This document shows positions 1-64,000 of a stretch of 64,000 nt of DNA, piece after piece (position 1 is the stretch's first letter; each line of letters opens with the position of its first letter). The DNA lies in the NCBI RefSeq assembly GCF_000003815.2, contig NC_049987.1, positions 9,069,100 through 9,133,099 on the forward strand. The letters run 5' to 3'. The position numbers were made by a program, and so were the translations under genes. Origin of the DNA: Branchiostoma floridae. Lineage: Eukaryota; Chordata; Leptocardii; Amphioxiformes; Branchiostomatidae. The notes below the pieces were generated by a model. That model was given only the letters and a program-made list of their open reading frames with translations. It was not told the origin of the DNA and searched no databases.

Positions 1-35
1 TCCCGACAATGACAGCACAACTATTGTATACTTAC

Positions 36-3000
36 GCCCTCCTGAGGAGTAAACTGTGACCTGATCACTCTCCGGACCATTGCCGAGGTCATTAAAGGCC
101 TGAACTTTGACCTGTAGAAAAACGTTTTCATGTATCATCAATGCAGATTTGTAGAGTGTATCTTCGCCCCCTTTTTCCAAATAGTAATGTTTTATTGTTG
201 TTCAGGTGTATTTGCCTCGTGCCATTATACATTCTATAATAACAGCATAACTTGCAGCAGTCGCGAGATTGACTGTAAAACGATTTTCTTGCTAGTATAC
301 AACTCCTTTTTTATGAACCATTACAACTGTTAAAGGTCTTTCGACATAACAGAAAACTTGTGATTACTCAGAAAATATATATATAAGATGTATACGTACG
401 TCATACGGTACGTAGTACTGGGTAGGACCGTGCACAAATGACGCCAGCGCGACGCTCTCATTCCTCTTGATCTCCTGAGTCCCCCATGTACTGGTGCCCC
501 TCCTCCGGAACATCACCCTGTACCCAAACCCCGGGCCTCCGTAGTCTCTCATCTCAAAGGGCTGGCAGGAGAGGAAAAAGATGATGATGATGATTTATTG
601 CGCAACAATTGCATCAGTGGTAATGTATGGCAATGTATAGATAACAGAAGTTACAGTCTAATACTACGCATATACATTATATTACAACAAATTCAGTTAC
701 TACAATAATAGTGGATTATATCGAGTGGAATCTACGGTAGGTAACTATTACATGCATCATACTGAGTATTTCTATGCTACTTTGCGACATTACATTTGTC
801 AAAAATCATTTAGAAACGGTTCAGTTCCTTTCTTGCGTGGCATTATAAATGTATTGACCTAGGTGGATAGATATGGAATTATGACATGATAAAAGTACAT
901 TGAAGGTGTCACCACTTATGTGTGGTAGAGATCAATAGATAGATAGGACATACTAGTATACTAGTATTTTTGTACTAGTATTTCAAAAAGAGCACGCAAA
1001 GCAATATCCTGTAGTTACCTCCTAATGCTAAATTAGAATTCATAATTTTGAATAAGTAAATATGAAATAAAACAAAGAAGGCAACATGTCATAAAGTCTT
1101 CTCAGCCATCTGGCCGGTTAGCTCAGTTGGTTAGAGCGTCGTGCTGATAACGCGAAGGTCGCGGGTTCGACCCCCGTGCTGGCCAATAATAGTTTTTACA
1201 GTCTCTACAGTTAGGACAGGGGTTTGGATGAGAACAGTATTTTTCTTTATTTCAGAGTATGCTGTAAATCTACATGCAATTGCATATTTTAAAGAGGCTT
1301 GGAAGAAAGTTCCCGTTGTAACAAAGTAGCGCTAGCGGTCCGTGACTGGTTGACTTACCTTCCATGTGATAAGTAAGTCCTCACGGTTTCCACCACCTCC
1401 GCCTACAACTGGTTTCTTTGTTGGAGCTGATGAAAAATCATATCATTATTCACAACAGGAAGCTAGAATATTAATATAGAGACAGTGTCAGCTTTCGTAA
1501 GTTTTAGTAAAAGTCTACATTTTAAAGATGCACTGATTGTCCTCTGGAGAGCTGGATACATTATCAAAAGAACCGGTTTTCTCAACATTCCCTTGATAGG
1601 AATTGTCTTATATGTTTATTAATCTATTTATGTATTCGATCTTAACAAGACAAAACAGGTCACACGGCACCTCTACAAGTTATGTGTTACATGCGAACGA
1701 ATTGCAAAAGTGGTCTGCAATATGATAAGGCCTTACAATACCTATAAACAAGGATTTATGCATTTACTAGCAAAACAAACATCTATAGATAAAGAGACTT
1801 ACGTGCAGGTAGAGTACGGACCTCTCCCGTCGGGATGCTGGGGTCACCCAGGCCGTAAGGGTTCAGCTCTATGACCCGGAACTTGTACAGCGTGTTGGAA
1901 CTCAGACCGGAAATGTTGACTGACTTCGTGCCTGACGGGAGTGCTAGTGAAAAATGCATTCATCGGATGTGATTATAGTACAGTATGTGTTATATTGAAA
2001 TTTGCCAACGTCGAATCGTCTGAAAACTTCAACTATTGCAGTTCTGAGGTAATCTTAGGTATCTTTGGGTGGTTCAATTCTGGGAAGGACATCTCGGTTG
2101 GGAGTGCACTTGTCGTTCGGAAGGGACGTAAAATGGACTCCCGTTTTCGAAGAAGTGCCTTGAACACGTAAAATGGAAAGGATAGTAACCCCTCTTTGTA
2201 AAAATTAGACCCAGCTGAAACAGCACCGTGTGCCCGGCTTGGCAGCTATTAACCAATGGCGAAGCAATTCTTAGAAGGGAAATCGTACCTCTAGTTGTTC
2301 TCAGGCCGCTCACAGACCCACGCTTGACCTGTTCCCATACTTCTTGTGCAAGAGGATCCTTTGGCTCCGGGATCGCAACACCTTCGATGAGGTACTCTAC
2401 TGCCGAGGCGCCTTGCGGAACTGGTAACCACTGCAACTCCACCCAGTTCGAACCCATCCCCCCAGTCTTTACACCGAGCGGAGCTCCACGGGGCCCTGTG
2501 GACAAATGGTGATACATGTGCATCTCAATAAATTGATGAGTATTACGTAACAACTATTTTGATAGTTGCTATGTAACGCTCAAAATACGTAAAAGAACCG
2601 TCGGCTTCTAAATACCAAGGTTGTACCGTTTCATCTTTTTGCATCGTTACCCGGATGCTGTCACCTACTAGCTTGCTATCCAGATCAAATATACATTTAT
2701 GCGTCGAGCCTCTTGCAGAGAGGACAAAACTGACTCGGCAACTATTGTAGGTTTGAATACCAGTTTGCAAGGAAGACAGATGATAACGTCGGAAAAATTG
2801 GAACGTAAGCAGTCAATTTTACCTGTACAATGAACCTGTAAATACTGTACGTATATACGTATATAGCGTACCTCTTATCTGTCACCCCATTATTTGACAA
2901 TGAGCTTAAGTACCTAAAGATCACTTTCAATTTCTTTCTCAACGAACAGAAATGGGGCCGGGGGAGTAATCGAACGCCTGCTAGCTTACCTTGGACAGTG

Positions 3001-6000
3001 ACGCTACAGGACGCCTGCACAGTGAGACCACCTGATTCAGCTGAGCAGGTGTAGGTCCCGGACAGACTGGGGGCCGCGTTCTTAATGATCAGGTCACCAT
3101 TTGAGCCCTGTTGCAAGGGAAAACAGATGAACAAAGTAATGTTTTGTAATGTATACATGTAAGAAGCAACCGCTTACTTATTTTGTAAGCAGGGGGCTTT
3201 GGAAGATCTGAATCCAGTGGTTAAGTCAAAATTAACAATATTGGTTTATGCATTTGTGAACCTACATCACGCATTCCCCCAACACTGCAATCACGTAAAA
3301 TGCATGTTACAAAAAAAAGAATACATCTTAACACAGTTGCTTTATATGTAAATCATGACGACCGAAAAAAAGCGATACCTTTACTTTCGGGCTACATGTA
3401 TATTTTCAAATACCATATATTCCCTAGATCTTCTGGAAAAGCGAACAACATCGATATGCTCACCCTCTCATAGTACTGGGTGCTGGCGTTAACGCTGACT
3501 TCCAGTCTTCTGCCATTGACCATCCACTTGTAGGTGACGTCCAAACGTCTGTCTGTGCGCGCTGTGCACCGCAGAGTCTTCAGTCCTCCGGTATCAATGG
3601 TTGTATCTGAGGGGCTTGTCGTTATGACCGTGGCATCTGGAGTGAAGCGAGCATAGAAAGAAGTCGTAGGTATTGACTGTGGTAAATCAGGTGAGCCAAA
3701 CAAACTTTTGAATTGTCCTTTCTGCTTCTGAATCAGTGTTCTCATAGGCTGCCAATTCATAAAATTACAAACTCGAAATTTGACGTATTTGCATGAACGT
3801 ACCGACGACCCTGACTTCCCCCGTGGAACTTGCCGACCCCAGATCGTTGATGACGGACACTGTGTACAACCCGGCATCGTTGATGGATACGTCATTGATC
3901 TCAAGGTACCCTTGGCTGGTTATGTTATATCTGAAAAACAAAGCACACATGATGCATTGTGTTACCTTAAACAATAGCTTAGAGGTATTGAATATTGCTC
4001 TAGAAACCTAAAAAAAAATAGATAACATGAGATGAGGTCCTATTTCGGTTACAGAAGGTCCTGAATGACAGCTCATTTTTTGACAATCATTGTCACATTA
4101 CATGAAATTTAATATTACAAACGATTTTTCTCTAAAAAAAATCTCTATTGTCGTGCGTATAAGCCTTAGTACTCCATATATGAAATACAAAGTGTAATAT
4201 GTTGGCAAATGTTCTCAATATGAGCTTTTCTTGTCTTCCTGACGTTGTCTTTTCTCCATTTCTCAAATGTGACCACTAATGCTTTGTTTAAAAACATATA
4301 AATCGTGCGTATTGCAGACTCTACTCACTTGCCGCCTTGTTGTAAGCTCGAGGTGCTTTTCTTCCACTGGATGGTAGGGGTGGGTGCGGCCCGTGCGCTG
4401 TACCGTAACACGGCTTTACCTCCCTCCACTGCCAGCACGCTGGTTACTGGGGAGAAGAATCTCGGCCGCACGTCTGTAAAAATGGGCCGGTACATGTAAA
4501 TGGACAACACGTTCTTTATCTTATTTATTGAGATATACCCTATTGGGGAAGGATTGACATAACAGGTGACTATAACTTTCACGATGCCAACCAAGAGACC
4601 AAAAAACTGTAAGGTTTGATCCACTCACACCAGGAAGGACCAATACTCTTTTCGATAAGTGCGGTGGGCTCGAGATGTGGCTTTATATCCGATCCAAGAA
4701 AATGCCCGGTACTGATTTTCACCTGAATCGGGTGAGGGAATAGATGCCTTTCCGAAGGGCGCAACACCGGGTTTGAGGATTCTTTAATACCCAGAAACTT
4801 CAGATTCTTTTTAGTAAAAAAAACGTAGCCACAGGACTACCTTACCCACATCATTAGATATAATTACATGTATTGATAGTGTTGCATTTTACTCTCGTGC
4901 GAGTTATAAGCATCGCATTAAAGAAATGCTAATGATTTAAACAGTTAATTTACCGCTGACAGACAGCTCGGCAGAGACCTGTGCGGACCCGTACTCGTTC
5001 TCCACGTGACACTGGTACCGACCATGGTCAGACTCGCGGATGTTGTTGATGGTCAGGGTAGTCGCCCCGACCTTGATGCGGATGTCACTGGTGATCGCTT
5101 CGTCGTCAGCAAACCACGAGTATCTAGTAAGAATAAAGAAGGTACCGTATCAAGCATCAGATTTTGCACATGCATAATAAATTGAAATGTAGATGCCTGT
5201 AGTGTCATAGACGTTAATAAAATCAACAATGGACATTGAATTTTTTTTGTGTTGATGTGTGTCCTTAGTTATCTAAAACACTGTCCATAGAGTGTCAGGA
5301 AGGAAGTCAGTGAATGGAAAGATGATCGCAAAGGCCAGACTTGTCGGAATGCACATGGCAGGAAGTAGAGATCAAAGGTGGTACAGCTAGTCGTACAAAT
5401 TTAAAATTTTCTGTGATTTCGTAATCATATATTTTACCTACATTAGTTACTCTCACCATAGAGTGACAAGAAGTAATTATCGGACTCATGTAATGTTACG
5501 ATGACCTTTTACTGAACACTTACTGAACAAGACAGACGATGAACTCTAAATATTTCACTGATTTATGAGATGCACGAAATCTTGTTACCTTAGAGGTTGA
5601 GTTCCCCGCACCGGTGGACATTGAAACCGCACAGTTTCTCCATTCCCCCTCGACTCTGGCGGAATAAAACCTAAAAACTCAGGAGGTGCTGAAAAAAATG
5701 GAAAAAACCCTTGAGTATCCATATCTGTAACTTTTGAACAATCTCGTCGTTATTCTTTAACATGAGACGATATTAAAAACGTGAAAAAAGACGATATACC
5801 TGTAACACTGTATATTTTGCAAACCGGTATGTTATAACGTTATAGATTAGATTAGATGGTTTATTGCACAACAATTGCATCAGTGACAGTATATGGCAAT
5901 GTATACATAGCAGAAGATACAGTCTAATACTAAAAATGCACGTTGTATTATAAAAATTTCAGTTACTACAATACCAGTGGACTATATCGAGTGGAATCTA

Positions 6001-9000
6001 CGGTAGGTAATAAAGGGAACTATTACATCCATCGGCATGATTGCAGTGCATAACATAACAGAACAACATTTTCCGCCACTTACAGTTCAAAATGATGCTA
6101 GCCTCGTCGCTGACTGATCCCAGACTGTTCCTGGCAGTACATCTGTAGGTTCCTGCGTCTTCTTGTTGAACGTCAGTAATGACCAGTTTGGAGTTGGAAG
6201 GTCTGGCCTTCGGGGGGAGGGGGGCGTCTAGTCTCTCCCAGGATATGGTCGGAACCGGTCTGGGAATACGGCGTAATGTCAGGCAGGCGGAAAATGTGAT
6301 ATAGAAATTTAGATTTAAGCAACTCTACCTCCCATGATTGCTACGTTTCGATTTTTGCAAGAAACAAACATAAGAATGTTACTTTGACGTATCAAAACAT
6401 GTAGGGGACATTTTATCAAGCTTTACAACATGTGTTCAGAAATGCCTCTAAAACGAAAGTTCGCAATGTTTTCTGCATGTGGTTTGTTGTAAAACAAAGA
6501 TCAGCTACCTAATACAAAGGCAGAATCAGATCCTGCATGAGGTTGAGAAAGGACTTATTCAAGTCAATTATGTTTTTGTTAATCATTATTCATATTCAAC
6601 TTCTGCATACGAAACCCAGATAATGGTTTTGATATTTCATATTGACCTCTGCTCTCCCGTTCACTTTAAGTTACCCCTGTTGATTTTGTTACTTTTTCTA
6701 ATCACAAATTCTATAGGTTTTGTTGCTTATTTTATTGTATATGAATTGTTACGGACTCCAGAAAGAATAGTGGTACAATATATCAATAATGGAGATCCAA
6801 ATAAAACCAACCAACCAACAAACAAAATGTTTTACCTTCCGGTTGCGAAACATTCTATGGTAACAGAAGATTGCTCGTCTTCCTCCGCAGTCGGGTTCCG
6901 TACAACCGTGACGTCCTCCACTCGGAAGGCCATGGAGGGCTGGGTGTCAAACAGATCTGGAGAACATAGAGATAGATGTACCTTTATGCTTTCAACATTA
7001 CAAGAATTGTCTGACACCTTTCTTGTTAAAACCATTAAGATATCAAAGGCATATGATTTAATATCTAGACATATGCATTGTGACTAGTATAAAATTTGCC
7101 TGAAACATTCCTAGCTTTGAACATTGTGCACGCTTTGAACGCATTACATTCATAGAGTTAAACACTGTGGCTAATGATATCTGAGAAATTGAAAATCTTA
7201 AATCGTATTGAGATGCATTCGTTGAGAATTGAATGTTTTTATAACGCTCAACATACTTTGCTGGTTGTTGACCGTGACGACGGTGGGAGGACTGAACTGA
7301 TCCTGGGTGTTCCCGTTAGAGTTGGAGTTCGGGGCGGCGCTTGTCGCACGACATTGGTACGACCCGGCATCAGACTCCCGGACAGACGCGATGTACAGGT
7401 CACCGTTCAGGTCAGATATGTGCACACGGTGGTCCGGAATGACGAAGTTGTTATCTTTGTACCAGCTGTACCTCAAGGCTGAACATAAAATGTACTGGTC
7501 ATTCTATCACTTTCGCAGGCGATTCTTGATATGGCTAGTAAAGGAGTGACAAGTCCTTTCAGAGCTGGGCAGAAAGTCGGCGGCCATGTATATGAGGGAA
7601 CTTGAGGCGTAAGCCTTAAGCGTCCAACCTCTCCACGTAAAAGAACCTAATACACTGACCGAGAAGAGTGGGGGTGATTGTGATTGTGATTTTTTGTGAT
7701 TGTTTCAAAAAAACACGAGCCGCAGCTAAGCCACATTGCACTGCCACTAACTACCTAAAAAAGCACAATCGTCAACTCAGTTGAGGGTAGCTGCTTTACG
7801 CATCTTGGACAAGTTGTCTCTAGCTTTTCTACTTAAGTAAGATAAGACTACAGAGTGGATTTCATATGATAGAATCTGAATCTGTCACTTAGCACTGCTG
7901 TCATGTACTGGTAAAGCAATTTGCTTTCCAGTGTGTGGAAGTGTCTTGTTTAAACATTACTTCACAATATAACCGCACAAACCTGGATGAGCAGTGGGAG
8001 GGTTACAGGTCACTGTCAGCAGACTGCCTTCGTTTACTGTCTTCGGGTCGCGTCGAGATCTGTCCCATTCTCCAATAACTGTGGACAAATGCAAAAGCGG
8101 ATATTAGGCTCTTTATCTACAAGTAAAAACTGTGGTAATAATTTATTTAATCATATCAACGGGTTTAGATAGAACAAAACTAGTTGTTGATAACGATTTT
8201 ACGAGTCTCTGGTATAGCACAAGTAGAACTAGAGTTCCACGAACACATACCTTTGCCAAATAAACCAGGTTTGTTATGTAGAATGATGTCTGTAGACATA
8301 AATGTGTTACTCATTACATTTTATTTTATATGCCCGGAGTTGGTTCATAACATTTCGCCATTGCTTATACAAATTAGATCCCTATTTACATAATGATATT
8401 AAATTGTATCAAGCATCACTTAAGCTATCAGCATACCAAAAATCATGATGATCCTGTCATCCCTTTTTGACTTATTCTCTTTCAAAGTAGGAAACTAAAC
8501 CGGCTCCTGCAGTTCAAGAAAAGATGTTACCGGACCCAAACATACACCTCTTACTCTCTGCCATCTTTCTCAGTTCCATATGTGTCAAGTTTGAAAGTCC
8601 TATCACGGAATGCAGTGGATTTATCAACTTTCCGCATTAATTATGCAAATTGTTAATTTATGTAATTATTATCTCATTGTGTAAGTTGTTACTTAGGATA
8701 TCTACATACCAAAAATCATGACGATCCGTCAACATGTTCATATTTTGCCATTAATTATGCAAATGAGATCATCATCTGCATAATTAATATATATAAATAT
8801 TTCTTTCTTTCTCAGCTACAAATGTGACAAGTTTGAAAGTCCTATAAAGGAATGCAGTGGATTTACAAACTTTCCTCATTAATTATGCAAATTAGCTGTT
8901 GATTTGCATAATTTGAATTCCATCATGTAAGTCTTCCCATTGGCTATCTACATACCAAAAATCATGACGATCCGTCAACACGTTTATATTTTCTCATTAA

Positions 9001-11845
9001 TTATGCAAATGAGGTCGTCATTTGCATAATTAATATGGATTGATTTTTCTCTCTTTCTCATCTATATATGTGACAAGTTTGAAAGTCCTATCATGAAATG
9101 CAGCGGATTTATAAACTTTCCTCATTAATTATGCAAATTAGTTGCTGATTTGCATAATTTGTATTTCATAATGTACATTACTTGGGCTATCTACATACTA
9201 AAAATCGTGACGATCCATCAACACGTTCTCGAGTTATTCTCGTCCAAAGTTTGAAAGGAAATCGGCGACTGCAGTTCCAAACAAGCCGCTAGGGGGTCTA
9301 AACTTATAGTACTTACTCTCTGCCCCAAGGGCTATCTACCACTCAAAAGTCATAACCACAGCATGTCCAGAACACGAGATATCAAAAATTGAGATTCTGC
9401 TGCAGTACCGTAGCAAGCCGCCAGAAGGCCCATTATCGAACTTGACCTTCGTTTTCCCGAACCCTACCCACCTACCAAATATTATCGGGATTCATCCAAG
9501 ACTTCTTGAGTTATGCTGTTAACACACACACACAGACTCACAAGCCTAAAACATAACCTTAGCCATTCTGGCAAAGGTAATGAACAATTGGCGAGTTAGC
9601 GTTATATTGGATTGTTCTAGATCTATCGTTAACAGTCGGAGTCACTAAACAGCATAGACACAACATTCTCCTATGCAAAGCCACCCATATGCTACAAGGA
9701 CTATACGTAGGAGAATGGTGCAAAACAACACCATATTAGGCATACAAAACTCAATTTGATATGCAGAGGCTATAATATAAGATCGGCCTTGCTCAGCACT
9801 ATCGCCGTCCTAATAATCCACTGCGTCCTAGAGAGTAGGTGCTATCCAATGGCTAACAGTTAACAACTTTGCATGTAACAACTTACATGCAAACTTGAGT
9901 GTGGCTGTCCTGCTGATTTCCTTCCCTACAGAGTTGATAGCGGTGCACCTGTAGCTGCCGATATCTGTCGTGTTACTGGGGTTCATTATGGTCAGGTTAC
10001 CGCCAACAATGGAGTATCTCTCACCAACTTGCACCTGTGGTTATACAACACACGTCACACGGGTAGACAAAGAAAGCAGTGTCACTTCAGGGTCCTGTAT
10101 TTCACCACGAACAGTATAATCATTTGCTACACACCCCATAAGCAAAGTCTTTCTTGAGCAAACATTTGTTGTATGTATAATGTTTGAACCCACTGCCCCT
10201 GCCAGCCATGCTTTCATACACCTCCAAGTGCCGTGATGCAACAGCATACAACAGAAATTTACTTGCTTTTGGTGCTTTAAGTAAAGCTCGTTTTATCATG
10301 ACAGTGTCACGTCTACACTAGTGGGACACTTCCTTGACGTGTCAGTCACTGTCAATGAACCTGCGTCCCTTCGAAGCCATGCCACTATCAGATTCTAAAG
10401 TACTTCTACGTAAGAGGCAAAGCGCTCCGCTTCAGTTACCATGCATATGCATAACCAACGTTACGCTTCATCTCAAGAACACGAGAAACAGCAGTGCAGA
10501 AAGTTAAACGAGCATTCTTTAACACATTTCATACTTTCATTGGATTCTGCAAGGTGCCTGGCTCAATTAGATGCTGTTCCTCAGCCTGAAAGATGATGGT
10601 TGCATTATAACACAAAGTTATTTTGTTTTAGGCAACAATGTTGTGAAATAGGAATAGAATTTTTTTTGCTTTGTTGACGTGACAAGGTTTGAGCGACTTG
10701 AAAGTTGTTCAGAAGGCCCAGCTTTTCCTGCTGTTGATAGAAAAGAAGTTGTGCGTTGTGCAGGTATTTTACTACTGTAGAGATAGATAATAAATTTACT
10801 TTAATCTAGCAGCAAATAAACACACAAACAGATTATACAGATTATTTTGGAAAAAAAAGGACATTACGTCACAAAGTTTTTTACGATAAATGCATATTCT
10901 ATAGACTCAGCAACGTCACTCACCGGAACCCTGTCCCGCTCCCACTCGTAAGTTGGTTCAGGATTGCCGATTGCCGCACACTGCATGACGGCGTACTTCC
11001 TCTCCCCTGCAGGGTCGTACACCACGTCCTTCGGCTCATGGATTATCAACGGCTCCTGCTGGGGGACTGGCGTGGTGGCAAACATGGTATTTATGACTAC
11101 CTTCTCGGCCGTTATAGTTATCCAGAAAGAACCTATAATCACTCCACACTAAATCATTCTTGGTGGGAATACCAGCAACTTTTATTGACTGGTATAAAAC
11201 ATAACAAGTACGAGAACGTTTACAAACTATTTTATTTATCTATCTTCAGTAGCGATTTGTCATCAATATGTTTAAAATGGTATTTATTTGCAGCGTCGAG
11301 TAGAGGATTCATCAATATGTTTAAAATTATATTTATTTGTAGCGTCGAGTAGGGGATTCATCAATATGTTTAAAACGGTGTTTATTTTCAGCGTCGAATT
11401 GTGTATTCATCGATATGTTTAAGAACACGACAAACGGGTAATATTCAAAGGATAGGATTCTGTAGTACAATTCGCCAGTTTTTTAATGCAAAGCGTATTG
11501 CAAACAGTTGTATTTACTCGTTTTGACATGTTGCTGTTCTTGAATATCAATATATGTTACATTTCCTATTGTTGAAAATCATACTGTACATATGCTTATT
11601 TGCATTTTCATTACTTTGATCTATTAAAGCTTTCATGGGAACATAGGTTGTATTTACTGTGCATTTGAATCCAATATTGTGAGGTTATTGTATTTTCATT
11701 TTTCTTTCTTACCGTTTTCGGCGATTATTTGGCTTCTGGGATCCAGATAGGGGTTCTGTCCTCCGATCTGTCCACAGGTCAGTGTGACGTAAGACAAGAT
11801 GGCGGCGACGCTCAGCAAATGCAACAATGGTAGCCGGACTGCCAT
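36..11845 (-). CDS. Contactin-like Ig/FN3 receptor, gene A (3' end beyond left edge)
   Basis: Cell-surface adhesion receptor of the contactin family, partial. Eighteen exons read leftwards with GT/AG borders and consistent phases: 11713-11845, 10924-11066, 9887-10034, 7983-8078, 7257-7478, 6836-6956, 6084-6259, 5589-5688, 4954-5123, 4329-4473, 3803-3930, 3464-3636, 2990-3107, 2289-2495, 1803-1931, 1359-1426, 400-561, 36-111 (about 838 codons). Exon 1 encodes a signal peptide (MAVRLPLLHLLSVAA...); its 5'UTR reaches an acceptor at 11874. Ig1 is about residues 50-141, Ig2 142-247, Ig3 248-346, Ig4 347-436, Ig5 437-527, Ig6 528-624, FN3-1 625-736, and FN3-2 starts at 737. FN3-2 carries the contactin hallmark GGGGGNREDLLITW followed by GPGFGYRV. 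Ig5 lacks both canonical cysteines (LRYSA and LYTVSV). The acceptor of exon 2 is the least certain border. It is a head-to-tail paralog of the gene at 20957-40127. Whether it also has a transmembrane helix and CARDs cannot be seen here. Confidence 0.9.
583..775 (-). repeat. Dispersed retroelement 3' end, copy 1
   Basis: About 190 bp that recur at 5850-6040 with clear similarity, including the shared stretches TTTATTGC.CAACAATTGCAT and TATATCGAGTGGAATCTACG. Read on the minus strand, each copy ends in GCAATAAA followed by a short simple tail, (ATC)n here and ATCTAATCTAATC in the other copy. That is typical of the 3' end of a non-LTR retrotransposon or SINE. It lies in an intron of gene A. The family was not identified. 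Confidence 0.55.
1112..1185 (+). tRNA. tRNA-Ile (anticodon GAT)
   Basis: A complete 74-nt cloverleaf without intron. The acceptor stem GGCCGGT/GCTGGCC contains two G-U pairs. The D arm is GCTC...GAGC. The anticodon stem TCGTG/CGCGA encloses the loop CTGATAA, so the anticodon is GAT (Ile). The T arm is GCGGG-TTCGACC-CCCGT and the discriminator base is A. The internal promoter boxes A (TTAGCTCAGTTGG) and B (GGGTTCGACCC) are intact. The body matches the usual metazoan tRNA-Ile, which normally carries AAT. It sits antisense inside an intron of the contactin-like gene, between exons 400-561 and 1359-1426. Confidence 0.93.
2090..2170 (+). mobile_element. SINE tail fragment
   Basis: Contains TTCGGAAGGGACGTAAAA, then a TCCCGTTTTCGA block and a CTTGAACACGTAAAA block. 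The same order of blocks occurs in the 5S-derived SINE on the minus strand at 36890-37130 and in the fragment at 25330-25480. Only this shared body segment is recognisable here. It lies in an intron of gene A, between the two exons of FN3-1. Confidence 0.45.
5850..6040 (-). repeat. Dispersed retroelement 3' end, copy 2
   Basis: Second copy of the element at 583-775, in the same orientation, also intronic in gene A and ending about 45 bp before exon 6084-6259. The simple tail differs (ATCTA repeats), as expected of independent retroposition events. Confidence 0.55.
8229..9580 (+). repeat. Octamer-palindrome interspersed element, copy 1
   Basis: A roughly 1.35-kb element with a near-complete second copy at 54716-56042 in the same orientation. 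Both begin CTAGAGTTCCACGAACAC and carry TACCTTTGCCA near the start (8248-8258) with its inverse TGGCAAAGGTA at the end (9569-9579), an 11-bp inverted pair. The interior holds three tandem units of about 242-246 bp (starting near 8581, 8823 and 9069). Units carry inverted octamers ATGCAAAT and ATTTGCAT inside AT-rich palindromes. There is no coding potential, so it is probably a non-autonomous DNA element. It occupies the intron between exons 7983-8078 and 9887-10034 of gene A. Confidence 0.7.
11240..11425 (+). repeat. 49-bp minisatellite
   Basis: The block TCATCAATATGTTTAAAA starts at 11260, 11309, 11358 and (as TCATCGATATGTTTAA) 11407, an exact 49-bp period for nearly four units. The units share GCGTCGA. 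It lies in the first coding intron of gene A. Confidence 0.8.
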
Positions 11846-14349
11846 AATCTTTCTCTTGCTACTACAAATTATACCTGTAAAACAACATATATACGATTTA
11901 TTCTTTAAAATCCCTATCGTAACGTAAAGGTACTATGCTAAATAATGTTTTTGGGCAACAAAGATAGCTTAGTTACGTTTACCGCAGGACAAAGGATATT
12001 TATAGCCACTTTGTATCTTGACGATATTCAAAGACCGCCTGAAGCACCATAGAACATGTGTTGCATTGTGCCTTCTAGACATGTATGCTTCAATAATTTT
12101 GTACACATTACCGTTGCGAAGCACACGAGTTCCATGTACATGTATTATACAAGAAAAATCACGGTAAGAAAATTGTGGAAAGACTCGTGACATGATGTAA
12201 AGATAGATCCTTACTTCGCACATCTTTCAACATACAGTGAGATTCCCCAGGTGTATGATTGTACTATTTACTACTAGATAAGGATCTTTACTTGGGGGAG
12301 TGTTGCATATGAGTCACAGGTCATGTAATCGCAGGGGTCAGGCTCGGTCAATTTTTCTGATGCTTTGACAGAGTATCAGACGATTCCACCCGTCATTGTT
12401 CAACAATTACAGAGTATTATCTACTAAAGTGAAAAAAATACCTCCATGATCTTGGAAATGCCCGGTGTTACTAATTTTTAAATAGAATGCGGAAAATTTT
12501 AATTCCCTATACTTTTGTGGCATGTCGCGACTTATCTGCCTTTTGTAAAGAAAATAGAATAGCGAGTCACAATAAAACATTCTCTGTATTTCCATAAATC
12601 AAATAGCACACTCATAGTGCAAAACTATTTTGACAACAGGCTTTACGGTTTTCTAATTTACGCGGCCGGTCAACAAAAGAATCAAAGATAGCATTTAACG
12701 TTTAATGCTTCTGTCCTACACAAAAATACTAGTAATTGAAAATTCTCGAAACTTACGCTGTCTGTCAAATGATACAGTTACTAAAATAATTACTTGACGT
12801 GTGCAAGAAATTGTGGCAAAAGGACGAACACAAGAGCACGAAGTACAGAAGGCCTCCCTATCGTTGCCAATGTCTATCTTTATACCCAAGTTGGCCCAAA
12901 ATAATGTAAATGTGTTCAGTACTATAATTCTCCCACCCTTACCACTCAATTCCAGATGTCGGCGTCACCAATACATCGTGGCCACAGCTGTTTAGACCAG
13001 AAAGACGGCGAAATGTGTTTGTAAACGCGTTAAACAATGACTAATACTCTGCTTGTGAGTTACAGACCTTCGTCCATACTTTCTTCTTGTTTGGGTTTTG
13101 TGACCTGAAAAGAGATTACTGACACAAAGAATCCTCATCATGATGAAATCATGCGAAAGTAAGGTGGCGAATGTTGCTGGTGGTGATAGAATACTGGACG
13201 ACTGAAACAAATTTTGAACTGATTTTAATCGACTTGACTTTACTTCATACGTGTGCACTACAACATTATTATAACAGCTACGTCTGTAGCTGTAGGTATA
13301 TCAAACATTTCCCCAAAAGTGTCGGTTTAAACCTCGTGAGTTGGAAATTAAAGCCGGATTCCGTTCTTATGACCGTTTGTCCTCAGGCAACGTCTCATTA
13401 GGGGGCATATGACAGGGACATAGTTGTGACTTAAGCATAATGCACGTCTCAATGCACCAGTTAGATCCAACCAAATACCTTGTGTGCACTGCATCTGATC
13501 ACTAGCTTTAAGAAGACCACTTTTTCTGTAAAATTGTAACATAACACTTCTGTCTGTTCGTATTTATAGCTATTAAATTAGCTGTACGTGTGTGGAGGTG
13601 GGAGAGCGGAGTGGTAGTCATTATTACTATGACAGTGCTCCTTATATGTTGTAATGCAATTTAGATATGCTTGTAAATGAATACCTAAGAGTCTGTATTT
13701 TATCTCATAATGCAGCAACATCAAGTCTCAATCTTTCCTTACAGTCATCTCAGTGCAATGTGGTTTTGGGAACTGATATTGATATTCAAAGGTCCGCCAG
13801 GCAAGACAAAGCTTTACTACATTTTTCTTGTTCTCGCCCAGAGTACTTGTTAAATAAACAATAAACCAAGCAGGTACTAGTCAGTGGACCGAGCTGGTTG
13901 TATACAAAATATACCTGAGTCTAACTTGTCGACTTGAATAACAACAAAAACAGAAACCAAAACAAACGTTGACGTCATACACATTATGAGTCTGGTCTGT
14001 AGATACTCCTGACTTATTTCAACCAAACCGTTGTAGCAAAGGTTATGTTTTCATAAAAAGGTTATGTTTTTATAAAAGTCTAATTTGTGCCTAAAACCAT
14101 GTACATGTCACTCTAAGTGTGCATTCGCAGTGAAAGCTCTTGTCAATTGTATGATTGGATGTCTACTGATTACATCTTATCCTCAGGCTGTTGAATGTAT
14201 CTCTTACAATCACCTTGAATGACCTATAGTATAGCTAGAGAGACACGGTGACCAGATATATAGTACCAATTGACTATCATTTCATAGCTATTAGGGTAGA
14301 AAACACAGCTGATATATGTGTATAAACATAATGAAGTTTATTTGCAAGT

Positions 14350-14490
<141 letters not shown>

Positions 14491-17216
14491 TGTACCTGTA
14501 TATCTGTTTGAGTTACCATCTCACTACAAGAAAGTGAAATGACCGTTACAACTATTGCTCAGGGCGAAGTGACCTCTAGCCGACCACATGCCTCAGACTG
14601 ACCTGGACACAGCAAGCGTCAACAAAACGAGTCAACTGTAACATCCATTGGCATAATACCGGTCGGTTTACTGCAATTTCTCAAGCAATGCTAATTTGGC
14701 AAATGATCAACGCATCATTTTCTCCAGTTACATGTTGCTGTTACAGCTTACCTTTGCCACTTCTTCTGTGTAAATTATTTTGTCTCTCTGGTCCTGCTAA
14801 AAACATAATATCGTAATTGGAACACACCGCGGAATTGCACGGAGAACGGGCGCGTGGTTGGAAGGGGGTGCACTATACCGGTCGAACGAAACACGGCACA
14901 ATTAACTGCCGCTATGTACCTTTATACATCCTCTGTTGTTCCTTTCTTTCCTGTTAGTAGTTGCACAAAACAAAAATCTGCATGAGCATACAAAAAGTCA
15001 TGAGAAAATGGGCGTATACTGACAAGAATGTTCATTTAATTTTGGTCCGTCACAACCGCTATGACGTAAAACTTTACTGCTGGCCGTAGCATTAAAAATG
15101 GCGGGAAAATGGCGGCGTACGTTCAATTTGACCCATTCAGCCGTAGATCCGGGCGATAATGCAACGGTTCCTCACACTTTTACACGAGTTGTAGGTCACC
15201 AAAAGAAATTCAAGATTGCTGTTGAATCATGCTCGTCTTGTGCCGTGAGCACATGTGATTATTATCTACAAATCTGGCGATGAACGTGACAGTGTGTTTG
15301 TCCCACGACGAGCTCGCCTGCCCCGAAAATGACCTGAAAACTTTTGGCCTTGTTGTCTTCGAATGTATTGTTATCGATGCTTTGTAAATGATGTATTGGA
15401 CACCTAGATGTCTGAAGTGTGCATACCTCAGAAATAACTATTGTTGCATGTGTAGATCTCTTTAAGTTCCACTATTTTTAATCGACCGGTATAAGGCTTA
15501 TGACCGGTATTATGCCAATGCATGTTACGGACCAGCATGTCGATACTTAAATTCTTGACTCGAATGCTGGCAGAATTTTGCGTTTTCGAATAAATATACT
15601 TAGGTAATAGATATAAAGTTCACCTTACCTCACCTAGTCCCATCCTACAACGTTAGATATAACATAATAAAAGTAGAAACTTTTAGTATGTTATATATCA
15701 TCATAGACTTCTTTACATAGTCTGCAATATTTTCCTGTTCAGACGACTCTCGTTATGCCTAATTTGCACAATCTGTTGTTGGTAATTTCGAGCACTGCTT
15801 GCAACATAAATTTCCGTTTATGTGTATTAACTCACATTATAGCAAAAATGTCGATCAGTAGCACAACCCTAAAACTTCAGTAGGCAAACTATAAGACCTT
15901 GATAAGACTAAATCTAGCACTAACTTGTATCATATTACCATGAAAAGATCATTAGTGTCTTGAAAGTTCTGTTCACCCGTGGGGTAAAGCAGTCACCTTT
16001 TAATTCCTAAAACTCTAAAGCCACGTTCCATGGGTTCGGCAAGCAACAAATACGGGCATAAATGTCGTGACGTATGACTCAGCACCTTATGCACTCATGT
16101 AGGTGTTATCAAAATAGACAGTCAAATAAAGAAATTGCACTACGTTTCCATCTATATGTCCACAGACATTAAAAAGTCACGCAAGTTAGGTACATAAGCC
16201 AGGTACGTGTTATATCACTAGGAGCCATATTGGTTGCATAGATCAACGGCAAAAGTAATACCTGTGTCATTCCTAAGCCATATATACCTATGACTGAGCA
16301 ATCTCATAGATTGATTTGCTGCTAGGGAGAGGCTATGTGATCACCCTCTGTGTCAATGTGTATGGAAGAAGCCTCTACAGTCTACACCCTTCGCTCGAGC
16401 CTTGTCATTGAAACCGTGTCTAATGGACGCCATGTTTTGGTTCCTCTATTGACCTCACTTTCCAAGAGGTTGACTCTGTGCACTGGCATGACCCGTGTTA
16501 TCTGAGGTCCAGTTTGGACATGCTCCATTTCTAATTAGATGCTAATGCCAACAGGAATGCGTGTAAGGCTGGGCAGGCATTGACAGAACGGTTGACAGGA
16601 CTACATGGCTTTGGCAAATAATCAATTACTGCGTTTCAAGTTACTCATTATACATTTGGTATTGTCTGTTGTACATGTACGTATTAGTAATCCTCCTTTC
16701 TTGTAGCACGATTGTACTGATGAGCCTTGGAAGCAATGTACTTGTAGCAATACTTCTGTAGCAAAAACCCTTCCTATCCTGACCACAGTACAACATTTTG
16801 TTTAGTTGTAAGGTGTATTTCTAGGCTGTTTACGCTTAACACTTGGTCGAGTCGGTGGAGTGTCTGCCATGACACCGCCCCAGGACATAAGCTACTACCC
16901 ATCGGTTCAGTTGTGAGGAAGTAATCGTACGTTTTAAACTTCTAATGCTCTGATAGTCATATTTCACAACATAAATGTGTCAAACTATAACCGCTGCGGC
17001 TTGCTTACCTCAAAACCAGCATGTGCTACCTGTGCATGGCTCGGTGTGGTTGAATCTTCAGTCCGTGGGAAGCGGAGGTAACAGGTATTCCGCCCCACCA
17101 GGTGTGTGTGAATGGGATGACCCGTACAGGTACGATGTGGGAGGGAGATGTCACCAGTCGATCTGCTTCGACAATAGCTCATTAGCATATCACTGAGGCG
17201 TGGGACACACGGGGCA

Positions 17217-17625
17217 GTTGCCTCAATCCCGCGGTATCTTTAACCGGCTTAGTAATAAGGCAGCTACCAGTTGTAATAACAAACCGACAAGGAATGATTG
17301 CTTTAAGTTAGGTATGATACTATTTTTGAAGCGGTTAAGAGGATGATTTAGTGAGTGAATGAGTGAGTGAGTGAGTGAGCTAGCCTGTGAATGAGTTGCC
17401 TCAATCCCGCGGTATCTTTAACCGGCTTAGTAATAAGGCAGCTACCAGTTGTAATAACAAACCGACAAGGAATGATTGCTTTAAGTTAGGTATGATACTA
17501 TTTTTGAAGCGGTTAAGAGGATGATTTAGTGAGTGAGTGAGTGAGTGAGTGAGTGAGTGAGTGAGTGAGTGAGTGAGTTAGTGAGTGAGTGAGTGAGTGA
17601 GTGAGTGAGTGAGTGAGTGAGTGAG
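17217..17625. repeat. 178-bp tandem duplication ending in (GAGT)n
   Basis: A unit starting GTTGCCTCAATCCCGCGG at 17217 is repeated nearly perfectly from 17395, a 178-bp offset. Each copy ends in a GTGAGTGA tract. The second tract is expanded to about 100 bp (17529-17625). The near identity of the two copies suggests a recent duplication, probably through slippage or unequal exchange at the tetranucleotide. Confidence 0.9.
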
Positions 17626-19230
17626 TCATCTAGAGCTCGCTTACTCTCCAAGCAGAAGTTAGGCTACGGCTGTTGCTTTTTTAACGTTTTTTTTGGCGTT
17701 TAGGCTTTCTATTTTGTACCGTTTTGTTGCTGTCTTGCGGCCCTCTGCTCGCAGACTAGTCGGTCGATTGACTTTCCCGCTGAGTGTCATGTCCTTATAA
17801 GATATTTCTAAAATGTCTTCTGTCCTTGTTTGCACCCGTTTAGGGTATAGTAATGACATGATATACTGTTTTTCCGTACGCTTCAAGTAATCACTTTCAC
17901 AGTAATTGTGAAATGTCATTTTTGAGGCGACATTAGTATTCACATACATGCTCGTAAATTTCTCAAGCTGAGATTTGACCAAGGTCAGAAGTTGAAAAGC
18001 GAAGCTTCGGGTGCGGAAAAAAGAGTTGAAAATCAAATTTAGATGCTTGCTAGATGAGACAGATATTTGCATGTCTTAGCTAGTTTACCTTCAAGTTGAT
18101 GATATCTGAATACATATCGCATGTGACCATATACCGACAAACTGAAGCGGTTAGAGAGACAACAACAACATTAATAAATAACAGTTACTGTACTTGTTCA
18201 AGGTCTTCAATCTATCTACGGAATATTTTTGTACGAGTTTTAGACATGTTATAAAGTCTGTTTTTAACATGTAGTTATCAAGGTATTGTAGACAATGACG
18301 AAATACTGAAAGAGTGGTCAAATCACTAATTACCTTAATTACGTTGTCTTACACGCCAAATCAATTAGACTACAAATGACGGATATTACGACAAGTAAAT
18401 AAGAGTCGGTATTCAAAGAAGAGCGCAAGAAACATGGCGGGGAATTTTCTATTATAAGAATGCAAATAGGCACACTTATAAAGACTCATTAGTAGCAAAA
18501 TGTGGTCAATATCGTTGATTTTTATTTCTGTCGATCTTTTGAATTTTAGATTCACTTTATAAACAAATACATTTTCGAGTGCTCTGTATCTGTACGTCCT
18601 GCACCCCCCCCCCCAAACAAACTTGTTGCACCCTTATCCCTTGGGGAAAATTTACTGTTCCCATGTGTGTGACATGAAAATTGCTCATCAAATTATCCTG
18701 ATTTTATATGCATATATACAGTCAAAATTGTCTGACCACAAAGCCTGGTCAAGCTGATCAAGCTGTCAAATAAGCAGAAGTACGCTTTGTAATGAAGAAT
18801 TCAAGGGGGCCGAGAGTACTGTTGACAAGAGAGTTCCACCAATACTCTCTAGTCAATCAACAGCTGTCTATTGTTCTTAAATAATGTTACAAACTGTCAC
18901 ATAACTGACAGGATCTTACTATGCAGAGCCACGTTATCCTGCTGTGCAGCATACCCACGTTAGGGGTCAGTGTAGAACACGCGAGCGATGTCACAAAAAT
19001 CTTGTCATACTTTGGCAACTTAGCCTTGCGGAAAGTTTCGATTCGGCGAATACAAGCTTTTAATGATTTGTTGTTGTGTTTCCTTGGTACAGTGGAAAAT
19101 CACCAAATAGATTATAAAGATTTCGCTCATGTGAACGATAAACTGCGATATTTACGTTTCAGTCATTATTGTCTATTTCTAGTTATGGTCTCGTTCTCCC
19201 GTGTAAAGAAAATGGCATCGATTTTAGGCT

Positions 19231-19586
19231 ATTTACCACAGGGCTTTAGCCAGCTCGAAATTTTTTTCCGTCAGCCAATTACAATCGTCGCGAAAACCGC
19301 GAAAATTAATTAGAAGGACTGAACTGAGACCTTGAAAAACGGGTTTTAATGAGATTATCGTATGCGAAAGGGCGCGGACACACATTGTCAACAATCATAA
19401 CAATAGCAAAACAAACAGTGTGTGGCTTTTACGGCCGTGGACAGCGTCCCCAAGCCGCCTGTAGCTTCCACCAAGGATTTTTGTCCGTCAAGTTTGACGG
19501 ATTGGTTTTAAAATTTTTCCGTCAGACGCAGCACATTTCCGTCAATTGACGGAAAAACGGACGCTGGCTAGAGCCCTGATTTACCA
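19231..19586. mobile_element. hAT-type MITE with 8-bp target site duplication
   Basis: A 340-bp non-autonomous element at 19239-19578. The ends are CAGGGCTTTAGCCAGC and GCTGGCTAGAGCCCTG, inverted repeats matching at 15 of 16 positions and opening with the CAGGG typical of hAT transposons. It is flanked by a perfect 8-bp direct repeat ATTTACCA (19231-19238 and 19579-19586), the size of hAT target duplications. The interior has further inverted TCCGTCA/TGACGGA blocks and no transposase. Confidence 0.87.
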
Positions 19587-19885
19587 ACATGTTCATGACA
19601 ATACTATCAATATGTTCAAACCAAGCTGTCGCAATGCCCGGAAGGATTCTACAGTTTTTCTTAAATTCACAATATGCCGGTAAGATACCATTAAACCGAA
19701 CAAAAAAGACTTGCCTTTTAACCTACATGTATTAACCTAACTATTCAACCATACACTGACTACTGCAACTAATGCTTTGGCTGGTGAGTGAATTCCACTC
19801 GGTTACAGTTGGAATAGAGTGCAACAAATATTGGTACGAGAGATTAACGTTACACATTCTAACATAATGAGGTGAATGATAAAGA

Positions 19886-20020
19886 ATGCTAGCTGCACAC
19901 ATGGTTTAATGAAGAATTTTATTCAGCACAAATAAAATCATTTCTCTCATGAAAACATGAACACATTAAAAAGTAAATGGTACTCTCTTTAGCTTCCAAC
20001 ATCGCCATTTCACTGTTTAT
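19886..20020 (-). repeat. Distal duplicate of the CARD-receptor 3'UTR segment
   Basis: About 135 bp match 20805-20935, immediately downstream of the stop codon at 20957 on the minus strand. Both contain GGTTTAATGAAGAATTT and AAGTAAATGG. In this distal copy the minus strand reads GCTGAATAAAATTC, giving a canonical AATAAA poly(A) signal (19918-19923). The proximal copy has AATGAA at that place. The distal copy may therefore be the working transcript end. Confidence 0.55.
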
Positions 20021-20804
20021 TGATGTGCTGGCATAGTTACTCTGTAGCAGCAGGGTTAAGTGATAACTTGGCTACCGTTTTATTCTTGGCAAGTAACGTA
20101 GGTACTAAAGGCAAAGCTTTAATCGTATCTATCTGTACGCTAAACGTCAGGAATAGCAACCAAAAATGACTCTTATTTCTGTGATATGTACAAATCCAAA
20201 CAAAGCAATTCACCCCTACTAAATCTATATCTAACGTTAGCTGCCTACAGTGTGCTATTTACAACTGATATATCTCAGAACACTGTTTTCTTCTTGTCGA
20301 CCGCTTCAAACCCTACACCAAATCATTTACATACCGAATAACTCCAATCTACAAAGATTAGATTACAAATTCAGTGCAGTAGCATCTTCTAACTTTCTAC
20401 TGGATATACATCAGGATAAATTGCACTTAAACTATCGTCATATGGAATTGCAATCAATAGAAGTGACTAGAATATGCTACGTTGGAGAAAGGCTTTGTCT
20501 TTTAACACATAGTGATAGCACCAAGAAATTTAACAAGAGGGTATACGTATTGCTAAGTTACATGTATGCAATGGACCTATGTTTCTTGTATTAATTATAT
20601 ATTCTACATTTCATTTAAGAAATACAATCGATGGCAACATATATGCGATGCAACATATCTAAACATCTCATGGCAGGAACTCTAGGGCTTGAATGACGTA
20701 AATATTGTGTTCCAACTTTGTAGTATATAAGATTGGAAGTCTATCTATTATCGCAGTCGCAGTTCGTTTATCACGCCTCCAAACATCATTAGATGAATGT
20801 CTGC

Positions 20805-20935
20805 TGCACATATGGTTTAATGAAGAATTTCATTCAGCACAAATAGAATAATTTCTCTCATTAAAAATGAACACCATGAAAAGTAAATGGTCCTCTCCTT
20901 AGCTTTCAACATTGGTTTTTCACTGTGCACTTCAT
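20805..20935 (-). repeat. Proximal copy of the 3'UTR duplication
   Basis: Lies just 3' of the stop codon of the CARD receptor and is similar over about 130 bp to 19886-20020, in direct orientation about 920 bp away. Its poly(A)-signal position reads AATGAA rather than AATAAA. Confidence 0.6.
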
Positions 20936-20956
20936 TTCATTCACCAAGTCAGCCTC

Positions 20957-21655
20957 TCACAGCAGAAGCTCCTCCTCGGTCATGACGATGATGGTGATGT
21001 CACAGGCAACACCGCCCCCTGGCGTGGTGCCCTCGCAAGTGTAGGTCCCGCCCAGCTCGGGGGTCATGCTGTCGATGCGCAGCTCGTGCTTGAATCCGTC
21101 CGTCTTTTTATGCAGACCTTTAGTTGGCGGAATCATCTCTCCTTCGTACAACCATCGGACGTTCTTGGCTAGAAGTTTTAAAAGTAAACAGAAAAATATT
21201 ATTATCGCCTTTGAATATCCTTAAGGTTCCGCCTGTGGACTTGGGATATTGCACAAAAGTGGTTTGAAGCACGCTATATAGTAAGTGAGGTTTGCCTGTA
21301 TATGATAATATTACTTTAATGCATCTCGTAAACGTAAATTGGGAACATGCTGGATATTAAGGAAACATCAAGACGTTTGTGAAGTAAAGAATGTACAAAG
21401 ATTCTTGACACCGCTATTGGCTGGTCGGAATGGCAAGTTTCGACTTTACAAGTACTAGTAGTAAAATTTTGTCCACCAGTCTCTTTCGGAAGAATTTAAA
21501 GTTTGGAACTTCCGTACCTTCCCCTTTGACCTCCAGGATGACCTGCTGCCCCCTGTGCGCCCGTACGGACGTGCCTGACATCAGGTTAAAGGGGTGCTGC
21601 ACCAGCTGTAGTCCCACTCCGTTCATCTCTGCACTCTGCACGGCTGTCTGTTTAC
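20957..21655 (-). other. C-terminal cytoplasmic Ig-like domain of gene B
   Basis: Exons 21518-21655 and 20957-21168 encode about 115 residues. The first exon reads QHPFNLMSGTSVRAHRGQQV. The second reads NVRWLYEGEMI, then LRIDSMTPELGGTYTCEGTT and the end EEELLL-stop. The pattern W...L.I.....G.Y.C is that of an I-set Ig domain, here placed after the CARDs and so on the cytoplasmic side. The B-strand position (QQVILEV) lacks Cys, as in many intracellular titin-type Ig domains. Confidence 0.8.
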
Positions 21656-24600
21656 CTGGACAGAACAAAAATCAATATTTCTTTTTTTTTAAATAGAGTT
21701 TTGAAATTGGAGTACTTTATGACCCACAAATGGTGTTTATAGAAGTGTCAATACCATAACTCAGAATATGAATACATTATTGATTATACTTTTCACAGAA
21801 AATATTTTTTGTTGTTTTGAATTAAACATCACCGTTTCCTCAAGCATATGTCCTTAAAGGACCTAATATCCATTAAACCGTGTTCTGATTCAACATGTAC
21901 ATACAGCAATTCAAGTGTATAACATTACAGGTAGTCAAAGAAGTCGTAACAGTGCCTTACCATCCAGCATGTCGGCCAGGTAGGCCTGTTTGCCCATGGT
22001 CCTGAGGGCCTCACAGAACACGTCAAAGGCGAGGTCATCCCGGGACGGCAACAGGTCCAGAATCCGCTCGTTCCTCTCCTCACGAAGAGGCGCGTTGATG
22101 ATGTAGTTACCCATGGCTTTGGAGAAAACCTGGTGGAATGTTTGGGCGAAATACTTGTGTCAATATCGACAATGTGAGAGGAAAATAACTTGTACTACTC
22201 TTCAAATGAATTGCTGCAACAGCCCAGAGTTGGAGATATATTCTTCATAACCCTCTCCCCACAGTTCCCTTTGTTAGTGTCCACAACGTCACCACTACAC
22301 CACATGCTGCTTGCCACCATCTCGCCCTGTGCCGCCATGCTGCATGCTTTACCACCGCCGTCACCACGTGCAGGCCGCACCTCCTGATAAGACAACTGGT
22401 TAGTGATACCTGAGGTCTGCCGACTACCTGGCTCTGGGACAGGTACGTGATGATGGGCTCCGGAGACATCTTATCCACCAGCACCGCGCGGTGACGGATC
22501 AGCTGCAGCTTCTTCGCGCTGGTCATTCCTGTCAATCAAGGAAGACTCGTGTCAATCATGATCAACTCCCTTACGTCATAGTCAAAGATTGCTACTAGAA
22601 ATAGCTGTGATTGACATGTAATTTCGTATAGGCAACAATTGATCATGCTATATCTTTAACATCACTAAGAGACCAGAAGAAGTTCGACTTATATAGTAGT
22701 AGATGAGTATTGGAAGCCCTGAAATTATATGTAATTTATTACGACTTTTGTATCTATATGCCTCTTCTCAGTCCGATAGGGCATGAATGTGCAAAAACGT
22801 TATCACCATCATTGATCTTCATGGCTGTTCCGGGCAGGGCTTATTTTCAAAGGTAACGTGTATGAACTGCTGTTAGACAAGTGCTTGACTTTCTCGTTCT
22901 TCGGTGTACAATCAGAGATTTATAAAATATAACGTTAATAACACATACAACAACAGTTCAGGTTTGACACAAACTGAATTTACCTTCTCCCTCCAGGGTG
23001 TCAGCCAGCCAGGCCAGGTGAACCCTAGTTCTCAGCGCTTCACAGAAATGTTCGAAAGCCTCGTCACCACGTGGTGGCAGCATGTCCAGCAACTTCCCAC
23101 ACTTCGCTTCCTCCGCACGGAGACTATAACGGTAACAGTTTTGTGAGGATGTATACAATATAATGGCACGTGAAGAGGCGCAACCAATGTAACACTGCAC
23201 ATCTTACAAACACATGTCCTTCCGTCTAGATTGGAGAAAGAAGAACTGCAACGTAGATCAAAATGGAACGTTAGATTTACCTGTTCAAATCGTTCACTTG
23301 AGCTGGTGCCAAGACCTCCATTTTAACCAGGTACTCGATGACCTTGTCCGTGTCCTTCACGTTGTTGATGATGATAGATCTGAACGCCAGCAGCATGTCT
23401 CGTCGGTCCTTCCTCATAGCTGCAAGGAGACAGAAATGGTTAAAAAGGAATCAGAAATACACTAATCCTTCGCAGAATGGAACGTAAGTGTACGCAATGA
23501 CGCAGAACGCAAAAGTAGAATGCACGCAAAATGGTTACCTTTTGGCGCCACATTATCAAACGAGTATCTCACTGAAGAAGCGGCACGTTGGCAGCGTCGC
23601 TATGTGCGAACGATTTGACAGCGCACTCAACGAATTTCAGTTCTAAAAACGAATCTTATTAGTACAAGTGATACGCGTTTTGTCTTTCAGCCATACGTTT
23701 TGCATGGTCCCTTTTTAAAGTCAAGGGTAACACAAATCGAATTTAAGACGTGGCGACGCCGCTAACGTGCCACAGCGTCAGTGAGATACCCGCTTAAGAA
23801 TATAGAGATTTTTGTCCAGGAAGGTTGTATATGTACGTACAATATCAACATTTCAAACCTACCTGTGTCAACAGTGGGTTCCTCCAGCAGGTCGGCCAGC
23901 CAGGCGGAGTCCGGCAGCATCCGGAGCGCCACGATGAACATCAGGAACGCGCCGCTCTTCATCGTCATGATGATGTCCAGCAGCTTCTCGTTCATCTCGT
24001 GCTTCGTCTTCAGCTTCTTGATGTCCTGCGCCACGTTGATGGAGAGAATGTCCTTGGACACCAGGAAGTCGATGATGGGGATGGGGTTCATGTTGTCCAC
24101 CAGTGCCTGCCTGTGGGTGATCAGCAGCTCCTTCTGGTGAGATTGGAGCTCTGCGGGGGAAATATAAAACATTCAAGTGCCATAATTTTTGTCTACAGAA
24201 ATTTCAATTGAGTCAAATGAGACATGAAAGATCAAAATAAAAGATTTTACTTTATCTGAAGGTCGTCATGTTTCAATGACGATTTTAGTACTTATATATA
24301 TAGTAGATTTTAGTAGGTATATATATCACATGGCAAGGCTCTTGCTTGATATATATACTTGCTTGATATAACAAACCGATCGCAAACTGGACTTTTGAAG
24401 AGCTTAATACTCTGCTGTCTTCCCTCCAGGACTCTAAGCACCAGAGTGAAGTAACAGGATTACTGGGGGTGGGGTGAGTGGTAGTTGTCATATGGTTCAC
24501 AGTGGGATCATAACAGTACTTAATCAGTACCTTTCCCTTCCAGAAGGTCTGCCAGCCACCCTGCATCACAGTCCCTCCGGAGTCCCTCACACAGAGCGAA

Positions 24601-27600
24601 GAAAGCGTCGTCGTCCTTGGTCGGCAGGATGTAGAGGAGCTGTTCGTTGGCGCCCTTCTTGGTCATCTCGCGATCCACGAGACTGAACTCCGTGCGAGTG
24701 ATGGCCTTGCGCAGCAGCAGATGGTACAGCATGCGCTCCGGGAAGATGTGCTCCAGCAGATGGAACCTGTACCGGATCAGCTCTTTCTTGTACCGTTCAG
24801 ACATACCTGAAAACCAAACCATTGTGTCAGAAGATCAGAGGGAGGGGTTAAAATTACGCCCCGCAAAGATTTTATGTTTGATTTAAATATTTACACCTTC
24901 AATCCCTTGATACCCTTCTATCAAAACACAGTATCTTATCACATATTGGAGAGGGGAGATGGAGAGGCATCGGGGTAAGTGGGGAACAATATGTTTGATC
25001 TAAATACTTTATACTCGATATTAAATATCATAATTGATGTTTTCATTTGATTTCTTGACATCATCTTTTATTTTTGATACTGAACTACCTGTTTTTATGT
25101 AGCTTATTGTTTTTGAACGTTTCTTTGTGTTTATTAGTAACTGTACCAATGTACGTATTTCTTTTTTCTTGGATGATCAAAAATATGAAAATGAAAAATA
25201 TGATTATCTTGGCTATTTATACTTGTTTTGTTCCATAATCGGCATACCGATTCATGGCATAACGCAACTGGGTCTTAGTACAAACTGCATATATTCGAAA
25301 AGATTTGATTGATCAATTCACACTGGGATGGATCCCTACTCTCTGATAAGTGCGATGGATTCTTTTAACGTGCTCAAGGTGTGGGTCTACTCAAACACGG
25401 AACCCCCATTTGAAATAACGGCAGTCCTTAACCAAAGCTGGGTACTAATTTACACCTGGGTTGAGTTAAAACAAGTGCTTTTAAAAAAGCTGGCATTTTG
25501 CCAATGTTTGCGTGTGTGAACGTTTTTTTCTAGTTATTAGAATGTCATATAAATAGAACAGAGTAACTAAACGCGGTATTGGCGCATGGAGAGATTCACA
25601 TATGTGCCTGAACTGCAGCAGATCTAGACGACACCTGTTAAAATTTGCGTGAACTGCAGCAAATTTCACTACACATTGCCTGTTTTTGAGTGAGCTCTGT
25701 TGCGGGGCATTTTTAAGTTTTTTTTTTAATTTTTATTTCTATTCGGCAAAAAAACGAAGCGGCGAATCCGTTAACCAAAGAAATAAATTGGTGTGGCCAA
25801 ATGGATGTAAAAATTAGTATTTTAATGGCTGTAAAAAAGGAAAAAAAAAGTTGAAAAAAATCTACCTCCCCGGATTCGAACCGGGTGCATTGGTTTAGAA
25901 TGCGTAAACTTTACCACTGCGCTAGTGCGAACATGTTGAAGAAATGCCTGTTTTAACAGGTATACAAATGTTTGGCATGGATTGAACAGGTCCGTTCATC
26001 TCAACATCACAACGGCGACTACACTGGCCAGAAGGCATTTTGCGACTGCAAGTCGCAAAATGCAAAAAAATGAGTGTTAAGGTCCAAAGACACAACACCG
26101 AGATCTGTCAGAGATTAGAAGTTAGTACCCACAGGTTCCGAGTCACCAACGCTAAACACATGGCAACCTTGTCACCACCCACCTGTTGTGGTTACGTGTT
26201 ATCGTTAACGTGTGACACATGTACATGGTACTTTTAAATCGTTACCATCTGGGAGGAAGACGAAGTCGGGGGTCTTGGAGACGAGGGAGGGTTTCCTGGA
26301 TCCGGAGGAGGGGGTCTGGGAGTGGTAGGAAGGACTCTTGGAGTGGAGGGATGGGCTCTGGGAGTGGGCGGATGGTGTCTTGAAGTCGACGGGATGGCTC
26401 TCGGGATGGAGGGATGGGCTCTTAGAGACGAGGGAGGGTTTCCTGGATCCGTAGGAGGGGGTCTGGGAGTGGTAGGAAGGACTCTTAGATGGAAGGGAAG
26501 GGCTCTGGGATGGTGTCTTGAAGTCGACGGGAGGGCTCTTGGGAAGGAGGGATGGGCTCTTGGAGTAAAGGGAGGGTGACTTGGTTTCGAGGGGAATGAT
26601 CTTGGGGTGGAGGGACGGGCTCTTGGAGTAGAGGGAGGGATTCTTGGGGTCCTTCTTGTAAACAAAGCTGGGGTTCTTTTTTGTACCTCCTCCCTCGAGA
26701 AGGTCTGCCAGCCAGGCGAGTTGACAGGAATCCCTGAGGCCGTCACAGAAGGCGTAGAAGGCGGGATCTCCCCGGGACGGCAGCATGTCCAGAATCTTTT
26801 CCACAGCTTCCGGTTGGGACTCGGACCGCCTCAGCTGACAAAGAGACACAACGTGTTTACAGTTCATCCCTAAAATATTTCCTGGGTGCATGTTCTTGGA
26901 AGATCGTTGTCTTTCGCTCAATGCATTACAAAGGATCTATGCCACAATAGTCTGTATCAACAGCACAATCGCCATCAACTTATTGATTACCTTCGCCGAG
27001 AAGATTATGTTTCTGGCAGCGTTTGTATGTCTGTATGTTTTTGGTCTATCAGCGTAATAAAAAAGCTGGACATGGATCATAATGAAACTTGGTATGTTGT
27101 CAGGCCATGTTCTATGACAGAAATGATTAGATTCGGGGACACTGGTTGCTTTCCGTGGTACTGAAGCTTGGTACTGAAGCAGATTTTCCGGTTTGGATAT
27201 TTCGTCTTTTTACTGCAATACTTGAGACTACCTACCTCGCCTGCGATAGGACTTGTGATGATGCCTCTATCCAGGAGATAGTCTGTCATCAGGTACGGAT
27301 TAACATGTTCCACGATAGTCGAACGGTGGCGCTTTAGGGCTAGTTTGTGCTCTTCAGACATAGCTGTCGGCAGAAAAACAATTTAGACAAAAAATACGAC
27401 AAAACTCATAACACACTTGTGATCAACTGATAATAAGAATAACTGGTTATATTATGAGTCATGTTGGAATTGAAAACTACGATGGTTTGCCAAATTTATG
27501 GACAATCATTGCTGCTAAAGTATTAAAAAAACGTTGGAAACTTACCTGAAGATTTGAAATCCTGCATGGCGATTTCACTGAGCTCCCAGTCGTCGCTGTA

Positions 27601-30600
27601 ATACTTCTTATGCTATACAGAAATACACCAAAAGTCATGATTACGTTCTTACTTATCTGAATATTTCAGGAGGTGTAAAAAGTATTTTGTACGTCAAGTT
27701 GAACGTCAATTTATACATCATTAGTGTACACGTCAATTTATACGTCATTTGTGTACACGTCAATTTGAAGATGAATGCAATTTCCTCTGGCTAGCTATAA
27801 TGTCCCCATTTATATATAACACACAACTACAAATAATCTTATTTGTGTAGCTTGTTTTTTTGTCAATAGCTTGGTTTTCTGTCAAGGAGAACAAGAAGGT
27901 ATGTCGTACCTTTTTCTTGCCGCCATAGCCGCAGTACTCCGCACATCCAGCACAGCACGGACAGCAGGACAGACAGCAGGCACAGCACAGTCCCCACCAG
28001 TGTTCGCACAGCCCCTTCCACCAACAGCAGAAACACAGCTGTACACAAACACGCACAAGACATACTGCTTAGAAACACATCGAGGTTAAACACAGACCTT
28101 AAAAGATCGTACGGAAAACTATGTTTATATCTTTATGTACTCTCGCTGGCGGGGGTTAATGACCCCCTCTCCGGCACCCCCTTCTAGTTCATGGCAACCG
28201 TAGGACTGGCTGCTAGGTCCGCGATTTCAGTCAGGCTATCTTTATACTATACTACAATGACTTCCGTCCCATTACGCTCGAATGCAGTATTCATACTGAC
28301 TTAGAAACACGAATCTCTATGAGTACAGGGAATACGACAAAAGATTAGCAGAAAAAACTACCAGTACGTAATCCATAGAAACGCATGGAAAAAGGAAGAC
28401 TTACCAAGAACAGCAAGATGAGGAGTAACAGGAAGAAAATGATGAAGAGGAACAGTCCCAGGGGAACACCACCGACGTACGACTGGGCCAAGAAGCCGGC
28501 CTCGCGCGTTTTCGCCACCACTGCGTCGCTGTAAGGGCCATACCCACTGGCCGTCCTCCCTTTAACCTGGAACATGAAGAAGCAATGTATTTGAAAATCA
28601 AACAGATAATAATGTATAAGAGAAAGTGAACTCTGCTTTGCTACTAGATGTACAGTTACATTTCTGCGTGTTACTTGCAGTTTCTTCTGCCAATGTATGC
28701 CTCGCAACTGGAAAGGTAAGCACATATCGTAATGTTAGCTTCACTAGCTAGAATGTCATTGCACCTTAAAGATGCGGTTTAAGCGCTAGTGATAAGGCAC
28801 GCTGTAAAGTGGATATCTGTGTGCGAAGTCTTATACCTGAAAGGTGTATGACTCTCCCGCCGTTAGATTCCCGACAACGGTAGTTGTTTCTGGTCCGACG
28901 TCTAATTGCTTCATCTCTGCCGAGTTGGCACCATTTTCATCATCATCGTTAGTGAGGAAGTAGAGGACCCGGTAGCCGATGACCTGCCCGTTGTGTTCCG
29001 GGATGTCCCAGCGAAGACTGACCGAGCTGTCCGTCGCGTCGATGGCCTTCAGGTTTTTAACCTGCTTCGGTGCTGATAGAACACAAAAAGATGGTGTTTT
29101 CGTTTCTTAAATACATCTTAATGTTTAGAAATATTTATTAGCTGCAGCAGAGAACGTTACCATTTTTGGACGCTCTATCAAATGCTTGTATGAAGTTCCC
29201 ATAATTCAATGCAAGACAGGCGTCAATTGATCTGTTTTCAAATGGGGCAAATATAGATGACTTACGTCCTTCTCCTGAGAACACCACAGCCCTGTCGCTC
29301 ATGGGACCGGTTCCGTACTGGTTAAAGGCCTGAACCTTGGCCTCGTGCGCCACGAACACGCCTAGCGGAGGGTCGGGGCTGTGCACGTAGTGGTCCATGT
29401 TCGGGTCAGTCACCTGTACCACCGAAAAGTCGTCTGTCGAACCGAGCTTCTTGAAGAAAATCTTGTAGCCAAACCCGGGTCCGCCTCGGTACTTCTCTGC
29501 TAGAGCCTAAGGAATTGGAACATGAATATGACTATCTGTATGTATCAATGAAGTTTTAAAACTGTCACAAATGTACAGAGTTCTGATTTATGACAATGTG
29601 GCAGATATGTGATATCTGAACCCTCAATTAGAATATTCTAAAGGGTTATCTTACGTTCCATCTGATCACCAGGTCTCCGATGTCACCTCCGCCTCCTCCG
29701 ACTCCGCCAACCTTGGCGACAGGGGCTGGTGAATGGAACAATGGTAGGTTAACGTATGTGTGATTATACTGTCTCCTAGTTACTATCATCTAGACGATAA
29801 AGGGATATGGTTCGATCTGTATACCACAAATTAGATAGAAATTGACGGAGTGGGGATAGAGGAAGTGGTAGGCGTAGTGGTCGAAAGGGAAGAAGAAGAT
29901 AAAGAAGAGGGAGATGGAGAAAACTGTAAGGATTGCTCACCATCTGAATGTGTGCTGTATATCGGCGAGGGAAGACTTGGTTCACCCAGCCCGATGGCGT
30001 TCATGCCGAGCACGCGGAACTCGTAATCGTTGCCTGGCAACAACTCTGACACGGTGGTCTGCATCCTGTCGTCTGCGAGTACCTCTGCAGACCCTATGGG
30101 GCAAAGAAATACAACAAAAATGATGAAATTGTAAATATTTTGTGACTTCTGATTTTTTATCAGATGAAAATTATCATTTGCAATGTAAGACCTTATTATA
30201 TCAGTCATCTGACCTGACTCCAGAGTGGTCCAGCTCCGGTCCGTCTGTGTCCTCCCCTGAACGATGTACCCTGTCACGGGACTGTGGTTGTCACTCCCGG
30301 CAGTCCATGCGACCCGACCTGTCCTGCTGCTGACGTCACTGGCGCGAACATGTAGAGGGGCATCTGGAGAGGCTGTTGGTTGGGAAGAAAAGCAAACACA
30401 ATTGTATAAAGAAAAAATGCCCCCATATGCCAAGTCCAATGGGTATACCAGAAAAGAAGTGTCTTTAATACATTTTTGTCGTTCTAGAAAACAAATCACG
30501 TCTTCTTACCTCGATATATTCGATCAAAAAATCTTTCTTTACATTAGAATAATGTTAAACTGAAGGTTGGATGTACGTACCACGCACAGTGAGCACAGCC

Positions 30601-33600
30601 CTCTGCTCCCGGCTGCCAGTCCTCGTTTCCACAGAGCACACGTAGGTCCCCTCCATGACTTTGGTGGTCTGTAGAATCTTCAGGGAACCGTCTGAATCCT
30701 AAACAGAGACAAAACATGAAGATATACACTGCACAGGTCGTGTGTGAAAAGCTAACTAAAAGATTGTATACCATAGAATTATGAAGATCATTAGGTCTTA
30801 AACATGCATTTTTCCTGTAGGCTATAAACGTTTAAACATATAGAACATGTAATGACCTTGACGTAGTGGTCGCTGGACAGGTCTACGCGGTGGCCGTTGT
30901 GGAACCAGGTTTTGATGACGTCTGAAGAGGAGCTGCCGCCGGTGGAGCACGGAAGGGTCCCGTCCTGCTGGTAATCCACTGTCACCCGCGAGGGATTGCC
31001 ACTGGACCGCGAGGATCCGTCTGTGGGGAAAAGGATTAAGTCACGGCGGTCTGATGTTGGTCAAACGGTTGAAAGTTTTCAAATCAGAAATGACTCTTGG
31101 GTCGTGCAAACGTCGACAAAAGAAACAGGAGTTGCTGTGGTGCGTCAAGGGTTCTGCGTAAACTCACTGTAAAAGTTATTTCAAGCAGTACTTCAGAAAG
31201 TTTGTTTCAGTTTTCTCCGAAAGTTTCTATCCCAGACATCTTAAAGTAATTTACAAAGCAGAGAAGTTCATCAATTCAAACAGTTATCAAGCAAAGTGAG
31301 CTTTCAGCGCACGAAACTGACCTTGAACTGTGAGTGTGGCCGTACTGGTGGCTGCTCCCATCCGGTTCGTTAGCTGGCAGGTGTACATGCCACCATCGGA
31401 CAGCTGGACACCTGTGATCCTCAGACTTCCCCCGTCCAGCATAGAATATCTACAAGGACAGGTGGTATGTATTGTTACTGTAGCTGAAAGACGGTGCTTG
31501 TGCGGAGCTTGTAATTGCACACGCATGAATTCCAGTCTTTTCACTGCTTTACAGACATGACAGTCTTTTGTAATCTTAGAAATACTTCATGAATCCCTTA
31601 CCTCCCGCCAAGTTGCACGTTTGCTCCGTTCTTCTTCCACGTGACCGTTGGTACGGGCACTCCGCGCCTGCGCATATTGAAGACCACGGTACCTCCAGCG
31701 GACGCAATGATTTCTGGGAGGAGCCGCAGTCCAAACGATGGAGGCTCATCTGTAAAATGAGAAAAAAAATCATTAAATCACATACTTCTTTCATATCAGG
31801 TAGGGTTTGTTATACGTTCAATCAACAGAAACAAGGAAATGCTATTGGAGAGAAATAAAACCGTTACCTTGTGCCCTGAGTTCCGCAGCGCTGTTCGCCC
31901 TGCCCCATTGGTTGAAGGCCACACACTGGTAAACACCGCTGTCCTCTGCACGCAGTCCCGAGATGCTCAGCGAAGCAGTGGAACCTGAACTAGCCAGAGC
32001 CACTCTTCCGCCTCCGTTTAGAACCTACGTTTGTAAGAAATGAAATGTTTTGATGTACGTATTTCATAACCATCTTGATGCACGCTGCTGAGCTGCTGTC
32101 CCTTTTCCACCACAGCAGACTATGTCATACATTTGGCCCCCGAATATGATTATGAATATCATGTCAAAAGAATTATGACGCAACAAGCACGTTATTGAGC
32201 CAGGTTAGTCCTTTTCCTGGCCATTGTTCTGTGACCTTCACCACGCATGAGGCACAGGATGTACTGTCTGTCTGAGGAGGATGTGGTCAATCTAGACACC
32301 TTGGTGATAACATCTCTCTAGACTGCCACTGTCTGTCAAGCTTGACACTTTTATAGGTATTCATAATGTCTCAATGTATCAATAAAATTTCATGTATCAT
32401 AAGCAATGTATGTTGTCTCGCCATTGCAGAGCGATAGGTCCTCACCGATATGCAATAACGGGTGCTGGTCTAGAGCCTTCACCAGGCCTAACTACGGCAA
32501 ATGGATCGGCAAAAGAATCGGGAAATTTTCCAAGGGAGTCAGTCCACACTATTAAAGGTTAATGTTTCCCCTCCGGCCAGCCAAAATCTCTCAGATAGCA
32601 AAACTCCCCTGGCAAGTCATCCTCCCTATAACACTACAGCAAGCGTAGTCAGTCTGGTAGAGACTAGCTCTTCTATGTTACCTGTCCGTTATGCAGCCAT
32701 GTGTACGACACGGTGTAGTCGCCGTCTGTACGGACCTCCCAGTGAGCTCTGCCGCCCAGCTCAACATGCTGACTCGACAGGCCCTGGAGGAACTGCGGAA
32801 CACCTAGTAGGTAGACAAAAAGAGAAGTGTTTAGAGATTGAACTGTAAACTAAACTCACTTGTCCTGTTCTGTCCTTTGCACACGCAAAATCAACTGCTT
32901 TGATTTTCCTTAGCGTTTTTCCTTTATTCTCCCTTGTCTATTCGTACCGGGCACTTGTGTTGTGACCCATGTGCAATCTGCCGTTAACCTCTGCACAGAG
33001 AATAGGCAGTACGAAAGAAGAAGAGAGAGCTTACGAAGATTGTTCATTTTTCATCTCAGAAATTGATGAATGAGAAAATGCTGAGTTTTCCACAAACACT
33101 GGTGTCCGTTATGTCAGTACAAATTCATTTATTCATTTATCTATGTCAGTACAGATTTATAGCTTCACCAGCATTCATCAATATTCATACGTTACAGACG
33201 AACGGAAACTACCTTGTACGATGAGTTGTGTGGATCCCGAGGCGCTCCCGCTGGAGCTGGCGGCCCGGCACTCGTAGAAGCCGGCGTCCTGCAGGTCCAG
33301 CTTGGTGATGATGAGGGCCTGGTTCCACTTGTCCAGGTAATGGTTCACAGGGAGAGGGGTCTCCACTCCGAACTGATCCAGACGCCGCCAACTGATCCGG
33401 GGTACTGGGCTGATGGAGAAGGAGAGACAGATTACATCTTTTCCAACAGCTGGAAAGGGGTACGTGTCGATGAAATGCATCAAAACGTTTATCAAACTGG
33501 ACGTCGTTATTCATGAATAACAAAGTCGTTTATCCGCTACCAAAGAGTTACAACAGCCAAAGTTTCGGTGACTGACTGTCACTTTTCTCAGAGCAATGAA

Positions 33601-36600
33601 GACTGTTTTTCTTCGCACCGCAGATAGGTGTCGCTGCTGCAGTGTGATGAATACAGTCCCAAACGTGACTGAGTGTGTATCCCCCTTCATCACGGTTAAT
33701 GGCTCCAGTGGATCTTTTATTCACTTTATCCATTTCTAAGTACAAATCTGTGATAAAGATGAGTCTACATGTACAGGTACATGGTTTGAGTTGTTGCCTT
33801 ACTTTCCGTACGCGAAGCATTCCATCCTGACTGTCGTTCCCCTCAGCGCGGACACGCTCCTCTCGGACACAGCGAGCTGGGGCGCCACCTGGCCGGGCGC
33901 TGCAGAACGACAGATAAATGCTTAGGAATATGTTTCAATTCAGCATTTACTAATCTTCAACCAGATCCACGGTGTCGTGATATATAGTATCAAACCCACC
34001 ATAGTTGGCCAATGGCCAATGGTCTCACTTTGGCTAGCTAACCGTAGGATCTGCTTGGAGATTAGACAATCACTACAGCAGCCATGCGCTAAGTCAATAA
34101 CCATTGCTGTTGGAGTTCGAGTAAACAACCTTATTGTTGAGTAAACAAGAAAAAGAGAAGATGGCAAAATAAGAAATTTATTCCTCGCGTCACATGACTA
34201 GTCTAAGTTTTCCGTGACCTGATTTACTAATGAGGTTAAGAGTAAGAGTAGAACTCACGTCTCCTGGTGACCCTGAGAGTGATGGGCGGACTGTAGCGAC
34301 CCTCTATGCTGATCTCACTCAGCGGTGAGTGGTCCGTGGAGCTCTGCACCAGGCATTGGTACTCTCCGGCGTCTGACTCCCTCACCTGCGCGAAGTACAG
34401 GTCACCCGAGGTCTCCGACACGAACACGCGGTCGTCCTGGTCCACGAAGCTCGGGAACTGAGTCTTCACCCAATGGAACACCAGTCCTGAAATAAGAACA
34501 GTCAGACTTAACTTTAGACACAGTTATGTATGATTTGACTTCCAGCTCCAGAAGAAAATATTGTAGGATTGGATAGCAGAAGAAATACAAGGAATAATTC
34601 ATATTCTGTTGAGAATTATTCACCCAATGGAACATCAGTCCTGAAATAAGAACTGTCAAATGAAACCGAAGGCATTGTTATGTATCTTTAACAAGTTTGA
34701 ATTCCAATCAGCGATGAAAATGTTGTAGTATTGGATATCAGAAGAAATATATGGAACTAGAAACGAAACATTTTTTTTAGAAAACGTGTTTTTTTTCCTT
34801 CCCAGTAATTTGCCTTTTGTCAAACCACTCGAGATATCGCCGGGCCATGACCAAACTAAGGATAAGCGATCATCCACTGGAAATTGAAGCTGGTAGATAT
34901 AACCGAACTCCTCCTGACGATAGATTATGTATATTTTGCGATAAGAGTTTCATGTATGTAGAAAACGAAGTACACTTTGTCCTAGAGTGTTCGCTGTACA
35001 AAGATCTGCGAAATGCATTCGCTAATGCTACACATATAGATAAAAAATATGCGCACCTGACGAAGGAAAATCTGTTCAAATACCTTATGTCATCATCTAA
35101 CTACGATATACTGGAAAAACTCTGTAAGCTCGTCCACGCATGTTTTAAGAAGAGAGAAGAAACATGTAAACTGTAATATATATGTATAGCTTTCCGATTA
35201 CTTACTATGTACCAAACTGACTGCATTTAGCCCCAATGGGGCATGAATATGCAGTAACTTCATTGTCATTGTCATTGTCATTGTCACTATACCATTAGGC
35301 CCGGTCCGGAGGCGTCGCCAAAAAATACCACTTTACATTTGCTGCAACCTTGCTTCAACAGCTAATCTTCAGTTCATATTTGTTATAACAGCTCATTTTC
35401 GGTCATATGTGCTACAATAGCTAATATTATGATATCACCGACAGTTGCTGCTTCATGACAGAAGAAAAAGAAGAAAATGTTTCTCTAAAGGAAATATAAT
35501 CATTCATATTATGTTGAGAATTTCAACTGAAAATTGAGACGTTCCGCCGAGTTATGCAGCTACGCCCAAGATTAGTTGGATTCTGATTAATAGAAGACGA
35601 AAGACCGTACCAGGGTGTCCCTCTGGCGGGTCACACACCAGCCTGGCCCCGTGTCCCTCCAGCACTGTCATGCCGGGCCGTGCGTCCGTCGAAAACCGTT
35701 CCACAACTAGGGTAGAAGACAGGTGGCACATTTGAGTAAAATCAGTCAGAATTACAGTCCGACAAAGTCTTTTTACGAGTCTACAGTACAGAATGAGGAA
35801 GCTAATTGCTTTGCAAAAATGCAATATTTTTCACCAAGCAATTTTTTATACTCGTTGAATCTTTGACACTAGCAACAATGACAAGGTCTCTATGGTGATA
35901 TGTGTAGAGAATTGATCATGCATATGTAAAAAGCACTGCTAGTAGTTATAAATTAACGATTCGACTCACAGGCGAAGGTGAGGTTGCTCGGCCTGCTGAC
36001 CACAATACCGAGGTCGTTAAAGGCCAGACACTCGTACAGTCCCGCATCACGGTCCTTCTGTGGGTTGTCAATCACCAGGTTTCCACCAATCAGGGTCAGC
36101 CTTTCATCCTTCAGTGAAAGGAGGAAGAATATTTCAGAGATGCGATTATCATTACCAAACCAAATCAAACCAAAGTGAAAGTTGGCGGTTGAAACTTCAA
36201 ACTTTGTATATAGTTCTTTATGTTCTACATACAATAAATCAAGACTTGTGACAATACAGTGGCATCAACCTATAATCGAATTCAATTTTTTTTGTCTCAA
36301 ATCCATCAGAATGCGAAAACAATCAAACGTCAAACAAAAGTACTCCGTTCGGAATACATGACATTGTATAATAACGCCGTAGAGTGATATTTAAAAGTTG
36401 CTTCCCAAGGCCTTGATTACATTGACTCTACAAATTTACTTGTTGATGTAATATCTTATAGTTCTTAACTCTTACTTAACAAATTTGCTTGATGGTATGA
36501 TATTTTACAGTTCTGATATTTTACAGTTCTTAGAAATGAACGTTCATCAAAAATCTCCAGGTAGCGCTCACCGACAGTACGTTGAGACCTTGGCCGTTCT

Positions 36601-39600
36601 TCCTTGTTTCCCAAGGACTTACATTAACTCCTCATATTTGCTTGATGACGGTGTAATATAAATTTAAGTTCTTAGACATGCACGTTCATCAAAAATCGCC
36701 AGGTAGCGCTCACCGACAGTACGTTGAGTTCTTGACCGTTCTTCCTCCAGCGGTACTGCGGAGCCGGGATGCCCTCCCCCTTGCAGTTCAGGGTGACCCG
36801 CTGGGTGGAGGAGGACGGGTCGTACACGATGTCCTCCGGCTGGACGATGATCCTCGGCGTCACCACTTCTTCATTACCGAGCACGACTGTGAACAATGAT
36901 AATGATAATAATGATACATCTGGTGTATAACTTGCACCCGAAGTGTGAGTAATGAGACTGATACGTGCTTGAGGTCCTTCTCGAACACGGGACCCCCGTT
37001 TTACGTCCCTTCCGAAAGACGAATTCGTGAATTCTTGGTCTCCCATCCAAGTACTGTCCGGACTGCGCGTTGCGTAACTTCCTAGATCGAGGGATCGGGT
37101 GTATCCAATGCGCCACACGGCCGTAGCTACACACGTACGGTTATAATTTTAATTCCATAGTGGTAAATGATGGGAATTTTATCCTTAACTGGCATTTAAG
37201 TTAAGCAAAGGTAAACATCATTAGACATATCTCATGCAATGAACGCGTCGTTTTCATAATTGATGAGGGTATGCTAGATTAGCAATCTTTGCTAAGATCA
37301 GACTTTCACACTTTAAACAACTTGATCAGCTGATACAATTTATGCAAATGAAAGCCAATGAGAAACATCTATGATACGTCACTCGAAAAGGCTATCATCA
37401 TTTAGCGAAGGCATGAGGTCGGAGGAATTCATATTTAAACACAGAAAAGAATGCTACACATAACGCAAAATGCGCTTAAAACATACACATACCAGAATGG
37501 AAACTCCCGATGTAGAAAAGATACTGTGATTATAATTGCCATTCGGTATTAGACATGCAAAATTGATGTAACTTTTGCTGCGAAACTTTCCTGTGATCTT
37601 TGATATTCATAAGCACTGCTGAAACGGGATTTTCATCGGAAGATTATCTTTGCGATAGTCCGAAGCCTGCTTTTCCCATTCTCACGATCGAAAAACCGGT
37701 AAGGCAAGGGACTGGTACGAATCTCAAAGGATGTACCAAAAAGCCCCGGGAGACAAAAATTGCTTCTTGAGAGACCAACACTTTTCTTTGATCTTTGATA
37801 TTCATACGTACTGCCGGAACGGGATTTCAATCTTAAAGGAAGATTTTCTTTTCGATAACCTAAAGCCTGCTTATCCCATTCTCACGATCGAAAAAACGGT
37901 AAAGCAGGGTACCGGTGCAAATCTATAGGAGATACCCAAAAGGTAAACCTTCAAAGACAAACAGATGACTATTTTTCACATTATGTCTCCAATCTTGTGA
38001 GATACACTACGAGGTCTCCAGACAAAAGTCGTGAACAAGTCAAGTATAAATCGTTTCTACAGCAAAAAAAAAACTATACTTCCATTTTTCATGGAGGTAC
38101 TTAATGATTTGCATGAAAATGACGAACACTCGAACTATTTTCTATATCGTTTTTCATCCACTTAAAGAATAATATCAAGACCTATCGTTTTATTAACATG
38201 TTTTGTTTGTCTATATTGAACTATCTGAATTGATTCAAATCATGTTGTGACCCCTGTTGAATTAGAATGGTACGCCCCAGAGGGACCACTAATTACTTAT
38301 ACAGAAATTTTGAAGTTGTCTTTAACCCTCAAGCACCCGACCTTTTTTTGCGACTAAAATGACCGAGTGGGGTCCAAACGGACCCCAAAATATTTTGTTC
38401 ATAACATCTCAGTTCCAATTCCTATCGGTGATCATTGTGCATACATTGCTTCGTCAATGTAAGAGGAATATTTTGACATGTTAAGGTGTTGCTAATTCTA
38501 CCTCATTATCATAATTTATGCAAAAGATCAGAAGGACCATGTTTTGCACTAAACTCATTCTGACCAGAGAGGGGAATTTTGAGGCCCTCAGCAAGCTTTA
38601 TGTCGCATAACTCATGAACGGCTAGTGCTAAAGCTACGAAACTTGGTAATATATCACAAAATATTGTTAGCAAAATATTTTTGTCAGTAAAGTAAATTTA
38701 TCATTATTTAGGGTTGCCATGGCAACGGAATTCTGACAGGCATATTTTTGCAAAAATTTTCCAATTTTGATTTAAACAAGGTTTTTTTGGTAAACCATGC
38801 TTGTTTTCTTACAACAATAAAGTTCTATGGAGTTTAATGCTTTTTTCATGATTCAAAATTTATAATTTATGCTAATTTCATGACGTCATTAGTCAAAATC
38901 CAAGATGGCCGCCCTTATAAGGTAAATGACGTCATAATGACGTCACATTATATGGTAATGACACAGAAGTTTCTAGGAGGATTTAGTTTGACATGTTTAC
39001 TATTCTCTGAAAGTTTGGTGGTGATAGGATAAGTAGTTAGAGAGTTAGACTCAAAAGTTTGTTTCAAAACCTGCACTTTTTGGCTGGGGTCCGTTTGGAC
39101 CCCAGACGGACTGATCACGGACTTTCTTTATAGCTTCCACAGTGTTGTACCAATCTTCATAAAAACGTAGGAGAAGGTATAGAAGACATTGGCTGACAAA
39201 GTCACGGAAGGATTTTTTCGTCCAATAAAAAATGTTCAAATGGTACTTCAAAATGTATGCCTGGGGTCCAAATGGACCCCACTCGGGTGTTTGAGGGTTA
39301 AACCTTCGGGATTGGAATGATAAGTTCCCAGCCACCTGTATCTTTTCTTATTCATCATGGGACCATAATTATGCAAACTTCCGTCAAATCAATCAATAGA
39401 TAGTACGAAAAGCCACCCTTGTAACACTACAAGTATAAAAACGTTAACCTTAATATGGACAACATAAGTATGAATTGAGGCAGTGGCCTTAGAATTTTAC
39501 TACAGTATATCTATTTTATATTCATAAAATGGAATAAACATTTCATACGTCTTTACACACCTATGCATTTGAACGCCCTTTTCTTTCTTACTTAACACCT

Positions 39601-40127
39601 TGTACATTGTGTTTTATATAGGGTAATTATCCATATAACAATGTATCATTTTCCTTCTTGCGAAGGTTTTTCATTTATAAAGTGATATTTGTGTGATCGT
39701 ACCAGACGGTCTAGTAAAATGCGACAGAAATAACGAAAGCCTCGTAGACTGTTGGCGCCTACCCTTAGCATTATAATTCTACAGCCTTGTCCAGGGGAAG
39801 TAACTCTCTCCTCCGCTCGGTATTTAAGTTACAACAGAAAAGAACAATTCATGCGTCCAGAATGCCAAACGGTGGGTGTGAACGCTTGGAAACGTGTTGA
39901 AAACAAAGTCACGTTCTTAGAACGACCCGGCCTTTTCATGTCATTGCGTTCAACCAACTTGTAAACTGACGATGAATATACCTTCCATTCTGGTGATTTT
40001 AGTTAACAGATTCATCTAAATTACAGAAAAAGTGTAGCGGAGCTGTATCAAATGTCTTACCTGCGTTTGCAGCGTATGTAAAACATGTCACGAGCAGCGC
40101 GGCCGCCCAAACTTGTCGCCACCTCAT
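20957..40127 (-). CDS. Contactin-like transmembrane receptor with five cytoplasmic CARD domains (gene B)
   Basis: Predicted 1743-aa type I membrane receptor. Exons: 40061-40127, 36714-36886, 35970-36108, 35611-35706, 34259-34486, 33803-33899, 33213-33409, 32682-32803, 31868-32024, 31602-31749, 31322-31449, 30857-31020, 30581-30698, 30214-30372, 29941-30093, 29655-29725, 29266-29506, 28837-29072, 28405-28566, 27910-28038, 27546-27612, 27236-27363, 26246-26834, 24531-24806, 23863-24150, 23281-23419, 22984-23123, 22428-22528, 21961-22129, 21518-21655, 20957-21168. All borders are GT/AG, phases agree, and the total is 5232 nt. Order: signal peptide, Ig1-Ig6 (to about 611), FN3 x3 (612-925), TM (932-952), Cys string (953-995), CARD1 (1018-1112), KSP linker (to 1256), CARD2-CARD5 (1257-1627), Ig7 (1628-1743). 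Contactin signatures include CDPPEGHPG, DNHSPVTGYIVQ and GGGGG...LVIRW. By analogy it should bind adhesion partners outside the cell and recruit CARD adaptors inside; the signalling role is inference. Confidence 0.92.
21961..22528 (-). other. CARD5 of gene B (two exons)
   Basis: Exons 22428-22528 (MTSAKKLQLIRHRAVLVDKM, IITYLSQSQ) and 21961-22129 (RNERILDLLPSRDDLAFDVF, AYLADMLDG). The inner intron is phase 0 at the same helix boundary as in CARD1. The segment between helix 2 and helix 4 (VFSKAMGNYIINAPLREE) is longer than in its siblings. Confidence 0.85.
22735..22830 (+). mobile_element. LINE 3' tail relic
   Basis: The segment around AGGGCATGAATGTGCAAAAAC resembles the 3' UTR of the LINE relic at 34817-35290 (GGGGCATGAATATGCAGTAAC), and both are followed by a short simple tail. 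It is intronic in gene B, between CARD4 and CARD5. Short, so tentative. Confidence 0.35.
22984..23419 (-). other. CARD4 of gene B (two exons)
   Basis: Exons 23281-23419 (MRKDRRDMLLAFRSIIINNV, VIEYLVKMEVL) and 22984-23123 (KLLDMLPPRGDEAFEHFCEA, AWLADTLEGEG). The outer borders are phase 1 and the inner intron is phase 2, unlike the phase-0 inner introns of CARD1 and CARD5. Confidence 0.87.
23863..24150 (-). other. CARD3 of gene B (single exon)
   Basis: One 288-bp exon, phase 1 at both borders. It encodes HQKELLITHRQALVDNMNP, IIDFLVSKDIL, NEKLLDIIMTMKSGAFLMF and AWLADLLEEP. It is the most diverged in its helix 4-5 region, where the usual PSRGD turn is replaced by TMKSG. GC content is high compared with its introns. 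Confidence 0.85.
24531..24806 (-). other. CARD2 of gene B (single exon)
   Basis: One 276-bp exon with phase 1 at both borders. It encodes MSERYKKELIRYRFHLLEHI, LYHLLLRKAIT, NEQLLYILPTKDDDAFFALC and GWLADLLEGK, matching the CARD helix pattern over about 90 residues. The symmetric phase-1 borders make it a shuffling-compatible cassette. Confidence 0.88.
25330..25480 (-). mobile_element. SINE tail fragment
   Basis: On the minus strand it reads GGGGGTTCCGTGTTTGAG followed by CCTTGAGCACGTTAAAAG. These are the same ordered blocks as in the SINE at 36890-37130 (GGGGGTCCCGTGTTCGAG ... CTCAAGCACGTA). No 5S-like head is visible here. It lies in the intron of gene B between CARD1/linker and CARD2. Confidence 0.45.
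25862..25935 (-). pseudogene. tRNA-like pseudogene or tRNA-derived SINE head
   Basis: On the minus strand there is a box-A-like TAGCGCAGTGGTAAAG, a perfect 5-bp anticodon stem GCATT/AATGC around loop CTAAACC (anticodon AAA), and a perfect T arm CCCGG-TTCGAAT-CCGGG. A T-run (ATTTTTTTC) follows, like a Pol III terminator. The 3' acceptor strand GAGGTAG finds no partner upstream and the D stem is broken, so it is not a working tRNA. Confidence 0.5.
26246..26690 (-). other. KSP/SP-rich linker between CARD1 and CARD2
   Basis: About 145 codons of low-complexity sequence with seven KSP motifs and many SPSL, SPSY, TPS and RKPS steps. It contains an internal duplication of about 40-49 codons: the segment from PVDFKTPS through SPSYHSQTPS to GSRKPSLVSK occurs twice, with a DNA offset of 147 bp (GAGACGAGGGAGG at 26278 and 26425). 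It resembles proline-directed kinase substrates such as neurofilament KSP tails. The reading frame is open on other frames only because of composition. Confidence 0.85.
26684..27363 (-). other. CARD1 of gene B
   Basis: Encoded by exon 27236-27363 (MSEEHKLALKRHRSTIVEHV...) and the start of exon 26246-26834 (AVEKILDMLPSRGDPAFYAF). It shows the CARD pattern: a basic first helix with LKRHR, YLLDRGII in helix 2-3, LLDMLP-type helix 4, DPAFYAFCDGL and a final AWLADLLEG. A phase-0 intron splits it after AGE. It is joined to the membrane region by a 22-codon exon (27546-27612). Confidence 0.88.
26990..27170. repeat. Possible dispersed repeat with TTCGCCGAGAAG motif
   Basis: AT-rich intronic stretch (TTACCTTCGCCGAGAAG ... 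GTATGTCTGTATGTTTTTGG) with the look of a dispersed element. A weakly related TTACCTTCGCTGTCTGTCTG occurs at 54488. No ends were found. Confidence 0.25.
27910..28566 (-). other. Transmembrane helix and 14-cysteine juxtamembrane string of gene B
   Basis: Exon 28405-28566 ends FN3-3 (YGPYSDAVVAKT) and then encodes about 21 hydrophobic residues (LGLFLFIIFFLLLLILLF). Exon 27910-28038 (43 codons, phase 0 on both sides) continues straight on as LCFCCWWKGLC..., with 14 cysteines in 43 residues, four Trp, and a closing GGKKK. Cys clusters just inside a membrane helix are typical of multiply S-acylated proteins. Palmitoylation is therefore a reasonable inference but is not shown. A membrane anchor replaces the GPI signal of vertebrate contactins. 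Confidence 0.85.
34602..34790 (-). repeat. Tandem duplicate of the acceptor and start of exon 34259-34486
   Basis: Minus-strand TTCTTATTTCAG followed by GACTGATGTTCCATTGGGTG repeats the true acceptor and first about 20 nt of the Ig2 exon (GACTGGTGTTCCATTGGGTG at 34467-34486). The flanking intron is duplicated too (ATTGTAGGATTGGATAGCAG against GTTGTAGTATTGGATATCAG). The copy keeps an AG and the reading frame for a few codons before diverging. Confidence 0.8.
34817..35290 (+). mobile_element. Non-LTR retrotransposon 3' fragment (LINE relic)
   Basis: A 119-codon frame (34817-35176) ends in a zinc-knuckle-like C-X2-C-X11-H-X4-C (CIFCDKSF ... EVHFVLEC), preceded by GRYNRTPPDDRLC. This is the usual C-terminal tail of LINE reverse-transcriptase ORFs. 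The 3' UTR ends in a (CATTGT)n simple tail near 35250-35290. It is 5'-truncated and lies in the intron between exons 34259-34486 and 35611-35706 of gene B, antisense to the gene. Confidence 0.8.
36538..36615 (-). repeat. Duplicate of the 3' end and donor of the Ig1 exon
   Basis: The segment 36540-36610 copies 36682-36745 with a 142-bp offset. It includes the donor GTGAGCGCTACC and the exon end, read as RKNGQGLNVLS against RKNGQELNVLS in the real exon 36714-36886. It has no acceptor of its own and lies in the following intron. The surrounding intron shows further weak tandem copies of TTGCTTGATG...ACAGTTCTTA. Confidence 0.8.
36890..37130 (-). mobile_element. 5S-rRNA-derived SINE abutting the Ig1 splice acceptor
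   Basis: On the minus strand it starts CTACGGCCGTGTGGCGC and continues through GGAAGTTACGCAACGC to AGTACTTGGATGGGAGACC, following the order of 5S rRNA including its internal promoter region. A body with GGGGGTCCCGTGTTCGAG follows, and the tail is ATTATTATCATTATCATT. The tail runs directly into GTTCACAG, the acceptor of gene B exon 36714-36886. Confidence 0.75.
37594..37940. repeat. 195-bp-offset tandem duplication
   Basis: A unit beginning TGATCTTTGATATTCATA at 37594 recurs at 37789. It includes CCCATTCTCACGATCGAAAA in both copies and is similar over about 150 bp. It is in the first coding intron of gene B. No ends or coding potential. Confidence 0.8.
38322..39301. mobile_element. piggyBac-like MITE with TTAA target site
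   Basis: A 980-bp element bounded by TTAA. The left end is TTAACCCTCAAGCACCCGA and the right end TCGGGTGTTTGAGGGTTAA, inverted with one mismatch in 19. TTAA targets and ends opening with CCC are piggyBac hallmarks. Subterminal GGGGTCCAAACGGACCCC-type palindromes occur at both ends and once more near 39087. No transposase remains. It lies in the large first intron of gene B. Confidence 0.87.
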
Positions 40128-40330
40128 CTGTGGGAAAAGGAAAAATTGAAGACCTTAAGAATAATGACATTCACAACATAAAGGCCGGTGTTTGCGCTTT
40201 GACCGTGGGATAAATATAGAGAACAAAAACTACATGGAGACTCAAGCTTGGGAATGCTTGCAGAAGTTAACCCCAATTCCTGTCACTATTAATCTGCGAT
40301 GGAACTAATTCTAAAGAAGAAAAAAGGTAC

Positions 40331-40395
40331 CTTAAACATGGAGAGTTTGTCCTGCAGTTCGCTCTTAAGTCTTGTAATGAAGAATAAAGCGCGCC
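40331..40395 (-). other. Probable 5'UTR exon of gene B
   Basis: Coding exon 1 starts exactly at its acceptor (CCCACAG then ATG at 40127), so an upstream exon is needed. The minus strand shows ATGTTTAAG then GTACC at 40339-40327. If that donor is used, ATG TTT AAG joins in frame to ATG AGG TGG and adds MFK to the signal peptide. The 5' boundary was not determined. Confidence 0.4.
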
Positions 40396-40528
40396 TGCTA
40401 CTTTAAAGGGAGAAAAGACAAGACGCTGTCCTCTGAATCATCTGAGATTACAGAAGCGGCTGACAAGCTTCCTCCCCGCGTTGTTGTTCCCGGGTTAAAA
40501 AAGACGAGGGGCCGGGCCGACAGGGCAA

Positions 40529-40636
40529 GATTCCCAATGATATCACAATGGAATGAACTCTCGCGAGATCTCCACTCGCGTGAGTTTATGACATGTGATA
40601 TAACTCCCCCTCTATTCACAAGTGAATCATGAGCCG
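40529..40636 (-). repeat. 108-bp identical repeat, copy 1
   Basis: Identical at every base to 44967-45074. It contains CTCTCGCGAGATCTCCACTC and is open on the minus strand. It lies just upstream of the likely 5' end of gene B, so it may be part of its promoter. The family was not identified. Confidence 0.85.
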
Positions 40637-41771
40637 CACGAACAGGACGTTGTCTAGCAGAGCTCCTGTAGCGCTGTACCAGCCATGTGCAAGCCGGTGA
40701 CATCTTTTACTTCTGGGAACGTATCTTGCCGGCAGCAAAGGACTGAGTAGTTTCCTTTGGCGTTAGTGTCACTAACCTAGAAGGTACGCAGTATTGCCTT
40801 GCCGCCTTATGGCGTGTTCTGGAATTTTTGTTTGGCGGTCTGTTTCCCGCGCTTTGGCGGGACAGTGTTCTCAGTGCAGAGACATTTTGCTGTCTGAATT
40901 TCGTTTTTTTATTCTGTGAATTTGTTTGCTCACCTTTCCTAAGGCGTGCAGCTTGTGTTTTAGAGCATATTCGAGTTTTCAAATGTTCCTTCTGATACTC
41001 GTGTCATTTATGAGTGGAATTTGCATCTGTATGTGGAGCGCACGTGTTCGGGTGCGCAGGTGAGATTGATTCAACTTAGCGTGGTTAACTTGGCTTCGGA
41101 TGCATTTTGATTTTCTTGTTTGTTTTTTTCGCATGAGTTAGGTATTCAGACAAGGCTGTATCACCACCAGGACTGCCGTAATCCTTGTTTTCTCGCGCAA
41201 GGAGCCTAATGGAGCAGAACAACACTGAACTGATCACCGAGGGCCTGGAGGAGCACATGACATTCCTCCCCTGACGACAGTAGTGGTTAAACTTATTACT
41301 GACACCGCTGTGGGTGAGTTAAGCCATTTTTTGGAAACTTTGGCAGTCGTCAAAGTGGTGGTCAGTGTTTTTCTGTGTGTGCCGAAGCGCCATGTTTCGG
41401 GTAGAGTTGCCTGATTGGGCTGCTCTCGTTTTAGCAGTGTTGCTTGTCTGTTTTACCGTACAATTTTGCCATGGTTTTCTGTGCTAGGCCAGCATTTCTG
41501 CAATCTGTGGAGCAGTCAACAGCCCGGAAAGTGGTTGGACCAGGCTCAAAGACTTCAATACTCGGGCAGTAGTCAACAATTTGCAGCGGTGATTCCAAGT
41601 TGACTGTGATATCCTTTCTGAAAGTGTTTGCTTTGGCACTTCAGGTTGTCGGACAGCCTGTACGCTAGTAAGAGATCTTTTAACCGTCGTGAACTCGTGA
41701 TGTTTCTGTTTTCTCAGTAATTTTTTCCGCGGTGACGTAACATGTGATGTGCCCTTCTTCCAGTTTACCAG

Positions 41772-42205
41772 CTCCTGTCATGCTGATCGGCGGGGCGCAG
41801 TTCGGGGCGGGTCGCAGGTCTGCACTAAACCGGCGTTCTCTCCACCACAGCTCCTGTCGGGCTGATCGGCGGGGAGCAGTTCGGCACTAACCCGGCGTTC
41901 TCTCCTCCCCAGCTCCTGTCAGGCTGACTGGCGGGGCGCAGTTCGGCACTAACCCGGCGTTCTCTCCTCCCAAGCTCCTGTCAGGCTGATCGGCGGGGCG
42001 CAGTTCGGCACTAACCCGGCGTTCTCTCCTCCCCAGCTCCTGTCAGGCGGACTGGCGGGGCGCAGTTCGGTACTAACCCGGCGTTCTTTCCTCCCCAGCT
42101 CCTGTCAGGCTGATCAGCGAGACGTAGTTTCGGAGTGGGTCGCAGTTTTGCACTAACCCGGTATTCTCTCCTCCCCAGCTCCTGTCAGGCTGATCAGCGG
42201 GGCGC
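41772..42205. repeat. 62-bp tandem array
   Basis: Seven units start with CTCCTGTC at 41772, 41851, 41913, 41975, 42037, 42099 and 42179. The inner spacing is exactly 62 bp. The first and last intervals are 79-80 bp because of an extra GGGCGGGTCGCAG-like insert. Each unit contains a pyrimidine tract ending in CAG (TTCTCTCCTCCCCAG). Confidence 0.92.
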
Positions 42206-42290
42206 AGTGGTCTGATTTCTTAGTACCGAGGACGTAACGGAAATGACTGTCACTTTAGGTTTTGACTCTGTATGACTGAGGATCGTCGAT

Positions 42291-42466
42291 NNNNNNNNNN
42301 NNNNNNNNNNNNNNNNNNNNNNNNNNNNNNNNNNNNNNNNNNNNNNNNNNNNNNNNNNNNNNNNNNNNNNNNNNNNNNNNNNNNNNNNNNNNNNNNNNNN
42401 NNNNNNNNNNNNNNNNNNNNNNNNNNNNNNNNNNNNNNNNNNNNNNNNNNNNNNNNNNNNNNNNNN
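42291..42466. other. Assembly gap (176 N)
   Basis: A run of N directly beside the 123-bp minisatellite. The repeat probably caused the gap, so the true array may be longer. Confidence 0.99.
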
Positions 42467-43740
42467 TTGGTACAGCAATTGTTGTATATTGTATTGGCTG
42501 TCGGACAGCGGCACCGTCGGACGGTGTGGTATAGTAATTTGTGTATATTGTATTTGCTGTCGGACAGCGGCACCGTCGGACGGTTTGGTACAGTAATTGT
42601 TGCATATTGTATTTGCTGTCGGACAGCGGGCACCGTTGGACGGTGTGGTACAGTACATACATCCTGTATGTTGTATTTGCTGTTGGACAGCGGCACCGTC
42701 GGACGGTTTGGTACAGTAATTGTTGCATATTGTATTTGCTGTCGGACAGCGGGCACCGTTGGACGGTGTGGTACAGTACATACATCCTGTATGTTGTATT
42801 TGCTGTTGGACAGCGGCACCGTCGGACGGTTTGGTACAGTAATTGTTGCATATTGTATTTGCTGTCGGACAGCGGGCACCGTTGGACGGTGTGGTACAGT
42901 ACATACATCGTGTATGTTGTATTTGCTGTTGGACAGCGGCACCGTCGGACGGTTTGGTACAATAATTGTTGCATATTGTATTTGCTGTCAGACAGCGGGC
43001 ACCGTTGAACGGTGTGGTACAGTACTTTGTTGTATATTGCATTTGCTGTCGGACAGCGTGGCCGCCGGACGGTGTGGTATAGTATATGACTGTATGTTGT
43101 ATTTCCTGTTGGACAGCGGCACCGTTGGACGGTGTGGTACAGTACATGGTTGTATATTGTATTCGCTGTCGGACAGCAGCACTGTAGGACGGTGTTGGTA
43201 CAGTACATACATGGTTGTATGTTGTATTCGCTGTTGGACAGCGGACTCCGTCGGACGGTGTAGTACAGTACATGGTTGTATGTAATATTCACTGTTGGAA
43301 AGCGGCACCGCCGGACGGTGTGGCACAGTACATACATGGTTGTATGTTGTATTCGCCGTTGGACAGCGGCACCGTTGGACGGTGTAGTACAAGTACATGG
43401 TTGTATGTTATATTCGCTGTCGGACAGCGGCACAGTTGGACGGTGTGGTACAGTACTTTGTTGTATCTGATATTTGCGGTTGGACAGCGGCACCGTTGGA
43501 GGGAGTGGTGCAGTATATGACTGTATGTTGTATTTGCTGTTGGACAGCGGCACCGTCGGACGGTGGGGTGCAGTACATGGTTGTATATTGTACTCGCTGT
43601 TGAACAACGGCACCGGTGGACGGTGTGGTGAGATTGTTGGACAATCGTGTAGAGAATTCGTTGTTGGACAGCGGGGTGCGTCAGACGGTATAGTGGATTT
43701 TCGCTGTAAGACAACGGGCGCCGGTGGACGGTAATCGTAA
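42467..43740. repeat. About 60-bp minisatellite with 123-bp higher-order unit
   Basis: More than 20 units share TGCTG(T/C)(C/T)GGACAGCGG and ACCGTCGGACGGT. In the first third, alternating unit types form an exact 123-bp higher-order repeat (TTGTTGC at 42597, 42720, 42843 and 42966). ACCGTCGGACGGT is itself a perfect inverted repeat. Units diverge towards 43740. Because 123 is a multiple of three, several frames stay open on both strands. Confidence 0.92.
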
Positions 43741-44966
43741 CTTTGTTTGATTTGAGTCGGTGTTTCATTTGATATGACGACAGGTTGTTGGACAACCTCA
43801 GATTTTGTTTGGTTTGTTGCATGGTTGGTGAACAAATCCATGGTAGGTAACAAGACCGTACGGTAGTACAGTGAAGACCTACCTTGTTGGACAGGTCAGA
43901 AGTAAAGGTCAAAGGAATGGAGGACACAATGGGAACAATGGAACTTCGTTTGTCACAATTAGATTGTGACCTTGGACGACATGCAATTTTCGATAAGGTC
44001 CGCAGCGTCTGCACGGTAATGTTGGATGGTGATTTTACCGTTGACTGAACCGGTGTTTGCGTTTCTTGTTATGCAAGTTTGGAATAAAGACAAAGATCAT
44101 GACGAGTTTCTCGTGTCACATTCCTTCCTACCATTGGATTTTCTGTGTTCCTGTTTATTGGCTACCTTTAGCTGGCCTAGTTCTCACTCGTGGACCGTGT
44201 TCAGCTCCCTTAAGCTGTTGCCACCCATACTGGCTTCGGCCTGGTGGTCCGGGAAGCGAGTGGGGCCTGTCCAGACTGAAATACATAGAACTGTGCGTAA
44301 AGGTCGACAGTTACAGGTTAGATACTGAGCAAGCATTGTGGTGATAGCTTTCTCTGCAGCTGGAATATTGTTCTTGTATACGCAGAGAAATCAATGTTTG
44401 ATTTCCAACACGACGCAGGATGAGTTGAACTACTGTAAACCTGGGAGAGGTTGGTCTCAGGTAATCTCTAAGGGCTCTCTATCTAATCGGACTGGTCGTC
44501 GACCATTCCACTGAGTTCGGATTGGACAGGTCCCACTCGAGCCGGACCTTAGGCGCCCAATGAACTTAGCTGAGAACCAGGGATCAATCTGCATTCCTGA
44601 GGAACACCTAAAGACTGATGACTGTGACTGTGATAGTCTTACACCCACCCTGTTGATAACAACAAGCATGCGCAGCAGACCATAGGGGATGCTGCTGTGT
44701 TGTCAAGGTGGCTTAATGCATACGTAGAGGGTTTTGTACGGAAAGGCACAGAGGTGAGGGAGTAAATATAAGGGATTGGGGGAATGAAGACAATAAGGAT
44801 TGGGAAAAGGGAATGGAGAAGAATAAGGATTGGGAGAGGATTAAATGAAGGGAAATGTAGGAACTTAAATTAGGGGAATAATGGCACTCGGGAGAAGCGG
44901 GTGCCGAGGTCTTCTCACCCCAGTCCTTAACTCTCCACTGAGGCAACGTGAGTGGGAATATATTAT
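43741..44966. other. Stretch without recognised genes
   Basis: Diverged edge of the minisatellite, then unique-looking sequence. The segment CTTCTCACCCCAGTCCTTAA (about 44911) recurs at about 45729 together with its flanks up to GGGAATATATTAT, a repeat of about 65 bp. Confidence 0.4.
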
Positions 44967-45074
44967 GATTCCCAATGATATCACAATGGAATGAACTCTC
45001 GCGAGATCTCCACTCGCGTGAGTTTATGACATGTGATATAACTCCCCCTCTATTCACAAGTGAATCATGAGCCG
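44967..45074 (-). repeat. 108-bp identical repeat, copy 2
   Basis: Exact copy of 40529-40636, same orientation, 4438 bp away. The two copies bracket the 62-bp array, the gap and the minisatellite. Confidence 0.85.
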
Positions 45075-45242
45075 GACGGGAGGGACACAGCCTAGCAAGA
45101 GTAGACTAGTCTAGCTACAGTCCACGGTCAGAGGCAATGTAGGTTTCTAGTGTAGCCGTTTTTCACCAGAGGGATATCTCCGATCTGTGTGGATTATCCA
45201 AAGCTCCGAAGTTATATGCAACTACCACCCTACATGCGCTAG

Positions 45243-45500
45243 ATGTTTGTGTACTGCAGGGACCAGAGTACACGAACAACCAAAGCAAGTAGTCAACTGG
45301 TTGTCCCAAAGCCTAAGCGAGAGACCTTCAGAAGATCAATAGCCTACCGTGGGCCCAATGTCTGGAACAGCCTACCGCCAGACACAAAGAGTGTATGGCT
45401 CTTTCTCATGTGGTACAGCAGTCGGAATAAAACCGAGTGTCAGTCATTTGGTACTTTGTGTAATAATAGTTGCCATATCATGTACAATTGTCGGGCAATA
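45243..45500 (+). mobile_element. LINE reverse-transcriptase C-terminal relic
   Basis: The frame reads RTTKASSQLVVPKPKRETF then RRSIAYRGPNVWNSLPPD, the conserved C-terminal block of LINE ORF2-type proteins (RGP.lWN.LP). It is followed by an AATAAA (about 45498) and non-coding sequence. It is 5'-truncated and non-functional. Confidence 0.78.
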
Positions 45501-45799
45501 AAGTTCTGTTCAAGTGTAGGTGTCTTTTCTGTGTTATATCTGAACAACAGAGCGCAACACATGATATCAAGTTTCGGAGCAATTCTTCACCTTTTCTGCT
45601 GAAGAGGATATTAGTAGATGGGGGGAGCACGGGAAAGAAGTGCAGTCAAATTTTCAGCCCCCCCACCCACCCACCCCCTAAGTATTTTACGGGTAAGCAT
45701 GGAATCTCGGATTCCACGATGCCTCGGTCTTCTCACCCCAGTCCTTAACTCTCCACTGAGGCAACGTGAGTGGGAATATATTATACTTTACCGCAGGGC

Positions 45800-48700
45800 A
45801 AACGCTCCGGTCTTTGTCATTCAAAACTCAAGTAGTTGGAACAGAAACACGGCATCCAAACGAAAAAGTCTTACGACATAAAAACGCACAGTTACGACGA
45901 GATTTTCCTCAGCTACATTTCAGGTTTATACAATAGGTGACAACCCAGCAACGAGAAACCAAAACAGCAGTATAATACGAATACATTTGGTGACTTCTTT
46001 TTTTAGCGTATACGTTTGGATGCCGCGAGGCGCGGACGTATGCAAAAGTGTGGTGCAACAACCCTGCCCTGTCCCAGACATAATTGCCGTACCCGCGGGG
46101 GTTTGGTTAAGCTTGAACAATTTGTCAGACACTTCAATACCTGGGGAGATTTAACTCATTGTCTCTTGTGTGGTCATTTAGCAAAACTAGGAAACAGATG
46201 CGGCAGGGCCACCGCGTCATCGTAAAAGTCGTAGAACCCTGTCTGTGTGTATTCATGCATGGTGGAAGGGTATAAGCACTTATGCGGGTCACGTTCGTAA
46301 AAATGATGCCAAGCGTCATTGTTGAGACGGGCTCTGAAAAGGCGTTAGCCATTTTAGTTTGTTGGATGAATGACGACTTTGTCTGAATCTTACGATGGTG
46401 CTTCTTAATATAGAATACTTAAGACGTTCACAATGTCTTGCAGATATGGTTTCTAGACTATATGCATAGCGTATGCGAGGGTAATCAACAAGTCATGGAA
46501 AGGCTGGCCTATCAGTAGTATCACGCATATGACGGACGTACGCTCGACCTCTATAGCTGCATAGAGATGTTATGATATATTATGTTGTTGTCTGTGTAAG
46601 AAATTAAAAAAGACAGTTTTTCAGCAAATCATTATTACAAACCAAAGAAACATCATTGTAAGTATATAGTATAACTATAAGTATGAACCACTACATGAAG
46701 TATTAGTGGAACTATACATATGATATTAAAGGGTAGATAGGAAGGGTCACTTTCTGAAACATAACAACAAAATGTTCAGCCTTACCTTACCTTTCAATAC
46801 AAGCCTTGAGTGATGTTTTTGGATGACACAACTCCGTGACGCCGACCGTGTACTTGTCCGTAAACAGCCGAGGTCTCGCCGTGGGGAGTCTTTGTTACCG
46901 TCAGACGCTGTCCCGTGCCTCCGTGTCCTGAAAGTCAAACACCCAACAAAGCGGTGCCGAATTAACCGAGCGAAACCCGGATTAAAATTCAGCAACTATA
47001 TCAAGTCACACGATTAGAAAATAACTTAAATTTTAAAAATTTTAAACTTAAATGTAATCCGCTTAACTCTTAAGATGTGATGCTGACACGCTCCCCTTAA
47101 GACACCGTTTTAGACGACTGAAGTTCAGGACAAAAAGCAGGTGAAACAATATTTACGTTAAACAGGATACCTGGCTTTCTTCAAATTCCAAACTTTTCCT
47201 GTGAAAAATGCGTTGCGAATAAAGATTCCTCGGAATCCCCTTGCCCACGTTCCGCTCTACACTTTGTAAACTTGTCGACTGAAAAGACGCTATGTTACCA
47301 ACACTATTTAAGGAGACCTTAATTGTTGCGCTGGTTGACTCATAACAGGTAGTCCTAGACATTTTTGTACGTCTGTGTGCGTAGGATGGGATAATGGGCC
47401 GTCTGTTCCCTAATAACGGAACTTCACAAGTCACACATGCAGAGTTGACCTTCCCCTGGGCGATATAGTGCCTAAACATTTGTAGTCACTTATTGGACTG
47501 ATGTATAAAAAACTATGACAAATATTCATTAATATAGACGTTGGATCAGCATAGACCACTGAGTGTTAGATTATTGTTTTATATGTCTGAACACGCCTCT
47601 CCAGCATGGTTTATTTGCCAAGTTCAGGTCCATAATCCGCCATGTTATGTACACATGTCATCACGCGCTGGGCTAGTACAGATCTTTATCTACAAGTACG
47701 TTACCTAATAACATTGATCTTCACTTCTTTTAGTTGTAATTAGAAGAGAGCTTTGTTCTCCAGTTATCTTCTCTTTCAACAGAGAGCACATGGACCTAGT
47801 CTCTACCAGACTCCCGCCTGGCCGAATGGTAATAGGGGACTTTGGCCAAGTTAGGAATGAAAGCCTAGGAGTTAATTGGCCTAGGAGTGAATTGTCCGGC
47901 CGGTGATAGCTGGATAGACTTCAAAAGACTGACTGAAACCCCATGGCAACGTATTTGTCCCAATTTGGCCAAATTCTTCTCTTTTTTCTTCCAGCTGACA
48001 CGTCTGTCTGGAGACTAACGTGGACCGGAAATTAGCGTGACGCGTTACGTTGGACAATAAGGATAATTACTCATTAATGATATTACCGCATATCTATTTT
48101 TATGTGTTTTGATACCTGCGTATATATGATATGATATATTAGTGTAAGTGGGGATTTTACTCAAATGAATATCCGCATATTTATCACACATACGTCTTGG
48201 TGTGTATATATCATTTAATCATTGAGCAGTGAACGTTCTTTCCTCTCTCACTTCCTTCGTACTTCCGGTTTTTCCATGTATGACCGCCCCCGTTTCGTAG
48301 ATAAGTTTACTTTTTGCCTGTTTTGGAAATCTAGACTTGCTGTTTGTCCACCTCCCACAGTTCCCGCCAAAACGAGCAGTCAAAATAAACCAAGGAAAGT
48401 AGAAAACAGCTGAGTCAATCCCACAGACCTGACTGGGGAGACCACTTGCCAGACAACCATGTGACGTCATAGCAGGGTGACCCTGGGGTGGATCAGGTGT
48501 GCAGCCGGTCACGTGACGATGCAGGATGAGTAGTTACTGTCATGGCTATTGTCTCAAGACTCAGGTGACTGATTTCCGACGCGACAAATTTAAATTGTCT
48601 TTGCCGCGGAAACGCCCTAGACAGCTGTCTTTCTTCAGTAAGTCTGCTTGTACTAGTCGTTTAGCGCTAAAACAGTTTCAAAATGTAGCCTAATTAAGTT

Positions 48701-49197
48701 ATGTGGTACATTTCGTATTTTCCAAAATTCACCTTTACGACTTAGGGAAATAGAAGCTTTTGGTGCGGGTGTACATTATGTTCATAAACATACGACAACC
48801 AACAACTGTAAGCGACTTTTCGTGAAATGCTTGCTTGCAAGATTTCTTTTGAAACGCATTATGCACAAATAAACAATGGTGTCACATGCTGTGCAGAATT
48901 TGCGAAATAAATGACATAATGAAAATAAACGCCATTATTGGTATTGGTTTGTAGGAAACCTCACTGTGGCTGTCCTTGTCTAAACGTTTCCGATGTGGAT
49001 TATTTGAATCGACCCCCAAAACAGGAAATACTCCCTCCATTCTTTGTCGCATTTGGGATTTTCTAGTGTTGAGAACGCCAAATTTGGGCACAATGCCGTC
49101 ATTAATGTGACTCGCATGCTAATTAGGGATTATACAGTATGGACGGATTCTGGAGAAAAGGCGAAGTAACTTAGCCCTTACCAGGCTCCACCTGTCC
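45800..49197. other. Long stretch without recognised genes
   Basis: Short frames only (for example 47153-47479 minus), with no domain, splice or repeat support. Around 47795-47830 there is CTAGTCTCTACCAGACT, whose reverse complement occurs at about 32650, suggesting a small dispersed element. Confidence 0.4.
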
Positions 49198-49368
49198 CTA
49201 GAAAATAGTAGAAATTGGCCTCATAGACAAACCAGAGTAGTTAGCCGGCCAAAAACTTCAGTTTGTGACTATGGTGACTATGTTCAACCATGTCGCAAAG
49301 TGTAGTTTTAGACTGGCTATCTCAGCTGGTGCGTTATGTCTATGTGGACAATTTCTACTATTTTCCAG
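49198..49368. repeat. 170-bp long imperfect hairpin
   Basis: The left arm AGAAAATAGTAGAAATTG ... GTGACTATGGT pairs with the right arm ACCATGTCGC ... CAATTTCTACTATTTTCC over about 78 nt, leaving a loop of about 11 nt (GACTATGTTCA). It lies about 190 bp beyond the stop codon of the carboxylesterase. It could be a foldback MITE or a transcribed hairpin. Confidence 0.75.
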
Positions 49369-49555
49369 CGACTCGACAGCCAGATAGAAGCTAGATGTGA
49401 CACCACCCTTACATTGTACGCCGGTATAGTAAGGCATATCTATAGAACATTCAAGTCCATATTCAGCTTTTCAATTCATGTTTATTTGATTGAGCCACTG
49501 AGAACTGTATCAGTGTATGATCACAAAGTGCAACAGAAAAAAAATGAACTTCGGC

Positions 49556-52500
49556 TTAAGTTACTACTAACAGAACAGACGACATGAGAAGTATAGCCAC
49601 AGCGGCGGAAGCCGTGTTTCCGTTACTAGCCACGGCGCCGCTCTCACAGGTGTCCGTTTCCGCCATGTTCCGGATGACGTTGTTCCAGAGTTCCATGCGT
49701 CTGGTGTGAAGGAACTGCCCGTTCGTCAGAGGCCTGTCAATCATCAGATAAGCTCTTGTCTCATTGGTGAACGGTTGCCACGTGACTCCGTCGATAGGAG
49801 ATGGCGTAGGATCTCTTCATGATAAAAAGCAAAAGAAACGATTTCATGTCATAGGCTATGTCATGTCATGTCAAATTTGCTATCAATATCGTTTACAGCT
49901 AGTTCTAAAAGTACCAAAAGTTGAACAGTGGATACAGAGAGCACCACTTTAGTACATACAGGCACTGTAACGAACGAAGCCGTCAGAAGTGAAAATATTG
50001 AATGAATGAATAAGTGACTTTATTGTACGTAATCCACTGCGTTTAGTACAGGTCGCAACAAAATGACAGTTGGCAGAAAAATGAAATATATGCAATTTCA
50101 AGCTACACAAAAATCATATTCTACTAAGTGGATTCAACTTCTTCTCGCTTCTTTGTGATACTGAAAACGTAGAAACAGATATGTTTTACAATCAAAGGTT
50201 TGGTAATTGTCAGAGCGAGAAGTGATTGTATATACAGTAGTGTATAATGAATGCCAGAGCGAACTACTCTCCGGATGGTACCCAGGCTACCCCCTCTCAC
50301 CCTGTCTTGGCGAAGTTGGTCCACATTGTGATCATCTTCTCCCTCATGTCCAGGTCAGCTGCTGTGGGCGCGCCGCCCACAAACCACTGTGTCGTCAGGT
50401 TGAAGAGAAAGCGGAGCTCTGCCGCATGGGGCACTCCTGCACAATGCAGTAGAAACCACTTATTTTGAAGCCCATTTCCCAGCACATTTTTCCGATTACC
50501 CGGCTTTGTCTATTATCAGCTCAAACAAACGTTTGCGGTAGTGGGGTCCTGCTTTGTTCCGGACAAAACACACAAATGACACAAATTGAATACAAACCTA
50601 ATCAACTATAAATCGCAGGAAAATTTATATCAGTACACTTTACTTGTAACTTCAAGAAAAATCAATGTCTTATTTTTTACTCCACTCATTCGGAGAAATT
50701 CTAACATCGAGCTCCAGCGTATATAACTTTGTTACATACCTCATCAAACAAATCCATGGATTAAACTCCACCATACATTTGTACAAGTACTAACTCTGTT
50801 GACTCCAGAGACAGACAAATCATGAAAGTCGAGTGTTCAAACATTTCCTTGATCAAGCAGGCAAGCTTCTTCTCTAAGCTTTCTTTCGCCTATAGTACTA
50901 ACATGTTACTTGCTTTGCTGGCCAATTTGGTATGAAGCATGATGCTAGTATGTAGCCCAGGCTTGATGGTTTGGTGGGTAGAAAATAAGAACACCATACC
51001 TTGCCATGTGGGAAATAAGTCCGGGATGGGTTGATAACCGAAACTGTACTTGTAGGTAGAAACGCCCCCTGCCGACATTCGCAGTAACACCTCCTCCTCT
51101 GCGGCGAGGTACCGGTAGTCTGACAGGAACTTGCAAGGGACACCAATCATTATTACGGTTTTTACACAAAGTCGAGGAACATACTATGTTCATTTCAGCT
51201 TCTCTTTTATCATAATTTTGTTTCATATCTAGACGTTTTGATTGAGTACCACTCCGTAATTTTAGTTTTCATCAACGGCCTTCTACGTCCTGTATAATAT
51301 GGATGGCTCAAACCTCAATGTCACTGTACAAAGAAAAGATTCTTTTAGGGTTTGGGCCCCCGGAAAAGGCAGAACGTAATGACATGTTTACAAGGAAAGA
51401 CCCCTGTACCTGTACGTAGTTGTTTCTGGTTGTGATAGGATCGTTGATGGCGTCATAGTCCGTGTAGCCATGGAGGAGGGAGTCGGAAATAAAGTCCCTG
51501 TTTCTCGGGTAACGTTCCACAAAGTCGGCAAGGTCGGCAATAAAGCGGTCTCTACTTACTCCATTCTCGACTCCCGGAATGATTACTATTAAAAAGAAAG
51601 AAAAGGTGAAAAGTTTGAAGAAGTAATGGCGAGAATGAAAAAAAAATAGTCGGGAAATTTTATCGGCGCGCTCCTGACTACTACTATATCTCGGCGACTC
51701 AACCTCTACTTGGCCTTTGGAGAATAGGCATCCCTCGTAATGGGCTGACGTCATTTCCAAACAGGGGCCCGACCGGGCTGTTAATGGAAACGAAAAATAG
51801 ACATGTATACGTGAAAATATACACAAATAATACCCACGTCTTTAATATGTAGTTTGGTGTCTTTTTGGGAACCTTTCGTTCCCAAAAGCTGCCGGGCCGG
51901 GCCACGGTATGAAAATGTGACGTAGGCGTTAGATTTAACACTTCTTCCTTCTTTGTTCTAGTACTTTGATCAAACTCTTTTCCAGCCTTTTCATAAGATA
52001 GGTAAGTGTTAAAGTTTGACTTCAAGTGCGTACCCAGGTCTGTTGATCGCTCGTCCGAGGTGCATCCGGCCATGAGGCGGACCTTGGTGAACTGTCCCTG
52101 GTCCAGTAAGTCCAACGGTCGAGCGGGCAGGAATCCGCCGGGACCGTCCACTACTGGAGCCCAGGCAGCAGCAGACATCGGGGGCGGCTTCTGTTGGAAC
52201 AAATTTAAAGCGCAAGTATATTTCATAGCCACAAGAAGTACTATCATATGGAATGTAACATATTTCAGTAGCTATTGATCATAATGCACGTCTATAATGG
52301 CCCTACTGGTGAATACTTAGAAGCAAGTTGGAGGAAATTGCGTCCCAAAAGGAATACATGTTATGTAGTATAATTGTTGATATCACCATATAGCGGAACA
52401 AGACGTAAAATTACGTGCCAAAAATAAGGCACTTACTCATGCAACTGGATATGATTTTAGAGTTGCTTGAGTAACTTCCTTTTGGCTTATCTTTACCTAG

Positions 52501-55500
52501 ATGTCTAATCTTCATCGACGTATAAAGTTATGTGCATTAGGACAAAAGTGTCACAAGCCTTACGCCAACATCTGCACTGGAGATCTCTTCTGCTGTCTTC
52601 TCTCTTAGGCAGTCAACCAACTCTTGTGTTGACTGAGAACAAAAAACGCAAAACAACGTGTTTGTGACAACATGTCGTCAGAAAAGTCGCGAAAAGAGAG
52701 AACACTATTATGAGAGTATGATCTTGGCAGGACATCACATGATGATGAACTGATTATAAGCTTATAAAGGCAAAAGTTGTGGCGACGCCTCAGGGCGGGG
52801 GTATTTTTTTTCGTCTGCACGTCACGCCATTGGGTGTTTACAGTCACGTGACTATTACTAATTGCCACGTGACTTCAAACACCCAATAGAAGTGCAGATT
52901 ACACAGACCTGCGTACTGCAGCCCATCTGCCTGGCCAGTTCTTCTGTGTACGTCTGAGGCTCGTACTCCGGCAGTAGGACGGCCCATGGGCTGGTAGAGG
53001 CGCCGCTTTGTAGGATGGCCTGATAAAAATAGTCTGGAATATGGCAAATGGTAAGGCTTGTTTAGGAGGGTTTGCACATGAGTTTTTCAAGTTATTACAA
53101 CAAAATGACATACAGTACACAGTGGTGCCGCATTCAAGCAGAATGGTTTATATTAACAGCACCACTAAACAAAACAAAACATGGTACATGGCATATAACA
53201 GAAAACATGTAAACGGGAACGCGACAGCTGACATGAGTTTGATAGTTGAATGATGAAACATACGATCAAACCGTTCTCTCTGGATTATATCTTGTAATGC
53301 AAGTAATATTTGATATGAAAGAGATATGAAATGCAATTAGGCTTAACTGGGAAGCTTTGGACAGTGAGATTTTGAAGACATTGTACCGTTGCAATGTAGA
53401 CCAAAAAACTAGGACAGATATGAAACATATGTCACAATATCCGTCGACTGTAATCAGCATTGGTGATTGACTTCAATGGTAAGGTTACAATAAATGTAAT
53501 ATTTACATAGAGCTCTGGCCTAGCTGGTATAACAAGTCTTGTAAAACACCAACTGCAGGTTCTTAAGCTTGTATGACTTACACTCTTCCAATTATCACAA
53601 AAGACGATTTTTACCTCTACTGAGCGGAGACAGTAGATGCAGGGAGGAACTTGCTGCCCCTGAACTTTCACCAAATATGGTCACCCGATCGGGGCTGCCA
53701 CCAAATGCCTGGATGTTCGCACGGACCCATTTCATGGCTTCCAGTTGGTCCAACAGCCCGTAGTTTCCCGGGGCGCTAGAATCTCCGGTGCTGAAAAAAC
53801 CTGCAGAGTTGACAGGATAGTAAAGATACAACAATGTGTCTGACAAAATGGAGAAATTGGAAGAAGATTGCAGCTGCAAATGACCTGGAATCGTCTATAT
53901 TTGTGGCATATTTAATTGAATTAAAGAGTACTTGGGGAGTTCAGCACAATATTGACTTTTTTTTGTGTACGCGAAACTAGTGGGTATTTTATCGTATAAT
54001 ATGAAGTAGCGTGTATGTTTTACTTCCTAAAATTGATATCTATCGGAAAATAACACATTCTTGTGGAGTTTAGGAATTCTTTAAATATTTATTTGTTGCA
54101 GTATTTTCAAAATTGTTGAGGTACAGTAGCTATGACCTAGCGCTCCAAGGCTTGAATTATGTTATCACTTTAGATGTATTTACTTTTCGTTATGTGTTAT
54201 GAGACAGAAGATTAAAACATTGAATTTTCGAAATTGATGTTATGTTGAGGTAGCTATGACCTAGTGCTCCAATGCGGTAGTTGGTGATGACGACTATCAC
54301 TCCTTTCTGTGCCAGTAAACTCCCGTCCTGCAACTTGTTGGCTCCGGTCACGTGTGCACCACCGTGAATGTAGAGCATGACGGGAAGTAAGGGGTCATCG
54401 CCGGACACCTGCAGAACAAACAAGATATCTCGTGTGTTTGTTTGTCAAATACTGAGGACAAACTGTCTTCATCGGTGCAAATGATTATTACCTTCGCTGT
54501 CTGTCTGCCTGTTGCAATGTCTGTGAACAGCATAACTATAGCTGAGTTTGTGTGTTCGTGTCTGTGACACCTGTGGACATTAAGACAGGCAATCAACGTT
54601 ATTACCTTTCATTTTTAAGACTGAACTCGCTGTCTTGGCTTTTATGTAGTTTATTGCTGCCATTATGCATTTGTACATTTATCATATCCTCTTGAATAAA
54701 GAATTGATAAAATAACTAGAGTTCCACGAACACATACCTTTGCCAAATAAACCAGGTTTGTTATGTAGAATGATGTCTGTAGACAAATGCGTTACTCATT
54801 TCATTTTCTTTATAATTAAATGCTTGGAGTTGGTTTATAAAATTTCGGCATTTATTATGCAAATTAGATCCCAATTTACAATTAATTGATATCAAATTGT
54901 ATCAAGCATTACTTAAGCTATCAGCATACCAAAAATCATGATGATCCTTTGATCCATTCTTGACTTATTCTCTTTCAAAGTCTTTAAATACACCTCTTAC
55001 TCTCTTCCCTCTTTCTCAGATACATATGTGACAACTTTGATGAAAGTACTATAATGGAATGCAGTGGATTTATGAACTTTTCCTAATCAATTATGCAAAT
55101 TAGCTGTTAACTTGCATAATAAGTATCACATTATATAAGTCTTCATTTAGGCTATCTACATGCCGAAAATCATGATGATCCGTCAACACGTTAATATTTT
55201 CTCATTAATTATGCAAATGAGATCATCATTTGCATGATAAATATGTATTGCCATTTCTCTCTTTCTCAGCTACATATGTGACAAGTTTTAAAGCCCTGTC
55301 ATGGAATGTAGTGAATTTATAAAATATCCTCATTAATTATGCAAATTAGCTGTTGATTTGCATAATTGTTATCTCATTATGTAGGTCTTCACTTACGCTA
55401 CCTACATACAAAAAAACATGATCATCCGTCAACATGTTCATATTTTCTCATTAATTATGCAAATGAGGTCATCATTTGCATAATTGATATCTGTCGACAT

Positions 55501-56449
55501 TTCTCTCCTTCCCAGCTACATATGTGACAAGTTTGAAAGTCCTATCCTGGAATGTAGTGGATTTATAATTTTTCCTCATTAATTATACAAATTAGCTGCT
55601 GATTTGCATAATTAGTATACCATTATGTAAGTCATCGCTCATTCTATCTACATACCAAAAATCATGACGATCCGTCAACACGTTGTAGAGTTATTCTCAT
55701 CCAAAGTTTGAAAGGAAACCGGCGCCTGCAGTTCCAAAAAAGCCGCTAGGGGGCCCAAACTCACAGCACTTACTCTCTGCCTCGAGGGCTATCTACCACT
55801 CAAAAATCATGATCACAGCATGTCCAGAACACGAGATATCAAAAATTGAGGTTCTGCTGCAGTACCTTAGCAAGCCACTAGGGGACCCATTATCGAACTT
55901 GACCTTCGTTTTCCCGACCCCTACCCACCTACCAAATATTATCGGGATCCATCCAAGACTTCTTGAGATATGCTGTTAACAGACAGACACACACACAGAC
56001 TCACAAGCTCAAAACATAACCTTAGCCATTCTGGCAAAGGTAAAAATATGTGATACCTGTGGACCATACACGTTTAAGTTCAAGCAGTCTTCAGAAATAT
56101 TGACGTCGTCAAGACTAGGGTCGTAGGGTGTCACTGGCGTTGTGGTGCCCGGCAGTGAGTACTGCAGACAAGCCGGTCCGAACCTTGTGGCATCATAGAC
56201 ATCGGTCCAACCCTGGTGCGGCTGAGGAGGGCTGAACCTCAGGTTTCCCGTCGGGGGTGCAGCGAAGGGCACACCGAGGAAGGTATTCAGGACGGTCCCG
56301 TCGTCCATTGTCGTGGCGAACCCTCGGATCGGACCAAGGGTTGTGGAAACGTCCACAGCTTGACCATCACTGACCATACAGCATATGACCAGCAGAATCT
56401 GTAACACGTTTACAGACCACCTCAATAGCGCGCTGATATACAGTGGCAT
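49556..56449 (-). CDS. Cholinesterase-like type-B carboxylesterase, GPI-type tail
   Basis: Complete ten-exon gene of the alpha/beta-hydrolase carboxylesterase/cholinesterase family, 592 aa, hydrolysing carboxyl esters outside the cell. Exons: 56057-56449, 54261-54408, 53615-53800, 52909-53033, 52564-52632, 52034-52190, 51410-51585, 51000-51129, 50301-50436, 49556-49814; all phases agree and the total is 1779 nt. An N-terminal signal peptide ([20 protein letters not shown]...) is followed by [31 protein letters not shown], the oxyanion-hole [21 protein letters not shown] and the nucleophile GESSGA (Ser226). The triad is completed by Glu354 (TSDERS) and His465 (GVPHAAEL). Spacings of 128 and 111 match cholinesterases (127 and 113 in Torpedo AChE numbering). 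The C terminus ([18 protein letters not shown]...) looks like a GPI signal. The start ATG has A at -3; an upstream extension begins with TTG and was not used. Substrate is unknown. Confidence 0.93.
54716..56042 (+). repeat. Octamer-palindrome interspersed element, copy 2
   Basis: Counterpart of 8229-9580, with the same ends (CTAGAGTTCCACGAACAC and TGGCAAAGGTA), three internal units (near 55027, 55278 and 55523) and repeated ATGCAAAT/ATTTGCAT palindromes. It fills most of intron 1 of the carboxylesterase and ends only 14 bp from the splice donor of exon 1. Confidence 0.72.
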
Positions 56450-58627
56450 GGTCTTTCTCTCTCTTTCAGTACCTTCCCTCTTCAAAACAAGCAGAAATAA
56501 AGTCCACTAACGACTATTGTAAATTGTTGTGGTAACTTAACAGCACCGAAGAAAGGTCGTTTTGGACTTTGAACTTTGAAATATGAATTATTAACCCATG
56601 AACGATAATACGTTGTACATATGTATTTTTTCGAATTTTCCTTCGTCTGCATTTAGCTGCAAGGTGTATATGACCAATACAATCTGTTTTCTAATATTTC
56701 ATGAAAGCATTTGCCCCTGCACGAATATTGTACACGGACATGATTTGACCTGATCTAAGCTTGACAGTACATAACTCATTCACTATTAAAGACAAACATG
56801 GTAACGCCCATACAACTAGTATAGTATCCTTGTAGGCATACGCCAACACACTAGACGCATCACACAGCCATTTACAGACTAGTATAGTAACCTTATGTGC
56901 AGAATAAATAATAGCAAACAGTACGTCGAGTGTGTTGATTTGTAAATAATGCCAAGTTGCACCATTAACTAGTTATTAGGAAATACAACCCGGAGTACGC
57001 ACATTTTCTTTTTTCTTCTTCCCAAAATAGTCCAGAACACAGAAGCCGAGCTAAGCCAGTAAACACCTTGTTGATTTGATTTTGCCTTGACGGATTCCAC
57101 AAGACAACGGGCAAGGTCAGTCTTACCCTCAAGGTCTGTTTTGGACAGGTCATTGTGCTTGTCACGGCTTCACTCATTGAAGTACCATGGTTCTCTTGAC
57201 GTCGCTAGTGGCCTTTGCGGTCATTCTTCTGGCCTATGTTGTCTTACGAGAGGTCAGGGACATGTTTGACCTAGTCATGTTGTACGCCTTAAGCGGCAAC
57301 ATCGACAACATGAACAGACGGGCCCGTATCCTTGACGGCGGGTGATCACTGCTATGTTGTCGGGACAGCTGGGAGGAATACCCAGGACAGCGTTTGTGAT
57401 GGCACGGTGAATGTAGGAGTGACGTTTCACCTGGATGGTCAAACCTTAGACCCACTAAAGGCTGGTGGCTAAGAAGCTTCAGGTTTGGTAAGACATTCAA
57501 AAAGACAGTGCAGACATATATTATCGTACATATTTCACCTCTTGGCATTATTTTCTGATGACATCACCACCTTGATACTTATAGTACTCATACGTATTGG
57601 TAGTTTTGTGAAATGCTTGACGTACTTTTGGCGTCAGTATCAACGTAATTTACGACCGTTAGCGAGGTTTAAATCCTTCGTTAGGCCATATTTTCACATC
57701 TTTACATTATTTTCTGATGACATACTTGATACTTATATTCTAAGTTATAATACGCGTCCCGGATGTCTGAAACGTCTTGGTTGTTTGAAATGCTTGACGT
57801 ACGTACTTTTCGGCGTCAGGATCAAATTGACGTAACGTCGATCAACTTACAACCGTTAAAATTCTTTCGTTAGGCCTAAAATTTTGTGTTGTCACAACAC
57901 AGAATATGATTTACTAGCAACGGTGGACCATGTCCCCTGTGGCTGCATATCATGGAACAGGCCAATGCCCCCTTCGTAAAGGCATTGTTGTCTTTCACGT
58001 TTCAACTCTGAACTTAAGTATCGGGACGAACCACGATGCTGGCACGTAAGGGGGGGGGGGGGTGAGTATACGTATACTAGTCACAGTGAATAAGGATTCA
58101 ACGACAAAGAGATATGATAAACGGTATGCGCCTGAACTCAAGCAAAATCTGCTGTTGAATAGATACCGAATTTATAAATATTAGGCAAACTGTACAATCA
58201 TGTTTCAACAGGACTCCCTCAGATCTGCTATGGGCGGATCTAATGAAAGATCTAGCGGTCACTTTTGAAAGTTTCATCAGAACGACGGCGTGGAGCTAAC
58301 AAGACAGGTGAGAAGTAGCATTTTATATTCAACCCCGGCGTTTTTGCTAATTAACCATGCATATCAGAACAACGACGCGACAGAAACTCAATCTTCAGCA
58401 TGAAGTTTCTGTCTGTGCTTTTATTATGACTGCTAGTCCGATGACTTACTTAGTGGGACAGACATAGCAAGGACAAACTAACAAGGCAGAGACATGGTCA
58501 GACGCAGACTGGTCATTTGCATAAAAACCCAAAACCTGGCATGACCTTATTCTGTCTCAGGCAAAACACACCTAACAGGACTGACAAACAGAACTAACGG
58601 TACATGTACGATAAACTACTAAGTAAG
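56450..58627. other. Upstream region of the carboxylesterase, no recognised gene
   Basis: Presumably contains the promoter and 5'UTR of the carboxylesterase. Two related AT-rich segments at about 57535-57640 and 57690-57800 share ATTATTTTCTGATGACAT and GAAATGCTTGACGTAC, an approximate 157-bp tandem duplication. A 13-G run lies near 58050. No coding frame is supported. Confidence 0.4.
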
Positions 58628-58727
58628 NNNNNNNNNNNNNNNNNNNNNNNNNNNNNNNNNNNNNNNNNNNNNNNNNNNNNNNNNNNNNNNNNNNNNNNNN
58701 NNNNNNNNNNNNNNNNNNNNNNNNNNN
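58628..58727. other. Assembly gap (100 N)
   Basis: Exactly 100 N, the usual placeholder for a gap of unknown size. The physical distance between the carboxylesterase and the genes to its right is therefore uncertain. Confidence 0.99.
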
Positions 58728-59005
58728 GTCTATATCCATATCGTGTTACTGTATGCTTTATCAACAGATGAAATAAAATTGTTTTAAAAAGGGTATGAAA
58801 AGTATGTAAAATTTGTCTGCAATGTTTGGGGCCGTGCCCACGTCAGTGCCCGTCAACCTCTCCTGTCAACAGGTCTCTCACCCAAGAACGGTTTGCGCAT
58901 ACTCACGTTCACTCTCCACTAGCGTTGTTTTCTCAGGAGGTTGACCCAGCCTTCAACCGGACACCAGCGCAAGTCTTTCAGCTGTGTTTCCAGTACTAAG
59001 AGAAG

Positions 59006-60493
59006 ATGGCCAGTGCTTTTGTATGGAACTTCTTCAGGCCTCCGAAAGGCGGCAACCTGCCCAAGTTGATTGAGTACTGGTTCTACGTAGGGAACCACGG
59101 CGTCAAGAGTCACCCCGACTTCCTCGCTACTCACCTGCACAAGAACCTGCAGCCGGACCGTAAGTCTTCCACCTATGATACATGTACTGTTAATATGATT
59201 AGTTGACCCCTCACCTCCTTCATGCAAGCTCGACATCCTCGAAAAGCGGCCTTGAATGCCGATAGAGTATATCGAGTTGAAATAAAGGCACAAACAAACA
59301 AAACAAACAAACTTCTGACTTTAACAAAGGCAAAACCTTACTCTGTTTTCAGTCTCTCTTTCTCTATCTCTGTATGTCTGTGTGTGCGCGTGTGTATGTG
59401 TGTATTTCTGTGTGTGTACGTGTTTGTCCTATTGTATTGTGGACTTAGTTGTGGTGTTAACGTCTTCCTTTGCACCACTGTACAGCGAAGTGGGTCTATG
59501 TGAACTTCGGAATCTTCAAAACAGACGGGTTTATAATGACGGGTCCCAACGCTAACCCCGTCATGAAACAAGCCATGGGAGAAGCCAGCAAAATCAAGCC
59601 GGATGCAGAGTTTCTCATGGGTAAGTAGAGATACTGATTGAACCAACTCTGAGGTTTTACCTTGTTTGTTTACGACCACCGGAAATTCTCGAGGAAAGTA
59701 TTCATTAACTGTATTGGTTTATACGGTGTTTCTATAACGTTAGGTGGTTTTGCGGAGGCCGCAGTGACCACTGGAAAGTCGCCGTACCCGTACGAGCGCC
59801 CCAACACCCACCGCTACCTCGTCTCACACTTCACCGTAAGTACGCGGAAACATATTGCTTGATATAGGTCTACCTTTGTTACTCTTTTGTCATGAATGCT
59901 CAGTCAGAGAGGAAACTTATTGTTGTTTAGGACGACTGGCTCTTAAGTTTGTGTCATCTACATAAAAAAATACAAAGTAGATACATGTAAGTCCTATTCT
60001 TATAAACGCCCTACATGTGCATTGTAGCCGTACATTGCATTGCACATTGTCCAATCATCAAGGTTAGACTTAGTTGGGTAGCTATGACTGTATAAATCAA
60101 GAAAAATTGTTAAAAATGTGTGCCATCTGATGGACTAAATAACAAACAGTATCCAACAATCTTCCACATGTATCCACACAGGTGCCTGACGATATTCCAG
60201 CCGGAGAATTCGAGGCTAACTGGAAAGACTTGACAGGTGTCAATCACCTGGAAAAGGAGGTCACCCCCGACATGGGGTACGTCTTCTCCGCGCTGTACAG
60301 GAGGGTCACACCCCACGGACCCTACCGATACGTGGTACGTTCCGAGTTCTCCGATCTGCACGACAAGCAAGAGGTCGGGTTCGGGCTCGTCGAGAAACTT
60401 CGGGACTTCTTCGGCTCCGATGTCCTGGCGAGTAAGAAGATCGAGGCCGATGCTGCTTTGAGTAAAGTTGTCATTGAAATGCAACTAGATTGA
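59006..60493 (+). CDS. Unrecognised 230-aa protein, paralog 1 (possible alpha/beta-barrel fold)
   Basis: Four exons, 59006-59159, 59486-59620, 59744-59835 and 60182-60493, with GT/AG borders and phases 1, 1, 0; 693 nt including the stop. I do not recognise the family. Visible features: MASAFVWNFFRPPKGGNLPK, then WFYVGN, ATHLHKNLQPD, WVYVNFGIFKTDGF, PYPYERPNTHRYLVSHF, VPAGEFEANW-like VPDDIPAGEFEANW, MGYVFSALYRRV and PYRYVVRSEF. The pattern of a Trp-rich helix, a Gly-x-x-x-ALYRR strand and an aromatic YVVRSEF strand resembles dimeric alpha/beta-barrel proteins (antibiotic-monooxygenase or EthD type). That is inference from shape only. No signal peptide or membrane segment, so it is probably cytosolic. 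A poly(A) signal follows at 60650. Confidence 0.88.
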
Positions 60494-60649
60494 TCAACAG
60501 TACTATAAGGAAACTAGCAGTTTTCTACTGGTTACAGTAGGCAAAGGTCTGCAGTGTAGCAATACGACATTAATACTCATACAAAGGTAACAATAACATA
60601 GGTTGTTTTGTTCTTTCACATGCTCAAGGGTTATATACGGTAACTCGTC

Positions 60650-60655
60650 AATAAA
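60650..60655 (+). terminator. Poly(A) signal AATAAA
   Basis: A canonical hexamer 157 bp after the stop codon of paralog 1, in a GTCAATAAAGTGAC context. It is the first one downstream of the gene. Confidence 0.6.
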
Positions 60656-62284
60656 GTGACATATATATACACGTGTACTCTTGATCTAATTCTTTGGTTT
60701 CTTAACGTAAATTTGGGGTGATTCTGTCAACATTTTACCCATAATATTACAATTCTAGGACTTCATCAAGACGAACGCAGGCTCAAGCATCTACTTTTCC
60801 TATCAAGTATCTCCATCTTGTTCTTAAACATATTTGCTAGAGGTATTTTCTGTGATTGTTTACATGACTGATATCTTCTACCGGTCAGTAAGTAGCCATA
60901 CACAGAATCGGACAGGCATTATGCTCCTTCTCTCGGCCGGGTCGGCCGGCAGCTGCGCAGACAGTAAATATTACACATGGCATGACGTCCTTCAATATTG
61001 TTTTTGTATGCCCACTGTCCTTGCAATCTAGGCCAGAACGTCTAATCACCCATAGTGTGTTATATGTGATACAAACTAACACAAGAACAGGTATTGTCAT
61101 TCAAGGCACCTACACTGGTCTTTTCTACATACATTAACAACAACCATTTACAATAACGTCTTTCATGCCCTCTTTTTCTTTTCGTGTTAAGAACCTCTGT
61201 CAGTAGAGACATGGCATTTACAGCAGTTGGTTCAATTTGTTTTATAGAAAATATATTGTGTAACCAAGGGGGAGATTTGTGGTCACTAGCTACAGATATC
61301 GTAATGAGGAAAGTAGAACCAAATCCTATCCCTAGTAAAACGCTTCAAATCTTACTTGCTTAAGTCGAGTCGAGTCGAGGTGACAGACCATGTTTTAAAA
61401 TCTACCCATTGATATTCCTACAATATTTTGATGGCATATTCGCATATTCGAGAAGAAAACATCCCTAAATCTGAAGCAATGCGAAGTAAGTAAATATGTT
61501 CTTTATCTATTATTTAAAGGTCACGCTCCTCAGTTTGACCAGTGTGAGCGCACGTCTCAGCCATCCTAACAGCCATGTTTACCTGCCGGTGGGCGTGTCC
61601 GCGTGACCCGGGTAACTCTGGCAGCTCCCTTTTTGTGTAAATCGTCTGAAACGCCGACATACCTGAGAACCACTTTAACGCTCGTGTTTGTACCGCATTC
61701 GCTTTTTGTTGACTTTGGAGCAAGTCAAACAAGGGTACCAAGGGCATTTGCCGAAGATGTTTTCATAATTCTCTAACATTGTAACTTGAAATGTGGCCAT
61801 ATTGGTTAATCATGGGGAATTGACATTGACAATATGATCTTGCAATCCTGTAGTGTAAAACATAATGCGACGTGTGATGTGATGAACTTGAGAGGGCAAA
61901 AAGGGCAACATAGCAAGGCTTGTTTATGTCTCCGTGCACATTTGATATGCCAACGTTGACAGCAAAGCTGCAACGAGGTCTGCAATAGTTCAACTGTGGA
62001 CATAGTTTGGGGGCGTGGCCATTTAAGTTCATTCAACCTGTAAGTCAAAACCCACCAACCAGCAACCCACACAAGCCTCAGTCTGTACAAAGTAAGACTC
62101 GTTTTAGCAGCTCATTCTTGAAAACGCCAACCGGGTGGTCGGATAATCTTAGGTGCTGTGCAACGATCGGTTTGGGGTCACGTTTGTAATTTGTACTGAC
62201 CGTGACCGTTAGCCTTGAACCCGAGACAAACAAAGGGTTCCCCCCTTCCGCCGCTGTTCTGACAGTCTCAGGTGCTCGGACAAG
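60656..62284. other. Spacer between the two paralogs
   Basis: No gene recognised. It must contain the promoter of paralog 2, but no TATA box or other clear element was identified. A small GTCGA repeat (AGTCGAGTCGAGTCGAG) lies near 61365-61380. Confidence 0.45.
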
Positions 62285-64000
62285 ATGGCCGCCCGACAGT
62301 ACATGTTTCTCTACAACTTCTGGAGCCTCCCCAAGACTGCCAGCGTGGTGAGGTCCCTGGAAGGCTGGTTCTACGTCACCGCGCGCAGTATCTGGGACCC
62401 GAGTTTTGTTTCTACCCACTTCCACAAGAACCTCGACCCTGACGGTATTACCGCACCCTGTTTTTGTTTAATTTGGCAACCCTTTTTGAACTCAAGCTGT
62501 CATGTCAAAGATTCGTGTTTACGGTCACGTACTGTTCGGTACTAGTACATTGAACGGTTGTCTCAAGTGATTTCTGTAAGGCTAGTAAACACCGATGCTA
62601 CTAATATTTGACTAGTCTCCTTGCTCAAGTGTACTTTTCTAATATGTGTGTATGGACCTCTTGCCGTCCGACGGTGACAAAGATTCGTGTTTATGGTCAT
62701 CAAGGACGTCTTATATAACGTCCTTGCGGTCATGTACTGTTAAGTAATTGGCTATCTCAAGTGCAGCATGTCAAGTGAGTTCTGCAATGTTAACTACCTT
62801 ATGTTTGCGAAGTCTCTATGCCTAATCGTATTTTCCGAATGTGCATACTACACATAGCCAACAAACCTGTTAGGCAAGATTACTTATACGCATCCATTAC
62901 TCACATAGGTGATTGTAGAATAGTTTAAGTAGGGCAAGAGGTAGATAGATATCATCACATGGTCAGTGAACCTTTCATTACTTGTTTTGCTGACAGCTGA
63001 GAAAATCCAGTTTTTCAACTTCGGGGTGAGCGAGGGCAAGCCGTGGCAGCCGTCCATGGACGTCATACAGGAGGCGGACAAGATCATACCCGAGGGAGTA
63101 CTCAGGCAGCCAGGTACCGTAAAAATAAACATTGGACTTCGGCGTCGTTTGTTGCAACATTATTGTGGGCAGTTGTAATGCACTTCCGATCACCAATGAA
63201 CAGGTTGCAGTACGCTTAGCTTCCACATTAAGCAACAAATATAAAGCCATAGAAGAAGAAACCAACTATTTGTTGTTCAAGGTACGAAGCTTATTTCTAC
63301 CGGAGCTCCTTGTACTCGCTAAAAAATATCTTTAAAGCAGCGAGAGCATGGAACCCCTGTAGAAATAGAATCGCTATGTTCACGGAGCTTTCAGCTAAAA
63401 GTTTGTCTGGTTGATAGAAACTCCTCCAGTCTAGGGAGATAAACTCACCTCATTGTAGCATTTGGGGACGGCACCGTCCGAAAATACGGATTCGCTTGGA
63501 GGCCATATCACATATATATTTCATATTAGATATCCGTAATGAAGCAGTGATGTTGATACGTTCTTACAGGAGGGTATGCCCAGGTCGCCGTGTCTGACCC
63601 TGCACAGAAACCAACTCTTTTCCCTTACGAGCGACCTGCCACCTCCCGCTTCGTGGTCTCCGCCTTTCAGGTAATCTTGAGAGCTTAGGAAAAGTAACAT
63701 TAGCGTAAGGATTAGCGTAGGTATGCTGTAGTTACCTGTAGGATTGAGTTCTAACGCTAAACTCAGTCTTTTGTTATCCGAGCATTAAAAAAAGACACCT
63801 GTCCTTCCTTGAAACGCTTGTTTTATACAATCTAATTTTCTTCTTGCATCACTATAAAAGGTGCCCGACGCTGTGCCTGCCGAAGAGTTCGAGGCTAACT
63901 GGAAGGACTGGAGTGGGGTGAGTCTGCTGGAGAAAGAGGCGATGCCTGAAACAGGCTACGCCCATTCCGCTCTCTACAAAAAAGTGTCCCCCTTCGGCGA
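62285..64000 (+). CDS. Unrecognised protein, paralog 2 (3' end beyond right edge)
   Basis: Tandem paralog of 59006-60493 with the same exon layout and phases: 62285-62444, 62997-63113, 63570-63670 and 63861 to the edge. Shared landmarks are WFYVTARS, STHFHKNLDPD, IQFFNFGVSEGK, LFPYERPATSRFVVSAFQ, VPDAVPAEEFEANWKD and TGYAHSALYKKV. Identity is highest in exon 4 (EFEANWKD.(T/S)GV..LEKE) and low in exon 2, so the duplication is old. Exon 4 is cut at base 64000. The function is unknown. Confidence 0.87.

Follow-up and report, generated by a model that had tools for sequence, protein, structure and literature searches.

Architecture of the focal gene

The analyzed window, a 64,000-nucleotide stretch of the Branchiostoma floridae genome, contains a minus-strand gene running from position 40127 to the stop codon at 20957. 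Its rebuilt coding sequence has 31 exons, with GT-AG boundaries at 30/30 introns and a single reading frame continuous across all exons without internal stops. The encoded protein begins with a signal peptide, six Ig domains and three FN3 domains, followed by a transmembrane helix. After the helix, one exon supplies a Cys-rich juxtamembrane segment and the next a short cytosolic one; five CARDs come next, and an Ig domain ends the protein (Table 1). This confirms the one-frame exon chain from contactin-type domains to CARDs and bears out the strand, end points, exon count, domain order and phase compatibility proposed in a sequence-only reading of this DNA. The 5232-nt coding sum given there was wrong: the choice of donor in the CARD1b exon yields 4800 nt with the short exon and 5241 nt with the long one. 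A splice acceptor abuts the ATG of exon 1, which suggests an upstream 5' UTR exon. The transmembrane helix is the hydropathy maximum of the whole protein (3.58 over 19 residues).

Table 1. Features of the focal gene and of its neighboring paralogue P1 (window positions unless marked otherwise)
Feature	Position	Strand	Basis or remark
Exon 1: start codon and signal peptide MRWRQVWAAALLVTCFTYAANA	40061..40127	-	by eye
Exons 2-13: six Ig domains	30581..36886	-	rebuilt exons, Pfam, contactin matches
Ig1	36886-35970	-	
Ig2	35706-34259	-	
Ig3	33899-33213	-	
Ig4	32803-31868	-	
Ig5	31749-31322	-	
Ig6	31020-30581	-	
Exons 14-18: FN3-1, FN3-2, most of FN3-3	28837..30372	-	rebuilt exons, Pfam, contactin matches
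Exon 19: end of FN3-3, transmembrane helix	28405..28566	-	donor phase 0
Exon 20: Cys-rich juxtamembrane segment LCFCCWWKGLCEHWWGLCCACCLSCCPCCAGCAEYCGYGGKKK	27910..28038	-	
Exon 21: short cytosolic linker	27546..27612	-	phase 0 to 1
CARD1, two exons (27363-27236, 26834-26687)	26687..27363	-	Pfam
Optional extension of CARD1b exon: Ser/Pro-rich, KSPS-like repeats	26246..26686	-	in-phase alternative donor 26246
CARD2, one 1-1 exon	24531..24806	-	Pfam
CARD3, one 1-1 exon	23863..24150	-	Pfam, AlphaFold2 model
CARD4, two exons (23419-23281, 23123-22984)	22984..23419	-	Pfam
CARD5, two exons (22528-22410, 22129-21961)	21961..22528	-	Pfam
Terminal Ig, two exons (21655-21518, 21168-20957 with stop)	20957..21655	-	Pfam
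Poly(A)-type signal ATTAAA	20816..20821	-	~136 nt past the stop
P1, 5' part: signal peptide, Igs, FN3s	37..11846	-	starts inside window; first exon a weak prediction
P1: transmembrane helix, CARD, terminal Ig	C9:9067557-9062781		past window edge

The contactin-like ectodomain and the CARD array

The best match of the ectodomain is contactin-2 (E = 2.3e-149; neurofascin 1.5e-45), with residues 33-874 of the focal protein collinear with residues 14-847 of contactin-2. In Pfam searches I-set is found in six stretches and fn3 passes alone in two, and a match to contactin-3 FN1-3 (5e4q, residues 618-916) covers all three FN3 domains. The collinear six-Ig-plus-FN3 ectodomain is thus shared with the contactin family (CNTN1-6); however, contactins have four FN3 domains and the focal protein three, as the contactin matches stop at FN3-3, a contactin-like FN3-4 is absent from the gene and the transmembrane helix comes next. 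Moreover, vertebrate contactins carry a GPI anchor and no cytosolic part, whereas the focal protein has in place of the anchor a transmembrane helix and a long cytosolic portion. As the transmembrane exon leads in phase to the Cys-rich, linker and CARD exons, we classify the protein as contactin-derived rather than as a contactin.

The five cytosolic segments, previously called CARDs by pattern with a profile search proposed, all exceed the Pfam cut-off of 23.9 bits for CARD (PF00619), with 39.9, 29.0, 37.1, 39.1 and 34.0 bits, and the terminal Ig scores 34.1 bits with I-set. The AlphaFold2 model of CARD3, the one CARD modelled, has a pLDDT of 92.5 and shows the six-helix death fold with helix 1 split; its best Foldseek matches among solved folds are the APAF-1 CARDs (TM-score 0.88-0.90). 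Among the relatives described below (the CARDs of P4 and P6 left out), four of seven tested CARDs pass the cut-off and three fall short. The terminal Ig is conserved in the eight modelled copies, none of which has the B-strand Cys. We do not claim a kinship of this domain with MALT1, because MALT1 is absent among the 38 matches listed.

A tandem family with a dispersed member

Both halves of the gene recur, in matching order and strand, in seven relatives, namely six tandem copies (P1-P6) and one dispersed copy (C9b), all of which repeat the order of contactin ectodomain, transmembrane helix with Cys, one or two CARDs and last Ig. Thus, the gene stands as first read but not as a lone one: it is the end member of a tandem family within C9:8.94-9.13 Mb, and the only modelled copy with five CARDs. 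The Ig1-2 region of P1 likewise matches contactin-2 (2.8e-53).

In total, 15 CARD-Ig units were counted, most of them in clusters. Seven further units lie on C2, five of which have, by coordinates, upstream same-strand Ig matches to the focal ectodomain. As the other two have no ectodomain match upstream and Ig genes elsewhere match as well as the C2 Igs (e.g., C5 5.1e-8 and C1 7.5e-8), we treat C2 as weaker evidence; an FN3 query gave no match there at E 0.001 or better. The family comprises at least 8 such units and, by coordinates, probably 13. All the relatives examined come from the same genome as the focal gene. The exon-chain predictor over-predicts tiny exons, and its recovery of the focal gene is circular because it was trained on that gene. 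The region C18:740-780 kb, taken for its Ig score, has Ig-type matches only, with no CARD at the threshold used, and was set aside as unrelated. The best other Ig matches of the genome are on C1, C5 and C8.

The membrane-to-CARD junction

False fusions of neighboring genes are documented in lancelet gene models (the available part of PMC4967905), and the chain could be read as two adjacent genes that have been duplicated as one cassette, the first for a transmembrane contactin and the second for a cytosolic protein of several CARDs and an Ig, with the exon reading as their only connection. A co-duplicated two-gene unit would yield much of the pattern seen in the relatives, the two C2 units without visible ectodomain fit it, and Met is the first residue of CARD1 in 8/8 copies, as at a translation start; however, Met also opens four of the six inner CARDs aligned, and all eight copies have a CARD1 acceptor that precedes the ATG by exactly 2 nt. 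Several features of the junction make this reading very improbable. The last membrane exon (transmembrane or Cys-rich) lies 0.38-0.82 kb from CARD1 in 8/8 copies, a gap with hardly enough space to hold a terminal exon and poly(A) site and then a promoter and 5' UTR; if the transmembrane exon and not the Cys exon is taken as the starting point, CARD1 is 1.04 kb away in the focal gene and 1.28 kb in C9b. In contrast, the last exon and the next gene's first found exon are 4.1-10.8 kb apart in 6/6 cases, some of these being upper bounds because the first exons of P3-P5 were poorly found. AATAAA or ATTAAA was not found between the transmembrane exon and CARD1 on the minus strand of the focal gene, nor past the transmembrane exon in P1, P3, P5 and P6; P2, P4 and C9b do have such a motif in the stretch from the last membrane exon to CARD1.

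Furthermore, the transmembrane exons carry splice donors, the best-scoring of which is in phase 0 in 6/6 tandem copies. A linker exon from phase 0 to 1 was found in the focal gene and P2-P6. In C9b the transmembrane exon ends in phase 0 and a counterpart of the Cys-rich exon 20, at the equivalent place (2634310-2634409), runs from phase 0 to 1 directly to CARD1; counting this exon, a phase-compatible linker is present in 7/8 copies. The exception, P1, has no convincing linker exon, which would suit two separate genes. The linkers of P2-P4 score 7.5, 7.7 and 5.9 and are beaten by two or three of 24 control intron chunks of the focal gene (top scores 29.7, 8.9 and 7.1, the first of which may be the Ser/Pro extension), and another P3 candidate scores 8.2; hence, these linkers rest on mutual likeness. 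A hydrophobic helix (19-residue mean 2.84-3.61) followed by at least two Cys was seen in 7/7 relatives. Since the transmembrane-Cys-linker peptide, used as a genome query, gave three matches, all to itself, these elements are kept by character and place rather than by detectable sequence. The pairing of the two halves is also retained outside the array, in C9b and probably in five of the seven C2 units.

Selection and predicted function

Comparison of P2 with P3 and with P4 gave dN/dS values of 0.18 and 0.20 for the ectodomain, 0.20 and 0.13 for the CARDs, 0.16 and 0.22 for the terminal Ig, and 0.27 and 0.40 for the stretch between the CARDs and that Ig (the P3-P4 pair was compared for the transmembrane and linker exons only). 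Thus, the ectodomain, CARDs and last Ig of these three close copies are under purifying selection (dN/dS about 0.13-0.22), and diversifying selection was not seen in whole-part dN/dS of the two pairs. An in-frame stop in Ig5a of P4 was taken as an alignment artefact, as it falls in a gapped stretch that reads open in the P4 model. Together, the repeated order, the short gap before CARD1, the linkers and the purifying selection make it probable, as judged from the genomic sequence, that this is a real receptor family.

The reading we favor, and consider fairly likely, is that the gene encodes a single-pass type I receptor of the cell surface with contact-triggered CARD signalling, belonging to a lancelet-type family multiplied by tandem duplication; we infer for it an immune or death function. 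The contactin part would bind a partner, whether on another cell, in the matrix or on a microbe, and the juxtamembrane Cys cluster might be palmitoylated and hold the receptor in ordered membrane. Receptor clustering would then gather the CARD arrays; these could nucleate assembly, CARD to CARD, with adaptors or caspases that carry a CARD, and so start NF-kB-type or caspase signalling. The five-CARD array may offer several assembly sites per receptor, comparable to the paired CARDs of RIG-I, and the terminal Ig may be a docking or spacer domain in the cytosol.

We consider unlikely a further reading, in which the fusion is real but serves adhesion or neural wiring; the CARDs would then act as a scaffold to cluster adhesion complexes, and immune or death signalling would play no part. 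The contactin family is known for neural adhesion, the Cys-rich stretch and terminal Ig suit a scaffold, and the absence of visible diversifying selection in the three close copies agrees with such a role; however, the tandem expansion and repeated CARD retention look more like a recognition family, and CARDs in known proteins are mostly signalling modules. A family of receptors for allorecognition or pathogens that is under turnover, with some copies decoys or degenerate, would account for the mostly clustered CARD-Ig units and the varying CARD number. It would also fit the uneven synonymous divergence along P2-P3 (8.5 of 56.3 sites in FN3-2b and 40.8 of 60.0 in Ig1), which looks as if membrane-proximal exons had been homogenised and distal Igs had diverged. 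The low dN/dS in ectodomain, CARDs and last Ig speaks against turnover, and we regard it as rather doubtful.

Relationship to known systems

CARD signalling is known from the cytosol and mitochondria, and known receptors reach CARDs via adaptors or NLRs. The CARD profile and fold are shared with APAF-1 (the nearest fold), NOD1, RAIDD, the tandem CARDs of RIG-I and MAVS, which combines a CARD with a transmembrane segment; none of these is known to be a plasma-membrane adhesion receptor. UNC5 (death domain) and the IL-1R family (TIR) share with the favored receptor an Ig ectodomain, one transmembrane segment and a cytosolic oligomerising signalling module, but here the module is a CARD array followed by an Ig and the ectodomain is contactin-type. 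No five-CARD-plus-Ig protein is among the sequence and Foldseek matches listed. Tentatively, these genes might constitute an undescribed class of plasma-membrane CARD receptors, about 13 clustered genes that sense cells or microbes by contact and nucleate CARD signalling without an adaptor.

The sequence-only reading knew of no described protein with this order, in agreement with our partial survey of open-access literature, which found no description of it; the available part of PMC2777377 holds nothing relevant to contactin-CARD receptors, and 'contactin' is absent from the available main text of PMC2575513. If the favored reading is true, conserved CARD-bearing adhesion receptors would link cell contact directly to the assembly of CARDs, and a neural-type adhesion molecule would have become a likely recognition system via 1-1 phase exon shuffling in a chordate relative. 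The family also provides a test case for distinguishing genuine domain fusions from spurious ones in lancelets. Hybrid receptors of lancelets, TNFR-caspase among them, are described in the available part of PMC2575513 (Genome Biol 2008 9:R123), with cDNAs for several hybrids; as proposed here, shuffling there joins a receptor at the surface straight to a domain of the death pathway, with a different ectodomain and a different effector domain.

Gene structure and CARD content

The exons of the receptor gene were assembled by hand from the minus strand and then checked with a script, giving 31 exons in an uninterrupted frame of 4800 nucleotides with GT-AG borders at all 30 introns; the 31 exons with compatible phases of the sequence-only reading are thereby borne out. 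Its coding length of 5232 nucleotides does not hold as an exact figure and lies near a long form of 5241, in which an in-phase alternative donor in CARD1b (the second exon of CARD1) adds 441 nucleotides of Ser/Pro-rich repeats. Pfam profiles recovered I-set domains in six stretches, fn3 and a C-terminal I-set, and all five proposed CARD segments scored above the Pfam cut-off of the CARD profile. A scan of the unspliced genome reported CARD3 as the sole CARD of this gene, three others being missed because they are intron-split; CARD2, the weakest, was also absent. The AlphaFold2 model of CARD3 (pLDDT 92.5) displays the CARD helices, with helix 1 split, and its top solved-structure matches are APAF-1 CARDs. 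The CARDs are symmetric 1-1 phase modules, each of one exon or exon pair; one study reports that lancelet exon shuffling is biased towards such modules (PMC4284660).

Relationship to contactins

Among solved structures, contactins match the ectodomain best (E 2.3e-149) and do so collinearly over residues 33-874; neurofascin is far behind (1.5e-45). In this comparison the contactin matches end at FN3-3 and FN3-4 is absent; FN3-3 continues directly into the TM helix, the hydropathy maximum of the protein. Vertebrate contactins carry four FN3 domains, are GPI-anchored and have no cytosolic part, whereas this protein has three FN3 domains and a TM helix; because it departs from both defining features, we classify the predicted protein as contactin-derived rather than as a full contactin. 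In keeping with the earlier statement that no described protein is known to have this order, no contactin-CARD protein was seen among the listed results of searches in open-access literature. Related lancelet hybrids are already published, e.g., the cDNA-backed TNFR-caspase described in PMC2575513.

Independent copies of the architecture

False fusions of neighboring genes occur in lancelet gene sets, according to PMC4967905, and therefore we sought independent copies in one genome (513.4 Mb in 431 contigs). The CARDs and last Ig as query matched the gene itself, clusters on contigs C9 (on which the window occupies 9069100-9133099) and C2, and C9:2.64 Mb; as only the best candidates were scored, unit counts are lower bounds. 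Searching the C9 regions with the 31 exon peptides revealed six more copies (P1-P6), arrayed head to tail on the strand of the gene itself, each running from contactin-like Igs and FN3s through CARD to the last Ig, and a seventh, solitary relative (C9b). The modeled relatives have one or two CARDs, against five in this gene. A region on C18, picked on Ig score, has Igs and showed no CARD in the exon-peptide search.

On C2, judged by match coordinates, five of the seven units have matches to Ig1-Ig3 upstream, on the same strand and in correct order, although in one of them (U6) the first Ig match is 13 kb farther away in the upstream direction and might not belong to the unit; the other two, whose last Ig lies at 23603617 and 23611354, lack any Ig1-Ig3 match upstream. 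Since other Ig genes reach scores equal to those of the C2 Igs in the same search, the argument here rests on place and order. Overall, 13 of the 15 CARD-Ig units counted on C9 and C2 probably have both halves, these counts being lower bounds.

Coordinates of the features
Feature	Position	Strand	Basis
Receptor gene, ATG to stop	window 40127-20957	minus	script check
Alternative CARD1b donor	window 26246	minus
P1 5' part (signal peptide, Igs, FN3s)	window 37-11846	minus	exon-peptide search
P1 TM, CARD, last Ig	C9:9067557-9062781, beyond window edge	minus
P1-P6	C9:8.955-9.081 Mb	minus	exon-peptide search
P2-P4	C9:8.996-9.052 Mb	minus
C9b	C9:2.624-2.639 Mb
C2 cluster, at least 7 CARD-Ig units	C2:23.582-23.798 Mb	both	mostly match coordinates
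Open stretches 5' of receptor gene	window 51311-56506	minus
5S rRNA-like stretch, intron 1	window 37014-37128	minus	Rfam
Open stretch, Ig2 intron	window 34781-35173	plus	by eye
Ig2b-start duplicate	window 34621-34640	minus	by eye
tRNA-Ile (GAT)	window 1111-1186	plus	Rfam
Tandem-repeat-like tract	window 42197-43895
Assembly gap within tract	window 42291-42466
Assembly gap	window 58628-58727

The joint between membrane part and CARD1

All seven relatives have a hydrophobic helix followed by at least two Cys, in runs such as LLALLCCCLGC, TLCCCCCLWC and ILLCCCCCCCCSCC, that of P5 being CC only. In both C9b and the window gene the segment is split between a TM exon ending in phase 0 and a Cys-rich exon; the top-scoring TM-exon donor is phase 0 in all six tandem copies, and the CARD1 exon begins 2 nt 5' of its ATG, in phase 1, in 8/8 copies. 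A phase 0-to-1 linker exon was identified in the window gene and P2-P6, and in C9b the Cys exon itself spans phase 0 to 1; P1 gave no convincing candidate. With 24 intron chunks as controls, the linkers of the window gene (17.6), P5 (19.0) and P6 (14.1) each outscore 23; P2 (7.5), P3 (7.7) and P4 (5.9) outscore 22, 22 and 21, respectively, and the assignment of these three putative linkers depends chiefly on their mutual likeness (KSEAFTMYERNGRPSNFGVD, KEESIPLAKRKEMSKDYGVD, KNELFLLSKRNWKARNYEVD).

In all eight copies CARD1 follows 0.38-0.82 kb after the final membrane exon, be it TM or Cys; measured from the TM exon, the distance is 1.04 kb (window gene) or 1.28 kb (C9b). Neighboring genes are 4.1-10.8 kb apart (6/6), measured between the last exon of one and the first exon identified in the next; this is an upper bound where first exons were poorly found (P3-P5). 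Neither AATAAA nor ATTAAA is present between TM and CARD1 of the window gene; one or the other follows the last membrane exon in P2, P4 and C9b (3/8).

Selection and proposed function

For P2-P3, dN/dS is 0.18 in the ectodomain, 0.20 in the CARDs and 0.16 in the last Ig, and for P2-P4 0.20, 0.13 and 0.22; these low values indicate that the main parts are maintained as protein. The stretch from CARDs to last Ig gives 0.27 and 0.40, respectively. The short linker exon gave no nucleotide match among P2-P4 in this comparison; when it was aligned by position, the per-site rate of synonymous change was higher than that of non-synonymous change in all three pairs, over about 11.5 synonymous sites. 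Synonymous divergence among P2-P4 is uneven, FN3-2b (the second exon of FN3-2) being far closer than the distal Igs and Ig1 high, which suggests local homogenization of membrane-proximal exons in a pattern as from gene conversion.

The last Ig is kept in the eight modeled copies, and none has its B-strand Cys. This agrees with a cytosolic location, but weakly, since Ig4 and Ig5 of the ectodomain likewise lack that Cys (by eye). The gene models establish the predicted receptor's anatomy and its conservation among copies. Ligand would induce receptor clustering, the Cys cluster could be palmitoylated, and membrane-bound CARDs would engage adaptors or caspases through CARD-CARD assembly. Because the family expansion is clustered, immune recognition is our leading reading of its function, and adhesion scaffolding is a less likely alternative.

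Other features of the window

The open stretches 5' of the receptor gene resemble a carboxylesterase/cholinesterase-type protein. The 5S rRNA-like stretch (37.5 bits against an Rfam cut-off of 38) is perhaps a 5S-derived SINE, and the open stretch in the Ig2 intron, with a CxxC...H...C pattern, resembles the terminal part of a LINE reverse transcriptase protein. A short, diverged copy of the start of Ig2b (the second exon of Ig2) and its acceptor lies just upstream of the genuine exon. The tRNA-Ile (61.4 bits) sits antisense inside a P1 intron; its GAT anticodon is uncommon for nuclear tRNA-Ile.
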